Source of the DNA: Limnobacter sp. 130
GTDB taxonomy: Bacteria > Pseudomonadota > Gammaproteobacteria > Burkholderiales > Burkholderiaceae_B
Reading direction: 5' to 3'
DNA: 64,000 bases
Assembly (NCBI RefSeq): GCF_902506325.1
Contig: NZ_LR732330.1
Location: forward strand, 620,001 to 684,000
The position numbers and the translations under genes were made by a program. Each line of letters starts with the position of its first letter. Position 1 is the stretch's first letter. Positions 1-64,000 of the stretch are shown here, in pieces. A model generated the notes under the pieces. It was given only the letters and a program-made list of their open reading frames with translations, ran no database searches and was not told where the DNA came from.

Positions 1-648
1 GTCCGGATGCCCGGGTGTTAACTCCAACGCTTTTTTCAGGGCACTCGCGCTTTCCTGATAATTGGCCATAGAGGCATGTGTACGCGCCAACAACACCCAG
101 CCGCGCAAATCATCAGGCTGCTCTGCCAGTCGCAGTTTAAGGCCGGCCAATCGGTCCTCAAGGCTGGCACCATCGCCTGGATGCCCTTCTGAAGCGGCCA
201 CTGCCTGATCAACATTGGATACGGCGATGTCGGCAGAATTTCCTTGCGGCCATGTAAAAGCGCTGCGGTGTATTGCCCCAATTGAATAAGTGAACAAAAC
301 AGCAAGACCCAAGCTGGCAAGAATCAACCAAGGCATGAGTTTGGGCTTGGCCCAGGCGAGACGCTGTGTGGAGGTACCTGCAGGTGCCATGTGTTGCTTA
401 CTTTCGCTGGCCATGCTCAGCCAGTTTTCGATGAGCACCTGCTTGCTGGAATTGTCGAGTGTTGGGTCTGTTTCAATTTCCTGACGTCGATTCAAAAAAG
501 CGCGCCACTCCGGGCTGTCCTCCAGAGTCCCTACCTCGTTCGTGGTTTTTTGTTCATTGGAGAAAAAAAATTCATTCCACGCGAAATACAGGCAAAATAC
601 TAGAAAAAACAGGAAGATAAAGCCTATAAAGGCCACGCCAAGACTCAA
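1..648 (-). CDS. ccmI: CcmI/CycH-type cytochrome c biogenesis protein, 3' end cut by window edge
   Basis: The reverse strand reads open for 216 codons from a TTG at 648 to the window edge. The product begins with a hydrophobic helix, has an RRQ-containing loop, then a second helix (LMPWLILASLGLA), and continues into a TPR-like region with LRLAEQPDDLRGWVLLART and YQESASALKKALELTPGHPD. Two N-terminal helices followed by periplasmic TPRs is the CcmI layout. CcmI delivers apocytochrome c to the CcmFH heme ligation complex. An in-frame TAA lies at 654-652, so the start must be at or after 648; a GGGGG stretch at 660-656 is a plausible ribosome site, and GTG at 636 is the alternative. It is divergent from the multiheme cytochrome operon, whose products would all need this machinery. 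The C-terminal part lies outside the window. Confidence 0.8.
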   Translation of the reverse strand, partial: MSLGVAFIGFIFLFFLVFCLYFAWNEFFFSNEQKTTNEVGTLEDSPEWRAFLNRRQEIETDPTLDNSSKQVLIENWLSMASESKQHMAPAGTSTQRLAWAKPKLMPWLILASLGLAVLFTYSIGAIHRSAFTWPQGNSADIAVSNVDQAVAASEGHPGDGASLEDRLAGLKLRLAEQPDDLRGWVLLARTHASMANYQESASALKKALELTPGHPD

Positions 649-777
649 TTGTTAACCCCCAGACATGAAGTAGGGATACTAACATTACCAATGATCACGT
701 AACATTAAAGGCTACACAGAATTAAGCGTAAACCCTGAGCAGCATTACCTCTGACCATTCGCCAAGGCGCTGAACAC

Positions 778-1593
778 ATGATTCAGGACAACCTGTTCAA
801 CTACAAACGATTCGTCTTTCTGAAATGGGCCTTGCTGCTGACTCTCATTTCATCGTTTGCCTACCTTATTGACCAACCAAAAATCAATGCCAATGGTGGC
901 ACCTGGCTGGGCTACACCTTGGGAACCATCGGCGCTTTGCTGATTGTCTGGCTGATGTGGTTTGGGGTGCGCAAACGCCAGTATGCCAATGAAACGGGTA
1001 ACTTGCGCGGCTGGGTTTCAGCACACATTTATCTGGGTTTGGCTTTGTCTGTAGTAGCCACCTTGCACACGGGTTTTCAAATCGGCTGGAACATTCATTC
1101 ACTGGCCTATGTGCTGACCATGGCCACCATTGGCACTGGTGTATGGGGTTTAAGCTTTTACCTGCGCTACCCCACAGAAATGTCGAATGTGTTGAACCGC
1201 CAAAGCCCCGAACAAATTGTGGGACAAATTCAAACGCTTGATCGCGAGGCGCAAAAACTACTTAAAAACACGACCGACATGGTTACCCGCATCGTCAATG
1301 CCTCGCTGAATCAACACATTTTTTCCACTCGCAGAAATCAACGCAAAGGAACTGTGAAAGACTGCGCCACCGAAAAAGCGGTCCATTCTCTGCAGCAGGA
1401 AATGACGCGAATTGACGGACTTTCTGACATTTACGGAAATCAGGTTCAGCGCCTGCGCGCCTTGAAACAGCTACGCCGGTATTACCACATGCGTTATTGG
1501 CTTGAACTCTGGCTGTCTTTCCACGTTCCCTTGTCGTTTGGGTTGCTGGCAGCACTGATCGCACACGTGCTTTCTGTTTTCATTTACTGGTAA
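778..1593 (+). CDS. Four-helix inner-membrane protein, putative b-type cytochrome
   Basis: The 271-residue product has four clear hydrophobic segments at about residues 14-30, 42-63, 81-125 (two helices close together) and 240-270, with a charged coiled region between about 140 and 230. Histidines sit inside or beside the helices (SAHIYLGLALSVVATLHTG, NIHSLAYVL, FHVPLSFGLLAALIAHVLS), the arrangement expected for bis-histidine heme b ligation. It is the first gene of the operon and is followed after 6 bases by a membrane-anchored ten-heme cytochrome. The inferred role is quinone or electron exchange between the inner membrane and periplasmic cytochromes. I recognise no named family with certainty. 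Heme binding is inferred from histidine placement only. Confidence 0.75.
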   Translation: MIQDNLFNYKRFVFLKWALLLTLISSFAYLIDQPKINANGGTWLGYTLGTIGALLIVWLMWFGVRKRQYANETGNLRGWVSAHIYLGLALSVVATLHTGFQIGWNIHSLAYVLTMATIGTGVWGLSFYLRYPTEMSNVLNRQSPEQIVGQIQTLDREAQKLLKNTTDMVTRIVNASLNQHIFSTRRNQRKGTVKDCATEKAVHSLQQEMTRIDGLSDIYGNQVQRLRALKQLRRYYHMRYWLELWLSFHVPLSFGLLAALIAHVLSVFIYW

Positions 1594-1599
1594 GCGAAC

Positions 1600-3066
1600 A
1601 TGGCAGAACAAGAAAAAAGCCCGCTTCAACGTGAGCAACTGGCATTACAAAAGCCCTTGGGGTTAAAACGCCCCCTGTCGTGGATTCTTTTTGTCCCTAT
1701 TCTTTTCGCGTTTTTGATTTTGCCTTTGGTGGCCATGCAGGCACCTGAATTGTTTGGTGTTGAACAAACAAGTACGAACAAAGACCCACAAACGGTTCGC
1801 GCTGAAAAATTGCCCTTAAACGCACACCCGAGCCTTCAAAACACAGCGGCCCCAAACACACGCAACGCCACGGCTCTAGCACTCGATTCAATTTGGAATC
1901 CAGGTCCGCTTGCGTCTGCTCATTCGAATCTGGAGGGAGATTGCCAGGCCTGCCACGCCGGTGATTTTTCCCGTGTGAAAGATGAAAGCTGCATGGTGTG
2001 CCACAGCAACATGGGCTTGCATGTGGCCGAACAAACCTTGCCGAATACTTCATTTGAAGAAGGCCGCTGCGCCAGTTGTCACCGTGACCACAAGGGCCGT
2101 GAAAGCCTTGCCGAACAGAACAAACATTTTGTGGGTGCCGACTGCGCCACTTGCCACGCCGACATTCAAACCGTTGCCCAGAAAACCGAAACGCTGGCTG
2201 TCAGCGACTTTGCGGGCGACAAACACCCTGCATTTCGAATTACTGTTGCCACAGGTCCTGAACCCAGTGATTTGCGTAGAATTCGCATGGTGGCAAATAC
2301 CCCGGTTATCGAAAAAACCAGTCTGAAGTTTCCGCACGATGTTCACCTTGACCCCAAAGGAATCGACAGCCCAAGCAAGAAGGTGGTGATGAAATGCGCC
2401 AACTGCCACGAGCCCGCAGACACGGCAACCGGCTTTAAAAAACTAAGCATGGAAAGCCACTGCCAGGACTGTCACAAACTGAGTTTCGAACCAGCTTTGC
2501 CTGATCGCCAGGTTCCCCACGGACCTGTTGACGCCGTACTCAGCACTGTTGAGGAGTTTTACAGTTACCTTGCCCTTCATCCCGAAGAACGCAACAAAGT
2601 GAATGCTCAACGCGCTGTATTGCGCGCTCGCCCTGGCGAGAAAAACCCCAACAGGTCCAACCTGCGAAACCTGAGTGGCAATCCGCGTGCACAGGCTGCT
2701 TTTGCAACGGTGGAATTGTTTGAAAATACGGCTTGTGCCGTGTGCCACCAGGTGAAAGCTGTGGAGGGTTTGGGCAACACCAAAACCTCGGGCTCTAGAA
2801 TGCCGCAGTACCAAATTGCAGACATCAACCCAACGCATCCGTGGATGCCAATGGCCAAATTCGACCACAAGGCCCACGAATTTGAAAGCTGTGAGAGTTG
2901 CCACAAGGCAAGTCGATCCGAAGAAGCCAGCGAAGTACTAATGCCTTCAATAGAAGGCTGCCAAACCTGCCACGCTGGCAGCAAACCCGTGATGAACAAA
3001 GTGCAATCCAACTGTGGCGTTTGCCACGAATACCACATACACAACAAAGAAGTGGCAGCGAAGTAA
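1600..3066 (+). CDS. Membrane-anchored ten-heme cytochrome c
   Basis: The 488-residue protein has one hydrophobic helix at about residues 28-46 after a basic N-terminus, with no evident cleavage site, so it is probably an inner-membrane anchor with a periplasmic body. Ten CXXCH heme c motifs begin near residues 115, 131, 157, 182, 266, 288, 379, 431, 454 and 472. Extra histidines (HRDHKG, HDVHL, FDHKAHE, EYHIHN) could be distal ligands. The spacing resembles cytochrome c3/c7-like multiheme folds of the NrfB/NapC-associated type. It lies between the putative cytochrome b gene and the envelope components, so it would carry electrons across the periplasm. Partner and direction of flow cannot be read from sequence. 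Confidence 0.9.
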   Translation: MAEQEKSPLQREQLALQKPLGLKRPLSWILFVPILFAFLILPLVAMQAPELFGVEQTSTNKDPQTVRAEKLPLNAHPSLQNTAAPNTRNATALALDSIWNPGPLASAHSNLEGDCQACHAGDFSRVKDESCMVCHSNMGLHVAEQTLPNTSFEEGRCASCHRDHKGRESLAEQNKHFVGADCATCHADIQTVAQKTETLAVSDFAGDKHPAFRITVATGPEPSDLRRIRMVANTPVIEKTSLKFPHDVHLDPKGIDSPSKKVVMKCANCHEPADTATGFKKLSMESHCQDCHKLSFEPALPDRQVPHGPVDAVLSTVEEFYSYLALHPEERNKVNAQRAVLRARPGEKNPNRSNLRNLSGNPRAQAAFATVELFENTACAVCHQVKAVEGLGNTKTSGSRMPQYQIADINPTHPWMPMAKFDHKAHEFESCESCHKASRSEEASEVLMPSIEGCQTCHAGSKPVMNKVQSNCGVCHEYHIHNKEVAAK

Positions 3067-3067
3067 A

Positions 3068-3204
3068 AACGCCATTCGACGCAGTAACTTGAGTAGACAG
3101 ACCAGCAGTGAACTGGGGGCGCACAGGCAAGTGGGCCCATTGAACAACAAAGATGAGCGAGTTAGAAGTCGATGCGTACACGCACACACGCCGTGAATGG
3201 CGTT
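3068..3204. repeat. Widely spaced 10-bp inverted repeat around a start codon
   Basis: AACGCCATTC at 3068-3077 is the exact reverse complement of GAATGGCGTT at 3195-3204. The arms lie just after the stop of the ten-heme gene and just inside the next gene, enclosing its predicted start at 3172. In RNA this could close a long-range stem limiting translation of the lipoprotein gene. It may also be chance. Confidence 0.3.
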
Positions 3205-5142
3205 AAACAATTCAAACGAATTGCAATGGGAGTTGCCGTTTGTTTGGCCGCACCTTTGATTCTGGTGTCGTGCGGAGGCGGGGGCGGTGGTGACGGCCCG
3301 GCCTCCACCACGCCAAGTTTCAACGTTGAGCCTTTGGGAACACAGAGCCTGTCCATCGCGGAGATCAACGACATCGTGAGTCGCGCGATACAGGCTTCCA
3401 TTTCACGGGGCGTGCAATCCACCATTGCTGTCACAGACCGCGTTGGAAATGTGTTGGCAGTGTATCGAATGACCAACTCCAGCCCCAGCGTAATTATCAC
3501 CAGTGGATTGAGTGGTGCCGACGGGAAGGGGCTGGATGGATTCACCCCGGTGCCCAGCGAACTGGCTGCAATTGCCAAAGCAATTACCGGCGCTTACCTG
3601 TCTTCCACGGGCAACGCATTCAGCACCCGAACCGCCAGCCAGATTGTTCAGGAGTTTTTTCAACCAGGTGAAACAGGTCAGCCAAGCGGTCCCCTGTATG
3701 GTGTGCAGTTCAGTCAACTGCCCTGCTCTGACCTGAATGTGTGGCTTTCTCAAAACGCAACGATTGGACCCAAACGTTCACCATTGGGTTTGTCTGCAGA
3801 CCCAGGCGGATTCCCGATTTATCAGGAAGGACGTGTAGTGGGTGGAATCGGCGTGATCGCATCGACCGATGCCGGTACACAAGGCGTGTATGGACTCGAT
3901 CGCGACATTCTTACCAACGAAGTCGACCTTGAAGAAGAAATTGCGTTTGCTGCACTGCCTGAGGCATTCCGTGCGCCCGAGCAAATACGTGCCAACCGGA
4001 TTACCGCAAACGGTCAAACATTCCAGTTTTCCAACTCCACGCCCGCAGTGGCAGGGGCTGCTTCTTTGGCAGGCAATGGCAATTTTGTGGCCGTAACCGG
4101 CTACAAGGCAGCCGCCGGTGTGATCGCAGGAACCTCTTACGGCAACAGTCAATCGGGATACGTGGCCACCACAGCACCCGCTTTCAATGGCCTTGACACC
4201 TTTACCTTGATCACCAACCCGGCAGACAACACCTCGGTGCGTTTTCCGCCAATCGCTGGCGGCAATCTAACGCAGCCTGAGGTTCAAAATATTCTGGTTG
4301 AAGGGATGAAAATTGCCAACCGGGCACGGGCGCAAATTCGCATACCGTTGGGTGCAGCAGCGCAGGTCACGGTGAGCGTGGTGGACACGACCGGCCAAGT
4401 GCTTGGCTTGGTACGTTCTTCTGATGCGCCAATTTTTGGTACCGATGTTGCCGTTCAAAAAGCACGTTCGGCACTCGCATTCAGTTCAGCCGAGGCATTG
4501 ACTGATTTCACGGCAATTGATGCGGGCAACCATGCAGCCTTTGCCAATGCCATGAACACATTTTTCTCGCAAACTTCGAACGCATTAAACGGTTCAGCCG
4601 CCTATTCGGCACGTGCAATCGGCAATGTGCATCGGCCCTATTTTCCTGACGGTGAGGTTGGCACACCCAAAGGCCCCCTGTCGTCTCCAATTGCTGAGTG
4701 GAGCCCTTTCAACGTTGGTTTTCAGTTGAATATTGTGACCAACAAGGTACTGGGTACCCTGACGGCAACAACGCGCGTAGCGAATCAGTTTTCACCACCC
4801 GCAGCGCTGACCTGTGTGGATGATGGAAACATACCCGCAGGGCGACAAAGCCGCTTTGCCAATGGAATTCAAATTTTCCCGGGCGGTTTTCCGATTTACA
4901 AAGGCGACACATTGGTGGGCGCAATTGGTGTTTCCGGTGACGGTGTGGACCAGGACGACATGGTGGGCTACCTGGGTGTAATCAATAGCGCAGCGGCTGT
5001 GGGCAGCACCATGCGCCCATTTCCATCCACTTTGTTAACAGCCAACGAGTTGTCAAATTCTGGCGAATTCCTGAAATACGTGCAATGCCCTCAGACTCCG
5101 TTCAACAACAGCAGTGAACAAAACGTGTGCCCAACACCATGA
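3172..5142 (+). CDS. Lipoprotein with two HbpS/GlcG-like (heme-binding family) domains
   Basis: The 656-residue product has a lipobox-like LILVSC followed by a glycine run, so it is probably a lipoprotein. Two similar halves follow. Each starts with a helix-strand segment like the HbpS/GlcG family (SIAEINDIVSRAIQAS then IAVTDRVGNVLAVYR in the first; TQPEVQNILVEGMKIAN then VSVVDTTGQVLGLVR in the second). Each later has a matching GGFPIY motif (GGFPIYQEGRVVGGIGV near residue 215, GGFPIYKGDTLVGAIGV near 570). HbpS-like proteins bind heme or sense redox state, while others of the fold have unknown ligands. It sits between the ten-heme cytochrome and the barrel gene and overlaps the latter by ATGA. 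The start at 3172 has a weak ribosome site; 3226 is an alternative that would still keep the lipobox. Confidence 0.72.
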   Translation: MRTRTHAVNGVKQFKRIAMGVAVCLAAPLILVSCGGGGGGDGPASTTPSFNVEPLGTQSLSIAEINDIVSRAIQASISRGVQSTIAVTDRVGNVLAVYRMTNSSPSVIITSGLSGADGKGLDGFTPVPSELAAIAKAITGAYLSSTGNAFSTRTASQIVQEFFQPGETGQPSGPLYGVQFSQLPCSDLNVWLSQNATIGPKRSPLGLSADPGGFPIYQEGRVVGGIGVIASTDAGTQGVYGLDRDILTNEVDLEEEIAFAALPEAFRAPEQIRANRITANGQTFQFSNSTPAVAGAASLAGNGNFVAVTGYKAAAGVIAGTSYGNSQSGYVATTAPAFNGLDTFTLITNPADNTSVRFPPIAGGNLTQPEVQNILVEGMKIANRARAQIRIPLGAAAQVTVSVVDTTGQVLGLVRSSDAPIFGTDVAVQKARSALAFSSAEALTDFTAIDAGNHAAFANAMNTFFSQTSNALNGSAAYSARAIGNVHRPYFPDGEVGTPKGPLSSPIAEWSPFNVGFQLNIVTNKVLGTLTATTRVANQFSPPAALTCVDDGNIPAGRQSRFANGIQIFPGGFPIYKGDTLVGAIGVSGDGVDQDDMVGYLGVINSAAAVGSTMRPFPSTLLTANELSNSGEFLKYVQCPQTPFNNSSEQNVCPTP

Positions 5143-7379
5143 GCAAGAAGAACAACAACATCATGCGTTTAAAACCCTTGGCTGTAGGGCTGACTCTGGC
5201 AGGCCTGTTGCCCCTGCCAGCCATGGCGCAAATTCGGGCAGACATTCGAAGCGACACCAAACCCGATATTGTTGCGCAAGTCACAGAGACCGTTGAGAAA
5301 GTGGGTCGGAAAGTAGCGGGTATTCCAGAACTTGATGAACTGGACAACGCTGAACGCCCTTTGGTGTTGCTGCAGGTGTTTGACAACCGAAGTATTGTCT
5401 ATTCGAAACCGAACTCGGATTCGCGTGCAATTGGTGAGTTTTTCAAAGGGCAACTGGTGGATGCCTTTGAAGAAAAAAATGGATGGTACCGCGTCCGAAT
5501 TCAAGACAGCCTGCTAGGCAGCACGGATGGCTGGGTGCAACAAGGTACAGGTCAATATGGCGAACAATCCCTGGGTATTTTTGCGCCCAGAGCGTTTTCT
5601 GCCGATGTGCTGCAAGACCAGGCGGGCACGGGTATTCGCCCTTCGCAAAATGCAACGCCTGGTTTGGTGCCACAAGGCATACCCCAAACACCCCAGGTTC
5701 AACGTGCCATTCCTGGCCGAGACACCCCCATTGTGCCGCGCGACATTGCCATTCCGGTTATCGACCCTAGCCAGGTGCCCCCACCCTTGCCCAACCTGCC
5801 ACGCGAAACCGTGGCAGTGCCTGATCGCTGGCGGATCATGCAATCGCTGGGCTTCAAGTTTCCCTTGTACGACCCTTACAACCAAAACGTGATCAAGGGC
5901 GACCTGCCGGTGTTGCAAAACACATTGGGTCCTGACTGGTTTTTTAACCTGGGCATTATTGCTGACACGCTTTACGAACAACGCAACTTTCCGGTGCCTG
6001 TGCCCCCGGCAACTTCTACTACCAGTGGGCAAGCGAATATTTTTGGTAATGGCGAGCAGTCTATTTTTGCGCACAACCTGATCGTGAGTTTGTCACTGAC
6101 CAAGGGCAACACCACATTCAAACCACCCGATTACGAATTCCGTTTAACACCGGTATTCAACTACACCGATGTGCGGGTGAATGAAGACCGCTTGCTGAAA
6201 ATCTCATCCTCTTCAGGCGATGTTCGCCGCGAAGGCTTTGTGGGTATTCAGGAAGCATTTGTGGATGTGCACTTGCGAAACGTATCCGATCGATACGACT
6301 TCGACAGCCTGCGCGTGGGTATTCAGCCTTTCATCAGCGATTTCCGCGGCTTCCTGTTTCAGGACCTGCCCATGGGCATTCGCCTGTTCGGCAACCGCAA
6401 CAACAACATTTATCAGTACAACATTGGCTACTTCAAGCGGGTTGAAAAAGACACCAACAGTGGCCTGAACGACATTCGCCAAGACCTGCGCGACGATGAT
6501 TTTTTTGTCGCCAACCTGTACAGGCAAGACTTCCCGTTTTTGGGATTCACCAGCCAGGTTTCGTACATTCACAACCGCAATGATGAAGACGGCCAACGGT
6601 ACTTTGATGCGAATGGCTTTTTGGCACGCCCTTCCTCGCTGGGTGATCAAAAGCCGTTTGGCTACCACGTGGATTATTTTGGACTCAGCGGTGACGGCCA
6701 CTATGGGCGGCTAAACATTACAACCTCGACCTACTACGCCACAGGTAAAACAGATCGCCACCCACTGGCCCAACGTGAACAGAACATTGACGCGCTCTTT
6801 CACGCCACAGAGATTTCACGCGACTTCGACTGGTTCCGCCTGCGCGGCAGTTTCCTGTATGCATCGGGCGATAAAGATCCGTTCGACGGCAAAGCAGAAG
6901 GCTTCGATGCAATTTTCGAAAACCCCCAGTTTGCAGGGGCAGACACCAGCTTTTTCATCCGCCAGAATATTCCTTTGGTCGGTGGCGGCGGCGTGTTTTT
7001 ATCGGGTAGAAATGGCCTGTTGCCATCCTTGCGTTCAAGCAAGGAACAGGGGCAATCAAATTTCATTAACCCAGGCCTGTGGTTGGTGGGTGTGGGTGCC
7101 GATATCGATGTGTTACCCGAACTTCGTTTGGTTGCCAATTTGAACAAGCTGGAATTTGACAACACCAATGTGCTCGGTACTTTGCGCCAACAACGCCCGC
7201 CTTCGACTGATTTGGGTATTGATGCATCGGTGGGTTTTCAATACCGCCCATTCTTTTCCCAAAACATTGTTGTGAACGGCTCATTTGCCAAACTTTTGCC
7301 GGGCAAGGGTTACAAAGAACTGTTCCCCGAAGATGAAGATCCTTACTCGTTTTTGTTCAACGTGATTTTAAGTTTTTAA
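5139..7379 (+). CDS. Outer-membrane beta-barrel protein with SH3-like domain
   Basis: The 746-residue product starts at an ATG overlapping the upstream TGA (ATGA at 5139-5142), which suggests translational coupling. A signal peptide ends near LPLPAMAQ. Residues about 75-140 look like a bacterial SH3 domain (LVLLQVFDNRSIVYSKP, FFKGQLVDAFEEKNGWYRV, DGWVQQGTG). A proline-rich linker follows (about 165-225). The remainder has many alternating amphipathic strands with aromatic girdles and ends in SFLFNVILSF, a typical C-terminal phenylalanine of outer-membrane barrels. Its place among multiheme cytochromes suggests the porin part of a conduit carrying electrons through the outer membrane, analogous in role to MtrB/PioB but not visibly homologous. 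That role is inference; an ordinary porin is possible. Confidence 0.7.
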   Translation: MSKKNNNIMRLKPLAVGLTLAGLLPLPAMAQIRADIRSDTKPDIVAQVTETVEKVGRKVAGIPELDELDNAERPLVLLQVFDNRSIVYSKPNSDSRAIGEFFKGQLVDAFEEKNGWYRVRIQDSLLGSTDGWVQQGTGQYGEQSLGIFAPRAFSADVLQDQAGTGIRPSQNATPGLVPQGIPQTPQVQRAIPGRDTPIVPRDIAIPVIDPSQVPPPLPNLPRETVAVPDRWRIMQSLGFKFPLYDPYNQNVIKGDLPVLQNTLGPDWFFNLGIIADTLYEQRNFPVPVPPATSTTSGQANIFGNGEQSIFAHNLIVSLSLTKGNTTFKPPDYEFRLTPVFNYTDVRVNEDRLLKISSSSGDVRREGFVGIQEAFVDVHLRNVSDRYDFDSLRVGIQPFISDFRGFLFQDLPMGIRLFGNRNNNIYQYNIGYFKRVEKDTNSGLNDIRQDLRDDDFFVANLYRQDFPFLGFTSQVSYIHNRNDEDGQRYFDANGFLARPSSLGDQKPFGYHVDYFGLSGDGHYGRLNITTSTYYATGKTDRHPLAQREQNIDALFHATEISRDFDWFRLRGSFLYASGDKDPFDGKAEGFDAIFENPQFAGADTSFFIRQNIPLVGGGGVFLSGRNGLLPSLRSSKEQGQSNFINPGLWLVGVGADIDVLPELRLVANLNKLEFDNTNVLGTLRQQRPPSTDLGIDASVGFQYRPFFSQNIVVNGSFAKLLPGKGYKELFPEDEDPYSFLFNVILSF

Positions 7380-7395
7380 AGCAGGTTGTTTGTTG

Positions 7396-10300
7396 ATGAA
7401 TTTGAATAATGCCAAAGCAGCGCAAGCCAAACCAGCCAACCAGTTCCGTTGGCAGGGGTGGCTTTCTGCGCTCGGTTTCGCGCTGTTGTTCAGCGCGGGT
7501 GTGGCCCATTCAGCAAGCGACAATTTGCCAGAGAAAAGCTACACCATGGCGCCAGCTGCACCGGAGCGCCAAACCGCACAACAGGCCTTTGCAAAAACCG
7601 AAGGCTGCATGAGCTGCCACACGCAAACCGACCAGCACACCATGCATGCCAACCCAGGTGTGGTCATTGGTTGTACCGATTGCCACGGTGGTGATGCCAC
7701 AGTAAAGTGGAATGGGCCGGAGCAAAAGCAGGGTACGCTTGCCTACGACCACACACGTGCTGCACGCGAAAAAGGATTTGCACCCGAATACCGCGCTGCG
7801 CTGGACAAAGCCCACATTGCACCCCGCAATGAAAAGTTCTGGAACTACCCTTCTTCAGCCAACCCCAAGCGTTCTTATTCCAAACTGAACAAAGAACACC
7901 CGGCCTACATTCGCTTTATCAACCCGGGCGATCTGCGCGTGGCGCGCGAGGCTTGCGGGGCATGCCACCTGCCGGTGATTCAAGCGCAAGAACGCAGCTT
8001 GATGAGCACATCGGCCATGCTGTGGGGCGGCGCTTCGTACAACAATGGCATATTGCCTTACAAGCGCTACATTCTGGGCGAAGCGTATACGCAAGACGGC
8101 AAACCAGGCCTGTTGAAAAACCCGGTGGAAGCGAACAACGAACTGTTTGTACACAAAGGCATTTTGAATGAACTGGCGCCCTTGCCAGCGTGGGAAACCG
8201 CCCCACCCGGCGACGTTTTCCGGGTGTTTGAACGTGGCGGAAAGGTCATCAACAGTATTTTTCCGGAAGTGGGTTTGCCCAATGTGCTTGGTCAAATTCA
8301 GCGCCTGGATGAACCGGGCCGCCCAGACATTAAACAATCGAACCGTGGCCCCGGCACAGGCCAACGCATTGCGGTGCCGTTGATCAACGTGACCAAAACC
8401 CGCCTGAATGACCCACACCTTTGGTTTTTGGGCACCAACGAACAACCGGGCGATTACCGTTCATCGGGCTGCACAGGTTGCCACACGGTGTACACCAACG
8501 ACCGCGACCCAAGGCACGCAGGCCCCTACGCCAAGTTTGGTCACGACGGCACCACACAAACCATCGACCCCACCATTGCGAAAAATGAAAGTGGCCACCC
8601 GGTGAAACATGAATTCACCCGCGCCATTCCAAGTTCACAATGCATGGTGTGCCACATGCACCAGCCCAACGTGTTTGTGAACAGTTATTACGGCTACATC
8701 ATGTGGGATTACGAAAGCGATGCGCCGCACATGTGGCCGGAAAAGCAGCGTTACCCCACCGATTCTGAAATGCGTGAAATTCTGGACCGCAACCCCGAAG
8801 AAGCAGCAGTGCGGGGCAAGTGGAGCGACCCGGAATTCCTGAAGAATGTTTCAACGCTGAACAGCAAATTGAAAGACACCCAGTTTGCGGATTACCACGG
8901 CCACGGCTGGAACTTCCGTGCCGTGTTCAAACGCAACCGCAAGGGTGCATTGCTGGATGCGCAAGGCAACATTGTTGCCGACGACGACCCCAAAAAATTC
9001 GACAAGGCGGTGCATTTAAGCTCGATTCACCTGGACGTGGGCATGCACTGCGTAGACTGCCACTTTGCGCAAGACATGCACGGCAATGGTCATATTTACG
9101 GTGAAGTGGCTGCGGCTGTTGAAGTGGATTGTGCCGACTGCCACGGCACGGCCACCAAGTACCCCACGCTGCGCACCAGCGGCCCAGCCTCGCCCCCAGG
9201 CGGCACCGACCTGACCCAATTGCGTACGCAAGACGGCCGCAAGCGGTTTGAATGGCGCGATGGCAAGTTGTACCAGCGGGCGGCACTGGACCCCGACAAA
9301 GAATGGGAAATGAGCCTGGTCAAAGACAATATGAACCCGGCCCACCCGCAGTACAACGCCAAGGCCGCACGCGCCAAACTGATGGGTGCAGGCGCGGAAG
9401 GACAAGACGGGAAATGGGGCCCAGGCGTGAAGGAACTGGCCCACGACAACGACAAGATGACCTGCTTTACCTGCCACCTAAGCTGGACCACCAGCTGCGC
9501 GGGTTGCCACTTGCCGATTCAGGCCAACTGGAAAACCGAACGCTTGCACTATGAGGGTGGGGAAACCAGAAACTACGCCACTTACAACCCGCAAGTAGCG
9601 CGGGATGACATGTTCCAGCTGGGCGTACACGGCCCGGTGAAAGGCAATCGCATTGCGCCAATTCGCTCAAGCTCGGCCTTGATTCTTTCGTCGATGAACG
9701 CAAACCGCGAACGCATTTACATTCAGCAGCCGCCGATCTCAGCCAGTGGTTTTTCTTCACAAGCCTTTGCACCGCATTACCCACACACCGAGCGCAAAGA
9801 AGAAACCAAAACCTGTAGCGATTGCCACTTGTCTCGCGAAGATGACAACAACGCCATCATGGCGCAACTGCTTTTGCAGGGCACCAACTTCGTGAACTTC
9901 ATTGGTTTCAATGCATGGTTGGGTGGCAGCGAACACATTGCTGCAATTACAGTGACCGAATGGGATGAACCCCAAGCCGTGTTGGGCAGTTACCTGCACA
10001 AATACGCCTACCCCGATTATTACCAGAACCACTTGAACCGCAAGCGCGAACTGGCCGACACCGTGGTGCCAGCGTTAATGGACCACGCCACCAAGGGCGT
10101 GGCCAGTTGCATTCAGTTGCGTGGCGAGTACGTTTTTGTGGCCGAAGGCAAAGGCGGTTTCCGGGCCTACGACGCGGCCAGCGTGGCCAACAAGGGCTTT
10201 GGTCAGCGTGTAATTACGGCACCATTCAGCCCACTGGGGCACGACACCCATGTGGCCAGCAAAAATGCCACCTGCATGGCCTTGCCCACCAACCAGCCCA

Positions 10301-11280
10301 TCAACCCCGAGAAAAACCAGGGCGATTTGATGCGCATTACCAATATGGAACAGCCCTTCCACCCCATCTACAACTACGCTTTCATTACCGACAGTGAGGA
10401 AGGCTTGATTGCGGTGAATGTGAATACGCTGGCCGATGGCGAACCGCGCAACAACTTCTTTGAACGCGCTGTGACCTGGAATGAAAACGGGGTGTTGAAT
10501 GGCGCAAGCCACATTGCGCTGGGCGGGCATTACGCCTACATCACCACGCCCAAAGGGCTTGTGTTTGTTGATATCAACGACCCGCTAAAACCAAGGCACA
10601 TCACCACCCTGCCCTTGCAGGACGCACGCGCCACAGCGGTGCAATTCCGCTACCTGTTTGCCACCACCGCCAAAGGGCTGGAAGTGATCGACATTACCCA
10701 CCCTGAAAAACCGGAACACACTGGCGCAGTGGTGCCCATGGCCGATGCGCAACGCGTGTACCTGGCCCGCACCTACGCCTACGTGGCTGCGAAAAAACAA
10801 GGTTTGGTGATTGTGGACATTGAGCGCCCGCGCAAGCCCGTGGTGTATCAACAATTTACTGCTGACGGTCAGCTCAATGACGCGCATGATGTGGTGGTGG
10901 GTTCCACCAACGCATCACTGTTTGCCTATGTGGCCGATGGTGTGAACGGGCTAAAGGTATTGCAGCTTACCTCGCCAGACACACAGCCAAGATTTTACGG
11001 TTTTTCGCCTGCGCCCATGCCCGAGTTGATTGCGTGGCGTAAAACCCCAAGCCCGGCATTGTCTGTGTCGAAAGGACTGGATCGGGACCGTGCGGTCGAT
11101 GAAACAGGTGGGCAGATTGCGGTGTTTGGCCGCATTGGTTCTCGCCCCTTCACACGCAAGGAAATGGAAGCGTTTTACCTGCGGGCCGATGGCCGCTTGT
11201 GGACGGTGACCGACAAAGTTGAAAAGGAAAACTACTTGCCCAAGCCCAAAGTGAATTCAGTGGCTTTCAGAAAGGATTAA
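7396..11280 (+). CDS. Ten-heme cytochrome c fused to LVIVD-repeat propeller
   Basis: The product has 1294 residues from ATG 7396; a TTG at 7390 is an alternative, but GCAGG at 7381-7385 is better spaced for 7396. A signal peptide ends near SAGVAHSAS. Ten CXXCH motifs begin near residues 71, 93, 187, 359, 416, 552, 579, 690, 701 and 807. From about residue 900 to 1240 there are LVIVD-type repeats (GLVFVDINDPLKPRHITTL, GLEVIDITHPEKPEHTGAV, GLVIVDIERPRKPVVYQQF), which form beta-propellers in other surface proteins. The protein is secreted to the periplasm or cell surface. It is followed after 3 bases by the five-heme gene. Substrate or partner binding by the propeller is inference. Catalytic activity in the heme part cannot be excluded. 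Confidence 0.88.
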   Translation: MNLNNAKAAQAKPANQFRWQGWLSALGFALLFSAGVAHSASDNLPEKSYTMAPAAPERQTAQQAFAKTEGCMSCHTQTDQHTMHANPGVVIGCTDCHGGDATVKWNGPEQKQGTLAYDHTRAAREKGFAPEYRAALDKAHIAPRNEKFWNYPSSANPKRSYSKLNKEHPAYIRFINPGDLRVAREACGACHLPVIQAQERSLMSTSAMLWGGASYNNGILPYKRYILGEAYTQDGKPGLLKNPVEANNELFVHKGILNELAPLPAWETAPPGDVFRVFERGGKVINSIFPEVGLPNVLGQIQRLDEPGRPDIKQSNRGPGTGQRIAVPLINVTKTRLNDPHLWFLGTNEQPGDYRSSGCTGCHTVYTNDRDPRHAGPYAKFGHDGTTQTIDPTIAKNESGHPVKHEFTRAIPSSQCMVCHMHQPNVFVNSYYGYIMWDYESDAPHMWPEKQRYPTDSEMREILDRNPEEAAVRGKWSDPEFLKNVSTLNSKLKDTQFADYHGHGWNFRAVFKRNRKGALLDAQGNIVADDDPKKFDKAVHLSSIHLDVGMHCVDCHFAQDMHGNGHIYGEVAAAVEVDCADCHGTATKYPTLRTSGPASPPGGTDLTQLRTQDGRKRFEWRDGKLYQRAALDPDKEWEMSLVKDNMNPAHPQYNAKAARAKLMGAGAEGQDGKWGPGVKELAHDNDKMTCFTCHLSWTTSCAGCHLPIQANWKTERLHYEGGETRNYATYNPQVARDDMFQLGVHGPVKGNRIAPIRSSSALILSSMNANRERIYIQQPPISASGFSSQAFAPHYPHTERKEETKTCSDCHLSREDDNNAIMAQLLLQGTNFVNFIGFNAWLGGSEHIAAITVTEWDEPQAVLGSYLHKYAYPDYYQNHLNRKRELADTVVPALMDHATKGVASCIQLRGEYVFVAEGKGGFRAYDAASVANKGFGQRVITAPFSPLGHDTHVASKNATCMALPTNQPINPEKNQGDLMRITNMEQPFHPIYNYAFITDSEEGLIAVNVNTLADGEPRNNFFERAVTWNENGVLNGASHIALGGHYAYITTPKGLVFVDINDPLKPRHITTLPLQDARATAVQFRYLFATTAKGLEVIDITHPEKPEHTGAVVPMADAQRVYLARTYAYVAAKKQGLVIVDIERPRKPVVYQQFTADGQLNDAHDVVVGSTNASLFAYVADGVNGLKVLQLTSPDTQPRFYGFSPAPMPELIAWRKTPSPALSVSKGLDRDRAVDETGGQIAVFGRIGSRPFTRKEMEAFYLRADGRLWTVTDKVEKENYLPKPKVNSVAFRKD

Positions 11281-11283
11281 GCC

Positions 11284-12618
11284 ATGACAGCCCGTCTTCT
11301 TTTCTCGCCCGCAATCGCCTTTTTGGTGGGGATGCTTGCCATGCCCCTGACTGGCGCAGCGCAAACCATGCCACACCAGTCGCCCAACCAATCGGTGGGC
11401 ACCGTGAACTGCGCCAGCAGCACATGCCACGGCAGCATTGCCGAGCGCACAGCCACCCCTGTTTTACAAAATGAATACACCACTTGGTTGCGGCAAGACC
11501 CACACACCCAAGCCTATGCGGTGCTGAAAAACGCGCAATCCCAACGCATTGCAAAAAATCTGAAGCTTGCACAACCTGCGCATGAAGCCAAGGTGTGCCT
11601 GGATTGCCACAGCCACAATGTACCGGCCAGCAAACAAGGGCCGCGCTTTGACAAAAGTGATGGGGTGAACTGCGAGGCCTGCCACGGCCCCGCTGAAAAG
11701 TGGATTAAAACCCACGTGGAACCGAAAGCCAGCCACGCCAGAAATGTGGAAAACGGGCTGTACCCCACCAGCGACCCCTATGCGGTTGCAAAATTGTGCA
11801 CCGGCTGCCATGTGGGTGATTCCAGCCGCCCGATCACCCACCAAATCATGGGTGCGGGCCACCCGCGCATTTCAATCGAAGTTGAAACATTCATGGCGCT
11901 GGAGCCGCCCCATTACCGCATTGATGATGACTGGCGAGAACGCAAAGGTGCATTCGACACCGGAAAAATATGGGCGATGGGCCAGTTCGCCACCAGCGCA
12001 AACCTGCTGGAATTAATTGCTGACCCCAAGCGGAATCGCCAAGGCATTGTGCCGGAACTCATGATGTTCGACTGCCACGCCTGCCATTCACCCATGAGCA
12101 AGAAAGACTGGAGCAAAGACCTGGCACTGACCCCTGGCCAGCCACGCATCAACAATGCCAGCCTGATCATGGTTCAGGCCGTGGTTCGGGCCGCAGCACC
12201 CGCACAAGAACCTGCCTTGAGAAGCCTGATTGAGCAGCTTCACATTCAAAGCACATCGCCAGCGGCCAGCATGCAAGAGATTGAACGCATTGCGCGAAGC
12301 CTGAACAGCGAGCTAAACAGGGCCCGTTCTGTTGTGCAAAAGGTGTCATTCACTGAACCCATTATGGAAAAACTTTTGAAAGAATTGGTAACCATGGCCG
12401 CGAGCAACCAATACCCCGATTACGCCAGTGCTGAACAGGCCTACATGTCCATTAGCAGTGTAGCCAACGGCCTTGCAAACAAAGGCAATTCGCAACTGGC
12501 CAGTGCCGTGAATGCACGCATGGATCGCCTGCTGAGGTTATTGAACAATGACGAACGATATGACCGCAAACAATTCCAGACCGAACTGCTGGCGTTGAAA
12601 GCTGCGGTGGGGGGTTAA
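11284..12618 (+). CDS. Periplasmic five-heme cytochrome c (cytochrome c554-like)
   Basis: The 444-residue product has a signal peptide (cleavage near LTGAAQT). Heme sites are an unusual CX4CH motif (CASSTCH, near residue 43) and four CXXCH motifs near residues 105, 130, 172 and 264. The last reads CHACH. Motifs such as CLDCHSHN, GVNCEACHGPAEKW and GAGHPRI are typical of the cytochrome c554/hydroxylamine-related multiheme group. The C-terminal 150 residues are helical and heme-free. It lies 3 bases after the propeller cytochrome and 4 bases before the flavoprotein. A redox shuttle or small-molecule reductase role is possible; no specific substrate can be assigned. Confidence 0.85.
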   Translation: MTARLLFSPAIAFLVGMLAMPLTGAAQTMPHQSPNQSVGTVNCASSTCHGSIAERTATPVLQNEYTTWLRQDPHTQAYAVLKNAQSQRIAKNLKLAQPAHEAKVCLDCHSHNVPASKQGPRFDKSDGVNCEACHGPAEKWIKTHVEPKASHARNVENGLYPTSDPYAVAKLCTGCHVGDSSRPITHQIMGAGHPRISIEVETFMALEPPHYRIDDDWRERKGAFDTGKIWAMGQFATSANLLELIADPKRNRQGIVPELMMFDCHACHSPMSKKDWSKDLALTPGQPRINNASLIMVQAVVRAAAPAQEPALRSLIEQLHIQSTSPAASMQEIERIARSLNSELNRARSVVQKVSFTEPIMEKLLKELVTMAASNQYPDYASAEQAYMSISSVANGLANKGNSQLASAVNARMDRLLRLLNNDERYDRKQFQTELLALKAAVGG

Positions 12619-12622
12619 ACAC

Positions 12623-15100
12623 ATGTCCGACACGAACACGCGCATTACGCCAACCCCCATGTTCAGCGATCTGTCAGCTGATCTGGATATTGCAATTGTT
12701 GGCTCTGGCCCAGCGGGCCTGTCTGCCGCTGCGCGTGCGCAACAACTGGGTTGCAAATACGCGTTATTCGAATCAGAGAAACACGCATCGGACACCATTT
12801 ACAAGTACCAAAAGGGCAAGCATGTGATGGCTGAGCCCGGCTTTTTGCCGCTTCGCAGTGGCATGTCATTTGATGCGGGCAAACGCGAAAGTGTTTTGGG
12901 CACCTGGGATTCTCAGCTGCTTGATCAAAAAATCAATATTCAATACAAGAAAACAGTCAGCAAAATAATCAGGCTCAATGATGGTGCCGGCCCTTTTGAA
13001 CTGACCTGTGAAGACGGCACTACAACCACAGCCCGCACAGTGATTCTGGGCATTGGTCTACAGGGAAATATTCGAAAGATTGGCACCGCGGGCGACGACC
13101 TTCCCAATGTTCAATACACCTTGGCTGATCCTGATGAGTTCAACAATGAAACCATCATTGTGATTGGGGCTGGTGATGCCGCCATTGAAAACGCACTGGC
13201 CTTGATGAAAAACAACAAGGTGGTGCTGATCAACCGCAAAGATGAATTTGCCCGGTGTAAAGAAGGCAACCTGAATCAGATTCTTGCAGCAGACAGGAAC
13301 GAAGACCTGCGCATTTTCTACAACACGAGTACGAGTGCGGTCGAAGAAATGCCGGAGGCCAAAGACGGCGAGCCCACCCTGAACTACCGCTACAAAGGCC
13401 CGGAAGGTGAGCAGGCCATGCCCGTGCACCGAATCATTGCACGCTTGGGGGCGACACCGCCCCGTGGCTTGGTGGAAAGCTTCGGGGTGACCTTTCCCAA
13501 CAGCGATCCCAATGCAGTGCCTGCCCTGAGCGAAACTTATGAATCCAACGTACCCGGCCTGTTTATTGTAGGTGCCCTGGGCGGCTACCCTTTGATCAAG
13601 CAAGCGATGAACCAGGGCCATGAAGTGGTCGACTCGATCATGGGCCTGCCTGTGGTACCTGCAGACGAACCACTGCTCGCTGAGAAATTCATGCCCTTGG
13701 GTGATATTTCTGTCTCGGCCGTGCTTGACATGATTCTGGACAACGTTCCCCTGTTCAACCAGATGACCCGCCTTCAACTGCGTGAATTCATGCTGGAATC
13801 AACGCTGCACCAACCCAAGAAAGGCTCTGTCATCTTTCACAAAGGCGACTACACCAGTACTTTCTTTACAATTGTGCAAGGTGGCGTGGGCATTGAATTG
13901 GTGAACAAGGAAGGCAAGCCTTTTATCCTGAATCTCGACAAAGGCAATTATTTTGGCGAAATGGGCCTGATCTCCGGGCGACGCCGCACGGCCACGGTCT
14001 ATGCAGGAGAAAACTGCGTATTGATCGAAACACCTCGCAAAGCGATGTTGAAGTTGATTGCCTCGGTGGATGCGGTGCGCCGAACCATCGACGAAACGTT
14101 CGTGCGCCGCGCCCTGTCCACGCACCTTGCCCCACAGCTAGAGCCTCAGGAAATCGAACAACTGATTGCATCGGGCATCAGTGTGACCCGCTACGTACGG
14201 GGTGAAAAACTGTTCAGTGAAGGTGATAAAACCGACGGCTTGCACCTGATCCGACGCGGATCGGTGTCGGTGTCCAAATTGCTGGATGATCAGGATTCGG
14301 TGCTTTCTTATGTATCCGCAGGCAGCTATGTCGGTGAAATTGATCTGGTCAATGGCACAGACCGCCAAACCACTTGCACCGCCACGGTACTGACTGAAGT
14401 GCTGTTGATTCAAGCCGACGCGGTCATCGATGTATTGAGCAAAAACAGCAACTGGAAAAAAGCGCTGCAGGCCAAGATTGGCAAGCGCGTGCACGACGCT
14501 ATTTTTCGGGAAAGCACGGCAAAACGCGAAAGCGATCTGATTCATTTTCTGATGAAGCAAGGTTTGGGTGACGCAACCAACGCCTTGGTGATCGATGAAA
14601 ATTTGTGCGTGCACTGTGACAATTGCGAGCGTGCGTGTGCAGAAACCCACGATGGGATACCCCGCCTGGATCGCGACGCGGGGCCCACATTCCAGAACAT
14701 TCATCTGGCGCATTCCTGTCGACATTGCGAACAGCCGCATTGCATGAAAGACTGCCCACCCGATGCCATTCGCCGCAATGAAAAAGGCGAGGTAATGATT
14801 GCCGACACCTGCATTGGTTGTGGTAACTGTGCCAAAAATTGCCCATACAACGCGATTGAATTGCGCGTAAAACCACCCCCCAGAAAAACTGGCTTGTTGT
14901 CTTGGTTGCTCTTCGGTTCGGGCGGCCCCTTGGGCGAACGCCCTGTGAAGTACGATGCCAACGCCATCAAGAAAGCGTACAAGTGTGACTTGTGCCATGG
15001 CAAAGAAGGCGGCCCGGCCTGTGTTCGTGCGTGCCCAACCGGCGCTGCGTTCCGGATTTCACCCGAAGTGTATTTGAACCAGCAAAACGAACTGATCTAA
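12623..15100 (+). CDS. FAD/NAD(P) oxidoreductase fused to two cNMP-binding domains and a four-cluster ferredoxin
   Basis: The 825-residue cytoplasmic protein combines three modules. Residues 1-350 are a two-dinucleotide-fold flavoprotein of the thioredoxin-reductase-like class, with GSGPAG near 27 and GAGDAA near 178, but I see no redox-active CXXC. Residues about 385-480 and 505-605 are two cyclic-nucleotide-binding domains. Both keep the phosphate-cassette Gly-Glu and Arg (FGEMGLISGRRRTAT near 445, VGEIDLVNGTDRQTT near 571). Residues about 655-820 hold four cysteine clusters (CVHCDNCERAC 662, CRHCEQPHCMKDC 699, CIGCGNCAKNC 730, CDLCHGKEGGPACVRAC 788) like the DmsB/HybA electron-transfer subunits. 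It is the last gene of the cytochrome operon. A cAMP-gated exchange between NAD(P)H and the membrane is inferred. Confidence 0.88.
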   Translation: MSDTNTRITPTPMFSDLSADLDIAIVGSGPAGLSAAARAQQLGCKYALFESEKHASDTIYKYQKGKHVMAEPGFLPLRSGMSFDAGKRESVLGTWDSQLLDQKINIQYKKTVSKIIRLNDGAGPFELTCEDGTTTTARTVILGIGLQGNIRKIGTAGDDLPNVQYTLADPDEFNNETIIVIGAGDAAIENALALMKNNKVVLINRKDEFARCKEGNLNQILAADRNEDLRIFYNTSTSAVEEMPEAKDGEPTLNYRYKGPEGEQAMPVHRIIARLGATPPRGLVESFGVTFPNSDPNAVPALSETYESNVPGLFIVGALGGYPLIKQAMNQGHEVVDSIMGLPVVPADEPLLAEKFMPLGDISVSAVLDMILDNVPLFNQMTRLQLREFMLESTLHQPKKGSVIFHKGDYTSTFFTIVQGGVGIELVNKEGKPFILNLDKGNYFGEMGLISGRRRTATVYAGENCVLIETPRKAMLKLIASVDAVRRTIDETFVRRALSTHLAPQLEPQEIEQLIASGISVTRYVRGEKLFSEGDKTDGLHLIRRGSVSVSKLLDDQDSVLSYVSAGSYVGEIDLVNGTDRQTTCTATVLTEVLLIQADAVIDVLSKNSNWKKALQAKIGKRVHDAIFRESTAKRESDLIHFLMKQGLGDATNALVIDENLCVHCDNCERACAETHDGIPRLDRDAGPTFQNIHLAHSCRHCEQPHCMKDCPPDAIRRNEKGEVMIADTCIGCGNCAKNCPYNAIELRVKPPPRKTGLLSWLLFGSGGPLGERPVKYDANAIKKAYKCDLCHGKEGGPACVRACPTGAAFRISPEVYLNQQNELI

Positions 15101-15118
15101 GCTGAATCAGTTCGTTTT
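15084..15118. terminator. Bidirectional rho-independent terminator between convergent operons
   Basis: AAAACGAACTGAT (15084-15096) and ATCAGTTCGTTTT (15106-15118) form a perfect 13-bp inverted repeat with a 9-base loop that contains the TAA of the flavoprotein gene. A/T runs flank the stem on both sides, so it can end transcription of both the plus-strand cytochrome operon and the minus-strand cyclase operon. It also overlaps the cyclase stop codon at 15117. Confidence 0.75.
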
Positions 15119-17381
15119 ACTTGGTGTCGAACTGGGTTACACCATTCCAGTTTTCAGGGGGGGGTGTTTCTTTGAAGTACGCAATGCGTGCGGCATACAA
15201 GTCGTAAAGCACATTGAACTCCGGTGAATGGCCGTGCCATTCATCCAGGCTTTGCAGCGCAGCGTCCCATTGCTGCGCCTTGAATTGCGTCAACATGGTC
15301 TCCCACACGCGCAAACCGGTTAATTGCTGCTCTGTCACGGCGCTGTGCTCGCCCAAGGGGGCATAAATGAATACGGGCTCATTCTTGCCTTTTACCTTCA
15401 CAGCATCCAACTCTTGAAAAACCATGCCAGAAACAGCTGCTTTGGTTTGCGGGCCTACGATAACGCCCACACCATAGGTTTTGGTGATGCCTTCAAGTCG
15501 TGAGCCCAGGTTCACTGCGTCGCCCATCACAGTGTACGCGCGGCGAATTTTAGAGCCCATGTCGCCCACACGCATTTGACCGGTGTTTACACCCACCCCA
15601 ATGGCCAGTGTGGGCCAGTTGCGCGCCAAGAGCCGTTCGTTTAAACGCACGGCTTCCTCCTGCATGGCGATGGCGGCTTTGGTGGCCAACTCCGCATGCT
15701 CTGCATCGGCAATGGGTGCCCCCCAAAATGCCATGATGGCGTCACCAATGTACTTGTCCAAAGTGCCACGATGGGAACGAATGATTTCAGACATCACCGT
15801 GAGGTACTCATTGATGTACTCACGCAATTCATTGGGCTTGAGTGACTCTGAAATGGTGGTGAAACCACGCACATCGGAAAACAGCACGGTGAGTTCGCGG
15901 CTTTCGCCTTCCATGGAATAGCGTGTGGGATCCGATGCCATTTCAGACACCAACTCGGGGGCCACGTACTCTCCAAACAAATCCACCATTTGCCGTTTAC
16001 TGCGCGATTCAGCCAAATAACCATAGGCCACGTCAAACACAAAAATCGCCAATACCAACAACAACACAACCGCCACAGGCAACACAAGGCCAGCCTGAAA
16101 GTACAACACTGAATTGATGGCCACGCTGGCCACCAACACCGCAAACGCAACCAACAGCGACCAGGTGGCGTTGAGAATCGGCATCATGACGCTGAGCACC
16201 ACACCGACAGCCAGTACGGTGATGAAAAGCAAACCTTGGGAATACTCAGGGCGAAGTTTGTAGACACCATCGAGCATGCCGCTGATGACATTGGCATGGA
16301 CCTCTACCCCCGGGTAGGCCGGGTTCACGGGCGTGCTTCGCAAATCGAGCAGACCAGGTGCAGTGGTTCCCACCAGTACAATTCGACCTTCGATGTCTTC
16401 GGGTTTTAATGCACCCGCAAGTACATCGGCCGCCGAGACATAACGATAGCCGCCCGCATTGGGACCGCCCTTGGCGCGAAAATGCACGCGCGTCAACAAA
16501 CCGCGTTCTACAGGAATGTCCAATTCAACTTCTGGAGACCTGAGTGCTATTAATTCAACTGCGCCATAGTCATCGGGTACACCTTCCGGAAATACCGGAA
16601 TCACCTGTGGGTTACCCAGCGCGCGTCGAAGTGTACCCAAGGCAAAACTTTGGTAATAAGCCTCGTTGAATTGGGCCAGCAGCGGAATGGAACGCACTGT
16701 ACCGTCCTCATCCAAAATGGGATTGAAATAACCGCCTTCAGCATTTTTTTGTAGAACCGGGATGTTGCCACCGTAGCCCTGCCAGCTGGTGCTGTCCAGG
16801 GTAAGGTCACCCAACTGGCTTTTTTTGAACAATGCGGGTGGAAGTGCTCCAGACAATGCGGTCGCATCCTGATTCAGGTAATACCCCAACACCACTGGGC
16901 GATCAGTCAGGACTTTCGCCAGTTGCGCATCACGATCAAATTCAGCGGTAATTTGCCCTTCCAAACCTAGCAACTCACTTTTTAAGGTGGGTTTGCTTTC
17001 AAGAATGGACCCAAGCGCCAACAATGCATCACTTTGCTGAGGCTCGGCAAACACAATGTCGAACCCCACTGCAGCTGCGCCCAGCCTGTCGGTCAATTCA
17101 AGCACCAATTTCGCCACGACATCTCGCGACCAAGGCCAGCGCCCCACTTCACCCAGGCTTTTCTCATCAATGTCGACAATCACAATGCGCGGATCAAGCT
17201 CGGGCTTTTGTGCCTCGGCCCGAAGCCGCACGTCGTAAACCAGATAATCGAGACGCTTCACCACATCGCTGGGCGCAAAACCCAACACATGCAGCAAGGC
17301 TATGGCGGTGAATGAAAAGCCCACGCCAATGCGAAAAGCCTTGCCTGCGATTCTTCGCCAGGACTTCTTGAATGTACTCAC
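15117..17381 (-). CDS. CHASE2-domain class III adenylyl cyclase
   Basis: The product has about 754 residues: an N-terminal helix, a periplasmic CHASE2 sensor (VIVDIDEKSLGEVGRWPWSRD, AAAVGFDIVFAEP, GRIVLVGTTAPGLLDLRSTP), three helices at about 365-450, then a class III cyclase domain. Metal-binding aspartates lie in LFSDVRGFT (503) and KYIGDAIMAFWG (547). The purine-selecting pair is Lys543 and Thr617 (YTVMGDAVN), typical of bacterial adenylyl rather than guanylyl cyclases. GTG 17381, 13 bases after the FecR stop with AAGGG upstream, is chosen as start; ATG 17450 would overlap FecR. As the last gene of a six-gene operon it probably makes cAMP in response to a periplasmic signal, perhaps relayed by FecR. 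Confidence 0.88.
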   Translation of the reverse strand: MSTFKKSWRRIAGKAFRIGVGFSFTAIALLHVLGFAPSDVVKRLDYLVYDVRLRAEAQKPELDPRIVIVDIDEKSLGEVGRWPWSRDVVAKLVLELTDRLGAAAVGFDIVFAEPQQSDALLALGSILESKPTLKSELLGLEGQITAEFDRDAQLAKVLTDRPVVLGYYLNQDATALSGALPPALFKKSQLGDLTLDSTSWQGYGGNIPVLQKNAEGGYFNPILDEDGTVRSIPLLAQFNEAYYQSFALGTLRRALGNPQVIPVFPEGVPDDYGAVELIALRSPEVELDIPVERGLLTRVHFRAKGGPNAGGYRYVSAADVLAGALKPEDIEGRIVLVGTTAPGLLDLRSTPVNPAYPGVEVHANVISGMLDGVYKLRPEYSQGLLFITVLAVGVVLSVMMPILNATWSLLVAFAVLVASVAINSVLYFQAGLVLPVAVVLLLVLAIFVFDVAYGYLAESRSKRQMVDLFGEYVAPELVSEMASDPTRYSMEGESRELTVLFSDVRGFTTISESLKPNELREYINEYLTVMSEIIRSHRGTLDKYIGDAIMAFWGAPIADAEHAELATKAAIAMQEEAVRLNERLLARNWPTLAIGVGVNTGQMRVGDMGSKIRRAYTVMGDAVNLGSRLEGITKTYGVGVIVGPQTKAAVSGMVFQELDAVKVKGKNEPVFIYAPLGEHSAVTEQQLTGLRVWETMLTQFKAQQWDAALQSLDEWHGHSPEFNVLYDLYAARIAYFKETPPPENWNGVTQFDTK

Positions 17382-17394
17382 GCCTTGACTGCCC

Positions 17395-18846
17395 TTATGG
17401 TGCGCACTGTGGTGCAGAGAAAGGCGGCGAAGACAGGGTAATGTCTTCAACGATAATGTCAGGCGGTGCAGTCAACAACTGAGGCGGCAAATTGGTTGAC
17501 GTTTGCACAAAAGCACCCTCGCCCCGATTGACTTCCAGCGGAGTTTGATTGGAGTTCGTGATCACGATCACACCATCATTCACAGCCACATAAAGCTGTG
17601 CTCCGCCTTCAGAGTCAGCGCCCTGCTGCAAGGACTGCACTGGCGTGGACGACAAGGATTCAAAATTCGCGGGTGTTGTCTCGGGCAATGGTCCGGCATT
17701 GGGTACATTACCCAACACATTGGGCAACGAATTGATGACCTGAATTTTCACATTGCCTGCAGGAATGATTGCAGACTGCCCGGCATTAATCACGGAATTC
17801 ATGTCACCCGAGGTCACAATAATTTGCCCGTCTCGAAGCTCAACCGTCAGGTTGGCCCCGCCAGAACACACGACCAGTCCGCCTGCGGCTGAAGTGCACG
17901 AAATATCAATTGCAGTGCCCCGAATACCCACCGTTGCAGTTTCTGTGAAAAACTTCACATTGTTGGGTTCCGCCTTGGCGATTGCGCCCGTAACGGCGCG
18001 TACCGCACCTTTCAACAACTTGAACGATGCCACTGATGTTTGGGGCGAAGCGGGTGCATAACGATAAGCCGCCACCTGCATGGAGCTACCCCCCGGCAAG
18101 GTCAAACGGGTGGAATCTGCCATGCTGAGCACGGCATAACCACCCTCAGGAACATCCACCGTTTCGCCTGCAAACACCGCGGCGCCCTTTTGCAGGGGAC
18201 GGCGTTTTCCATTTGACGAAATGGCGAACAACTCGCCGGTCAATTGCGACACGCGTCCTGCTACATCTGAGGTGGAGGTGTTCGTCACAGTGGCTTTCTC
18301 AGACTCACCCTTGGCAAGGCGATTACACTCGTTGCCATTACAAATTCGAGCGGAGAAATCGGTGCCTCGAATACCAATGGTTGCGGTTTCGCTTTTCAGT
18401 GCAAAGGCATCTGCACTGCCCCGCTTGCCGATCAAACCAGTCAAGGTGCGCAACCCCCCTTTCACCAGTTTAAATTCTGCCTTGTCGGCTATCGGCTGTT
18501 CGGGCTGATACTCGTAGTTCTCAACCACAAAGCGCGTGTTGGGCCGCAAGGCCACTTGCGTGGTGTCCACAAATTCAAGCACCGCCGTACTTTTGGCCTG
18601 CGTATTAATGACATCGCCCACGTTCAGTTTGGTCCCTGCACTGGCGAATTTGTTTTTGCCTTCGGCAGTTTGCAAATTCACCAAACCAGTCACCACCTTG
18701 ATACTACCGACGATTGCCTTGGTCGGTTGATTGCTTGCTGAAGCGCCTGCAGGTGCCAGGTCTTTCGATTGAATATTCTGGGCCAAGGCAGGGTTGGTGC
18801 CCGCGAAGGTGAAGGCGAAAAGTCCAAGGGCCAATAATTTATGCAT
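17395..18846 (-). CDS. Periplasmic protein with two FecR domains
   Basis: The product has 483 residues with a signal peptide (LLALGLFAFTFAG, cleavage near PALAQ). Two FecR-like domains follow, each ending in the family hallmark: TATIGIRGTDFSARIC near residue 165 and TATVGIRGTAIDISC near 305. Each has the preceding FKLVKGGLRTLTG or FKLLKGAVRAVTG strand, so it is an internal duplication. The C-terminal 150 residues are low in features and end in CAP. There is no TonB-system sigma factor nearby. FecR domains are often found next to CHASE2 cyclases, so it is probably a periplasmic partner of the cyclase downstream. GAGG 9 bases before ATG 18846 supports that start; ATG 18861 would overlap the TpsA stop as ATGA. 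Confidence 0.82.
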   Translation of the reverse strand: MHKLLALGLFAFTFAGTNPALAQNIQSKDLAPAGASASNQPTKAIVGSIKVVTGLVNLQTAEGKNKFASAGTKLNVGDVINTQAKSTAVLEFVDTTQVALRPNTRFVVENYEYQPEQPIADKAEFKLVKGGLRTLTGLIGKRGSADAFALKSETATIGIRGTDFSARICNGNECNRLAKGESEKATVTNTSTSDVAGRVSQLTGELFAISSNGKRRPLQKGAAVFAGETVDVPEGGYAVLSMADSTRLTLPGGSSMQVAAYRYAPASPQTSVASFKLLKGAVRAVTGAIAKAEPNNVKFFTETATVGIRGTAIDISCTSAAGGLVVCSGGANLTVELRDGQIIVTSGDMNSVINAGQSAIIPAGNVKIQVINSLPNVLGNVPNAGPLPETTPANFESLSSTPVQSLQQGADSEGGAQLYVAVNDGVIVITNSNQTPLEVNRGEGAFVQTSTNLPPQLLTAPPDIIVEDITLSSPPFSAPQCAP

Positions 18847-18857
18847 GTTGTAGGTCC

Positions 18858-21800
18858 TCATTTGCACACTGCCGAAGCACGCTGTGGATCACTTTGTGTG
18901 GTCTTCAACTCGATGTCATTGGACTGCTGTGAAATGGTTGTACCCCCGGTATTCTGATTTGCCACCGTTACGGCCTGCTCTTCTTGCTGAGGGGTCGAAG
19001 AGCTGCTGGGGCTTGTCGACGTTGTTGATGTAGACGTTGAGGTCGGTGTAAACGCCTGATTCAAATTCTGCCCCACTGTGGAGTCCGAGGTGCCTGTTGT
19101 TTGAGTCAAGGTGGTCGGACTTGTAGTTGAGCCTGGTTCGGACACAGGAGGTGGCGAACTGAGCGCAACAGTCGTGGTACTCATTTGCTGAATCTGGTTC
19201 ACACTTGCCACAGCCGGAGACGAGAAGGTGTAGGCAGAACTGGCAGGGGCATTCGAGACGCTGCCGAAACTTCCGTTAATGGCACTGGCTTCCAGAAACG
19301 CGTATTGGCTGCCAGCAGTCAAGGTGCCTCCGGAAATATCAATCAGGTTCAATTGACCTGCCAGGTTGGCATTGCCCTGAACAACAATGCAGTCAAAATC
19401 AGTGCCTTTTACGCCGCCGTCGCTGGCTATCTCAATATCAATGACACTGGTTGAGTCCAGGTTCAAATCACCGCTGACTGTCATCAAACCAGGAGAAGCA
19501 CCAGGAACGATTCGGCCGCCTTGTGCATTCAAGTTGCCATTGATGCTTGCAAAGCCCCGCAAGGCACCGCCGTTGATATTGACATTGCCATTCAACACGG
19601 CGCCGGGTTGCACATTGAGATTGCCTGCAGTCTGAACATAGCCACTGCTGCCGAAGGAGAACACACCCATATTGAAAGTTAAGGTACCGCTGTTGAAAAA
19701 GCCCGCTGTGTTTGACGATGCCAAGCCATTGAGAACATACGAGCCAGTGTTGCTGATGGAGCCACTGTTCATGATGTTATTCTGGATCAGGCTGCCTGTG
19801 CTGTTGCTCAGGATCAGGTTACCGCTGTTGCTCAGCGTGCCCGTACCGGAAAGCAATCCACTGTAGGTGTAATTGCCTTGCAGTTCAAACAAGCCATTGT
19901 TCTCAATGTTGTTGGTAATTGTCTCGTTGGTTTGATTGGGTCCCAAGCGCACAGTTGAAGAAACACCATTGACAATGCGTCGACCACTTTGCAGATCAGC
20001 CGCAGTCACAATGTTCAAACCCATCATGAACTGGATCTCATCGATGGTCTGAAATGCATACCGTAAACCACTGAGATCGGTTCCAGCAGCGAACGCGACC
20101 CCACTGTTGGCCAAAGTGGGGCTGGGCGAGCCGAGCGAGGTCAGTACCATGCCCGAGTAGGCTACAGCCTGGTTCACATCAAACTTCACACAGAAATCAA
20201 ACACCGAGCAGGTGAATCCGTCCGTCAGCGAATCAGGCGTGCCGTCAATTACAAAAGACGGATTTGAAAAACCGGACAACACGGTAGTCACAGGCGTGGA
20301 GAATCCATCAAAGTCCTCGTACTCGGCAATCGCCACGGCCTCGGGCGTTAGCTGACCCACCAGGAACACAGGGCGCTGTGGCGCTGGCGTGTTTCCATAA
20401 AACAAGCTGAGCGCCGGTGGCAAACTGGCAGCGTTACCGGTCACATTGAGCGTGATTCCACTGCCCACATTCAAGGTCATCGAGTCGGGAATTGAATCCA
20501 CCGCCATTGGGTCGTAGGCGCGTCGACCCGCGAGAATCAGGTTGCCCTGCGTACCCGAGCTAATGGTGGCTGTGCCATTCAAATTCGCCACACCTTCGGC
20601 ATCGGATTCCACAATCAGGAAAGAGTCGCCGCCCATGTTGATGTTGGCACCAATCAGTACCGCAGGTGTAACAGGGGCACCATTTTCATCTTGAGTTGCC
20701 AGTAAAACCACGCCCGTGGGCGATACATTGATGGTCGTGCTTACTTCGGTGTTGCGAAGTTCAAGGAAACCGTCAGGTGCAATATTGATTGAATTGGCAG
20801 TACCCGCACTGGTGAGCAAGCCACCAGTGACCACCAAGTCTTCAGCAACCAGAATACTGCCCTTGGAAAGCGGCGCAGAAGTTGCTGCATTGGCGGCGTT
20901 AACGGCACTGTTGTCCCACACCCCCTCTGCCGCCAATCGACCGCCATTTGTACGGTTTACACCATACAGATCTGCAGAGACGAAGTTGCCAGACAAGGCG
21001 ATCAATGAGTTCGCGCCGTTTACATTCAGACTCCCGTCTGTGGTCGAAATATTTTTACCCTCAAGACGCACACGGCCCGAATTCACGGTTAGCGAACCAT
21101 TGAAATCAAGATCTACCAAAGCCTCGAATTCAGAGTTCTGCGTCTCGGAAAACTGAATTTCCCCGATCCTTAAGGAACGTCCGTCACCACCAGCATTCAC
21201 CTGAATGTTGGCCGATTCGATCACCATGGTGCTAATTGGAGTCGACACGCTGACTTCCGAGTTGAAGTCAAAATTCTCCGTATCGGTTTGAATCGAGTTC
21301 AAGAATCCGTTGACCTCGATGGTGACCGGCGCATCCAGGCGACCGTCCAGGCCGGTGATGTCAACAATTGCGCCACCAAAGGGTGAGCTTGAAAAACTTG
21401 CGGCTTCAAGGGGGGGCTCTGAGTGAATGATGTCATCGGAGGCGGCCCCGTTCATTACAATGCGCGCACCCTGCTGGGCAACGAATTGCCCTTGTGTGGT
21501 CGAAATGTAAGCGCCTTCCTGCTTGGCCAGAACCATTGGTGTAGAGCCAGAGGAAGTGAATGCTCTTCCCAACTCAAGATAGGATCCCGCCGACAAATTG
21601 ATTCGTGAATTGGCACCCATACCGAGCGCCTGAAAACTTGCATTTGCAAAGCCCGGGGCAAAGTTGATGCTTCCATTCAAATCGGTGTCAATCGCGCTCA
21701 ACGAAGCAGAAGAACCGAATTCATTGGACATCAAATTGAAGGTTCCATCCAGCACTGCCTTTTGGTAGGACATGCTGGCACCCACCAGGTTAATCGTGCT

Positions 21801-24077
21801 TCCCGTTCCTGCCACAAGGTCGCCAATGTCATAAAAACCAAAAGGCGAGCTGCTGCTGCCAGAGTTGCTTAGAAAGTTCAGGGTGCCCGCATTGGTATCA
21901 ATCTCGAAAATCTCGCTGAATCCACCATTGAAGTTCACGGTGCCGCTTGAAACCAGCCTGTTCAAAATGGTATTTGGATTCAAATCAAATGAGAATTCTG
22001 GATCAAACCGAGTGAATGTAGACACAGTGCTGCCAGCGTCCACGGTCAGGCTGTTGGCCTCCATGGAGTTGTATTGCAGATTGCCTTGAATGGGCGCAGG
22101 CAAATCGAAATTATCTACACCGACTCGAATGTCGGTTGCAGGCGTGATTTCATCAGGAAAAAAGCTGAGATTGTTCACCATCAAATTGGCACCCAACACG
22201 TTCAACTTGACTGTTTTTCCCGGATCAACATTCAAGCTTTGCTCGGTCATTGGATCTGTGGCTACCGCACTGGTGACATAGATCTGATTCAGCAGCAATG
22301 GTTGAGACGTGTTGGCACTGTTCATGCCCGAAAGCAAATTCACACCATCCAGCGGCAATTGCCCAAGTGTATTGGTGGGCAATGTATTGCCGACATCGTA
22401 AGGGGACAGAATCAAGCTGCCGGAATTGCCCAAATACAGTGGTGCATCGATATACACAGGCTTCGCAATGTCATAACTCAAGTGCAAATCAAACCCGTCG
22501 AATGCAAGTTGTCCGGGGTTTAAACCAACAGCCTCATCAATGTTGATTTCACCCTTGGCTTCAAGAAACAGCAAAGGATTCACGCCCGTAGATTGTGAGA
22601 AATTCTGACTGATCAGAATGGGTGCAGAGATGGTTAAGTTGCCGTCTCCGGGTTGTGTCCCCGATGTGTAAATTTGAACAAAACCGTTGTTCTCAAGGCC
22701 ACTCACCACGGTGCTGTTCAGCAAAAAGGACTCGGTTGGCGAGAAGGTCGAACTAATGTCGTCTGTCGAGAAAAACGGGCTTTGTTGCCCAGGTTCCAGG
22801 TTGAAACCACCTTCCGGAATTTGATCCACAATCGTCAGGTTGGCCGGGTCAATGAGCCACTGCCCGGCCTCACCATTTGCCGCAGAAGTATTGGCCGCTA
22901 CATTCACCGCCAGGCTTTGTTTGCCCGAGGTTTCTACCCGACCGCCGTTGCCACCCAATGCGCCGCCTTTGGCTTGCACCTCGGAATCAACCACAGTGTG
23001 TCCATCGGCCCACACCACCACTTCACCACCGTTGCCGTTGGCAGTGGCATTCGCAGAAATTCGGGTATTGGTCTGCACCACGGTTTGTTGCGCATTGGCA
23101 AGACTGGCGTCTTGCCCTTTCCAGCCACCACCCACATGCACTGTACCGCCACCCGTGGCGCCATCTGCGGAAATTCGGGCACCTTCCAGCACGGCAACTC
23201 GTTGACCGGTGATATCGATTTCACCACCTTGGCCGCTGCTGCCTTCGGCAAGCAGCTGACCGCCCACCAACGCATCGCCTTGGGCGATGAATCGAATCAC
23301 GCCGCCCTCGCCAACCTGCGCGCCAGTGGCTTCAACCACGCCACTGTTTTTCACCAAATGCGAAAACAGGGAGGCGTTTTTGCTGATGATTTGCCCCAGG
23401 TTCACCACCTTGTCGCCCTCTTTCGCGGCAACTGTGAGGCCAATCGTGGGGTGCCTCATGTCAACAATCGTGACACTGTGCCCCGCCGCCAACAACACTT
23501 CGCCATCGGCATGAATAATGCCGCTGTTCTCAATGCTGGGGGCCAACAAAACAATGGAGCCGCCGGAGTGCGTGGTCAGCGAACCTTGATTCACAATATT
23601 GCCGGCGGTGCCTGTGGAGTCGTTGAAACGCAAATGCCCGTTCAACAAATCAGTGTTCGAGGCCGCCAAGGTGCTGGCCAAAAACCCGGCTGTATCAACC
23701 ACTGCGCCCTGCCCAAAAAACACGCCGGCCGGGTTGATCAAAAACACCTGCCCATTGCTTTGAAGGGTGCCAAGAATTTGGGAAACATCGCCACCTGTGA
23801 CTCGGTTAAACACCTGGCTGGCTGTATTTTGCTGAATAAACTGCGTGGTTTGCCCCACGTCAATATTGAACTGTTGCCAATTCAGAATGGCACCCGGCGT
23901 ATTGGTAATTTGCATCAGGTTACCAATGGTTTGCGCGGTGGCCTGCCCTGCAACCACCGACATTCCGGTGGGGTTGGCATACGACGAACTTGCAATGGCC
24001 ATTGCCACGCCCAAAGCCACTGCCTTGCGACGAAACCGGGTATTTGAACTGCAGTTTGAAAGACGATTGGATTTCAT
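18858..24077 (-). CDS. TpsA exoprotein, filamentous-hemagglutinin-like (two-partner secretion)
   Basis: The 1739-residue product has an extended signal region (AVALGVAMAIASSSYA), then a TPS secretion domain at about 35-300 with MQITNTPGAILNWQQFNI, ILGTLQSNGQVFLINPAGVFFG and TAGFLASTLAAS. The NPAG motif matches the NPNG-type hallmark. A long body rich in Asn, Gly, Ser and Thr with repeated short hydrophobic strands predicts a right-handed beta-helix. The last 100 residues are Ser/Thr/Pro-rich, and the second-last residue is a cysteine. Its likely transporter, TpsB, lies 11 bases upstream in the same operon. It is expected to be an adhesin or biofilm matrix protein. No toxin domain or polymorphic C-terminal region is seen. 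An antisense open frame at 22653-24047 is considered a shadow. Confidence 0.88.
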   Translation of the reverse strand: MKSNRLSNCSSNTRFRRKAVALGVAMAIASSSYANPTGMSVVAGQATAQTIGNLMQITNTPGAILNWQQFNIDVGQTTQFIQQNTASQVFNRVTGGDVSQILGTLQSNGQVFLINPAGVFFGQGAVVDTAGFLASTLAASNTDLLNGHLRFNDSTGTAGNIVNQGSLTTHSGGSIVLLAPSIENSGIIHADGEVLLAAGHSVTIVDMRHPTIGLTVAAKEGDKVVNLGQIISKNASLFSHLVKNSGVVEATGAQVGEGGVIRFIAQGDALVGGQLLAEGSSGQGGEIDITGQRVAVLEGARISADGATGGGTVHVGGGWKGQDASLANAQQTVVQTNTRISANATANGNGGEVVVWADGHTVVDSEVQAKGGALGGNGGRVETSGKQSLAVNVAANTSAANGEAGQWLIDPANLTIVDQIPEGGFNLEPGQQSPFFSTDDISSTFSPTESFLLNSTVVSGLENNGFVQIYTSGTQPGDGNLTISAPILISQNFSQSTGVNPLLFLEAKGEINIDEAVGLNPGQLAFDGFDLHLSYDIAKPVYIDAPLYLGNSGSLILSPYDVGNTLPTNTLGQLPLDGVNLLSGMNSANTSQPLLLNQIYVTSAVATDPMTEQSLNVDPGKTVKLNVLGANLMVNNLSFFPDEITPATDIRVGVDNFDLPAPIQGNLQYNSMEANSLTVDAGSTVSTFTRFDPEFSFDLNPNTILNRLVSSGTVNFNGGFSEIFEIDTNAGTLNFLSNSGSSSSPFGFYDIGDLVAGTGSTINLVGASMSYQKAVLDGTFNLMSNEFGSSASLSAIDTDLNGSINFAPGFANASFQALGMGANSRINLSAGSYLELGRAFTSSGSTPMVLAKQEGAYISTTQGQFVAQQGARIVMNGAASDDIIHSEPPLEAASFSSSPFGGAIVDITGLDGRLDAPVTIEVNGFLNSIQTDTENFDFNSEVSVSTPISTMVIESANIQVNAGGDGRSLRIGEIQFSETQNSEFEALVDLDFNGSLTVNSGRVRLEGKNISTTDGSLNVNGANSLIALSGNFVSADLYGVNRTNGGRLAAEGVWDNSAVNAANAATSAPLSKGSILVAEDLVVTGGLLTSAGTANSINIAPDGFLELRNTEVSTTINVSPTGVVLLATQDENGAPVTPAVLIGANINMGGDSFLIVESDAEGVANLNGTATISSGTQGNLILAGRRAYDPMAVDSIPDSMTLNVGSGITLNVTGNAASLPPALSLFYGNTPAPQRPVFLVGQLTPEAVAIAEYEDFDGFSTPVTTVLSGFSNPSFVIDGTPDSLTDGFTCSVFDFCVKFDVNQAVAYSGMVLTSLGSPSPTLANSGVAFAAGTDLSGLRYAFQTIDEIQFMMGLNIVTAADLQSGRRIVNGVSSTVRLGPNQTNETITNNIENNGLFELQGNYTYSGLLSGTGTLSNSGNLILSNSTGSLIQNNIMNSGSISNTGSYVLNGLASSNTAGFFNSGTLTFNMGVFSFGSSGYVQTAGNLNVQPGAVLNGNVNINGGALRGFASINGNLNAQGGRIVPGASPGLMTVSGDLNLDSTSVIDIEIASDGGVKGTDFDCIVVQGNANLAGQLNLIDISGGTLTAGSQYAFLEASAINGSFGSVSNAPASSAYTFSSPAVASVNQIQQMSTTTVALSSPPPVSEPGSTTSPTTLTQTTGTSDSTVGQNLNQAFTPTSTSTSTTSTSPSSSSTPQQEEQAVTVANQNTGGTTISQQSNDIELKTTQSDPQRASAVCK

Positions 24078-24088
24078 GGTGTCTTTCC

Positions 24089-25741
24089 TTACAGGGAAGT
24101 GGCAAAAGTGACGTGCAACATCACGTCACCATGCGGTTGAATGGGTAAGCCCGACACAACTTTGGCCAGGTCAACTCGAAATTGATGTTTGGGGGAGAAT
24201 GCAAAACGGACGCCGACACCGTAGGACATCAAGTGCGGCTCAACCGGCGACCCAAACACCGGGTTGTTGAATTTCAATTGGGCAGCATCTACGAAGCCCA
24301 CGAACTGCAATCGTTCAAACAGTGTTCCAAATGTTTTATTGATATTCGGCCCCATCAACTCGAGAGACTGGCGAAGGCCGCGGTCTGCGGAAACAACGCG
24401 TTCTTCGAAACCACGCACCGAATAAACACCACCAGCACCAAACTGCTCACCAGGGATCAATGAGTAGTCGGTGTGCTGCGCATCCAGCTGCGCGGTCAAA
24501 CGCCAACCTGGCATGACCTGTTCAGACCAGCTTGCATTGGCGCGAATAACGTCAAAATTGGCTTCGGCTGCAGGGTTGGTCATGCTGTATTGCGCAGTTG
24601 AATTATTTCCGCCGGTCACATAATTCTTGAAATAGCCAATTTGAAAAGCCCGCTGGCGAGAATCCTGCGCCTCGGTCAGGGAATACGACAGGCCCACAGG
24701 TCGACTTTCCAGTTCAGGCACCAAGCTTGGGCCAAAACCATTGAGTTGCACCTGACTGACAAATTCTTTGATTTCATGAGAAAAAGTGAGTCGCGCGTCA
24801 AACCCCGCCAAGCGATCCAGTAATTTCACCCAACGAATGGCCACGGTGGTACCCGCACCGGCCACCGACACGGAACTGGCAGATGGGCCAGACCCCACAC
24901 TCAAATTGCCCGCATCGACGTTGGAATCGCTGTAAGCCATTTCCAGCATGGAATCCAGGGAATAGAACGGCACCTTGTAATTCAAGCCGAAGACTTCGAC
25001 ATCAGACCAGCGGCCTGGCGAGGTCACGTATTGAAACGAGGCCATGTGGCCTTTGTTGAATGCATTGTTGTGCTGCAGGGCAAGCCCCATGCGGAAGTCG
25101 CCCGTGGCATTGGTACCCGAATTGTCGAGTGTTAAATAAGCTGCCAAGGGATTTTGATCAGACACTTGTACTTTTGCATCCACCAAACCCGGTTTGTCGC
25201 TGGGTTCCAGGCGCACGCGTACAATTTTTGCCGGATTGTCATTGATCAGACGCAGGTTTTTGTCCATGTCGACGGTGTTGATCAGGGCACCGGGCTGCAA
25301 CACCACCAAACTTTGCTGAATGGATTCTGCGGTGAAATGATCATTGCCAGCCACGGTCACCACATCGAGTCGGGCATCCACAATTTGCAGCTTGAGCTTT
25401 TCTCCCGGCGTAATTTCCTGCTCAGGAATGAGCACACGAACAACCTCATAGCCCGCCTCGGCGTGTAGTTGCTCCACCGCCACGGTGGCCGCTCGTAAAT
25501 CATTAAAGGTGATTTCTCTTCCTGAAAAACCCTGCAATATCGACATCACTTGATCGCGCGGCACCAATTCTGGGCCCAACACCTCAAAACCGGAAAGCTG
25601 GAAGCTGGGTTCCTGATATTTGTCGCTACCGGACTTCGAATTGGCTGTACTTTCAGGCAAGGGTTGTGCATTCGCGAACTGCAAATGCGAATTGACCAAC
25701 AGCACCACTGCACAGGCGACTGCGGATAGTTTGAATTTCAT
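24089..25741 (-). CDS. TpsB outer-membrane transporter (ShlB/FhaC family)
   Basis: The 550-residue product has a signal peptide (CAVVLLVNSHLQFANA), then a POTRA-type domain (FQLSGFEVLGPELVPRDQV, GREITFNDLRAATVAVEQLHAEAGY), a second POTRA-like region (LKLQIVDARLDVV) and a C-terminal 16-strand-type barrel. A VRGF motif (VYSVRGFEERVVSADRG near residue 440) matches the conserved VRGY/F tip of FhaC loop L6. It exports the TpsA protein encoded 11 bases downstream. It follows the phosphodiesterase gene by 18 bases. The length is normal for the family. Confidence 0.92.
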   Translation of the reverse strand: MKFKLSAVACAVVLLVNSHLQFANAQPLPESTANSKSGSDKYQEPSFQLSGFEVLGPELVPRDQVMSILQGFSGREITFNDLRAATVAVEQLHAEAGYEVVRVLIPEQEITPGEKLKLQIVDARLDVVTVAGNDHFTAESIQQSLVVLQPGALINTVDMDKNLRLINDNPAKIVRVRLEPSDKPGLVDAKVQVSDQNPLAAYLTLDNSGTNATGDFRMGLALQHNNAFNKGHMASFQYVTSPGRWSDVEVFGLNYKVPFYSLDSMLEMAYSDSNVDAGNLSVGSGPSASSVSVAGAGTTVAIRWVKLLDRLAGFDARLTFSHEIKEFVSQVQLNGFGPSLVPELESRPVGLSYSLTEAQDSRQRAFQIGYFKNYVTGGNNSTAQYSMTNPAAEANFDVIRANASWSEQVMPGWRLTAQLDAQHTDYSLIPGEQFGAGGVYSVRGFEERVVSADRGLRQSLELMGPNINKTFGTLFERLQFVGFVDAAQLKFNNPVFGSPVEPHLMSYGVGVRFAFSPKHQFRVDLAKVVSGLPIQPHGDVMLHVTFATSL

Positions 25742-25759
25742 AGAATTGTTGTGGAACCG

Positions 25760-26542
25760 TTAAATGTTAAAAATCATTCCGGCCGATAGAATGCGCAGCG
25801 GCTGGCTTCCCGGATACTGCTGTAACTCTTTTTGAATCTGGTCGTGTTCTCTGGGTTTTAGGTGACTAATCCAGATTTCACATGCTGCGTTTAATTTTTG
25901 AAGCTCACCAAACAACAAACTTGGGCACAAATGCTTGGCCAAATCTGCAAGCCATTTTTCCTTATCGGGAAAAGCAGCCTCGATAAAGAAATAATCTACC
26001 TTTTTTGCCTGGTTGATAAGGGTGAACAACCGGTCTGTTTGGTGTGTGTCTCCAGAAAAGCACCATCCACCTGTGGGCGTATCAAGGAATACACCCACGG
26101 CAGGCACCGTGTGGTCCACTGCCACCGTTGTAATTCTGCGTTTACCGAATACCAGTTCTTCTTCAGGCTGTATCTCAACATACTCCAGTACCGGGTTTTC
26201 TGCATTCGGAATTTTTGAGAAGTCAGGCCATATTTCCTCATTGAAAATATGCTGTTGCAAGGCCTTGATTGTGGGGGGGGTGGCATAGACCTTCAACGGG
26301 CGTTCACGACCAACGCCCACCGTATCGATCAGGAAGGGCAATCCACAAATGTGATCAAGATGTGAATGCGTGATGAAGACATGCTCAATTTGCTCCAAGC
26401 GAGCAAAGTCAAGCTCGCACAACCCTGTGCCTGCATCGATCAAAATATCGCTGTCGATCAGGAAGCTAGTTGTTCCTTGTCCGGGTATACCGATACTGCC
26501 GCTGCAACCCAACACCTCTACTGTAGAGTGTTTTTGCATCAA
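25760..26542 (-). CDS. Class II 3',5'-cyclic-nucleotide phosphodiesterase (metallo-beta-lactamase fold)
   Basis: The 260-residue protein has the metal-binding THSHLDHICGLPFLIDT motif near residue 80, matching the HXHLDH signature of yeast PDE1/class II cyclic phosphodiesterases rather than the general HXHXDH of hydrolases. Further ligands include DHTVPAVGVFL and FSGDTHQTD, and a late ISHLKPREHD. There is no signal peptide, so it is cytoplasmic and would hydrolyse cAMP. The operon with an adenylyl cyclase and a cyclic-nucleotide-binding phospholipase supports this. An RNase Z-like or other MBL activity is possible. It starts at 26542 or one codon later. Confidence 0.8.
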   Translation of the reverse strand: MMQKHSTVEVLGCSGSIGIPGQGTTSFLIDSDILIDAGTGLCELDFARLEQIEHVFITHSHLDHICGLPFLIDTVGVGRERPLKVYATPPTIKALQQHIFNEEIWPDFSKIPNAENPVLEYVEIQPEEELVFGKRRITTVAVDHTVPAVGVFLDTPTGGWCFSGDTHQTDRLFTLINQAKKVDYFFIEAAFPDKEKWLADLAKHLCPSLLFGELQKLNAACEIWISHLKPREHDQIQKELQQYPGSQPLRILSAGMIFNI

Positions 26543-26569
26543 AGCCTCGTAAGAATGACGACTGCGTTG

Positions 26570-28309
26570 TTATGTAATTTTGTGAAGTAAACCCAGTATA
26601 TCCGGAATTGCCTTACGCCCAGCCTCGTAACCCAAGGCAACGATCTCTTCTCTGCGCTCAAACTCCATCAATCCGATTTGCTCGATCGGAGGTTGAACAT
26701 ACAAATCACTAATCACCTTGGCTTGCCTTGATTTTTCAATGCCACCCAGTTCAATGACCCGCATTAGCGACTTCATCATGCTGGGCATTTGCACGCTGCC
26801 CTCATCGACCATGTGCGCGGTGATGTCTTCCTCAAGCCCAACATCCACGGTGACAATTTTTCGTGCGCCGCGGGCACGCATGCAATCAACAGGCACATTG
26901 TTGACCAGTGCGCCATCTACCATCACATGCCGGCCCGCCATGAAAGGCTCAAAAAACACGGGAATCGACGTACTGGCGCGCACCGCCTCCCACAACGGGC
27001 CTTGTTCAAACAAAAACTGATTGCCCGAGGTCAAATTGCAGCTCACCGCGAAAAACGGAATGGGTTGATCTTCAATCAACAAATCTCCGAATACGCTCTG
27101 GTACATGTCATTGACTGCCTTGCTTTTTACAAAACCGTGTTTGGGTATCCAGTAATCAGTCAGTTTGAATGGCAATCCTTTTTTAAAACTGGTGGCCAGC
27201 GCTTTGTTCACTTCTGCTGAAGATCGACCCGACGAAATCAGGGCGCCAACCAGGGCACCCATGGATGTTCCGCCCACGGAGTCAACCACAACACCTGCCT
27301 CTTCAAGCGCTTGAAAAAATCCGGCATGCGCAAACCCGCGGGCACCACCACCGCCAAGAACCAAACCGAGAGTCAGCCCCAGCACATGGCGTGCCGTGCG
27401 GGCATTGTCCGAATGGTGCCCCCGCCGCACATGCAATAGTTTAAAACCACTGCCAAATTCTTTGCGTATGCGCTCAACCACCGACTGCTCAACCCAGCCC
27501 GCCTCGTGAACAAGGACAAACCAAACAGGCAAATCATCATTGGCCGATTTCAGTTGCGCCCTCAATAATTCGCAACTGCGCGAATCATTCAAGGTACTTG
27601 CGCAGAGCATCACCACCATGCAATCCACTTCTTCGATCAGGCGGTCGTCCAGTTGCTCCAGCGGTTCAGTCTCGATCATTTCCACCAGCCAGCTTGTCGC
27701 ACTGAGCGAATGGGGTGGCGTCACATCGCTGAGCTGCTTCCATCGCCGCAATTCGCAATGCCGTGCCATGGCAGACTGGAAACCTTCGATCGCCTGCGTG
27801 TTAAAACCCTCGGGCCGAACAAATGACTGAAACAAAATAAATTGATGCTGCTTCAAAGGACCGCTGTACCCGAGTTCTCGCTTGAATCGGGACACCAACA
27901 TTCGGATAAGGTGATGGTAGACCGATCTGCTGTACTCGCCGAATTGTTCCAGGGCAGCCTGATCGATCTGGAGTAGAACACTGTCGCGGCGGGCAGAAAT
28001 TGTGAGCGTGCGAGGGGCTTGGTCGAAAAAACCAAGTTCACCGATCATTTCACCTGGATAAAAAGAGAGGGTAATGTCTTGAAAACCATCCGGACGAAAA
28101 CGCTGCCCTTTCAGCTGGCCTTGCAACAAAAGGTAAAAATGGAGACTGGCTTCACCTTGTTCAAACAAGGTTTCCGCACGGCGCAAACGAACCAGTTTTG
28201 CCAACCGTATTAACTGCTCAGCCTCACCTGGCTGAATTTCAAGCTTTTTAGATAAAAGCTCAATGGCGTAACTCAGCTCAATGACCGGCAAGTCAGCAGG
28301 TTCGGACAC
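26570..28309 (-). CDS. Patatin-like phospholipase with N-terminal cNMP-binding domain (NTE-like)
   Basis: The 579-residue protein starts with GTG. Residues about 30-140 form a cyclic-nucleotide-binding domain with phosphate cassette GELGFFDQAPRTLT. Residues about 310-500 are a patatin domain with oxyanion GGGGARGF, nucleophile Ser349 in GGTSMGA and Asp465 in VDGALVNNVPVD. This is the arrangement of bacterial NTE-like serine lysophospholipases. It is the first gene of the operon that also encodes a cAMP cyclase and phosphodiesterase, so cAMP control of lipid turnover is likely. The middle region (about 150-300) is not recognised beyond a ferredoxin-like or Rossmann-like look. No signal peptide is seen. 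Confidence 0.9.
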   Translation of the reverse strand: MSEPADLPVIELSYAIELLSKKLEIQPGEAEQLIRLAKLVRLRRAETLFEQGEASLHFYLLLQGQLKGQRFRPDGFQDITLSFYPGEMIGELGFFDQAPRTLTISARRDSVLLQIDQAALEQFGEYSRSVYHHLIRMLVSRFKRELGYSGPLKQHQFILFQSFVRPEGFNTQAIEGFQSAMARHCELRRWKQLSDVTPPHSLSATSWLVEMIETEPLEQLDDRLIEEVDCMVVMLCASTLNDSRSCELLRAQLKSANDDLPVWFVLVHEAGWVEQSVVERIRKEFGSGFKLLHVRRGHHSDNARTARHVLGLTLGLVLGGGGARGFAHAGFFQALEEAGVVVDSVGGTSMGALVGALISSGRSSAEVNKALATSFKKGLPFKLTDYWIPKHGFVKSKAVNDMYQSVFGDLLIEDQPIPFFAVSCNLTSGNQFLFEQGPLWEAVRASTSIPVFFEPFMAGRHVMVDGALVNNVPVDCMRARGARKIVTVDVGLEEDITAHMVDEGSVQMPSMMKSLMRVIELGGIEKSRQAKVISDLYVQPPIEQIGLMEFERREEIVALGYEAGRKAIPDILGLLHKIT

Positions 28310-28402
28310 AGGGACACCGTTATAAGAATAATTTGACTAAATGTTAGCAAACTATTGCCTTGCCAAACACCTACCCCCATGGGGCCCCCGATCCGCGATT
28401 GC

Positions 28403-30700
28403 CTATCGATTCAGAAATCCTTTGAAGGCATCTTTTAATTTTTCCTCCGCCTTGCCTTTCAACTCTTCCTTTTTCTCATCTATTTTGGGTTGCAGTTTGG
28501 CTTTTGCGGCCTCCTTGGCCAGTTCTTTGAACTGCAACTCCCATTGAACCCCGGTGAACGGGCCATACAGGCGAACAGGCACGGTCACTCCGTTCAAACC
28601 GGAATCAAGTGTTTTGCCATCCTGGCCGGTGCTGGTTGCGACCACGGAAGCTTTGGCCAGGTAATCAAGACTGTTCTTGACCAGGTTCACTTGCCCGGCA
28701 CCACCAATTCGAAACAGCGGCGCCATCACGCTTAAATCGTTCGAAGTTGCAACGCCATTGGCAATGTCAAAACTAACTGCGAGGGAACTGAAATCGGTTT
28801 TCTGGGTGGAATCTGTTTTTTGCGTGGCATTGCTGCCGCTGCTTAGCAGCGATTTGGCATTGCGAAACCGCTCGGCCAGGTTGATGCCTTTAATGGCCCC
28901 GTCTTGCAAACTGACAGAGACCTTGCCGTCCAGCGCGGCCTTCATCTGGTTCACGGTATTGCCGGTGGTGCGAATATTGATTCCCACATTGCCCTTGCCC
29001 TCCACCATGTCTTTGTCCAGCAAGGCTTTGATCACCGGTTGAACCTGAACACCGGTCATGTTCTGGTTCACGGTCACGGTTTGGGTGTTTGCATCGGCGG
29101 TGATCACACCCTTGGTTGATCCACCATACAACTTTGCATCCAATGGAGAAATAGTCAGCTTGCCGCCCCGCGCCACTGCCTTGGTTTTCACTTGCTGAGC
29201 CTGAAGATTGGACACCTTCAGTTCACCAATATTGGCGGTAATGTCCAGATTCAAATTGCGCAAGGGGCTTAGGTCAACTGGCGTGTCTTTGGCGGTTTCT
29301 GCAGGCTTGCCTGAATTGGTGGAGTCAGCCGCTTTTTTGGGCGGCAGCAGCGCATCAATGTTCAGCTTGTCTGCGTTCAGCACTGCGGTAATTGCTGGCT
29401 TGGTAAAGTTTTTCACTGCCGCTTTCAAATCGAAACTGGTGGCTTCAAATTTCGAATTCAAATCCAGTTCGGCAGTTTTCTCGGTGTTATTGACCACAAG
29501 CCGACCTGCCAAGGGCATGCTGGCCTCTTTTTTAGGCAATGCCGGGTCTTTCACATCCAGCTGCCCGGTCAAGGCAGCCAATTCGATTAACTGACTTTTC
29601 ATGTTCAGGCTCATGGGGCTGGCCAGCTTCAAATTCACTGTGCGCTCGCCTTCCACCAAATTAACCGTGGTGTTCAAGGCTGCAGAAACCGCCTGCTTTA
29701 AATTACCCTGCAAGCCAGTCAAATCGATCGTGGCTTTGATACTGCGTGTGGGCTGCTTCAAATCCGCTTTGAAATTGAAAGCTTCGCCGCGGGCAACCGT
29801 TTCACTGAGTTCCAGCGAGGGCGAGTTCAAACTGACGTCGAATGCGCCCACATTGGGCAATTGCCCTTTGGCCTTGGCATCCAGCGACTGCGCTTTGACT
29901 TCCAGCGTTTTCGGGTTTACGTTCAACGTACTGGCCTGCACATTCACATCCGCCTGTTGTTGATCCAGTTGCCCCAACACGGCAAATTTCAGGTTTTCAA
30001 AATTTGCATACAGGTTTTCACCCAAACCAAACTCAAGGCGGGTGTTCAGGTCAATGTTCAAATCAGCTTGCGGTTTGTTGGCTTTCACATTGCCCTTCAG
30101 TGCAATGTCGGTTGGCACGCCGGGTTCAATGCGGCCGCTTTGCATTGAGAAGTCATTCAGGGAGGCTTGCAGACCTGTTTGATTGTCTGTGTAGGTCACA
30201 TTTACTTTTTCAAGCGCGATCGAGTCCACCGAGAAATTCAGTGCTTGCTCACCCGCTTGCTGCGTTGGTTCAGGCTCTGCTTGAGGTTCGTCTTTTTTCT
30301 CGGGATTGCTCAAGTCATCGAAATTGAACTTGCCTTCGGCGTTTTTCACCACGTTCACAGTGACACCGCTGGCCTGGACAGCGTCGACAACCACTTCGGA
30401 ACTCAACAGGGGCAATAAGGCCAATGAAATGCTGACCTTGTCCGCTTTCAGAAATTGATCGGTGCTTTGAAATTCAGAGAGTGTTACGCCATTCAGGTCG
30501 GCGCCAATCGAGGGAAACCACTTTAACTGCACAGGGCCGGTGAATGCCAAATCACGCTGCTGTTTTTCCTTGACCACCGCACTGGCTTTATTCAACAAAG
30601 CCTGCTGGTCAATGGTATTCACCAAAATCGCTGCGGTGGCTGCCAATACAACTGGCACCCCCACCACAATGCCCACACCCCATGCAATCGCCTTTTTCAT
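28403..30700 (-). CDS. AsmA family protein
   Basis: The 765-residue product has an N-terminal membrane helix (AWGVGIVVGVPVVLAATAAILV) and a large periplasmic body. The start resembles AsmA (KWFPSIGADLNGVTLSE), and the C-terminal domain carries ISPLDAKLYGGSTKGVITAD and GKGNVGINIRTTGNTVNQMKAALDGKVSVSL, typical of the AsmA C-terminal repeat. The end is Lys/Glu-rich. AsmA-like proteins are related to lipid transport between inner and outer membranes. The gene follows dnaQ by 12 bases and may belong to the same transcript. Length is in the usual AsmA range. Confidence 0.88.
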   Translation of the reverse strand: MKKAIAWGVGIVVGVPVVLAATAAILVNTIDQQALLNKASAVVKEKQQRDLAFTGPVQLKWFPSIGADLNGVTLSEFQSTDQFLKADKVSISLALLPLLSSEVVVDAVQASGVTVNVVKNAEGKFNFDDLSNPEKKDEPQAEPEPTQQAGEQALNFSVDSIALEKVNVTYTDNQTGLQASLNDFSMQSGRIEPGVPTDIALKGNVKANKPQADLNIDLNTRLEFGLGENLYANFENLKFAVLGQLDQQQADVNVQASTLNVNPKTLEVKAQSLDAKAKGQLPNVGAFDVSLNSPSLELSETVARGEAFNFKADLKQPTRSIKATIDLTGLQGNLKQAVSAALNTTVNLVEGERTVNLKLASPMSLNMKSQLIELAALTGQLDVKDPALPKKEASMPLAGRLVVNNTEKTAELDLNSKFEATSFDLKAAVKNFTKPAITAVLNADKLNIDALLPPKKAADSTNSGKPAETAKDTPVDLSPLRNLNLDITANIGELKVSNLQAQQVKTKAVARGGKLTISPLDAKLYGGSTKGVITADANTQTVTVNQNMTGVQVQPVIKALLDKDMVEGKGNVGINIRTTGNTVNQMKAALDGKVSVSLQDGAIKGINLAERFRNAKSLLSSGSNATQKTDSTQKTDFSSLAVSFDIANGVATSNDLSVMAPLFRIGGAGQVNLVKNSLDYLAKASVVATSTGQDGKTLDSGLNGVTVPVRLYGPFTGVQWELQFKELAKEAAKAKLQPKIDEKKEELKGKAEEKLKDAFKGFLNR

Positions 30701-30712
30701 GGCGCACCTCCC

Positions 30713-31435
30713 TTAAGCTGCTTGTTCGTCCGTGGTCTGGCTGATCTTGCTCCACACACTTGGGCCTTTGGCCACTTTTTCAATCTCGGTCAAATAAGCC
30801 ACGTGCAAAGCCAGCTCATCCTCAGTCGGTTCGGGTTCTGGCAAATCCAGGGCGCTAAGTTTAATGCGCTCTACACCGTCGTCGTCATGGTGTGCATTCA
30901 GATCAATCACCAGGCTATCCTGCCCGCGTGTCATGGCCAAATACACCTCAGCCAGAATTTGCGAGTCAAGCAAAGCGCCGTGCAATTGACGGTGCGCATT
31001 GTTCACGCCAAGTCGGTCACACAACGCATCCAGATTGTTGCGTTTGCCGGGAAACATTTCACGCGCCATGCCCAGGGAGTCAATGACGCCATCCACATAA
31101 TCGGCCATCTTGCCCAAACCAAGGCGTTCAAGTTCGCCATCCAGAAAACCGATGTCGAATGATGCGTTGTGAATGATCAGCGTGCTGCCTTGCACAAAGT
31201 CGAGAAAATCTTTGGCGATCTGTTTGAATTTGGGCTTGTCCGCCAACATTTCACCGGAAATTCCATGCACCTGAAAAGCGCCCTCATCCACCTCGCGTTC
31301 AGGATTGACGTATTGGTGAAAATGATGATCGGTGACTTGCCGTCCGTTCACCTCAATACAACCAATTTCAATAATGCGGTGGCCTTGCCGAACTTCCAGA
31401 CCAGTTGTTTCAGTATCGAGTACCACGTATCTCAT
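30713..31435 (-). CDS. dnaQ: DNA polymerase III epsilon subunit (3'-5' proofreading exonuclease)
   Basis: The 240-residue protein has the DEDDh exonuclease motifs: [21 protein letters not shown] near residue 6, then [16 protein letters not shown] near 92, and [17 protein letters not shown] near 156. It removes misincorporated bases within the replicative polymerase core. The ATG overlaps the rnhA stop (31432-31435), the classic rnhA-dnaQ arrangement of proteobacteria, though here they are co-directional on the minus strand. The C-terminal region would bind the alpha subunit. Confidence 0.95.
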
Positions 31436-31887
31436 TGTTTCATCACCTTTTCTACACCAAGGTTTGCCAACGCATCGGCCTTTTCGTTACCGGGGTTGCC
31501 GGAATGGCCTTTTACCCAGTGCCAGCGAACCAAATGGCGCACGCTGGCTTCGTCCAGTATTTGCCACAAGTCGGCATTCTTCACCGGCTTTTTGTCCGAG
31601 GTTTTCCAACCGTTCATCTTCCACTTCGGCATCCACTCCAATACTCCTTTACGCACGTACTGCGAATCGGTGTACACGTCGATGCTGCAGCGCTTCTTCA
31701 AAGCATTCAATCCTTCAATGACAGCAGTCAGTTCCATGCGATTGTTGGTGGTATTCAATTCACCACCACACAATTCTTTGGCATGGTCACCCGATTGCAA
31801 AAACACACCCCAACCACCTGGCCCCGGGTTGCCTTTGCATGCCCCGTCGGCATACATCACAACGCTGGCAATTCTCTGTTCACTCAC
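31432..31887 (-). CDS. rnhA: Ribonuclease HI
   Basis: The 151-residue protein carries the four catalytic acids of RNase [18 protein letters not shown] (Asp), [12 protein letters not shown] (Glu), VYTDSQYV (Asp) and the GNEKADALA region (Asp). It degrades RNA in RNA-DNA hybrids such as R-loops and primers. It follows the methyltransferase gene by 18 bases and overlaps dnaQ by four bases. Length is normal. Confidence 0.96.
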
Positions 31888-31905
31888 AATAAAATCCTGT
31901 TGGCC

Positions 31906-32676
31906 TTATCCACGGTCGCCTATTGTAGGTGTTTTATTCAGCGCCTTATTGGCCACAGGTTTCAGTTGACGCGCGGATACTTTTTTGTCCTTGAAAGCAG
32001 GGCCAATCAAACGCATGCCGCGCACGCGCTTGACTGCGCATACAAAATAGACTGCGCCACAGACGGGCCACCACCGGTCGCCCGCATGCTCCATGAAACC
32101 CATGTGGCTCAGGCCCTTCTCGGTGAAGGCGGGAAAGCGATAGCAACCAAAACGACCAAACTCGGGTTCACAGGAAAGCAGTTTCAACCAGTCCTTCAAG
32201 CGACTCAAATGAATGGGTTCACAACCTTCTGGCCACACAGGTGCCCAGCGTTTCAGGGCGGCATGGCGCAAGCCCCACAACGACATTGGATTAAAACCGG
32301 TAATGACCACGCGCCCTTCGGGCATTAACACCCGCTCCACCTCGCGCAGCAACTGGTGAGGATTCTCAGAAAATTCGAGCACATGCGGCAACACGATCAT
32401 GTCCAGCGATTTGCTCTCGAAAGGCAATTCTTCAAACTCGGCAAAACAATCCGGGCTGATCACCTCGACACCGGCAGGCTTGTTGGCCACCAAACCCTGC
32501 TGCACATAGGCTTTGTGCGGAATGCGGCTTTCTTTGAGACCATCGACCAAGCGGGTGCCAAGTTGCACCGCCCTGAAGCCAAACAGATCGGGCACCACTG
32601 AATCGATCCATGCCTGCTCACGACTTGTGAAGTACCGGCCCGCTGGCGTGCTCAACCATGCGTCGAGTGCTAACAT
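31906..32676 (-). CDS. Class I SAM-dependent methyltransferase
   Basis: The start at 32676 gives 256 residues (MLALDAWLSTPAGRYFTSRE); ATG 32724 gives 272 but would overlap the divergent gloB start by ten bases. The central part (ESKSLDMIVLPHVLEFSENPHQLL, then LMPEGRVVITGFNP) matches UbiE/type-11 methyltransferases after motif I. The glycine-rich motif I is poorly preserved (DGLKESRIPHKAY region). It is adjacent to rnhA-dnaQ and divergent from gloB, an order widely conserved in betaproteobacteria. The substrate is unknown. Confidence 0.78.
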   Translation of the reverse strand: MLALDAWLSTPAGRYFTSREQAWIDSVVPDLFGFRAVQLGTRLVDGLKESRIPHKAYVQQGLVANKPAGVEVISPDCFAEFEELPFESKSLDMIVLPHVLEFSENPHQLLREVERVLMPEGRVVITGFNPMSLWGLRHAALKRWAPVWPEGCEPIHLSRLKDWLKLLSCEPEFGRFGCYRFPAFTEKGLSHMGFMEHAGDRWWPVCGAVYFVCAVKRVRGMRLIGPAFKDKKVSARQLKPVANKALNKTPTIGDRG

Positions 32677-32714
32677 TTGAGCTTGTTGTGTACTCAGTTC
32701 GTTCAGGGGTTCAG

Positions 32715-33488
32715 ATGGAATCATTCAAGTCTTCTCAAGTTTCGAATTGGTCGGTCTACGGCATTCCGGCCTTTCAGGACAATTACCTTTGGGCGATCGT
32801 GCATGAACCCAGCAAGGCCTGCATGGTAGTAGACCCTGGTTGTGCCAAGTCGGTTCAAGATTTTCTGGACGCCCGAGGCTACCATCTTAGCGGTATTTTG
32901 ATCACCCATCACCACATGGACCACGTGGGGGGAATTGATGCGCTGTTGGGCAAAGCAAAGAAAGACCTGCCGGTGTATGGACCCGCCAGCGGACGGATTG
33001 CGCAAATCAATCGCCCGGTGCGCGAGGGCGACACGGTGGATGTTCACTGCCTGGTGGCGAAAGTTCTGGAAGTACCGGGCCATACGCTGGACCACATCGC
33101 CTACGTGATCGAGCTCAAAGACACCATGAACAGCGAGGAAGTTTGGATGTTTCCCGGCGACACACTGTTTTCCGGCGGCTGCGGCCGCTTGTTCGAAGGC
33201 AGCCCCCAGCAAATGTTCGAATCACTTCAAAAACTCAATCAATTTCCTGCAAATACCCGGGTGCACTGTGCGCATGAATACACAGAATCCAATATGCGCT
33301 TTTCGCGAGCCTACGCACCAGACTCCAAAAAAATTGAAGATCGAGAAAGTGAAGTCCGCAGAATTCGGGAACAAGGGTTAAGCACTATTCCGACAACACT
33401 AGAGACCGAACGGCTCAGTAATTTGTTTATCAATGCAGCAAACCCCATTGAATTCAAACAAATACGTGAGGCAAAAGACAAATTCTGA
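32715..33488 (+). CDS. gloB: Hydroxyacylglutathione hydrolase (glyoxalase II)
   Basis: The 257-residue protein has the metal-binding THHHMDHVGG motif near residue 60, PGHTLDHIAY, FPGDTLFSGGCGRLFEG and HCAHEYTESNMRFSRAYAP, characteristic of glyoxalase II. It hydrolyses S-lactoylglutathione to lactate and glutathione in methylglyoxal detoxification. An AGGGG stretch just before ATG 32715 decides this start over an upstream in-frame ATG at 32658. It is divergent from the methyltransferase gene. Confidence 0.95.
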   Translation: MESFKSSQVSNWSVYGIPAFQDNYLWAIVHEPSKACMVVDPGCAKSVQDFLDARGYHLSGILITHHHMDHVGGIDALLGKAKKDLPVYGPASGRIAQINRPVREGDTVDVHCLVAKVLEVPGHTLDHIAYVIELKDTMNSEEVWMFPGDTLFSGGCGRLFEGSPQQMFESLQKLNQFPANTRVHCAHEYTESNMRFSRAYAPDSKKIEDRESEVRRIREQGLSTIPTTLETERLSNLFINAANPIEFKQIREAKDKF

Positions 33489-33607
33489 TCGCAATAATCA
33501 ATTAACATTATTTCACGATCACACTTATTTGAAATAATTCAAGGGGTATCACTCAAGCTGGGGCATGGGTCAACTCTCGATTGACCTACACAAAAGTTCA
33601 ACATAGG

Positions 33608-34900
33608 ATGCACTTTCGTTTCGCACTTCGCCCTGCCCGGCACCCATACCCTTTGAAACACGACTCGTTCAAAAATGGAATCAAGCACGCAGTTAAAACG
33701 CCCTCCTTGGGACGTTTCAAGGCGATGCTGACGGTTTTGGCCGGTCTATTTCTCGGGCCCAGCCTTGCATGGGCCAACGCCCAGCAAGCAGAAATTGCAC
33801 TAAACGGTGGCAACGAAGACGCACAACTGTTTGGACTGGTCGGACCAAACCCTGGACTTGAATTGAAACTGTCAGGTCCTCTGAAGCTGATCACACTTGA
33901 TTTTGCTGAAGAACCAGGCGATGTGTGGGCCGACATTCGAAAAGGCTTTTCAATACCCGACCTTGAAACACCGGCGATCAAAGTTCGGGAACGTGCGCTG
34001 CTGAAAAACAAACGCCTGGTCAATGCCATGCTGCAGCGTTCCGAGCCCTATATTTATTTCATCGCCCAGGAATGTGCAAAACGCGGTATGCCCTCCGAGC
34101 TTGCGCTGCTGCCTTTCATCGAAAGCCAATTCAATCCGCATGCCCGCTCTCCGTCGGCCGCTGAAGGTTTGTGGCAGTTTATTCCCAGCACAGGTCGTCA
34201 GTTTGACTTGAAACAAAACACGTGGGTGGATGAACGCCGGGACCTGGTGGCCTCAACCCGAGCCGCACTGGATTACCTGACCTACCTGTACGACATGCAT
34301 GGCGACTGGCACCTGGCCTTGCTTTCCTACAACTGGGGCGAAGGATCCGTGTTAAGGGCGGTAAAAAAAGCACAAGAGGCTGGCCTGGAACCTACCCTGG
34401 ACAATCTTGAATTGCCCCTGGAAACAAAACATTACATTCCCAAATTACAGGCGTTGAAAAACCTGATCCAAAACCCGGAACGCTTCGGGACCACTTTGCC
34501 CAAGTTTCCCAACAAGCCTTACTTTGCGGAAATCAAACGCAGCTCAGACGTTGATCTGCGAGAAATTGCCAGACTGGCAGGCGTTGAACTGGAGATAATT
34601 CGCAAATTAAACCCGGGTTTGAACCAGCCAATTTTGTATGCAGCCCACAGCAACACACTTCTGGTACCCATTGAGTACAGCGCAAAAATTCAGGCAAGCC
34701 TGAGTGTATACAAACCACCCAAACCCCAACGCAGCTACACCGTGAGGAAAGGAGACACCTTGGGTGAAATTGCAGCGCGTTTTGACGTGAGCGTTAAGGC
34801 TTTGCAACGCCTGAACGGATTGGGCAAGAAGAAACTGATCAAACCCGGAATGAAATTGGGCATTCCCAACGCCCCAAAGCCAGGCAACTGGGAATCCTGA
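33608..34900 (+). CDS. mltD: MltD-like membrane-bound lytic murein transglycosylase with LysM
   Basis: The product has about 430 residues from ATG 33608; a TTG at 33581 would add nine. The hydrophobic signal segment is MLTVLAGLFLGPSLAWANA, so starts as late as 33725 are possible. The SLT domain has the catalytic glutamate in LPFIESQFNPHA, then AEGLWQFIPSTGRQF and LALLSYNWGEGSV. The C-terminus carries a LysM domain (YTVRKGDTLGEIAARFDVS, LIKPGMKLGIP) preceded by a weaker LysM-like region. It cleaves peptidoglycan glycan strands in the periplasm. Unlike E. coli MltD no lipobox is seen. Its end faces the ABC transporter genes five bases away. Confidence 0.92.
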   Translation: MHFRFALRPARHPYPLKHDSFKNGIKHAVKTPSLGRFKAMLTVLAGLFLGPSLAWANAQQAEIALNGGNEDAQLFGLVGPNPGLELKLSGPLKLITLDFAEEPGDVWADIRKGFSIPDLETPAIKVRERALLKNKRLVNAMLQRSEPYIYFIAQECAKRGMPSELALLPFIESQFNPHARSPSAAEGLWQFIPSTGRQFDLKQNTWVDERRDLVASTRAALDYLTYLYDMHGDWHLALLSYNWGEGSVLRAVKKAQEAGLEPTLDNLELPLETKHYIPKLQALKNLIQNPERFGTTLPKFPNKPYFAEIKRSSDVDLREIARLAGVELEIIRKLNPGLNQPILYAAHSNTLLVPIEYSAKIQASLSVYKPPKPQRSYTVRKGDTLGEIAARFDVSVKALQRLNGLGKKKLIKPGMKLGIPNAPKPGNWES

Positions 34901-34904
34901 ATTG

Positions 34905-36743
34905 TTACAACACAGGTGCAGCGTCGATTAGCTGGCGGGTGTAGGCATGCTGTGGATTGGCAAACAAATGTTCTGCAGAACCTCGTTCAACGACATCGCC
35001 GTGCCTTAGCACCACCACTTCATCGGCCAGATACTGCACCACAGCCAGGTTGTGGGTAATGAACAGCAGGGCCACGCCTGTTTCGTTTTGCAATCGCTTG
35101 AGCAAATTCAGTATTTGGGCTTGCACTGAAACATCCAGCGCAGAAGTGGGTTCATCACAAATCAAAATTTTCGGCTCAGATACCAGGGCACGCGCAATCG
35201 CGATGCGCTGGCGTTGCCCTCCAGAGAACTCATGCGGAAAACGCGCAAGTGCCTCGGCGGGCATGCTGACTTGATCGATCACTTTCGCGATTCGCAAGGC
35301 GCGGGCCTGCGCATCCATGTCAGGACGCAAACTCAGCAAGGGTTCTTCCAGAATTTCAGCAATTCGGTGGCGCGGGTTCAGCGAGGCAAAGGGATCCTGA
35401 AACACGAATTGAATTTTAGAGCGCCAGCCTTGGGGGCCACGTTCGGCCCACTGGCGAAGTGGTCGGCTTTCCATCAGCACATCGCCGTCTACTTTCGCAT
35501 TGCTGCCCAGCAGGCCCAACAAGGCCCGGGCGGCTGTGGTTTTACCCGACCCTGACTCACCCACCAAGGCCACGGTACGGCCCTGTTGCAAGGTTATATC
35601 CAGCTTGTTCAAAACAGGTTTGAATTGTTTTTTCAGCAAACCACCTTTTTCAGGATAGGCCACTGACAGCGACACAGTTTGCAAAACCACTTTGCCCTGT
35701 TTACCGATCGATACCGAGTCATCGGCAGCCTGCAAATTGGCCTGTGGTTTCTTGAACGACAAATCAGCATGGTAAAAACAGCGCACGACATGGGTGTCTG
35801 TGGCAGCACTCAATTCAGGAGTGCTCTCTTGGCAATTGTCTTGCGCATGCATGCAGCGGGCGGCAAACCTGCAACCCGGCTGCGGGTTGACCAAAGAGGG
35901 CACCCGGCCCTCCAGCGCATACAAGGCCTGCCCGCGCTGGGCCTGGCTTGGCAAGGACTTCACCAGTGCGTGGGCATACGGATGCCGCGGCGCCGCAAAA
36001 AACTCGGCGGTGCTGGCTTTTTCAACCAGTTGGCCTGCATACATGAGCCCCACCGTGTCAGCCATTTGCTTCACGATGGCCAGGTCGTGCGTAATCAGCA
36101 GCATGGCCATACCCTGCTCACGCTGCAGGGTTTTCAGCAAATCCAGCACTTGGGCCTGAATGGACACATCCAGGGCGGTGGTGGGTTCGTCCGCGATCAG
36201 TAAGTCGGGCTTTACACTCAAAGCCATGGCGATCATCACCCGCTGCTTTTGCCCGCCCGACATTTCAAATGGGTACTGTTGCAGGCGTTTTGCAGGCTCG
36301 GGAATGCCAACTCGGGCAAGCCATTCCTCGGCCTCTTTCAAAGCCTGTGCTTTGCTGGCGCCTGTGTGTAAGCAAATGATTTCAGTGAGCTGATCGCCCA
36401 CGGTCATCACCGGGTTCAGGCTGGTACCGGGCTCCTGGAAAATCATGGCAATGCGTTTGCCCCGCAAGGTTCGCATGGCAGTTTCGCTGATACGCAATAC
36501 GTCCGTACCCTCGGTACTGGCAATGCCCTCACTTAATTTCACTTGTCCGGCCACAATGGCGCCACTGTCGGGCAGCAAGCGCGCAATGCTCAGCGCTGTC
36601 ATGGACTTGCCACAACCCGATTCGCCCACCAAGGCGAAAGTCTGCCCCTTTTCAATGGCCAGAGAAATGTCGTCCAATGCATGCACCCAACCGGCCTCGC
36701 TGGCCAGTCGGGTAGAAAGTCCGTGGATGTCGAGCAAACTCAT
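34905..36743 (-). CDS. yejF: Dual ATPase subunit of a peptide ABC transporter (YejF-like)
   Basis: The 612-residue protein holds two ABC ATPase domains. The first has Walker A GESGCGKS (near 38), signature MSGGQKQRV and Walker [13 protein letters not shown]. The second has GESGSGKT (near 378), [15 protein letters not shown] and [12 protein letters not shown]. An oligopeptide-binding-type cysteine-containing linker ([16 protein letters not shown]) follows the first domain, as in DppD/OppD. It energises import through the two permeases encoded upstream (spacing 4 bases). It is the last gene of the five-gene transporter cluster. Confidence 0.93.
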
Positions 36744-36747
36744 ACGC

Positions 36748-38145
36748 TTACACCCTTACCAAAGATTGTTTCAACTGGCGTGCGCGGGGATCGAATGCAT
36801 CACGCACGGCATCGGCAAACAGGTTGGCTGACAGCACCAGCAACAGCATGAATACAAACGCTGCCACCAGGCTCCACCATACAATCGGTTCACGGCTTAA
36901 CTCCAACCGTGCCGCATTAATCATGGTGCCGTAACTGAAGGTACTTGGGTCTACGCCCACGCCCACATAACTCAGCACGGCTTCGGCCAGCACCAGGCCA
37001 GAGAAATCCATCACCATGGCGATCAGAATCAGGTGCATCAAATTGGGCAACAAATGCGAGAACAGAATTTTTACGCTGGAAACACCACTGGCCCGTGCTG
37101 CGAGAATGTAATCCTGCTCGCGCATTTTCAATACCTCGCCGCGAATTAGTCGGGCAAGCCCTGTCCAACTGGTCAAGCCCAAAATAGCGCACAGGAAAAA
37201 CAGGCGAAGGTCTGCCTTTTCAACCGAGGATGCAAATGCTTCGGGGTTGGCATCCAGTGCAACCTGCAACATCAGTACCGTTGCGGCAATCAACAGCACG
37301 GAAGGAATGGAATTCAAGGTGGTGTAGATGTACTGAATAATGTCATCGACCCAACCCCTGAAATAACCAGCGGCCAAACCCATGGCAATGCCCACGGGCA
37401 GTGTTAGCAAAGTGGTCAACAAGCCAATCAGCATGGCGGTGCGCAGGCCTTTCAAGGCGATGTAAAACACATCAACACCCACCTTGTCGGTGCCCAGCAC
37501 ATGGTAGGCCTCGGCCCACTTCCAAACCACACCGCCGAGAATACACAACACAAACAAGGTCCACACCACAGCCTGATATGCACCACTGCCGGTGAACACA
37601 CTGATGTTGTTTTGGTGTTCGGCATTGGACATGGCCCGGCGAATAATCCACAAGGCCGAGAGGAAAAATGCCCACAACACTGCACCGCCCAGCGCGCCTT
37701 GATACGCCCGTTTCAACAGGTCCTGGCCTTTCAGGCTTTCATCTTGCAGGTGCGCGCCACCAAACTGCAAACGGGCATAATCGCGCACGGGTTTGCCGTT
37801 CAACTCCATGGTCTCTTTGCTCAAGGCTCGAGTGGCCAGGGGCGCGGAATACGATTTTTCGCGCTCGTAAGCCAATGGGCCCAAGGCGACGTCCAGCACC
37901 GAAATGATGGGATTGGCATAGCGGCTTTGTTGCTCAACATTCAAACGAAGATGAACACTGTCCAACAAGGTAATGACCACCGCCAACAGCAGAATCACCA
38001 AACTGGCACTGGCAATTTTTGATTGAAACACCAAACCCCAAGAAGCACGCGACAACGGGCTTTTGATCACACTGCGGGCATAGGCCAACACGCCCAAAAC
38101 CAGCAGCCAAATGAGTACATCAGTGAGCAATAGTGTGGGTATCAT
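36748..38145 (-). CDS. yejE: ABC transporter permease (YejE-like)
   Basis: The product has 465 residues from ATG 38145, which has AAAGGG 9 bases before it; ATG 38199 would overlap the upstream gene. It is longer than E. coli YejE (about 341), with an extra N-terminal helical part and a periplasmic stretch (ALGPLAYEREKSYSAPLATRA). The C-terminal two thirds is a typical Opp/Dpp permease with the EAA loop motif (YILAARASGVSSVKILFSHLLPN). It forms the channel with the YejB-like subunit encoded 13 bases upstream. Confidence 0.9.
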   Translation of the reverse strand: MIPTLLLTDVLIWLLVLGVLAYARSVIKSPLSRASWGLVFQSKIASASLVILLLAVVITLLDSVHLRLNVEQQSRYANPIISVLDVALGPLAYEREKSYSAPLATRALSKETMELNGKPVRDYARLQFGGAHLQDESLKGQDLLKRAYQGALGGAVLWAFFLSALWIIRRAMSNAEHQNNISVFTGSGAYQAVVWTLFVLCILGGVVWKWAEAYHVLGTDKVGVDVFYIALKGLRTAMLIGLLTTLLTLPVGIAMGLAAGYFRGWVDDIIQYIYTTLNSIPSVLLIAATVLMLQVALDANPEAFASSVEKADLRLFFLCAILGLTSWTGLARLIRGEVLKMREQDYILAARASGVSSVKILFSHLLPNLMHLILIAMVMDFSGLVLAEAVLSYVGVGVDPSTFSYGTMINAARLELSREPIVWWSLVAAFVFMLLLVLSANLFADAVRDAFDPRARQLKQSLVRV

Positions 38146-38158
38146 CAGCCAGCGCCCT

Positions 38159-39136
38159 TTAAGCCAAACGAACCCGAGGGTCCGCGATGGTGTAAGCAAT
38201 GTCGGTCAAAATCAAACCCACCAAATAAAGCACGGAACCTATGAACACCATGGCACGTACAATTGCGAAGTCTTGCGACTGAATGGCCTCGATGGTGTAA
38301 CTGCCCAAGCCGGGAATGCCGAAAAACGATTCGGAAATCAGTGAACCCATGAACAAAAGGGGAATGACCGTGACGGAGCCGGTCAGAATGGGAATCAGCC
38401 CGTTGCGCAACACATGCCGCCCCAGCACTTGCACTTCAGACAAGCCTTTGGCGCGTGCGGTTCGCACATAATCTTTGTTGATTTCTTCAAGGAAAATGGT
38501 GCGGTACCAACGCGTACCACCACCCAAGCCACTGACCACGCCAATGAGAACAGGAAGGATCAGGAAACGCCAAGCATCAAGGCCCGAGTCATATCCGGAA
38601 ATTGGCACCAGTGCCAGTGTTTTCGAGAATAGGTACTGACCACCAATGATGTAAAACAAGCCGGAAATTGACATGGCCAGCACACACAACACCACGCCGG
38701 TTAAATCAAGGTAGGTGCCCCTGAAAAATGTCAGCAGCAACGACAGCACAATGTTCAAAAACAAACCAAGAATGAATACCGGAACGGCCAAAGCCAGGCT
38801 GGGCCCTGCACGCTTTGCAATTTCATTGGCAATGTTGCGGCCGTCGTCCGAACTGCCAAATTCGCCCACAAACATGGGTACCGACTTTTGAAAGAAAATG
38901 GTTTCTGTCAACTTGCCTGTGGCTTGCGCTTCGCTGTTGATCAGCAGTGGCAAGTCGTACCCCTTCTCCCGCTTCCATTGATCCACCGACTCTTGCGAAA
39001 CCCGCTTGCCACCCAATGCCAAACGGGCCATGTCATCAGGACTGTTCACCTGAAAAAACAACACAAAGGTAATCAGGTTGACGCCCAATAGCACCAACAA
39101 ACCGTACAACACACGGCGCAGCAAATAGTTGCCCAT
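38159..39136 (-). CDS. yejB: ABC transporter permease (YejB-like)
   Basis: The 325-residue start MGNYLLRRVLYGLLVLLGVN at 39136 overlaps the preceding gene's stop as TGATG and has a GGAGGG ribosome site, so it is preferred over 39268. The sequence has the DppB/OppB layout: N-terminal helix, a periplasmic loop, then five helices with the EAA loop (YVRTARAKGLSEVQVLGRHVLRNGL). E. coli YejB is close in length. It pairs with the YejE-like permease for oligopeptide import. Confidence 0.92.
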   Translation of the reverse strand: MGNYLLRRVLYGLLVLLGVNLITFVLFFQVNSPDDMARLALGGKRVSQESVDQWKREKGYDLPLLINSEAQATGKLTETIFFQKSVPMFVGEFGSSDDGRNIANEIAKRAGPSLALAVPVFILGLFLNIVLSLLLTFFRGTYLDLTGVVLCVLAMSISGLFYIIGGQYLFSKTLALVPISGYDSGLDAWRFLILPVLIGVVSGLGGGTRWYRTIFLEEINKDYVRTARAKGLSEVQVLGRHVLRNGLIPILTGSVTVIPLLFMGSLISESFFGIPGLGSYTIEAIQSQDFAIVRAMVFIGSVLYLVGLILTDIAYTIADPRVRLA

Positions 39137-41424
39137 CAGCGTTGCCCTCCTGTGCTTTTGGCCAAATCTTCGCGGATACCCATGGCCTGTTCGCGGCGTT
39201 TCCATGCAGCCCAGGCTGGCCAGATAAACAACGCCAGTGCAATCAACAGCACTGGAATGGGCCACCACTCAGGCTGATTCCATTCTTTCCTGGCAGCGTC
39301 GCGCTTGGCCGTGTCAATTGTTTTGTATTTAATGCTGTTGCGCGCAAGGTCGTTGGGTTTCACATTCCCGTACCACTCGTGAATCAAGCCGAATTGCTGG
39401 GGCACAAAAGCAAACAGCCACGGCGCATCGTCTTGAACCAGATCAGTCATTTGGGAAATAATTTGTGCGCGCTCCTCGTTGTTCGGCATGGTTTTCATGC
39501 GCTCAAACATCGCGTCGTACTGCGCGTTGGAATAATTCGATGCGTTTTCACCCGCAGTTTTTGCTCGACTATTGGGGCCATAGAGCAGGAACAAAAAGTT
39601 TTCCGGATCGGGGTAATCGGCATTCCATCCCAGGAAGAAAATTTGCGCGTTGCCCTTGCGGATTTTTTCCTGAAAACGATTCCAGTCTGTGGCCCGAATA
39701 TCCAGCTGGATGTTCAATTTGGCAAACTGCTTGCGGTACCAGTCAAAGCGGGCTTTGTCGCCAGGGCCCCCACCGGTGGTGTCTAAAGCCAAAGTCAAAG
39801 GTTGCCCTGTTTTCGGATCAATACCGTTGTTGTAGCCAGCCTGTTTCAGCAAAGCCAATGCATCTTCAACGGGCTTGCGCACTGGCTTGCCATCAACAAT
39901 GTCATACACCTGCGTGTTGTAACCAGCCTCGCCTTCCTCAAAGCCAAATAAACCTGGGGGTACAGGCCCGTGTGCGGGTACAGCACGGCCATTGGTAAAT
40001 ATCTGCGAAAACTCTTCCCAATCCATAGCGATTGCAATCGCCTGACGAAGCAACTTGGCGCGCTCGGCATCTTGGGCAGATTGACCTGGCCCAACCACAG
40101 GATCGAGCCAGTTAAAGCCCAGATAAAACATGCTGGTGGACAAAGAAGTTTCCAGACGAATGCCTTTCTCAGCCATTTCAGGGGTCAGGGCCGCGTCACC
40201 ATCTGCACTAGCGCGAATGGCTTGGTCGAAGGTGTCTGCACTGACACCGGAGGTGTCGTAATAGCCCTGCAAAAACTTGTTCCAGTAAGGAATGCCTTCT
40301 TTCTCGCGCGTGAACACGACTCGATCAATGAATGGCATGGTTTTACCAGCATCGGCGAGCAAACCTTTGGCTTCGTCGTCAGGCTCACCTTCTGAAGGAT
40401 AGGGCTCACCCCGGTGGTTGGGATTGCGGGTGAGCACCATGCGGGAATTCGGATCGTTCTCGGTCAGCATATAGGCGGCAGTACCCACGGGCCACCAATC
40501 CAATACCAGGTTATTTTCGATGAACCCTTTTTGGCTGTAAAAGGCATCGGCTTCCCAGGGAATGGGTGCAAAAAACGGCATGGCCAACCAGTAAATAAAC
40601 TGCGGGTACTTGCCGTTTACGCGGATTTCAAGGGTGTGGTCGCCCAGCGCTTGGGCACCAGGCAAATCGAATTCACGCAAATCAAGCCACGGCAAATCAG
40701 CGGTGGCCGGCGGAAACGCGTCGCCTGTTTCCTTCTGGATTTTTTCTTTCAGCGCTTTGTCGTGTTCTTGCAGGGTTTTGGACAACTCGCCCAAACCGAC
40801 CACGTAGTCACCCATGTGCCCCAAAATTGGCGACACAATTCTGGAACTTGCCAAGCGCTTGATCTCGTACACGTAGTCGTGTGCGGTCAGTTCACGCGTG
40901 CCCTGCACCTCGAATTGCAGGGGGCTGTTGTACTTGCGGGCTTCGTCGCCCAGTTGGTGATACAAAAAATTGCCTTGCTCATCTTTGGCAAACGCAGGGT
41001 GCGGCTGGTATTTGATGCCCGGCTTTAATTGAATGGTGTAAACACTGGTTTTGACGGCGTCCAAGGGTGCATCGTCGGGTAACACATTGCCCGCCTCATC
41101 CAGGTAAACGGGCATTGGCATGGCCGCAGCCGCCAGCGGTTCAAGCTGATAAGGGCGTTTCAGGTAATGGTACTGAAACAGCGGTTCGTAAATTTGGTAG
41201 GTGAATTCGGCTTCGTCTGACGTATAGGACTGCGCCGGGTCCAGGTGTTTGGGCCGAGCTGTGAAGGCGGTGTAAAGGGTGTTGAGTTTTTTGTCTGTGG
41301 CGGTTTCAACATAGGGATTGTTGGGTGCTTTGCTACATGCGGCCAAGGAAAGGCCCAAAGCCGCCGCCACAACAAAACCACCACTCCACTGAACTGCTTT
41401 TGCGAAACGCTGGAAAACTGCCAA
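39136..41424 (-). CDS. yejA: Peptide-binding lipoprotein of ABC transporter, with C-terminal helix
   Basis: The 762-residue protein has a lipobox (LGLSLAACSKAP), then an SBP family 5 domain (YQIYEPLFQYHYLKRPYQLEP; FYLGFNWLDPVVGPG; NAQIFFLGWNADYPDPENFLF). After this comes an extra hydrophobic segment near the C-terminus (WWPIPVLLIALALFIWPAWAAW) followed by a basic tail. A C-terminal membrane anchor plus a lipid anchor is unusual for a binding protein. It is longer than E. coli YejA (about 600). It precedes the YejB-like gene (overlap TGATG) and supplies substrate to the transporter. Confidence 0.88.
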   Translation of the reverse strand: MAVFQRFAKAVQWSGGFVVAAALGLSLAACSKAPNNPYVETATDKKLNTLYTAFTARPKHLDPAQSYTSDEAEFTYQIYEPLFQYHYLKRPYQLEPLAAAAMPMPVYLDEAGNVLPDDAPLDAVKTSVYTIQLKPGIKYQPHPAFAKDEQGNFLYHQLGDEARKYNSPLQFEVQGTRELTAHDYVYEIKRLASSRIVSPILGHMGDYVVGLGELSKTLQEHDKALKEKIQKETGDAFPPATADLPWLDLREFDLPGAQALGDHTLEIRVNGKYPQFIYWLAMPFFAPIPWEADAFYSQKGFIENNLVLDWWPVGTAAYMLTENDPNSRMVLTRNPNHRGEPYPSEGEPDDEAKGLLADAGKTMPFIDRVVFTREKEGIPYWNKFLQGYYDTSGVSADTFDQAIRASADGDAALTPEMAEKGIRLETSLSTSMFYLGFNWLDPVVGPGQSAQDAERAKLLRQAIAIAMDWEEFSQIFTNGRAVPAHGPVPPGLFGFEEGEAGYNTQVYDIVDGKPVRKPVEDALALLKQAGYNNGIDPKTGQPLTLALDTTGGGPGDKARFDWYRKQFAKLNIQLDIRATDWNRFQEKIRKGNAQIFFLGWNADYPDPENFLFLLYGPNSRAKTAGENASNYSNAQYDAMFERMKTMPNNEERAQIISQMTDLVQDDAPWLFAFVPQQFGLIHEWYGNVKPNDLARNSIKYKTIDTAKRDAARKEWNQPEWWPIPVLLIALALFIWPAWAAWKRREQAMGIREDLAKSTGGQR

Positions 41425-41464
41425 AAAACCACCCTCGCACTGTTGTTTTTTTAGATGGCCTTAT

Positions 41465-42106
41465 TTAACCACGCCAAACGCGCTCCGGACCCGTGTCAGC
41501 ATGAATCCAGCCACCTTTTGAACCGACCCGGAAGTAAAAGCCCACGCCGCCAGCACGGAAACCTTCTACCAACTCACCCAATACCTTGGGGTGCAAGCCG
41601 GGCAGCCGGAAATCAACCGCCTGTCCTTTCAAGTGCAAAGAATTTCGGGCTGCGGGCAGGCCTTGTTCAATCAGGCGAGAATTGGTTTTGAGGCTACGAT
41701 AACCCGAGGTGATTTCAACCGGGGCAACAAAGCCATAACGACGAACAAAGGCCTGTGCAGCCCAAAGGGTGTCGATAATTTGCGTGTCCATGCGGAAAAT
41801 CTGATTTGCCTGCACGTCTCGAAGCAAACCACAAATCTGTTCGTAGGCGATTGGGTTAAGATGTCCGTCTTTCCAGTAAGTAATGTTCAAGCGCTCGCCC
41901 GATTGTGGGCGTACCATTTCAAGGGTGCGCGGTTGCAACCAAAATGTCAGGTCAACCAGCCCCGGATCGAACAAATCGGGTGGAGGAAGCAAATCGGAAC
42001 CAGCGGCCAAAACGCCGCGATTCAGAAATGTGTCTACCGAGCCAATAACGGCCAAAGTGCTTACCGCTTTGAGAAATGATCGTCGGTCGAAATTGTGCAT
42101 TGCCAT
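41465..42106 (-). CDS. Tat-exported YcbK-like M15-type peptidase (DUF882)
   Basis: The 213-residue product begins with a twin-arginine signal (FDRRSFLKAVSTLAVIG). The C-terminal half has VEITSGYRSLKTNSRLIEQG, SLHLKGQAVDFRLPG and GVGFYFRVGSKGGWIHADTG, which match the His/Asp/His metal site of DUF882/peptidase M15_3 proteins. These are thought to trim peptidoglycan cross-links, with E. coli MepK (YcbK) as the best-known member. It lies 40 bases before the peptide transporter genes in the same direction, suggesting joint use on murein peptides. Confidence 0.87.
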   Translation of the reverse strand: MAMHNFDRRSFLKAVSTLAVIGSVDTFLNRGVLAAGSDLLPPPDLFDPGLVDLTFWLQPRTLEMVRPQSGERLNITYWKDGHLNPIAYEQICGLLRDVQANQIFRMDTQIIDTLWAAQAFVRRYGFVAPVEITSGYRSLKTNSRLIEQGLPAARNSLHLKGQAVDFRLPGLHPKVLGELVEGFRAGGVGFYFRVGSKGGWIHADTGPERVWRG

Positions 42107-42164
42107 AACTTAAGAATTTACTTGAACTTATAATATGAGTTCTTTGAAAAAAAGTCACTAATCC

Positions 42165-43586
42165 ATGTCAACAGATCGCCAAAATCAAACAGTTCGCACC
42201 CGTTTTGCACCCAGCCCTACCGGCTATTTGCATTTGGGTGGCGCCAGAACCGCTTTGTACAGCTGGGCTTTTGCCCGCCACCACAAGGGTCAGTTCATTC
42301 TTCGCGTGGAAGACACCGATGTTGAGCGGTCTACGCCCGAAGCCGTTCAAGCCATCATGGACGGCATGGCCTGGTTGAACCTGGATTACGATGAAGGCCC
42401 GTTTTTTCAAATGCAGCGCATGGACCGTTACCGGGCCATGATCGACAAACTGCTTGAAAAAGGCGATGCCTACCTTTGCTACTGTACGCAAGATGAGTTG
42501 AATCAAATGCGTGAAAAGCAACGGGAAAATGGTCAGCGCATTCGTTATGACGGCACCTGGCGCCCCGAGGCTGGCAAAGTGCTGCCCGCGCCACCCGCCG
42601 ACGTCAAGCCTGTGGTGCGCTTCAAAAACCCGTTGAGCGGCGCTGTAAGCTGGGACGATTTGGTGAAAGGGCCCATTTCAATCAACAACGAAGAAATGGA
42701 CGATTTGATTATCGCCCGCCAGGACGGCACGCCCACCTATAACTTTTGCGTGGTGGTGGACGACTGGGAAATGAAAATTACCCATGTGATTCGTGGCGAC
42801 GATCACATCAACAACACGCCGCGCCAAATCAATATTTTGAAAGCGCTGGGCGGTGAGCAGCCCGTTTACGGCCACATTCCGATGATTCTTGGCCCCGATG
42901 GCGAGAAGCTGTCCAAGCGCCACGGCGCGGTCAGTGTGGTGCAGTACCACGAAGAGGGCTTTTTGCCCGACGCCATGATCAACTACCTGGCCCGCTTGGG
43001 CTGGAGTCACGGCGATGACGAACTTTTCAGCCGCGAGCAATTGATTGAGTGGTTTGACTCGACCAACCTGTCGAAATCGGCCGCACAGTTCGACCCTGAA
43101 AAACTGAAATGGGTGAACGCCCATTACATGAAACAGGCCCCGAAAGAATTGCTGCTGTCGGACTTGCAAACCCGCCTGGAGCAAGACGGTGTGAATGCAT
43201 TTGAAGGCCCCAAACTGAATGATGTGCTGGATGTGGTGCTTGAACGCGCCTCCACCTTGGTGCAACTGCGCGACGAAGCCGCGCTATTTTACAAAGTGCC
43301 ACAGGTGAATGCTGAGGAGCTGGCCCCCATGCTGGCCGAAGCGGGTGTGCGCGCAGCGCTTGCCGAATTCAACGAGGGCCTGAACGGTGTGGACTGGAAT
43401 GTGGAAGCACTGAATGGTTTGGTGAAAGCCACCATTAAAAACCACGGCTTGAAAATGCCCAAGCTGGCCATGCCCTTGCGTTTGATGTTGACGGGCATCA
43501 CGCAAACGCCTTCAATTGACAAGGTAATGAACTTGCTGGGCAAGCACACTGTACAAACTCGAATTGCGCAAGGATTGCAATCATGA
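42165..43586 (+). CDS. gltX: Glutamyl-tRNA synthetase
   Basis: The 473-residue class I synthetase has the HIGH-like motif in [18 protein letters not shown] and the KMSKS-like motif in [23 protein letters not shown] segment and the C-terminal helical anticodon-binding domain are present. It charges tRNA-Glu (and in many bacteria tRNA-Gln). Its TGA overlaps the metZ ATG. A TATAAT at 42129-42134 could be the -10 box, but no good -35 box is seen at the usual distance. Confidence 0.97.
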
Positions 43587-44794
43587 GCAACAACAAACCC
43601 AAGGCGAACCCTGCCGACTGGGGCACAGCCACCCAGGCCATTCGCGCGGGCAGCCACCGCACTGAATTTGGCGAACATTCCGAAGCGATGTTTTTAACAT
43701 CGAGCTTTGTGTTCGACAGTGCCGCACAGGCCGCCGCACGCTTTGCCGGTACCGAAGAAGGCAATGTGTATGCCCGTTTTACCAACCCCAGCGTGCAAAT
43801 GTTTGAACAACGCCTGGCCGTGCTGGAAGACATGGAATATTGCCTGGCCACATCCAGCGGCATGGCTGCCATAACAACAACCTGCATGGGCTTGCTCAAT
43901 GCAGGCGACCACATTGTTGCGTCGAAGGCTTTGTTTGGCGCCACTGTGCAGTTGTTTGTGAACATTCTGTCGCGCTTTGGTATTGAAACGACGTTTGTGG
44001 ATGGCACCAGCATTGAGGCTTGGGAAAAGGCGATCAAACCCAACACCAGGTTGTTTTATAGCGAAACACCGTCGAACCCGCTGACTGAAATTCTGGACAT
44101 GAGGGCGCTGAGCGACTTGGCCAAAAAGCACGGCATTTACAACGTGGTCGACAACTGCTTCTGTACCCCTGCCCTGCAAAAGCCGGTCGATTTCGGCACC
44201 GAAATCATTATTCATTCCGCCACCAAATACCTGGATGGCCAAGGCCGTGTGCTGGGTGGCGCCATTTGTGGCCCCAAAGACTTGTTGAAAGACAAAATTC
44301 TGCCCGTACTGCGTACAGCGGGCCCAACCCTGTCTGCATTCAACGCCTGGGTGCTGTTCAAGGGTTTGGAAACGCTGAACATTCGCATGTTGGCGCAATC
44401 GGCTGCTGCGCTTGAAGTTGCCACCTGGCTGGAAGCGCACCCTGCTGTGAGCAAGGTGTACTACCCTGGCCTGAAAAGCCACCCACAGCATGAACTGGCC
44501 ATGAAGCAGCAAAAAACAGGTGGTGCAATTGTGTCGTTCGAGGTGAAATCCATGAACGAAGACGACGCACGTGCCAACGCATGGAATGTGATCGACAACA
44601 GCCATTTGATGTCGATTACTGCCAACCTGGGCGACACCCGCACCACGATTACCCACCCTGGCACTACCACGCACGGAAGGCTAAGCCCTGAAGCGCGTGA
44701 AGCTGCCGGCATCAAGCAGGGCTTGATTCGCTTGGCGATTGGCCTTGAGGATGTTGCCGACTTGAAGAAGGACTTGGCGCGCGGGCTGGGCTGA
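43583..44794 (+). CDS. metZ: O-succinylhomoserine sulfhydrylase (PLP enzyme)
   Basis: The 403-residue Cys/Met-metabolism PLP enzyme has the segment [21 protein letters not shown], a cofactor lysine in [16 protein letters not shown] and the C-terminal [17 protein letters not shown]. Similarity is closest to MetZ of betaproteobacteria and pseudomonads, which forms homocysteine directly from O-succinylhomoserine and sulfide. Cystathionine gamma-synthase is a less likely reading. It overlaps gltX by ATGA and is followed by a strong terminator. Confidence 0.92.
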
Positions 44795-44822
44795 CTGGCC
44801 AGGAAGTACGCGAACGGGCAAA

Positions 44823-44854
44823 AAAAAGCCGCTGATTTTCATCAGCGGCTTTTT
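44823..44854. terminator. Bidirectional terminator between metZ and hns
   Basis: AAAAAGCCGCTGAT (44823-44836) and ATCAGCGGCTTTTT (44841-44854) form a perfect 14-bp stem with loop TTTC. T-runs on both strands allow it to stop both metZ and the convergent H-NS gene. Confidence 0.9.
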
Positions 44855-44871
44855 CATGACTGAAGCGCACA

Positions 44872-45201
44872 TTAAACGCGCATTTGGTCTTCGATCAAAC
44901 CCTTGGACAAGGCGTCTTTCATCCAGTTTGGACGCTTACCGCGGCCAGACCAGGTCAATGAGGAATCCTGAGGGTGACGGAAACGCACAGGCGCTGGTCC
45001 CAGCTCGCGTTTTCCCTTGACTTTGCCTCCACCCAATTCTGCAAACAATTCCTCAAGCTTCAAACCTTTTGAAGCAGCAAGTTTCTTTACTTCTTCAATT
45101 GCCTGCAACTTAGAACTACGTTCATTCAATTCTTTTTCAATGGTTGACTTCAATTGTTGAAGCTCAGAAGCACTTAACGCCGATAGATTTAGTTTTTTCA
45201 T
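44872..45201 (-). CDS. H-NS family nucleoid-associated protein
   Basis: The 109-residue protein has an N-terminal helical oligomerisation region (LNLSALSASELQQLKSTIEKE) and the C-terminal H-NS DNA-binding motif (FRHPQDSSLTWSGRGKRPNWM), with SGRGKRP as the AT-hook-like core. Such proteins bind and silence AT-rich DNA. A candidate promoter lies immediately upstream. Short H-NS paralogues are common in Burkholderiales. Confidence 0.95.
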   Translation of the reverse strand: MKKLNLSALSASELQQLKSTIEKELNERSSKLQAIEEVKKLAASKGLKLEELFAELGGGKVKGKRELGPAPVRFRHPQDSSLTWSGRGKRPNWMKDALSKGLIEDQMRV

Positions 45202-45234
45202 TTTTGATTTTAAGAAAGTTTATTAACAAGCCCG

Positions 45235-45263
45235 ATTGTAATTAAATTTGATATTAACCACAA
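45235..45263 (-). promoter_or_regulatory. Candidate sigma-70 promoter of the H-NS gene
   Basis: On the minus strand TTGTGG (45263-45258), a 17-base spacer and TACAAT (45240-45235) form a good -35/-10 pair about 35 bases before the H-NS ATG at 45201. Confidence 0.45.
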
Positions 45264-45280
45264 ACCACAACCTAAATTGA

Positions 45281-45874
45281 TTACTTAATCAAGTCAAGCG
45301 CGAATTTAAAGTGTTCATTTTCTGCACTTTCCAACCATTCAAACACCACCATTTCGGTTGTGACCAGCTCGGCCCCATTGCCCGCCAGCCGGTCAAACGC
45401 GGCATCCCGATTTCTCTCAGTTCTGGATCCACAGGCGTCGGTGACAACCCAGACCTCCATTTCCTCATTCAACAAGTCGAGTGCGGTTTGAAGCAAGCAC
45501 ACATGCGCCTCTACACCGGCAATCACAATACTGGGGCGCTCAGAGTCCTGATTATTCTTTTGCAAATGCTTGGGCAAACTGCGCGCATTGCCTGCTGGTG
45601 CTTTTGAGGTCAGTAAGTCGACCAAACCTTCCGGACAGGCGCTAAAGTGGGTTTTGCGCATTGTGGCTTTGCAAAATGCACCCAGGGCTGGCACAAACGG
45701 ACCTATTTTGTCCGGAACATGTTCAGTACCAAAAACAGGTACACGCAACTTTTTGGCCAAGGAGGCCAAAATTAGTGCATTGTTATAAACATCATCTGCC
45801 TGATGAATGGCAGGCATCAACTTTTCTTGATAATCAATTAAAACCAGTTGGCTTGATTCGTGATTCAATAACAT
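45281..45874 (-). CDS. Isochorismatase-like cysteine hydrolase
   Basis: The 197-residue product starts at ATG 45874 (MLLNHESSQLVLIDYQEKLM); ATG 45913 is the longer option. The catalytic triad of the family is visible: Asp in VLIDYQEKL, Lys in the MRKTHFSA region, and Cys in GVEAHVCLLQTALDLL. It resembles YcaC/nicotinamidase-like hydrolases. The substrate is unknown. There is no signal peptide. Confidence 0.87.
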   Translation of the reverse strand: MLLNHESSQLVLIDYQEKLMPAIHQADDVYNNALILASLAKKLRVPVFGTEHVPDKIGPFVPALGAFCKATMRKTHFSACPEGLVDLLTSKAPAGNARSLPKHLQKNNQDSERPSIVIAGVEAHVCLLQTALDLLNEEMEVWVVTDACGSRTERNRDAAFDRLAGNGAELVTTEMVVFEWLESAENEHFKFALDLIK

Positions 45875-45961
45875 TCGATGTGATAAACCAAAGTGCAAAA
45901 CAAGAGCATACAAGGTTATTCACAACAAAAACACCACAAACTGAACAACACAAACATTGAA

Positions 45962-46711
45962 TCAACCCTGTTGACTTTCTGTAATCTGCTGGCAATATTT
46001 TTCAAGCTCTTCGGGCAAATGGCTGGGGCAAACACCACAAAGGCGATTACCTGGTACTGCATAATCAATAAACTTTGGATAGGGTAAATTCAATTTACCC
46101 ATGATCTCGATAAACTCCTCAAGCGTTTTTTGTTCGCCCAAACGCGGATTTCGACTTTTCTCTTGAGCAATCGAAGAAACCCGCCGGTTTTGATAATCGT
46201 GCCCCGGATAAACCAAGGTGTCTTCAGGCAAAGAAAATAATTTTTCCCTCACACTTTTGTACAAGGTGGGTGCATCACCGTTCTGAAAATCGGTTCGCCC
46301 ACAGCCATCAATCAACAGCGCATCGCCAGTAAATACCCTTTCCCCCAAGCGATAGGAAAAGTGACCATCGGTGTGCCCCGGCGTGTGCAAGGGCTGAATT
46401 TCAATACTGCCAATTAAAAACTGTCGGTCTTCTTCAATACCATGGTCGGTGCACGGCAAACGATCGAAAGCGGGAGCGGCTATCTTGCTGCCCACTTTTT
46501 TCTTCAACTCAAGTGCGGCAGTAATGTGATCTGCGTGTATGTGTGTATCCAGGGTATAGGCGAGAGTCAAACCAAGTTCATTGACCACTGCCAGGTCGCG
46601 ATCAATTGCGGACACCACCGGGTCAATCAACACGGCCTGCCCTGTTTGCTCACAGCCCAACAAATAGGTGTAGGTGCTGGACACCGGCTCGAATAGTTGC
46701 TTGAAAATCAT
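45962..46711 (-). CDS. Persulfide dioxygenase-like MBL protein (ETHE1/Blh type)
   Basis: The 249-residue protein has THIHADHITAALELKK near residue 56, HTPGHTDGHFSYRL, FTGDALLIDGCGRTDFQNG and VYPGHDYQNRRVSS. This is the ETHE1/Blh group of glutathione persulfide dioxygenases, which use a mononuclear iron to turn glutathione persulfide into sulfite. AGGA lies just before ATG 46711. It is divergent from a TauE/SafE permease that could export the sulfite formed, and the two share one palindrome. Confidence 0.88.
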   Translation of the reverse strand: MIFKQLFEPVSSTYTYLLGCEQTGQAVLIDPVVSAIDRDLAVVNELGLTLAYTLDTHIHADHITAALELKKKVGSKIAAPAFDRLPCTDHGIEEDRQFLIGSIEIQPLHTPGHTDGHFSYRLGERVFTGDALLIDGCGRTDFQNGDAPTLYKSVREKLFSLPEDTLVYPGHDYQNRRVSSIAQEKSRNPRLGEQKTLEEFIEIMGKLNLPYPKFIDYAVPGNRLCGVCPSHLPEELEKYCQQITESQQG

Positions 46712-46731
46712 ATTCCGTCCTCAATATTTTA

Positions 46732-46753
46732 TATATGCGTATTCGCGCATATA
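46732..46753. promoter_or_regulatory. Operator-like palindrome between persulfide dioxygenase and TauE genes
   Basis: TATATGCG (46732-46739), spacer TATTCG, CGCATATA (46746-46753) is a perfect 8-bp inverted repeat. On the plus strand a consensus TATAAT -10 box lies at 46750-46755, overlapping the right arm. On the minus strand an AT-rich -10 region lies beside the left arm. A repressor bound here would shut both promoters. BigR/SqrR-type ArsR regulators control such gene pairs elsewhere, but no regulator gene is adjacent here. Confidence 0.65.
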
Positions 46754-46862
46754 ATAAATGGCATTCTATATTTTTATTGCCTGTCATGCAGTATGCAAAT
46801 ACGGCAAGGCAAAATGTTCAATACTCAATCTTTACAGGGGAAATCTTGAAGCAGGTATTTGC

Positions 46863-47672
46863 ATGATTGGTACGCTGGCCTTGGGACTTTTGGTGGGGTT
46901 GGTCATGGCACTGACGGGCGCTGGCGGTGGCGTGCTTGCTGTACCGCTACTGGTATTTACAACCGGGTTGCCTGTTCAACAGGTGTCTGCCATTGGTTTG
47001 CTGGCGGTGGGCTTGGCGGCAACGCTGGGTGCGGCACTTGGCCTTCGCGCAGGCGAGGTGCGCTACAAAGCTGCAGGCCTGATGGGGTCTGTGGGCTTGC
47101 TGCTATCACCTGTTGGCTTTTGGGTGGCTCAGCAAGTCAATACCAAAGCGCTGGGCCTTGTGTTCTCGGCGGTGCTGTTGTGGGTTGCATTCAACGCATT
47201 TCGGGGTGCTGCAAATTCAGAGCTGAATGTGATTGATGCGCCGCCCGATTCGGAAAAAAGCAAATGCCCTTGTATACGTAGTCCGGAAACCGGGCGCTTT
47301 ATATGGACCTGGCCATGCGCTCGTGCACTTGTTTTCTCTGGTGCGGTGGCGGGCTTTCTATCAGGGTTGCTGGGTGTGGGTGGCGGCTTTGTGCTGGTGC
47401 CCGCCTTGCAGCGCTTCACCAACTTAAGTGTGCAATCGGTCACTGTCACTTCATTGGCGGTGATTGCAATTGTTTCAACATTTGGCGTGTTGAACAGCGC
47501 CAGCGCCGGCGCTTTCAATTATGAAATCGGTATTACTTTCGCAGCCGCCGCCTTGTGCGGCATGATGGGAGGGCGGCTGGTTTCCAACAAAATGCCAAGC
47601 GCACAATTGAAAAAAGCATTTGGTGTGATGTGCGTGATTGTGGCGGCACTGATGGTGGTGAAGAATATTTAA
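46863..47672 (+). CDS. TauE/SafE family sulfite exporter
   Basis: The product has 269 residues from ATG 46863; an upstream in-frame ATG at 46758 is rejected because it lies only three bases after a TATAAT box. Helices repeat in two halves, each with the family glycine motif (LVGLVMALTGAGGGVLAVPLL near residue 8; FLSGLLGVGGGFVLVPAL near 165). The central loop contains a CPC motif (KSKCPCIRSPETG) and a further cysteine (TWPCARA), which is unusual. It is likely to export sulfite or a sulfonate made by persulfide oxidation. Confidence 0.88.
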   Translation: MIGTLALGLLVGLVMALTGAGGGVLAVPLLVFTTGLPVQQVSAIGLLAVGLAATLGAALGLRAGEVRYKAAGLMGSVGLLLSPVGFWVAQQVNTKALGLVFSAVLLWVAFNAFRGAANSELNVIDAPPDSEKSKCPCIRSPETGRFIWTWPCARALVFSGAVAGFLSGLLGVGGGFVLVPALQRFTNLSVQSVTVTSLAVIAIVSTFGVLNSASAGAFNYEIGITFAAAALCGMMGGRLVSNKMPSAQLKKAFGVMCVIVAALMVVKNI

Positions 47673-47677
47673 GTGAT

Positions 47678-48370
47678 TCAAAATCCCGGCGTAATTCCGA
47701 AACCAATCGTGAAAGCTCTGGCCTCTTGAAAAGTGCCATAGTCGCTGCCGTAGCTGGCATCCACTTGCAGAAAATCGGGAATCAGCGTGTACCGCACCCC
47801 AATACGCCAACTTAAACTGTCATTCACACCTGAATAGGTTTCAACAGAAAACCCGACTCGCTCATTGAACGAATAATCGAGTGCTGCTGCTTTGAAGACA
47901 CTGTTGTCGCTTTGGATTTGGTCACTGTATTGCAAATAGCCCAAATTCAAGTGAAGCAGTAAATCGGTGCCATGCAGGGGCACAGAGGCAATGGTAGTAA
48001 GCAGCGTTTCTTGCGAAGATTCATCGCTGAATTTCAAGCGCCCCCATTCGCGACTAGCTGCCAAGCCAAATCCTGTCGAGTTCTCGGTGAAATCTCGAAG
48101 TATGTGTTTGTAACCAAGCGAGTTCAGGGACAGATCTTCCTGATTGCCATGTGCAGCACCAAGCCCCAGACTGAATTCGCCGTTGCCAAGGAAATTGCAA
48201 CCTCCATTGAAATTGTCCTGTCGGACTTCAAGGGCAGTTTCTGTCCAGAAATCAAGTTGGCAGATTCTGTGGGCAGTGACTGACGCATCATCAGTTTCAA
48301 TGGGACGGCCGGCTTGTGCCGAATTTACACCCACGGTCAAAGAGACAACTACGGCAATTAATTTTTTCAC
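47678..48370 (-). CDS. Putative outer-membrane beta-barrel protein
   Basis: The 230-residue product has a signal peptide (LIAVVVSLTVGVNSAQA) followed by GRPIETDDASV, the start of a family of small periplasmic/outer-membrane proteins (RPLxTDDA-type). Alternating hydrophobic strands and a C-terminal phenylalanine (GFGITPGF) point to a small barrel. Function is unknown. Its end lies five bases from the TauE gene end, convergent. Confidence 0.65.
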   Translation of the reverse strand: MKKLIAVVVSLTVGVNSAQAGRPIETDDASVTAHRICQLDFWTETALEVRQDNFNGGCNFLGNGEFSLGLGAAHGNQEDLSLNSLGYKHILRDFTENSTGFGLAASREWGRLKFSDESSQETLLTTIASVPLHGTDLLLHLNLGYLQYSDQIQSDNSVFKAAALDYSFNERVGFSVETYSGVNDSLSWRIGVRYTLIPDFLQVDASYGSDYGTFQEARAFTIGFGITPGF

Positions 48371-48485
48371 AAATATATAGGGTCGGTTTTGTAACGATCG
48401 GGGACATTCAAACCATCAGCAATCACTGGAAAACCGCAAGGCTGCCATATACCTCCAGCGTAAAGGTTTATATCACACACAATAT

Positions 48486-48519
48486 AAAAAGCCCCCATGG
48501 TTACCCAAAGGAGCTTTTT
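48486..48519 (-). terminator. Terminator after the acidic repeat protein gene
   Basis: Read on the minus strand, AAAAAGCTCCTTTGG and CCATGGGGGCTTTTT form a 15-bp stem (one U-U mismatch, three G-U pairs) around a four-base loop, with a T-run at the end. It lies 23 bases past the stop at 48542. Confidence 0.7.
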
Positions 48520-48541
48520 TGTACCACTCAAACTAACCTGA

Positions 48542-49846
48542 TTAGATTGGCAAAGCACCTGTCACTGGATCAAGGGCACCCAAGCCACCGCCGTCCGTAG
48601 AAATCGGCAACGCACCGGTGAGCATATCCAAAGGCAAGGCATCTGTACCTGCACTTGAATCGCTAGAACTTGCTGTGTCGCCGCCCAACACCTCGCCGAC
48701 CGTACCAATTAAACCAGTGGGGTCTTGAGCAGAGGCATCGGTCACCGCATTACCCAAAGTTTCAACTCCACCAGCCAGGGTATCCACACCATCGCCCACG
48801 GCACTGGTTACTGGGTCAAGTGGTGCCAACGCTGCGTCTTCAGCGGTCAGGTCGGTAAGGCCCTCACTCACCTCGTTCAAAGTACCAGGCAAACCGTTGG
48901 TGTCACTGGTATCGTCGCTGGTACCCACGATTGGCGCCAAAATATCAGATGTAATCGGTGCAAGGGGGCTGTCATCGCCTGCCAGCGTATTGCCCACATC
49001 GGCCAAACCTTCTGCAACGCCATCCACCGCGCCAGAATCAGAACCCAGGGTTTCAGTCAGTGGGTCTACAACAGGAGCCAAGGGGGTATTTTCCGTGCCA
49101 CTGTCCAGTCCGGTTGAAATTGCGTTTACCGCACCCACAACGCCACCGGCATCGGAGCCATCACCGCTACCGGGATCGCCAACCACACCGGCGAGCACGT
49201 CCGTCAAACCTGTGGGGTCTTGATCGGAAATCCCTCCGATTGCGCCACCCACGGTACCCAAGCCATCGGACACAGCATCAGTTGCGCCAGCCACGGGTGC
49301 CAATGGAGTTTCCTCCAGACCATCGCCAACAGACTCAACGCCACCGGCCAAACCACCAGCACCGGAGCCACCATCGCCAGCACCGCCGTTGTCATCGTCG
49401 TTGCCCAGAATGAAAGCACCTGCAGCCACGGCACCCAAGCCGGCGGCTGCGCCACCACCCAAACCACCCGCCAGCAGACCAGCGCCAACAAGCCCAGACA
49501 TTTCGCCGGTGCCTTGCTCCAGAATTGCAGATGAAATATCGTCGTCAATGTCGTAAAGTTCGACACCTTCGGTCAAGGCAACTACCTTGGTGCGCGAAGC
49601 CGCGCCTGCTACGTCAGAGCCAATTTCTTCCAGACGCGCAGCCGCACCCGGCTGCAATACCAACAAGGTATCGCCCTGCCCTGCACCACGTGCCGGAATT
49701 CGAATTTCCATGGGAGTTGCAGATGTATTGGAAATCTCATCACCCCATTGGAACAACTCGGCATCGGCCACTGCCTGACCATTTCGGGTCACCGTGGGCG
49801 TTGCATTGGGGGTCTGAATTTTGGCAACCGGGGTTTGATCAATCAT
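48542..49846 (-). CDS. Acidic glycine-rich repeat protein
   Basis: The 434-residue product has an N-terminal domain (about 1-105) with FQWGDEISNTSATPMEIRIPA and DTLLVLQPGAAARLEEIG, and a glycine/alanine-rich hydrophobic stretch (about 118-152). About 280 residues of imperfect repeats rich in Asp, Gly, Val, Thr and Leu follow. Recurrent phrases are TPLAPV, DPTGLxxxxxxVxG, LGNAVTDxxxQDPTG and GALPI. There is no classical signal peptide or cysteine. Such acidic repeats occur in secreted or surface adhesins, and the N-terminal domain could be a BapA-like prefix. Function is unknown. A clear terminator follows it, and dyads of unknown use precede it. Confidence 0.8.
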   Translation of the reverse strand: MIDQTPVAKIQTPNATPTVTRNGQAVADAELFQWGDEISNTSATPMEIRIPARGAGQGDTLLVLQPGAAARLEEIGSDVAGAASRTKVVALTEGVELYDIDDDISSAILEQGTGEMSGLVGAGLLAGGLGGGAAAGLGAVAAGAFILGNDDDNGGAGDGGSGAGGLAGGVESVGDGLEETPLAPVAGATDAVSDGLGTVGGAIGGISDQDPTGLTDVLAGVVGDPGSGDGSDAGGVVGAVNAISTGLDSGTENTPLAPVVDPLTETLGSDSGAVDGVAEGLADVGNTLAGDDSPLAPITSDILAPIVGTSDDTSDTNGLPGTLNEVSEGLTDLTAEDAALAPLDPVTSAVGDGVDTLAGGVETLGNAVTDASAQDPTGLIGTVGEVLGGDTASSSDSSAGTDALPLDMLTGALPISTDGGGLGALDPVTGALPI

Positions 49847-49908
49847 GAGGTGTACACCTGTAAGTTTTCTGACACAACTAATACACCCAATCGCTTGGAA
49901 CAGATTCG

Positions 49909-49939
49909 AATATTGTCACTAAAAATTGTGAACAATATT
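49909..49939. promoter_or_regulatory. Dyad symmetries upstream of the acidic repeat protein gene
   Basis: AATATTGT (49909-49916) and ACAATATT (49932-49939) are exact reverse complements. Inside lies a second dyad, ATTGT-GA-ACAAT (49925-49936). The cluster sits about 63 to 93 bases before the ATG at 49846 and could be a regulator site. No matching regulator is identified. Confidence 0.35.
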
Positions 49940-49982
49940 TAACACACAAAGTATTCATGCACCACCGAATAGCCAGTTCAAC

Positions 49983-50011
49983 AAAAAAACCCGCTCGAAA
50001 GCGGGTTTTTT
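49983..50011. terminator. Bidirectional terminator after the acyl-CoA dehydrogenase gene
   Basis: AAAAAACCCGCT (49984-49995), loop CGAA, AGCGGGTTTTTT (50000-50011) is a perfect 12-bp stem with A/T runs on both sides. It lies 16 bases past the stop at 50027 of the minus-strand dehydrogenase. Confidence 0.88.
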
Positions 50012-50026
50012 GATGGTCAGTTTGCC

Positions 50027-51169
50027 TTACAGTGACCGCGCGATAATCTCTTTCATGATCTCGCTGGAGCCGCCATAAATGCGCTGCACGCGCGCATCGG
50101 CGTACATCTGCGCAATTGGATATTCCATCATGTAACCATAGCCGCCGAAGAACTGAAGGCACTCGTCAATCACCTTGCATTCCAGTTCGCTCAAATGCAA
50201 CTTGGCAATTGACGCTGTTGCCGCATCCAACTTACCGGCAACCAGTTTCTCAATGGAGTTGTCGATAAATGCACGGGCCACCACAGCCTGCGATTTCAAC
50301 TCTGCCATCTTGAAGCGGGTGTTCTGGAACTCAAAAATCGACTTGCCAAAGGCCTTGCGTTCCTTGGTGTATTCCAGGGTAATTTCTATGGCCATTTCAA
50401 TGGCGGCCATGGCGCCCACGCCCAACATAAGGCGCTCGTAAGGCAGTTCAACCATCAACTGCATGAAGCCCATGCCTTCAGCGCCCAACACGTTTTGGGT
50501 TGGAATACGCACATTGTCAAAGAACAGTTCGCAAGTGTCTTGTCCTTTCTGGCCCAGTTTTTCCAGAATGCGGCCAACCTTGAAACCTTCTGCCTGCTTG
50601 GTTTCAAGCAGTAGCAAGGTGGTGCCTTTTGCCCCGGCGCTGGGGTCGGTTTTCACCACCAGAATAATGACATCGGCGTGATAACCATTTGAAATAAAAA
50701 TCTTGGAACCATTCACAACGTAGTGGTTGCCGTCTTTCACCGCGCTGGTGCGAATACCCTGCAAGTCTGACCCTGCACCAGGCTCGCTCATCGCGATTGC
50801 ACCAATCATTTCACCGCTGGCCATTTTCGGCAAAAAGTATTGTTTCTGTGCTTCGGTACCGTGGTTCAAAATATACTGCGCAGCAATCGCGTGCACATGC
50901 ACCCCGAACGACCGGTCGCCGCTGTAGGCCAGTTCTTCAAACAGTACAGCCATGTGGGTAAAATCACCGCCTGCGCCGCCGTATTCTTCGGGAATGTCAG
51001 CAGACAACAAACCCATTTCACCGGCTTTGTTCCACAACTCACGGTCCACATACCGTTGCTTGGCCCATTTGTGTTGATTGGGTTTGATCTCTGTTTCAAC
51101 AAAACGACGAATATTGGAACGGTACAGTTCGAGGTCGGAATTCATCCAGCTGGGGTTGGGGTATCTCAT
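50027..51169 (-). CDS. Acyl-CoA dehydrogenase (LCAD-like)
   Basis: The product has 380 residues from ATG 51169 (MRYPNPSWMNSDLELYR); ATG 51235 would run into the operator region. The FAD/substrate motifs are AIAMSEPGAGSDLQGIRTSA and KIFISNGYHAD. The C-terminal motif reads IYGGSSEIMKEIIARS, with Gly where MCAD-type enzymes have the catalytic Glu. A glutamate in MVELPYERLMLG matches the alternative base position of LCAD and isovaleryl-CoA dehydrogenases. It oxidises acyl-CoA with electrons passed to ETF. It is divergent from a TetR gene that may control it. Confidence 0.92.
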   Translation of the reverse strand: MRYPNPSWMNSDLELYRSNIRRFVETEIKPNQHKWAKQRYVDRELWNKAGEMGLLSADIPEEYGGAGGDFTHMAVLFEELAYSGDRSFGVHVHAIAAQYILNHGTEAQKQYFLPKMASGEMIGAIAMSEPGAGSDLQGIRTSAVKDGNHYVVNGSKIFISNGYHADVIILVVKTDPSAGAKGTTLLLLETKQAEGFKVGRILEKLGQKGQDTCELFFDNVRIPTQNVLGAEGMGFMQLMVELPYERLMLGVGAMAAIEMAIEITLEYTKERKAFGKSIFEFQNTRFKMAELKSQAVVARAFIDNSIEKLVAGKLDAATASIAKLHLSELECKVIDECLQFFGGYGYMMEYPIAQMYADARVQRIYGGSSEIMKEIIARSL

Positions 51170-51199
51170 TTGTCTCTTCGCACTCTCAAAGTTATAGGT

Positions 51200-51250
51200 C
51201 AACCGACCGGTTGCAGTGAATCGATTATAGGTCACATGACCGGTTTGTCA
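51200..51250. promoter_or_regulatory. Two operator-like palindromes between acyl-CoA dehydrogenase and TetR genes
   Basis: CAACCG-AC-CGGTTG (51200-51213) and TGAC-CGGTTT-GTCA (51237-51250) are perfect inverted repeats sharing the core GACCGGTT. They lie in the 104-base divergent intergenic region, the usual place for an autoregulating TetR repressor. Confidence 0.6.
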
Positions 51251-51273
51251 ATATTTGAGTTAAAGTAACGCCC

Positions 51274-51879
51274 ATGAGCACACACGCCACCACTGACAAA
51301 GGTCACATTCGTTCGCAAGAAATATTGAGAACAGCCCAAGCCATATTGGCCGCTGAGGGCTATGCCGGGCTGAGCATGCGCAGCGTAGCCACTCAACTGG
51401 GTATTTCACTGAGTACTGTGCAGCACTACTACACCAACAAGGAAGCCTTGGTTGAGGCCTTGCTGATTTATGTGATGGACAATTACCAGGCAGCGGTTGC
51501 GCAGGTGATGAATGCGATGAGCGACAAAAGTCAGCTGGAACGATTTACCACCATCGTGGATTTGATTTTGCTGGAAATACGTCGCCCGGAAACCTTTGGC
51601 GTACTGGCTGAAATTTATGCGTTATCGAACCGTTTGCCTTTTGCAGCCCGATTGATTGATGCGGTGTATGCGCGGGAAAGAAAAGAAATTTTTAAACTGA
51701 TTTACGGGCTGGAACCAAAAATCAGCAAGTCGGAATACAAGCTGCGGGCAGCCATGATTGTGGTCCAAATTCACGGACTTGTTTCACAGCTTGCGCAAGA
51801 CAACGACCCAAGCCTTAGCCGAAAACAACTTGAACAAGCTGCTCGGCAAAGTTTTTTAATGTTGGCTACAAGAGCCTGA
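51274..51879 (+). CDS. TetR family transcriptional regulator
   Basis: The 201-residue protein has an N-terminal TetR helix-turn-helix (ILRTAQAILAAEGYAGLSMR, VATQLGISLSTVQHYYTNKE) and an all-helical ligand domain. It is divergent from an acyl-CoA dehydrogenase with two palindromes between them, so it probably represses that gene and itself. An acyl-CoA or fatty-acid ligand is inferred from context. Confidence 0.92.
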   Translation: MSTHATTDKGHIRSQEILRTAQAILAAEGYAGLSMRSVATQLGISLSTVQHYYTNKEALVEALLIYVMDNYQAAVAQVMNAMSDKSQLERFTTIVDLILLEIRRPETFGVLAEIYALSNRLPFAARLIDAVYARERKEIFKLIYGLEPKISKSEYKLRAAMIVVQIHGLVSQLAQDNDPSLSRKQLEQAARQSFLMLATRA

Positions 51880-51898
51880 TGCATTTAACCGTAAACCC

Positions 51899-52102
51899 TC
51901 AGGCGTAGACGTTCAGGCGAGTACCCAAATTACCGCTGGTTGCCAAAGGTGGTGGTTGTGGAATGGACTGAATCAGCTGGGCAACAGAAGATTCCGCGAT
52001 GTCCATGGTTTTCTTGAACACTGCAATTTGACCTTGCTGAATATTTTGGGCCTGCTGCATTTGAACCGTGGCATTCACCATGGCGGCTGGGGATACATCC
52101 AT
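51899..52102 (-). CDS. YjfB-like putative motility protein
   Basis: The 67-residue product from ATG 52102 (MDVSPAAMVNATVQMQQAQN) has VFKKTMDIAESSVAQLIQSIPQ and ends in GNLGTRLNVYA. The MDVS start, central KxxMDI and C-terminal LGxxxNVxA match the YjfB family of small proteins found near motility genes. No biochemical role is established. ATG 52144 would add 14 residues without similarity. Confidence 0.72.
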   Translation of the reverse strand: MDVSPAAMVNATVQMQQAQNIQQGQIAVFKKTMDIAESSVAQLIQSIPQPPPLATSGNLGTRLNVYA

Positions 52103-52165
52103 GCATTTTCTCCATATCAATTCACTTGATAACGGCAGCAGCACACAAAAATTGAATCGAACTTG

Positions 52166-52489
52166 CTAAGACCCCTTCTTGGCTCGGTCCAGAATTTGCA
52201 CCACCAGCTCACTGCGTATCTGCTCACCGCGCTCCACATTCTGGGCGTGTAGCAGCACGTTTTCCTCAATCAGCTTCGCCATTGAACTAAGCAGCACATA
52301 AATGAGGTCTTCGGCCTTGAACATGGCAGCATTTTGAAGAATGTTCAAAGCCCCCAGGCAACAAGAGTGGCGCAGCGCCATTTCATCCACTGCAAGATCG
52401 CCATAGTCCAGTGGATCCTCCTTGGCAACTTCATTGACCAACATCACTAAGGTGTTCAAATCAATTTCTACTTGATGCGTTGTTGCCAT
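52166..52489 (-). CDS. Hypothetical small helical protein
   Basis: The 107-residue product from ATG 52489 (MATTHQVEIDLNTLVMLVNE) is acidic, highly helical and cysteine-containing (HSCCLGALNILQNAAMF). A GGAG stretch (minus strand, about 52503-52498) precedes this ATG, supporting it over 52552. I recognise no family. It lies upstream of the YjfB-like gene, separated by 63 bases, in the same direction. Confidence 0.6.
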   Translation of the reverse strand: MATTHQVEIDLNTLVMLVNEVAKEDPLDYGDLAVDEMALRHSCCLGALNILQNAAMFKAEDLIYVLLSSMAKLIEENVLLHAQNVERGEQIRSELVVQILDRAKKGS

Positions 52490-52651
52490 GGTGTTTCTCC
52501 GTGGTGAGCACACCTTCGTTCTACCATAGCGCTGTACAGAAAACCAGCACAAAATGGGTCAAAGCCCACCCAATTAATTACAACTATTTGCATTATTGAT
52601 AAATATGAGTAATTATTGGAAGATACTTCAAGAATTACAGGGATAAACGCC

Positions 52652-54355
52652 ATGAAAACCGCCAAAGAATTGCAAGCCAGCCCAATCGTGGGTGAAACCC
52701 ACCAGGTGCACAATGTGGCCAGTGATTTGCACAGCTACAACCTGTTTACCACTGACGCTGCCCTGCTTGAGGGCGTGAAGCGCGAAGGTGGCGCGTGGGG
52801 TGTTGGGGAGGTTGCTGCCTTTGGCGAAAAATGTGGCAAACCGGAATACCTTGAACTGGGTTTTCTGGCCAACAAATACACACCTGAACTGGATACCCAT
52901 GATCGCTTCGGCAACCGGGTTGATTCCGTGCGCTACCACGGTGCTTACCATGAACTGATGAAATCAGCGCTAGAGGAAGGATTGCACAGCCAGCCCTGGA
53001 CCCACCCGCGAGAAGGTGCCCATGTGGTGCGCGGTGCAAAAGCATTCCTGCAAAGCCAGGTGGAGGCCGGCCATGGTTGCCCTGTCACCATGACATTTGC
53101 CTCGGTTCCCAGCTTCCGCATACAACCCGAAGTGGCTGCAATTTTTGAATCCAAAATTCTGAATCGCGGTTACGACCCGCGCAATGTGCCCATTGATGAA
53201 AAACAGTCCATCACCGTGGGCATGGGCATGACCGAAAAACAGGGTGGATCCGATGTACGGGCCAACAGCACCATGGCCACACCGGTTAATCAGCCCGGTG
53301 CCGGGCAACTCTATTCCCTGGTGGGCCACAAGTGGTTTTTGTCGGCCCCCATGTGCGACGTGTTTTTGATTCTGGCGCAAACCACCGCTGGTGTGTCTTG
53401 CTTTGCCGTGCCCCGCTGGTTGCCCGATGGCACAAAAAATGCACTCAACGTGATTCGTCTGAAAGACAAAATGGGCAACAAATCCAATGCATCCAGCGAA
53501 GTGGAATTTCGTGGTGCGCAAGGCTGGTTGATTGGCGATGAAGGCCGCGGTGTGCCCACCATCATTGAAATGGTTAGCCTGACCCGCTTTGACTGCATGG
53601 GCGCATCCGCTAGCCTGATGCGCGCTGGCTTGGCCAATGCCATTCACCACTGCAAACAGCGCGCCGCCTTCGGTGCCAAATTAATTGACCAACCCCTGAT
53701 GCAAAACGTGTTGGCCGATTTGCAACTGGAATACGAGGGCGCCATGGCTTTTTCCATGCGCATGGCCCGGGCACTGGACATGAAAGACAGCGACGAACAC
53801 GAAGCCCAACTGGCGCGCCTGGCCACAGCTGTTGGCAAGTACTGGATTTGCAAACGCGCTCCCCAGCACAGCTACGAAATCATGGAATGTATTGGCGGCA
53901 GCGGTGTCATGGAAAATTCAATTTACCCACGCCTGTTCCGGGAAAGTGTGATCAACCCGATTTGGGAGGGCAGCGGCAATGTGCAATGTCTGGATGTACT
54001 TCGTGCCATTGCAAAAACACCGGCTGTGCTCATGGCATTCAATGCCGAATTGAACAAAGCACGTGGTGGCAACTCCATACTTGATACCTACCTGGATGGC
54101 ATGAACCAACAGTTCAGGCAACTGAACCCTGCCGACCTGCATGGCTTGCAGTACAGTGCCCGTACCATGGTCGATCAAATGGCCTTGGCCTTTGAAGCAT
54201 CCTTGTTGGTGCGCCATGCACCTGCTGCGGTTAGCGAGGCCTTCTGTGCAAGTCGCCTGGCGGCACAAGGGCACCACAACTACGGCGCCTTGCCCAAGGG
54301 CATGCAGGTGAAAGCAATTATTGAGCGGGCTGACCCCGCAATTAACAAAGCCTGA
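52652..54355 (+). CDS. AidB-like acyl-CoA dehydrogenase
   Basis: The 567-residue protein starts at ATG 52652 after AGGGA at a good distance. It carries GMTEKQGGSDVRANSTMA and KWFLSAPMCDVFLILAQT in the flavin-binding middle domain. The C-terminal part has ECIGGSGVMENSIYPRLFRE and NPIWEGSGNVQCLDVLRA, typical of AidB and its relatives. E. coli AidB binds DNA and is linked to alkylation stress. Bacterial homologues may instead be isovaleryl-CoA or other acyl-CoA dehydrogenases. The C-terminal basic DNA-binding region of AidB is not obvious here. Confidence 0.9.
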   Translation: MKTAKELQASPIVGETHQVHNVASDLHSYNLFTTDAALLEGVKREGGAWGVGEVAAFGEKCGKPEYLELGFLANKYTPELDTHDRFGNRVDSVRYHGAYHELMKSALEEGLHSQPWTHPREGAHVVRGAKAFLQSQVEAGHGCPVTMTFASVPSFRIQPEVAAIFESKILNRGYDPRNVPIDEKQSITVGMGMTEKQGGSDVRANSTMATPVNQPGAGQLYSLVGHKWFLSAPMCDVFLILAQTTAGVSCFAVPRWLPDGTKNALNVIRLKDKMGNKSNASSEVEFRGAQGWLIGDEGRGVPTIIEMVSLTRFDCMGASASLMRAGLANAIHHCKQRAAFGAKLIDQPLMQNVLADLQLEYEGAMAFSMRMARALDMKDSDEHEAQLARLATAVGKYWICKRAPQHSYEIMECIGGSGVMENSIYPRLFRESVINPIWEGSGNVQCLDVLRAIAKTPAVLMAFNAELNKARGGNSILDTYLDGMNQQFRQLNPADLHGLQYSARTMVDQMALAFEASLLVRHAPAAVSEAFCASRLAAQGHHNYGALPKGMQVKAIIERADPAINKA

Positions 54356-54364
54356 AAGTTGAAA

Positions 54365-54784
54365 TCATGAGAGTTCAATCAACGCCCATTGCCTGGGTGT
54401 TGGTTCCTCTCGCGCCTTCACCGACAGGCTGTGCGCCATGTCGTGAAAGGGTTTGCGCATGCGTGGCGTGGGCCAAAACAGTTGTCCCGTCAAACCTGGT
54501 TGCCGGGTCAACGCTGCTTCAATTGCAGGTATGCAATCGTTCCACACCAATGCGTTGGGCCAAATTTTCAAAGCCCACTCAATACTTTCCTGCTCGGCCA
54601 ACACCGAGCTATAGGCCTCACAAGGTCTGCTGCACAACTGCACCACCTCGCCATTTTCAATGCACACCGCCGCCATGCAGTAACGCCCCTGCCCTGCGCC
54701 AGACGCATCCACCAACACATGCCTGCCCGTGTTGAATAACTCAGGCCTGCGATCTGAATCAGCCACACGAAAAGTCATTGGCAC
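54365..54784 (-). CDS. RNase H-like domain protein
   Basis: The 139-residue product has the RNase H order of acids: Asp in HVLVDASGAGQGRYCMAAV, Glu in VLAEQESIEWALKIW, Asp in LVWNDCIPAIEAAL and a late Asp in FHDMAHSLSVKAREE. The spacing fits an RNase HI/reverse-transcriptase-like fold, but overall similarity to the rnhA product in the same window is low. It is convergent with the AidB-like gene ten bases away. Whether it is active is not known. Confidence 0.6.
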   Translation of the reverse strand: MPMTFRVADSDRRPELFNTGRHVLVDASGAGQGRYCMAAVCIENGEVVQLCSRPCEAYSSVLAEQESIEWALKIWPNALVWNDCIPAIEAALTRQPGLTGQLFWPTPRMRKPFHDMAHSLSVKAREEPTPRQWALIELS

Positions 54785-54964
54785 GGCACCCAGGAAAAAG
54801 GCGAATTATAGAAACAAGCCTTTGAGATTGAAAGGATTTCTTTAATCATTCCGTGTGAAATACGCAACGAATCATCAAGAAAGAAATGAAGGTGTTTACC
54901 CTGAGAGCAGGCACCGGCAATTGCCGCTAAAATTCACGAATCAAAAAACCTGTCACAACGCAAT

Positions 54965-55204
54965 ATGAACGCAGCACTTCCCGCCCAACCCGGAAAATTA
55001 TTCCAACTGGTCTTCGCACTCATCATGGGTTTTCTGATGGTGGGCATCGTCACCTTTGTGACCACCGCCAGCAATTTTGGCTTTGGTGGCAACTTTCTGG
55101 CCACCTGGGGAAAAACCTACTTCATTGGTTATTTGGCTGCCGTGCCAGCCATCTACATGCTGGCCCCCATCGCAAGGCGAATCACGGCGCAGTTACTGAA
55201 CTAG
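54965..55204 (+). CDS. DUF2798 small membrane protein
   Basis: The 79-residue protein has two helices (LVFALIMGFLMVGIVTFVTTA and TYFIGYLAAVPAIYMLAPIA), the DUF2798 layout. The role is unknown. It stands alone with a 180-base gap before it in which I see no clear promoter. Confidence 0.7.
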   Translation: MNAALPAQPGKLFQLVFALIMGFLMVGIVTFVTTASNFGFGGNFLATWGKTYFIGYLAAVPAIYMLAPIARRITAQLLN

Positions 55205-55309
55205 CGCACTGAATCGGCATTACCCCTTTTCTCCGGTTTTCAGTGCGGCTACCCTGCGGTTATTCTTTCGGTTAAATGGTTTTAACCCAAAAGGCCACAG
55301 GAGCCCCTC

Positions 55310-56740
55310 GTGACGGAATTCAAACGCAGCCAGGAAATGCACCAGTACTATCGCGACAGTCTGGTGAAAACCTATTTCTTTGAAGAGCTTGGCAAAATCC
55401 CGAAAGAAACACTGATTTCGCTGATCGACACCAATGCCTGCGACCCCGTGTTGTGTGCTGAAACCCTGCATGCAGTGCAATCGGGTTTGCCCGCTGCAAA
55501 AGACCTGGCACTGAAACAAATGATCATGCTGATTGCGCAATCCCATTTGTCCATGGACAAACACCGCAATGGCATTCAAACACCCCTGCCTGCGGCTTAT
55601 AAAAAAGGCATTCGCGATGGGCTCATGCGTGTGCTGCAAAAAGTGCCCAGCGTGAAATACCTGATGAACGCCATTCAGATTTTGTACCGCATTGGTGAAA
55701 TCGATGAGGCCATGGCTTTGGTGCGCAAAAACGAAAAAATTGTTGACACCTCGCCACACCTGCAACAAATCGTCGCCATGGTGTACACCATGGAAGCGCG
55801 TTACGAAGAAGCACTGCCTTACCTGGTCAAGCTTGTGGATTCAGGTGCCCACCAAAACAATTCGCTGGTCAAACTTCTCAGCATGACCTGCATGTACGAA
55901 CTGGGTGCCCTGCCTGACGAACCCGTCGACTTTGCCAGCCTGGCCAATACACCTGTACAGGCGGAAACAGGATTCCCCTATGCATGGATCATCGAACCAG
56001 CCAAAACACAACGCACCAAACCCACTGTGTTGATTGCCTGCGACGACAAGTACTTTTATGAACACGCGCTGACCCTGCTGTATTCCGTGATTGAACACAA
56101 CAGTGCCGACCTGCTGGTGCATTTTCACCTGTACACACCCAACGCCGGTGTGATTCAACACGTTCAAGACCTTACAGGCAAATATCCACAACTGGAAATT
56201 ACTGCCACGCAGGAAACAATCGATTTGGAATCACCCACCAAAGTGGTGGAGTTTGCAACCCGTCGTTTTGCCGCCAGCAAAGCCCTGCTGACACACCTGA
56301 ATTCACCTGTAATACTGATCGATGCCGATGCCTTGTGGCGCAAGCCCTGGGCGGCCACCCTGGGCGAATTGGCCAACAACAACGATGTCATTGTGTGCCA
56401 ACCCAAGGCGGCGCCATTTTGGGAACATGTTGCAGCGGGTGTGGTGTACTTGAACAACACACCGGCCGCCCAGCGATACATTGCGCAAGTGGTTGCGTTT
56501 ATTGAAGACAACCTGAACAAAGGCAAATCAATCTGGTTTCTGGACCAAATCGCCTTGTCAGCTTGTCGCCAGGAAGCACACAAGCAAAGTTCGGGCATTC
56601 GATTTGGCAGCACCGCCCCCGATCGCTTGATGGACGTCAACCACGGCGAGAACGCACTGATCTGGGTGGTTACCAACCAGAAGCACGCAGCCGGTGTTTA
56701 TGCCGATTACAAACGCGAATTACAACAGCGCCATGAATAA
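55310..56740 (+). CDS. Glycosyltransferase-like protein with helical repeat N-terminus
   Basis: The 476-residue protein starts with GTG after an AGGAG ribosome site. Residues about 1-215 are helical and TPR-like (YLMNAIQILYRIGEIDEAMAL, AMVYTMEARYEEALPYLVKL). The C-terminal part has VLIACDDKYFYEHALTLLYS, VILIDADALWRKPWAATLGEL and VAAGVVYLNNTPAAQRYI, resembling a GT-A nucleotide-sugar transferase with an Asp-Ala-Asp metal motif. Acceptor and donor are unknown. It lies 105 bases after the DUF2798 gene. Confidence 0.68.
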   Translation: MTEFKRSQEMHQYYRDSLVKTYFFEELGKIPKETLISLIDTNACDPVLCAETLHAVQSGLPAAKDLALKQMIMLIAQSHLSMDKHRNGIQTPLPAAYKKGIRDGLMRVLQKVPSVKYLMNAIQILYRIGEIDEAMALVRKNEKIVDTSPHLQQIVAMVYTMEARYEEALPYLVKLVDSGAHQNNSLVKLLSMTCMYELGALPDEPVDFASLANTPVQAETGFPYAWIIEPAKTQRTKPTVLIACDDKYFYEHALTLLYSVIEHNSADLLVHFHLYTPNAGVIQHVQDLTGKYPQLEITATQETIDLESPTKVVEFATRRFAASKALLTHLNSPVILIDADALWRKPWAATLGELANNNDVIVCQPKAAPFWEHVAAGVVYLNNTPAAQRYIAQVVAFIEDNLNKGKSIWFLDQIALSACRQEAHKQSSGIRFGSTAPDRLMDVNHGENALIWVVTNQKHAAGVYADYKRELQQRHE

Positions 56741-56820
56741 ACACTGGTTTCAAAATGCGACTTGAATGCGACTAAAAATTCGCTTTAGTCTGAGGCATCT
56801 TCACAGCATGCCTCAGCCAC

Positions 56821-58050
56821 ATGACCACCATTGATCACCCCCACCCCACCCGACTACGGCCTTTTCCGCTGACCCAGGTTCACACACCTTGGCCCATCCA
56901 ACAATTACTGGGTGGGCAGTTCGCTCCAAGCCAGCAACAGTACCTTGATTTGCACAGGGGTTTGTTTGAAGGTGATCCGGTGATGGACCAATACATCGAG
57001 GCGCGAATCAAAGCGTCGCCTGATCACCCCGATTGGCGGGAATTTCACCACGCCCTGCAGTCAAACAATCCACTGACCTGTCAGGGCAGCGATGCACTTC
57101 AAACTGTGTTGCAGTCCACCTGCACCAACCCCGACTGGGCAGACTGGGCGTTGATCGAGGAAGGTGTGCAATTCATTCACAGCACCGGGCGTGCCGCCAC
57201 CGACGTGCTGCGTGACATGGCCTTGATGGGCGGCTACCTGATGGTCGCTTTCAACAAAACCCTGATCCTGACCGGCGAACTGGAAAAAGGCGCAGCCCCC
57301 CGGCTGGCCAGCACAGCGCAATGGTGGCTCAAAGTGGTCAACCCACACGCCAACCACGCGGGTGGCCCCGGTGCCATGTCCACACTGCGCGTTCGCTGGA
57401 TGCATGCACTGGTGCGCAAGCAGTTGCAGCACAACCCACAATGGAACACCACGCAATGGGGGCTGCCCATCAACCAGGTGGACATGGCCGCCACATACCT
57501 GGGCTTTAGCACTGTCATGCTGCTGGGTCTTCGCAAAATGGGCATTGTAGTAACACCCCGCAATTCAAGGGCTGTGATGCAACTGTGGAAATTGATCGGC
57601 TGGCAAATGGGTGTACAGGAAAAATGGCTGCTTGATACTGAAGCACAGGCGTTGATCCAGTTGCGTCAGTTTTTGTTCACCCACTCCCCACCCGACGAAT
57701 CCACCCACCGCCTGGCCACCGCACTGGCTGGCGAACCGCTTAGCCGCGGGTACAACAACTTTCAAAACCTGCGCAGGGCTTATGCCCATCAAAAGCATTT
57801 GAGTTCATCGTGGTATTTGCTGGGCCCGCGTATGTTCCGCAAATTGGGGCTACGCGCTCCCTTTGGTCCCTTCATTGCCTTATTGGCCGTACCCGCAAGG
57901 GCTGCCCTGCATATGTTGGGGCGATGCACGCCAGGGCTGGCTACATGGCACATTCGCCAAGGCCGAAAATCGCAGGAAATTGCAGTGGCTGAACTTCAAC
58001 AGCGGCAAGTTCAACAGGCAGTGCCACCTGTTTCCGTCAACGCGAGTTGA
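56821..58050 (+). CDS. MpaB/DUF2236 family oxygenase-like protein
   Basis: The 409-residue protein has MRDMALMGGYLMVAFNKTL-like and TRVRWMHALVRKQL-like stretches (here residues 130-205), with STGRAATDVLRDMALMGG and STLRVRWMHALVRKQL, and LGFSTVMLLGLRKMGI. These match the DUF2236/MpaB family, which includes the rubber oxygenase Lcp and fungal MpaB. Histidine and arginine residues that bind heme in Lcp may be present but cannot be assigned. It is followed by an SDR gene after a palindrome-rich gap. Confidence 0.72.
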   Translation: MTTIDHPHPTRLRPFPLTQVHTPWPIQQLLGGQFAPSQQQYLDLHRGLFEGDPVMDQYIEARIKASPDHPDWREFHHALQSNNPLTCQGSDALQTVLQSTCTNPDWADWALIEEGVQFIHSTGRAATDVLRDMALMGGYLMVAFNKTLILTGELEKGAAPRLASTAQWWLKVVNPHANHAGGPGAMSTLRVRWMHALVRKQLQHNPQWNTTQWGLPINQVDMAATYLGFSTVMLLGLRKMGIVVTPRNSRAVMQLWKLIGWQMGVQEKWLLDTEAQALIQLRQFLFTHSPPDESTHRLATALAGEPLSRGYNNFQNLRRAYAHQKHLSSSWYLLGPRMFRKLGLRAPFGPFIALLAVPARAALHMLGRCTPGLATWHIRQGRKSQEIAVAELQQRQVQQAVPPVSVNAS

Positions 58051-58088
58051 ATACGAACAATAAGTCGTATTAAACTGAACGATCGTTC
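58051..58088. promoter_or_regulatory. Operator-like palindromes upstream of the SDR-TetR pair
   Basis: GAACGATCGTTC (58077-58088) is a perfect 12-bp palindrome. ATACGA (58051-58056) and TCGTAT (58065-58070) form a second inverted repeat just before it. They lie 22 bases before the SDR start, where a TetR regulator encoded downstream could bind. Confidence 0.55.
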
Positions 58089-58110
58089 GAATAACAAAGG
58101 CAGGGGCAAT

Positions 58111-58941
58111 ATGGGAAGCTGGTCGAATAAAACAGTATTCATCACCGGCGGCAGCCGTGGCATTGGGCGGGAAATCATTTTGCGATTGGCGCGAGAAGGC
58201 GCCAATATTACGATTGCTGCCAAATCAGACACACCCAACCCCAAGCTGCCCGGCACCATTCACTCGGTCGCCCAGGAAGTGATCGAAGCTGGCGGTAGAG
58301 CACTGCCAGTGACCACCGATGTGCGTGACGAGGAACAAATCAAACGTGCCATTCAAGCCACCGTGCAACAGTTTGGTGGCATCGATTTGCTGGTGAACAA
58401 CGCCGGTTTTTTGGGCATTACCCAACTGGGCATTACCGAGACCAAAAAATTCGACCTGATGCACGCGCTGAACACCCGCGCCCCGCTGATCACCATGCGC
58501 GAATGCCTGCCCTACCTGCAAGCCAGCAAAGGCAGCGTGCTGAACCTGTGCCCACCGCTGAACCTGGACAAAGGCTGGCTGGGTGCATTCATTCCCTACA
58601 CCAGCACCAAGTATTCAATGACATTGCTCAGCATGGGTTTTCAGCAGGAAGTCAAAGCCAAAGGTATTGCGGTTAAAACCCTGTGGCCCGCCACCTTGAT
58701 CGCCACCGCTGCAGTGGGCATGTTCAGCGGCGAAGAAGGTTTGAATGTGTCGCGCAAACCCGAAGTGATGGCCGATGCTGCATTTGAATTGATCAATCAG
58801 CGCGATCGCTTTGCTGCCAAGGTAAGCTGGCTGGATGAAGAAGTGCTGCGCGAAACCGGGGTATCGGATTTCACGCAATACGCTAACAACCCGGCGCGCG
58901 TGGATGAAATTCAACGGGACTTCTACATCGGCAAGTTCTAA
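58111..58941 (+). CDS. SDR family oxidoreductase (HSDL2-like)
   Basis: The 276-residue protein has the cofactor motif TGGSRGIGREI (near 12), LLVNNAGFLGI (near 95) and the catalytic Tyr-x3-Lys in PYTSTKYSMTLL (near 165). The NLCPPLNLDKGWLG segment resembles HSDL2 dehydrogenases. NAD(P)-dependent oxidation or reduction is expected; the substrate is unknown. AGGCAGGGG precedes ATG 58111. It is five bases from the TetR gene, so probably co-transcribed. Confidence 0.92.
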   Translation: MGSWSNKTVFITGGSRGIGREIILRLAREGANITIAAKSDTPNPKLPGTIHSVAQEVIEAGGRALPVTTDVRDEEQIKRAIQATVQQFGGIDLLVNNAGFLGITQLGITETKKFDLMHALNTRAPLITMRECLPYLQASKGSVLNLCPPLNLDKGWLGAFIPYTSTKYSMTLLSMGFQQEVKAKGIAVKTLWPATLIATAAVGMFSGEEGLNVSRKPEVMADAAFELINQRDRFAAKVSWLDEEVLRETGVSDFTQYANNPARVDEIQRDFYIGKF

Positions 58942-58946
58942 AACCC

Positions 58947-59537
58947 ATGCGCAAAATTCCACAGCAGCAACGTTCCAAAGAACTGGTTGCGCGGCTGGTT
59001 GACGCCACCGCCCAATCCATTCGGGAACAAGGCATGGACAAGTTCACCACGCACCATGTGGCCGAACTTGCAGGCGTCAGCGTGGGGTCGCTGTATCAGT
59101 ATTTTGATTCACGCGAAGACTTGATTGAGGCCTTGCTGGACACAGTCACGCTGAATCTTCGCGAAGGCTTGAATACGCTGGTACTGGAAAAAACCACTGA
59201 TCTTCGCGACATGGTGCAACGGTCCGTGCACTTCGGCATGTCTTTTTTGCGTGCCGACGATGGCCTTGCAGTTGAGCTGGTGCGCAACTGGTACCGCCTG
59301 CCCACCCAGAATGTGGTTCGGCTGCTGCAAGACACTCTGCTGGACTTCATGCGGATGTACCTGCTGAAGAACCCGCTGAGCAACAACCCCGAACGGCTTC
59401 AAATTCGAAGTTTCATTATTGCCAACGCCATCGTGTTCACCATGATCCGCGCGATTAGTGAACCCAGCCCTTTCATCACCGACGAGGAACTGGAAATTGA
59501 GTTGGTTGAAATGGTGGTCAGCTATTTGCGTGCCTAG
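58947..59537 (+). CDS. TetR/AcrR family transcriptional regulator
   Basis: The 196-residue protein has the TetR helix-turn-helix (LVDATAQSIREQGMDKFTTH, VAELAGVSVGSLYQYFDSRE). The ligand domain is helical. It lies five bases after the SDR gene and could bind the palindromes 22 bases upstream of that gene, forming a feedback operon. The ligand is unknown. Confidence 0.93.
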   Translation: MRKIPQQQRSKELVARLVDATAQSIREQGMDKFTTHHVAELAGVSVGSLYQYFDSREDLIEALLDTVTLNLREGLNTLVLEKTTDLRDMVQRSVHFGMSFLRADDGLAVELVRNWYRLPTQNVVRLLQDTLLDFMRMYLLKNPLSNNPERLQIRSFIIANAIVFTMIRAISEPSPFITDEELEIELVEMVVSYLRA

Positions 59538-59649
59538 CCTGAATACTTGATTGCTGAACTTTGTTTGGTGAACTGCTCGAACCGAAAGGTTTAAGTTAGT
59601 GCATCAAGGTAGATTTAAATCTGAGATCCACAGATCAAAGCCCAAAGTA

Positions 59650-59680
59650 CAAAAAACAAATGGATTTATTGATAATCCAT
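59650..59680 (-). terminator. Terminator of the chemotaxis operon
   Basis: Immediately after the cheB stop on the minus strand, ATGGATT and AATCCAT (59680-59660) form a 7-bp stem with a 7-base loop, followed by a T-rich run ending near 59651. Confidence 0.7.
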
Positions 59681-60744
59681 CAGCCGCAAATGATTCGCGG
59701 AAACTCCAACAACGAACACACCTTACCCACTCCGCCCAGCTTGATTGCCTCTTTGGGCATACCAAACACAACGCAGCTGTTCTCATCCTGAGCAAAAGTT
59801 TGAGAGCCTACATCGTACATCTCTCGTAATCCCTTTGCCCCATCGTCCCCCATGCCCGTCATGATGATGCCTTTTGCGTTCTTGCCCGCATATCTCGCCA
59901 CAGATCGAAAGAGAACATCTACAGATGGCTTGTGACGGTTCACCAATGGCCCGTCAAGAATCTCGACGTGATAAGTCGCACCAGACCGTTTAAGCGCCAT
60001 ATGCCTTCCACCTGGTGCGATCAACGCCAACCCCGGCAGTACCCTATCACCGTTCTGAGCCTCCCGAACTTCTATTTCGCAAAGCTGATTCAATCGCATT
60101 GCAAAGGATGCAGTGAATTTCTCTGGCATGTGTTGAACAATCACGATACCTGGGCATACTCTGGGAAGACGGGTCAAAATCTGTTCCAAGGCCTGAGTAC
60201 CTCCAGTCGAAGTACCAATTGCCACTAAACTTTCGGTGGTTTGCAACATGGCCTGGGGTGTTGGCGTGGGAAGCACGGCATCCGCAGAGAGTTTTTTGCT
60301 CACATCAAGACTGACAACAGGTTTTGGTTTTAAGCGATCTGCACGCACATTTGCCGCGGCCTTGACGGTGGCAATCAAAGACTGGGCAGTATCCGTCAAA
60401 AAGTTTTTGACAGAGACCTTGGGCTTAAAGATGACTTCAAACGCGCCAAGCGACAACGCCTGCAAAGTTGTCTCAGCGCCCTTTTCTGTTAATGACGAGC
60501 AAATGATCACTGGAATAGGCTTTGTACTCATCAACTTTCTTAAAAAGGTAATTCCGTCCATTCGCGGCATTTCGACGTCCAAAATCAAAACGTCAGGCCA
60601 GGCTTTGCTCATCTTATCCATGGCAAACAAAGGATCAGAAGCCACGCCAATCACTTCTATACCAGAATCATGCTTAAGAATCTCGACCATCATTTGCCGA
60701 ACAACGGCAGAGTCATCCACGATAAACACCTTGATTTTTTGCAT
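59680..60744 (-). CDS. cheB: Chemotaxis protein-glutamate methylesterase CheB
   Basis: The 354-residue protein has a receiver domain ([30 protein letters not shown] with the phospho-acceptor Asp) and a methylesterase domain with the Ser-His-Asp triad in [30 protein letters not shown] and [14 protein letters not shown]. It demethylates or deamidates chemoreceptors during adaptation. It follows cheR by 12 bases and is the last gene of the operon in this window. Confidence 0.96.
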
Positions 60745-60756
60745 GCTGACCTAGCC

Positions 60757-61569
60757 CTATGATTTCTGATAAATCGACGGAGACACCAATTTCAAAGCAT
60801 CACAAACTCCGTTAAGGCTTTCCGAATGGCTGATGATGAAATAGCCTCCAGGTTTTAAATGTGGCAACAAATTCTGCATCACCTTTTGTTTTGTTGCCGT
60901 ATCAAAATAAATCATCACATTGCGCAAAAAGATCACATCAAACAGACCAACGTTGGGAATTCGTTCAATCAGATTGATGTTCTTGAAGTCCACTTTGCTG
61001 CGCAAAGCGGATTGCACCATCAGAAAACCTTCTTTATTGCCAACACCTTTTAAGCAATATTTTCTTAGAAGCATCTCTGGCAAATTACGTGCCTTGACCA
61101 GGGGAAACTGGGCACGCCGCGCATGACTTAGAATTTGCTCACTGATGTCCGAGCCAAAAACGCTCCAATTACCATCGCCCATTTTTTCCATCAACATCAT
61201 CGCGATGGTGTACGCCTCTTCGCCAGAGGAACTTGCTGCACTCCAAATTCGAAATTGTCCACTTGCCGACACTGTGGGAATAATATGCTTGACCAAAAAA
61301 TCGAAGTGATTGGGTTCTCTGTAAAAATAGGTTTCGTTGGTGGTCAACAAATCGAGAGCCCACTGCAACTCATTTTTGTTGCCCTCGTCCATGATCATCT
61401 TGAAGTAATCACCATAAGACGGGATGTCGTAATGTTTGAGGCGTTTGTACAGCCTGCCAGCCACAAGTGACTTCTTGGCAGGTGTTAAATTGATGCCTGC
61501 CCTTTTGTAGATCCAGCTTTTGAACTGGTTAAACTCACGATCATTGATGGATGGAACTGAGTTGCTCAT
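60757..61569 (-). CDS. cheR: Chemotaxis protein methyltransferase CheR
   Basis: The 270-residue protein has the CheR N-terminal helical domain (FKSWIYKRAGINLTPAKKSL) and a SAM-binding domain with RIWSAASSSGEEAYTIAM, VFGSDISEQIL, and VIFLRNVMIYF. It methylates receptor glutamates. The receptor encoded upstream ends in a CheR-tethering-like pentapeptide (see mcp). Length is normal. Confidence 0.96.
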   Translation of the reverse strand: MSNSVPSINDREFNQFKSWIYKRAGINLTPAKKSLVAGRLYKRLKHYDIPSYGDYFKMIMDEGNKNELQWALDLLTTNETYFYREPNHFDFLVKHIIPTVSASGQFRIWSAASSSGEEAYTIAMMLMEKMGDGNWSVFGSDISEQILSHARRAQFPLVKARNLPEMLLRKYCLKGVGNKEGFLMVQSALRSKVDFKNINLIERIPNVGLFDVIFLRNVMIYFDTATKQKVMQNLLPHLKPGGYFIISHSESLNGVCDALKLVSPSIYQKS

Positions 61570-61632
61570 ATTGACTTAATCCAAAAAATTGGATGGGTCG
61601 ACAAAGATACGCCCATCCTCCACCTGTAACAA

Positions 61633-62157
61633 TCAAGCCGTTTGCTCCGACCTATCGGACTCCGCAAGCATTAGCATCTCGTCAACGGACAAAACACGAT
61701 TCACATTCAGTGTAATCACAAACTTATTGTCCACCTTGGCCATGCCGGAGATGAACTCCTGTCGCAGACCAGTCCCAAAATCAGGGGTTGGTTCAATGTC
61801 GGAGGCGGCAATCTCCAAAACCTCTGACACCGAATCCACAAGTATTCCTAGATCTTGTGAGCCAGTCTCGCCTTTCGATTCAATAATGACAATGCAGCTG
61901 CGTCGTGTAACCTCTGAAGAATGTCGGCCAAATCTTGCTGACAAATCAATCACAGGAACCACGGCGCCTCTGAGATTAATCACACCCCGAACAAATCCAG
62001 GCATCATTGGCACCGTTGTGAGCACGCCGTACTCGAGAATTTCCTTGATACCAAGAATACCGATTGCAAACATCTCGTGCCCGAGCTGAAATGTCAGGTA
62101 CTGAGACTCACCATCTTCATTGGAGGGCGCGTTGCCCCCCTCAGGCTTAAGGTTCAT
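61633..62157 (-). CDS. cheW: Chemotaxis coupling protein CheW
   Basis: The 174-residue protein has the CheW fold: QYLTFQLGHEMFAIGILGIKEI, VPMMPGFVRGVINLRGAVVPVIDL and LGILVDSVSEVLEI. It links chemoreceptors to CheA. Both N- and C-terminal ends extend slightly past the domain. The gap to cheR is 63 bases and to mcp 18 bases. Confidence 0.95.
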   Translation of the reverse strand: MNLKPEGGNAPSNEDGESQYLTFQLGHEMFAIGILGIKEILEYGVLTTVPMMPGFVRGVINLRGAVVPVIDLSARFGRHSSEVTRRSCIVIIESKGETGSQDLGILVDSVSEVLEIAASDIEPTPDFGTGLRQEFISGMAKVDNKFVITLNVNRVLSVDEMLMLAESDRSEQTA

Positions 62158-62175
62158 ATTGAGTGCTCCTTGACA

Positions 62176-63840
62176 TCAAAACTTGGTGAACTCAGTTTCA
62201 TCGGCATACGACGGCTGAGGAGAATGTACAGTGCGAACGCTTTTGACCGAGGTTGACGGTTTGCCACGGTTTGGTATCGGCTTGACAGCAGCTGCAGTGC
62301 GCACCGAGGGAGACGAATTCACCAGGTGGTCCACGGAGTCCACTTTGAAGAAACTCATGGCCTGTTGCAACTGTTCAGCCTGACCGCTCATCTCTTCTGA
62401 AGTAGCGGCCAGCTCCTCGCTGCTCGCTGCGTTTTGCTGAGTGATTTGATTGAGCTGCGTCATGGCTGTATTGATCTGATTGACGCCCGACGCCTGCTCT
62501 GTTGACGCTGCACTAATCTCCTGAACCAAGTCAGAGGTTTTATTGATGGAGGGAACCATCTCGGCAAGTAACTTGCCAGCATTTTCGGCAACAACAACGC
62601 TACTCGAAGACAGCTCACCAATTTCCTGTGCAGCAACCTGACTACGCTCTGCCAACTTTCTAACCTCCGCCGCAACCACCGCAAAGCCCTTTCCATGTTC
62701 ACCAGCACGAGCGGCCTCAATTGCGGCATTCAACGCCAACAGGTTGGTCTGGTACGCGATGTCATCAATTATGCTGATGCGCTCGGCGATTTGCTTCATT
62801 GCAGCCACTGTTTTTTGTACGGACTCGCCGCCTTCTGCTGCTTCACGGGCTGCCTTGCTGGCCATGCTGTCCGTTACCTTGGCGTTCTCGGTGTTTTGAT
62901 TAATACTTGCGCTCATCTGTTCAATCGATGCGCTGGTTTCCTCCACGCTGGCAGCCTGCTCACTTGTTGCCTGGCTCATGGATTGAGCTGTTGCACTGAC
63001 CTCCTCTGACGCGCTTGCAAGGTTATCGGCTGAGTTACGCACCTCGCCGATAATCTTGGATAGTTTGTCCACCATGGACTTCATTGCGCCCAACAACTGC
63101 CCAGTTTCATCCTTGGAGCTTACTTCGATTGAAGCAGTTAAATCGCCGTTGGCCAATTGGTTGGCCACCTGAGCAGCCTGTGTCAGAGGTTTAGAAATAA
63201 TGCGCGCCACAAACATGGCCAACGCCAAACCCAAAGCCAACGCAGTCACCAAAACAACAATAATGGCAAGTCGGGCACTTTCGTAGGTTTCGGTACCTTT
63301 GGCTGCAGCCTGGTTGGCGCCACTGTTATTGAACTCGATAAGTTTTTCGACCGACTGCTCAAGTTGCCTAAACAAATCCAGACTGCTGGATTTGTACATT
63401 AAGCGCGCCTCATCAGCTTTCAATGCACGCGATAGCTCAATCAACCCCTTGCTATTATTCAAATAGGCCTGCCAAACCTGATTGAACTCACCCAACAGGT
63501 CACGATCCTCATCGTTGCTCATTAGTTGCTCATAAGTAGCATTGCGTGTATTGAACTCTTTGAGCGCTTGTTGCAATTGATCCTCAATCTCTTTCATGTC
63601 GCGCTCATCTTGTGCAAGAATATGGCGGCCTTCGCCTAAACGATATTGCGACATGTAATACCGCATCCCGGCAGCTGCTCGCATGCTGGGCATCCAGTTC
63701 TCACTCATGTTCACCGAAGACTGATTTACCGTTCCCAGTTGGATGATTGAGAATCCACCCATGAAGGTGGTAAGCGCCAATACGCTCAAAAAAGAAAGAA
63801 TTAATTTTTTGCTAATTTTCAAGTTGTAAAACCATTTCAT
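62176..63840 (-). CDS. Methyl-accepting chemotaxis protein
   Basis: The product has 554 residues from ATG 63840 (CAGGAG upstream); ATG 63861 would add seven. It has a membrane helix at about 10-32, a periplasmic four-helix-bundle sensor (about 40-185), a second helix at about 190-210 and a HAMP domain. The signalling hairpin follows, with [23 protein letters not shown]-type tip (here [20 protein letters not shown] and [18 protein letters not shown]). The C-terminus ends in EFTKF after a flexible Pro/Ser-rich tail, like the CheR-tethering pentapeptide. It lies 38 bases after the end of cheA. The ligand is unknown. Confidence 0.95.
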
Positions 63841-63878
63841 TTTGATGCTCCTGAAGAACAATAGATATTCGGATTGAC

Positions 63879-64000
63879 TTACACCATTTGAGGCACTGCA
63901 AGGTCACTATTTATTTTTTTGTCGGGACGGTGAATGTCTTTTGTTAAAGACACTGCATCCAAAATCAGGGCCACTGATCCATCACCCAAAATGGTTGAAC
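63879..64000 (-). CDS. cheA: Chemotaxis histidine kinase CheA, C-terminal end only
   Basis: The minus strand reads [18 protein letters not shown] just before a TAA at 63881-63879, matching the end of the CheA regulatory (CheW-like) domain ([14 protein letters not shown]). The rest of the gene lies beyond the window edge. CheA autophosphorylates and passes phosphate to CheY and CheB. It is upstream of the mcp gene in the same operon. Confidence 0.85.

Follow-up and report, generated by a model that had tools for sequence, protein, structure and literature searches.

A conserved seven-gene cytochrome, barrel and flavoprotein cassette of Limnobacter sp. 130 as a candidate electron-transfer system of the cell envelope

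Introduction

Outer-membrane electron conduits are mostly discussed as respiratory or lithotrophic systems that are fed by the quinone pool or feed it. A group of seven genes in Limnobacter sp. 130 raises the question of whether electrons could also be led across the envelope from a different source and, if so, in which direction. The genes lie in a window of 64,000 nucleotides, the whole stretch of DNA analyzed here, and a preliminary description had read them as resembling a complete conduit from the cytoplasm to the cell surface.

Gene organization and heme-binding sites

Seven open reading frames (g1–g7) were confirmed at positions 778..15100, all on the + strand (Table 1). Five of the six junctions are tight (+6, +105, −16, +10, +3 and +4 bases from g1 to g7) and the 105-base gap between g2 and g3 is real, as described earlier. 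Two genes probably start slightly later than called: g4 at ATG 5139 (M5, conserved at 95% or more in 67 rows), which would make g3 and g4 overlap by ATGA, and g5 at ATG 7396 (M3, present in 93% of 85 rows).

Table 1. Positions of the genes and predicted features of the locus in the window
Feature	Position	Strand	Evidence
g1, di-heme b-type inner-membrane cytochrome, b561/ferric-reductase-like (predicted)	778..1593	+	conserved His, WX3HX13H motifs
g1, first WX3HX13H motif, residues 79-97	1012..1068	+	
g1, second WX3HX13H motif, residues 245-263	1510..1566	+	
g2, ten-heme cytochrome with N-terminal membrane anchor (predicted)	1600..3066	+	10 CXXCH, hydrophobic stretch 28-46
g3, lipoprotein with HbpS/GlcG-like domains	3172..5142	+	PF03928 E 4.5e-24
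g4, predicted outer-membrane barrel with N-terminal SH3 domain	5127..7379 (start probably 5139)	+	
g4, barrel part, residues 271-749	5937..7373	+	AF2 model, fold comparison
g5, ten-heme ExtM-superfamily cytochrome with C-terminal propeller	7390..11280 (start probably 7396)	+	CXXCH, hhalign
g5, ten-heme region, residues 73-813	7606..9828	+	
g5, propeller, residues 839-1231	9904..11082	+	
g6, exported five-heme cytochrome, c554 family	11284..12618	+	PF13435 E 1.3e-10
g7, thioredoxin-reductase-type FAD/NAD(P)H domain, two cyclic-nucleotide-binding domains, four [4Fe-4S] sites	12623..15100	+	Pfam
g7, FAD/NAD(P)H domain, about residues 21-335	12683..13627	+	Pyr_redox_3 E 2.3e-27
g7, best-scoring cyclic-nucleotide-binding domain, residues 399-480	13817..14062	+	PF00027 E 6.7e-34 for whole protein, two stretches
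g7, four-cluster Fe-S domain, residues 655-810	14585..15052	+	Fer4_11 E 2.7e-9 for whole protein

At least 25 heme c sites had been claimed for two ten-heme proteins and one five-heme protein, and 25 were found: ten CXXCH motifs in g2, ten in g5, and four CXXCH plus one CX4CH in g6. After 2000 shuffles each of g2, g5 and g6, CXXCH occurred 0.01–0.04 times on average and at most twice. The motifs are strongly conserved. Ten CXXCH are present in 57 of 59 complete g2 homologues (nine in the other two) and in all 84 complete homologues of g5; g6 retains four CXXCH in 76/76 complete homologues and the CX4CH in 77/77 rows. Homologue counts for g1–g7 refer to complete open reading frames with starts picked by a script, and alignments A1–A3 cover the window together with a selection of at most 33 loci. 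Judged by their invariant histidines, g2, g6 and g5 would be able to provide bis-His ligation for 10, 5 and 10 c-hemes, respectively. A CDLCH sequence in g7 was rejected as a heme site, as it belongs to the Fe-S cysteines.

Cytoplasmic, inner-membrane and periplasmic components

The FAD part of g7 resembles thioredoxin reductase. However, the redox-active CXXC was absent from residues 1–340 of all 65 g7 proteins, and a thioredoxin reductase proper, which would carry this disulfide site, was therefore ruled out. For the same reason g7 appears rather like the thioredoxin-reductase-type ferredoxin-NADP+ reductases. In single-sequence searches against solved structures, g7 gave clearer matches than g2 and g6, its Fe-S domain hitting chains of formate hydrogenlyase subunit 2 and HycB3. 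In addition, 16 cysteines, the predicted ligands of four [4Fe-4S] clusters, are conserved in 65/65 proteins, as are E446 and R455.

The preliminary description assigned four helices to g1. A hydropathy scan alone placed three above its threshold, but the number is probably five, judging by the sequence and by the available passages of PMC5566968, which give five helices for inner-membrane proteins of the same motif family. Histidines 83, 97, 107, 249 and 263 are invariant in 59 rows. Two HX13H pairs occur in every row and two complete WX3HX13H motifs in 58 of them; by sequence, g1 has the ligands of two stacked b-hemes. An [ST]GXXG motif is present in 59/59 rows, in the form SGXXG in 51; g1 of the window reads TGVWG. 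At E values up to 0.1, Ni_hydr_CYTB matched 23 and Ferric_reduct 7 of 33 family members.

The N-terminal hydrophobic stretch of g2 was found in 45 of 60 rows, and ten further histidines are conserved in all 60. With about 36 residues per heme, g2 gave a weak, partial match to cytochrome c7 (E 0.003) in a single-sequence search against solved structures. The corresponding search with g6 yielded a weak, partial c554 match (E 0.25); a lipobox-like pattern is present in 34 of 77 g6 rows.

Predicted components of the outer-membrane side

A lipobox pattern was found in 43 of 62 rows of g3, which in a single-sequence search matched GlcG/HbpS-type chains among solved structures. Four cysteines and no histidine of g3 reach 95% conservation.

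For g4, the AF2 model contains about 17 long strands (counted by eye on the DSSP line) and, by fold comparison, is AlgE/OprD-like. The AlgE family PF13372 scored 14.4 bits against g4, below its gathering score of 25.2 bits, and matched 4 of 34 g4 members at E values up to 0.1 (best 0.0047). CXXCH is absent from g4 and from 65 of its 66 complete homologues. Among the 50 rows listed in the fold comparison no MtrB-type chain was named, which is not evidence of its absence.

A profile of g5 aligned with ExtM-like proteins over 535 columns (hhalign, 100%, E 6e-40), which makes it a relative of ExtM of the Geobacter Ext cluster at superfamily level. The curated ExtM model NF040943 gave 61.2 bits, below its cut-off of 800 bits, and in the ExtM family search of the host's own genome 0/14 control genomes were matched. 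The ExtM-like proteins compared here lack a propeller match, whereas g5 has a propeller. The structure model of g5 is good only in this part; pLDDT is below 50 for 536 of 1200 residues, almost all of which belong to the cytochrome half. Profile searches with g1, g4 and g5 found no believable match among solved structures.

The barrel, lipoprotein, cytoplasmic FAD/Fe-S protein and membrane cytochrome described initially are thus all present by sequence or model, and candidate components span the envelope from the cytoplasm through inner membrane and periplasm to the outer membrane. The extension of the conduit to the surface is another matter: since the g4 model resembles AlgE and OprD/Occ, whose fold is that of solute and polymer channels, electron transfer to the surface via this predicted barrel is a possibility only. 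An ordinary solute porin, which the preliminary description had named as counter-evidence, is compatible with the fold of g4 but not established by it.

Conservation and modular structure of the cassette

The relatives considered were the best 80 of 254 loci; in 37 of them the sequence extended over 9.5 kb to either side of g5. All seven genes were present in 35 of these 37, and g7 in 36; g4 directly precedes g5 in all 61 loci with 4.5 kb upstream. Record titles place the hosts in the Alpha-, Beta- and Gammaproteobacteria. Among 397 genomes of the phylum, full-length g5 was detected in 13, g4 in 14 and g7 in 17. All 13 genomes with g5 also encode g4 and g7, and every genome with g4 has g7 (Fisher p 2-3e-23 for co-occurrence). 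The seven genes are one conserved unit, as proposed; the barrel and flavoprotein genes, whose absence beside the cytochromes of relatives would have spoken against the conduit, accompany them.

Divergence correlated in all 21 gene pairs (r 0.59–0.88, 0/500 permutations), a result also to be expected from host descent alone. Of 48 rows with seven complete genes, 42 entered this test after removal of near-copies. From the tree, 13 of 85 rows were left out as close copies of the Limnobacter type.

The cassette appears to consist of two modules, with g7-g1-g2 as the inner one. In genomes G394, G350 and G435 the blocks g7-g1-g2 and g6-g3-g4-g5 are separate, while in G446 the same inner module together with g6 adjoins a 5-heme protein and a barrel unrelated to g4. 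This second type of cassette, with CXXCH counts of 5, 4 and 10, was also found in seven further genomes of the same order.

Comparison with known systems

The Mtr operon combines a barrel with two ten-heme proteins, as does the window. Nevertheless, no NapC/CymA domain and no MtrB/PioB barrel of the MtrCAB/PioAB kind was detected in the seven proteins. An MtrB/PioB type was rejected, as PF11854 matched neither g4, at E values up to 1, nor anything in the whole genome (the latter with a weak control: 1/14 control genomes matched, below cut-off). The DmsE/MtrA-type decaheme model TIGR03508 gave 25.8 bits for g2 and 22.5 for g6, under its cut-off of 192.2. A Cyc2 type was rejected because g4 has no heme motif fused to the barrel. 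The sole match to NapC/NirT PF03264 was g6 (E 0.26, 11.4 of 24.1 bits); with none of the seven proteins over the cut-off, a quinol dehydrogenase route of the NapC/CymA type was also rejected.

The original statement that none of the Mtr/Pio/Cyc2-type families is recognizable proved too strong: g1 bears the PCC3/PCC4 hallmark, g5 is an ExtM relative, and clusters of like description are outlined in a 2026 metagenome study, whose available passages report a PCC in a Limnobacter MAG (PMC13264449). According to those passages, porin-cytochrome clusters have a cytochrome of at least 10 hemes (here g2 and g5), a further c-type cytochrome (g6) and a porin of at least 10 transmembrane strands (here the AF2 model of g4). 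The window comes close to their 'first group', in which a decaheme gene of 4–5 kbp adjoins a porin of about 20 strands and a 'ferredoxin-NADP+ reductase' is nearby in 7/11 cases. The likeness is one of description, and the passages assign the Limnobacter PCC to no group. Their text does not mention a b-cytochrome, an anchored ten-heme protein, a lipoprotein, cyclic-nucleotide/Fe-S domains or modularity.

In the available parts of He et al. 2017 (PMC5566968), the inner-membrane protein of PCC3 and PCC4 carries two WX3HX13H motifs, in PCC4 with SGXXG. PCC4 shares with the window this protein and a porin as well as, going by heme numbers, cytochromes with 10 and 4 hemes. However, its description lists 4, 5 and 10 hemes and includes no cytochrome outside the cell, whereas the window has 10 and 10 CXXCH, 4 CXXCH plus 1 CX4CH, one of its ten-heme cytochromes bearing a propeller, and also encodes an HbpS-like lipoprotein. 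The pfam13247 Fe-S protein is a separate gene in one PCC4 subgroup, while in the window Fer4_11 lies within g7. By heme counts, the G446-type cassette fits PCC4 better and, filed by description, resembles it. PCC3 was discarded on account of its very many hemes (medians 34 and 21, compared to 10, 10 and 5).

The Geobacter extHIJKLMNOPQS cluster likewise combines a porin, multiheme cytochromes, a cytochrome b and an Fe-S protein, but also has, according to the available text of PMC5877670, a Rieske protein and a bc1-type cytochrome b, unlike the window. NOX/ferric reductases share the NAD(P)H-FAD input to two stacked b-hemes and the HX13H pairs (a comparison made in the same passages of PMC5566968). 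In the window, by contrast, the FAD domain is of thioredoxin-reductase type and resides on a separate soluble Fe-S protein, and the periplasmic partner is a ten-heme protein. The cassette appears to be a version of a predicted class of cell-envelope wiring, for which no experimental test was found in the open full text searched.

Possible routes and direction of electron flow

We propose, with a probability of roughly one half, that the locus is a two-module trans-envelope electron-transfer cassette of the porin-cytochrome class, driven by NAD(P)H, regulated by cyclic nucleotides and directed outward. NAD(P)H would reduce the FAD of g7, and the Fe-S chain of g7 would pass the electrons to the b-hemes of g1 and across the inner membrane. 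From g1 they would run over g2, an anchored wire, and on to g6. At the outer membrane they would reach g5 by way of g4, either through the barrel or alongside it and with lipoprotein g3 taking part, and finally pass to an external acceptor. Cyclic nucleotide bound by g7 would regulate electron input, and the inner module, with g6, would serve as a general supply into which different outer modules plug. We infer the acceptor and the outward direction, the latter because g7, a soluble flavoprotein with an NAD(P)H domain, is a fixed partner and no NapC/CymA domain exceeds its cut-off.

The same chain might instead end at a soluble acceptor, with g4 as a channel admitting a small oxyanion or organic compound and a periplasmic g5 reducing it, in an Ext-like manner. 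The modeled g4 fold, that of substrate channels, and the homology of g5, which is globular rather than wire-like, to ExtM-like cytochromes speak for this arrangement. In the available part of PMC5877670, ExtI is proposed as a selenite channel, the interpretation its authors favor for an extI mutant that reduces less selenite and tellurite. However, g4 matches none of the ExtI models in NCBIfam, the ExtM score of g5 is far under the curated cut-off, and no Se/Te phenotype of the cassette was found in the literature searched; a tellurite reductase purified from an aerobic phototroph reportedly has subunits of 62 and 55 kDa, unlike g5. We regard this version as unlikely, yet as the most serious competitor.

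Improbable to a slightly greater degree is inward flow, in which g5 would oxidize external Fe(II), Mn(II), reduced sulfur or an organic donor and deliver electrons to the quinone pool at g1, leaving g7 either to divert electrons to NAD(P)+ or to act as a regulator. The quinone pool is the end point that He et al. drew for PCC4, which Fe(II) oxidizers carry (PMC5566968, available part); the bc1/FRD-like HX13H pairs of g1 could meet quinone, and cultivated Limnobacter oxidize thiosulfate (PMC13264449). The Limnobacter MAG has a complete sox set for thiosulfate anyway, though, and only 3 of 36 PCC-bearing MAGs have a carbon-fixation pathway, export being suggested for most by the authors (all in passages of PMC13264449). 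Moreover, the fused NAD(P)H/FAD/four-cluster protein is present in 36/37 loci, and with these donors the reduction of NAD(P)+ would have to run uphill, although no pump is evident.

An envelope redox-homeostasis or polymer-export locus without electron export, whose cytochromes keep thiols, heme or metals reduced, would suit the HbpS/GlcG-like g3, the AlgE-like g4 and the cytochrome-maturation-like neighbors, but is very improbable, as a conduit accounts better for the 25 conserved heme sites in three proteins, the division into inner and outer modules, and the second cassette, in which the barrel is a different one.

The proposed outward conduit differs from quinone-linked ones in its conserved inner partner, a soluble protein that combines an FAD/NAD(P)H domain with a pair of cyclic-nucleotide domains. 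We tentatively extend the proposal to a widespread, cyclic-nucleotide-gated, NADPH-driven export in aerobic heterotrophic Proteobacteria, such as we take the hosts to be, with one inner engine that bypasses the quinone pool and interchangeable outer modules for different acceptors. If this were true, common aerobes such as Limnobacter, Steroidobacter, Halieaceae, Silanimonas and Woeseiaceae would be able to send electrons from NADPH into the envelope or out of the cell on command, with the same engine recombined with different barrels. The cassette offers a clear gene set for testing the role of such systems in aerobes.

Regulation and genetic neighborhood

Upstream of 58 cassettes, sites resembling those of FNR, CRP and Fur occurred at 11, 7 and 0 loci, compared to 4.7, 4.8 and 1.2 expected from shuffles, which reveals no convincing regulator and gives no hint that Fur controls the cassette. 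No clear palindrome was seen when the upstream regions of seven Limnobacter-type loci and one other locus were aligned. A cyclase gene lies beside the cassette in only 5 of the best 80 of 254 loci, L025 among them; the proposed link to cyclic nucleotides therefore rests on the g7 domains rather than on a conserved neighbor. Genes resembling those for cytochrome c maturation, an assignment made by eye rather than by family search, occur near the cassette in 12 to 14 of the best 80 loci, mostly upstream.

Conservation of the cassette as a unit

The cassette, at 778-15100, consists of seven genes, separated in order by +6, +105, -16, +10, +3 and +4 bases. The CXXCH motif occurs ten times in g2, ten times in g5 and four times in g6, which also carries one CX4CH. 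This confirmed the seven genes and 25 heme sites (10, 10 and 5) of the preliminary description; in shuffled g2, g5 and g6 the CXXCH mean was 0.01-0.04. The genome carrying the window is 3.28 Mb.

Features of the cassette and of its surroundings
Feature	Position	Strand	Length (aa)	Description
g1	778-1593	+	271	b-type inner-membrane cytochrome
g2	1600-3066	+	488	anchored ten-heme cytochrome
g3	3172-5142	+	656	lipoprotein
g4	5127-7379	+	750	predicted outer-membrane barrel
g5	7390-11280	+	1296	ten-heme ExtM-superfamily cytochrome with propeller
g6	11284-12618	+	444	five-heme cytochrome
g7	12623-15100	+	825	cytoplasmic FAD/cyclic-nucleotide/Fe-S protein
Cyclase	15117-17450	-		CHASE2-adenylate/guanylate cyclase
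FecR	17395-18867	-		FecR-domain protein
TPS exoprotein	18858-24077	-		two-partner secretion
Translocator	24089-25741	-		ShlB-type, two-partner secretion
Patatin	26570-28309	-		patatin-like phospholipase with cyclic-nucleotide-binding domain
MBL	45962-46711	-		metallo-beta-lactamase-fold protein
TauE/SafE	46758-47672	+		exporter

A scan of a species-level genome collection yielded 254 relatives of g5, and the loci of the best 80 were analysed; the closest named relatives among these were from Limnobacter (94-96%). The complete set was present in 50 of these 80 loci, many of which end at contig ends. Where at least 9.5 kb was available on either side of g5, all seven genes were found in 35 of 37 loci; the other two were L056, with no more than g3-g4-g5 nearby, and L066, which lacked g6. 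The seven genes therefore form one unit, as had been claimed from the sequence. All 61 loci with 4.5 kb upstream had g4 directly upstream of g5, with g3 present. Among the best 80, the order g1 to g7 of the window was found in 20 loci and g7-g1-...-g6 in 18, plus nine with g6 reversed; the remaining 33 were rearranged or truncated.

Of 397 genomes of the phylum, 13 had g5 at full length, 14 had g4 and 17 had g7; in 12 genomes besides the 13, g5 was matched only in part, through the propeller or heme motifs. Every genome with g5 also contained g4 and g7, and every genome with g4 contained g7. Within the genus, g5 was present in 14 of 16 genomes, including that of the window, with one copy in pieces with a stop and one cut; in G004, a member rated 100% complete, g5, g4 and g7 were not found at the thresholds used. 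Divergence of the 21 gene pairs was correlated across 42 loci (r 0.59-0.88; 0/500 permutations as high), which would also arise from shared host ancestry alone. The g5 tree follows mostly class by class, with Silanimonas falling within the Betaproteobacteria-type group, likely by transfer. The same tree places four records titled Klebsiella pneumoniae, Mycobacteriaceae or Marinimicrobia (L018, L028, L045, L050) in other Proteobacteria families, and these are probably mislabelled or misbinned.

Proteins of the inner module

In g1, His83, 97, 107, 249 and 263 are invariant (59/59 rows). Two HX13H motifs occur in 59/59 rows, two WX3HX13H in 58/59, SGXXG in 51/59 and [ST]GXXG in 59/59. At E <= 0.1, Pfam b561 was matched by 23 of 33 members and Ferric_reduct by seven. 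According to He et al. (PMC5566968), two WX3HX13H with SGXXG mark the inner-membrane proteins of both PCC3 and PCC4, two porin-cytochrome cluster types, and HX13H is likened to the two b-heme sites of ferric reductases, NOX and cytochrome bc1. The earlier interpretation of an electron conduit of no recognisable family holds in part: the cassette is a conserved unit, but g1 bears the PCC3/PCC4 mark.

An N-terminal hydrophobic stretch was present in 45 of 60 g2 rows. Ten invariant extra histidines accompany its ten hemes, at 36 residues per heme (about 33 in MtrA homologues, as quoted in PMC5566968).

FAD and NAD(P)H folds were detected in g7, with GxGPxG in 65/65 rows, the nucleotide motif GAG[DN] in 57/65 and Arg205, which suggests NADPH, in 62/65. 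The flavin part lacks CXXC in all 65, which would bring it nearer in kind to thioredoxin-reductase-type ferredoxin-NADP+ reductases than to disulfide reductases. Also present in 65/65 are Glu446 and Arg455, which belong to the first of the cyclic-nucleotide domains, and all 16 Fe-S cysteines; the Fe-S part is similar to HycB and comparable four-cluster subunits.

One inner module beside two outer modules

The cassette is split into separate blocks, g7-g1-g2 and g6-g3-g4-g5, in G394, G350 and G435. Three of the 17 genomes with g7 (G446, G093, G060) lack g4 and g5. After g2-g1-g7 in G446 come two g6-type proteins, a barrel of 542 residues that ends in F and a five-heme protein of 593 residues. 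This barrel type is present in 11 of 36 genomes of its order, and seven of ten further regions have the row five-heme/barrel/g6-type/g6/g7/g1, with g2 in five (the other two end at a contig end); of the remaining three, one ends earlier at a contig end and two are divergent. By motif and heme counts the G446-type cassette matches PCC4 (PMC5566968), the inner module being common to both.

Neither BLAST (E 0.89) nor profile comparison (probability 0.1%) related g4 to the G446-type barrel. Since the same inner module stands beside two unrelated barrels, it would serve two different outer modules, and this apparent sharing is the strongest argument in our analysis for an electron conduit. In the stretches examined of G093, its kin G493 and G060 (at a contig end), no outer module was recognised beside the triad g7-g1-g2, which counts against fixed coupling; in the class of G093 and G493, 2 of 48 genomes had g7.

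Proposed mechanism and direction

We consider that the cassette transfers electrons in the envelope, as a unit that extends to the outer membrane (probability about 0.85). The sequences show its cofactor sites and which genes belong to the set; the order of transfer, its direction and the acceptor we infer. NAD(P)H would reduce FAD and then four [4Fe-4S] clusters in g7, from which electrons would cross the inner membrane through the two b-hemes of g1 and pass to the ten hemes of g2, the five of g6 and, at the outer membrane, the ten of g5; a cyclic nucleotide would control g7.

That the electrons go outward, to an external acceptor, has roughly even odds. A viable alternative is that g4 is a channel admitting a soluble acceptor to a periplasmic reductase. 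The barrel is predicted to be AlgE/OprD-like, g5 is kin to ExtM, and a Geobacter extI mutant reduces less selenite and tellurite, for which the study favours a role of ExtI as a channel (PMC5877670). Inward, lithotrophic flow is the reading of He et al. for PCC4 (PMC5566968). We favour the outward direction, as the fixed partner is a soluble NAD(P)H flavoprotein and no cassette protein has a NapC/CymA domain over the cut-off.

Relation to described clusters

PMC13264449 (June 2026) reports eleven clusters in which a decaheme gene of 4-5 kbp adjoins a porin of about 20 strands; a ferredoxin-NADP+ reductase lies near seven of them. Going by that description, they are this system in outline. The study also reports a porin-cytochrome cluster in a Limnobacter MAG, without stating that it belongs to this group. 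In sediment Woeseiaceae, mtrA, mtrB and mtrC have been assigned (PMC12175321). Searches of an open-access library found no account of the module exchange, of the flavoprotein with cyclic-nucleotide and Fe-S domains or of the seven genes as a set, and no test of the cassette.

Neighbouring genes

The cyclase and FecR genes lie directly downstream of g7; their relatives recur in 5 of the best 80 loci. The cyclase, not widely conserved, is a possible nucleotide source for g7. The two-partner secretion pair adjoins these genes. Besides g7, the window encodes another cyclic-nucleotide-binding protein, the patatin-like phospholipase. The metallo-beta-lactamase-fold protein, which we take to be persulfide-dioxygenase-like, and the exporter beside it are possibly sulfur-oxidation genes.

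Elsewhere, five loci have a small protein between g2 and g3 (e.g. L045:5898-6314, L050:5807-6328); the one checked had no Pfam match. ExtM-like cytochromes with ten to twelve hemes occur in four other phylum genomes (L112:8047-10425, L113, L114, L115), with no propeller match in the two checked by family search and no cassette gene seen by eye beside any of the four. A PP2C phosphatase (9 loci) and an FHA-domain protein (12 loci) come after the cassette in several Gammaproteobacteria (e.g. L044:15000-21068, L061:15068-16862), and a Ser/Thr kinase family lies near some of these cassettes (4 loci).
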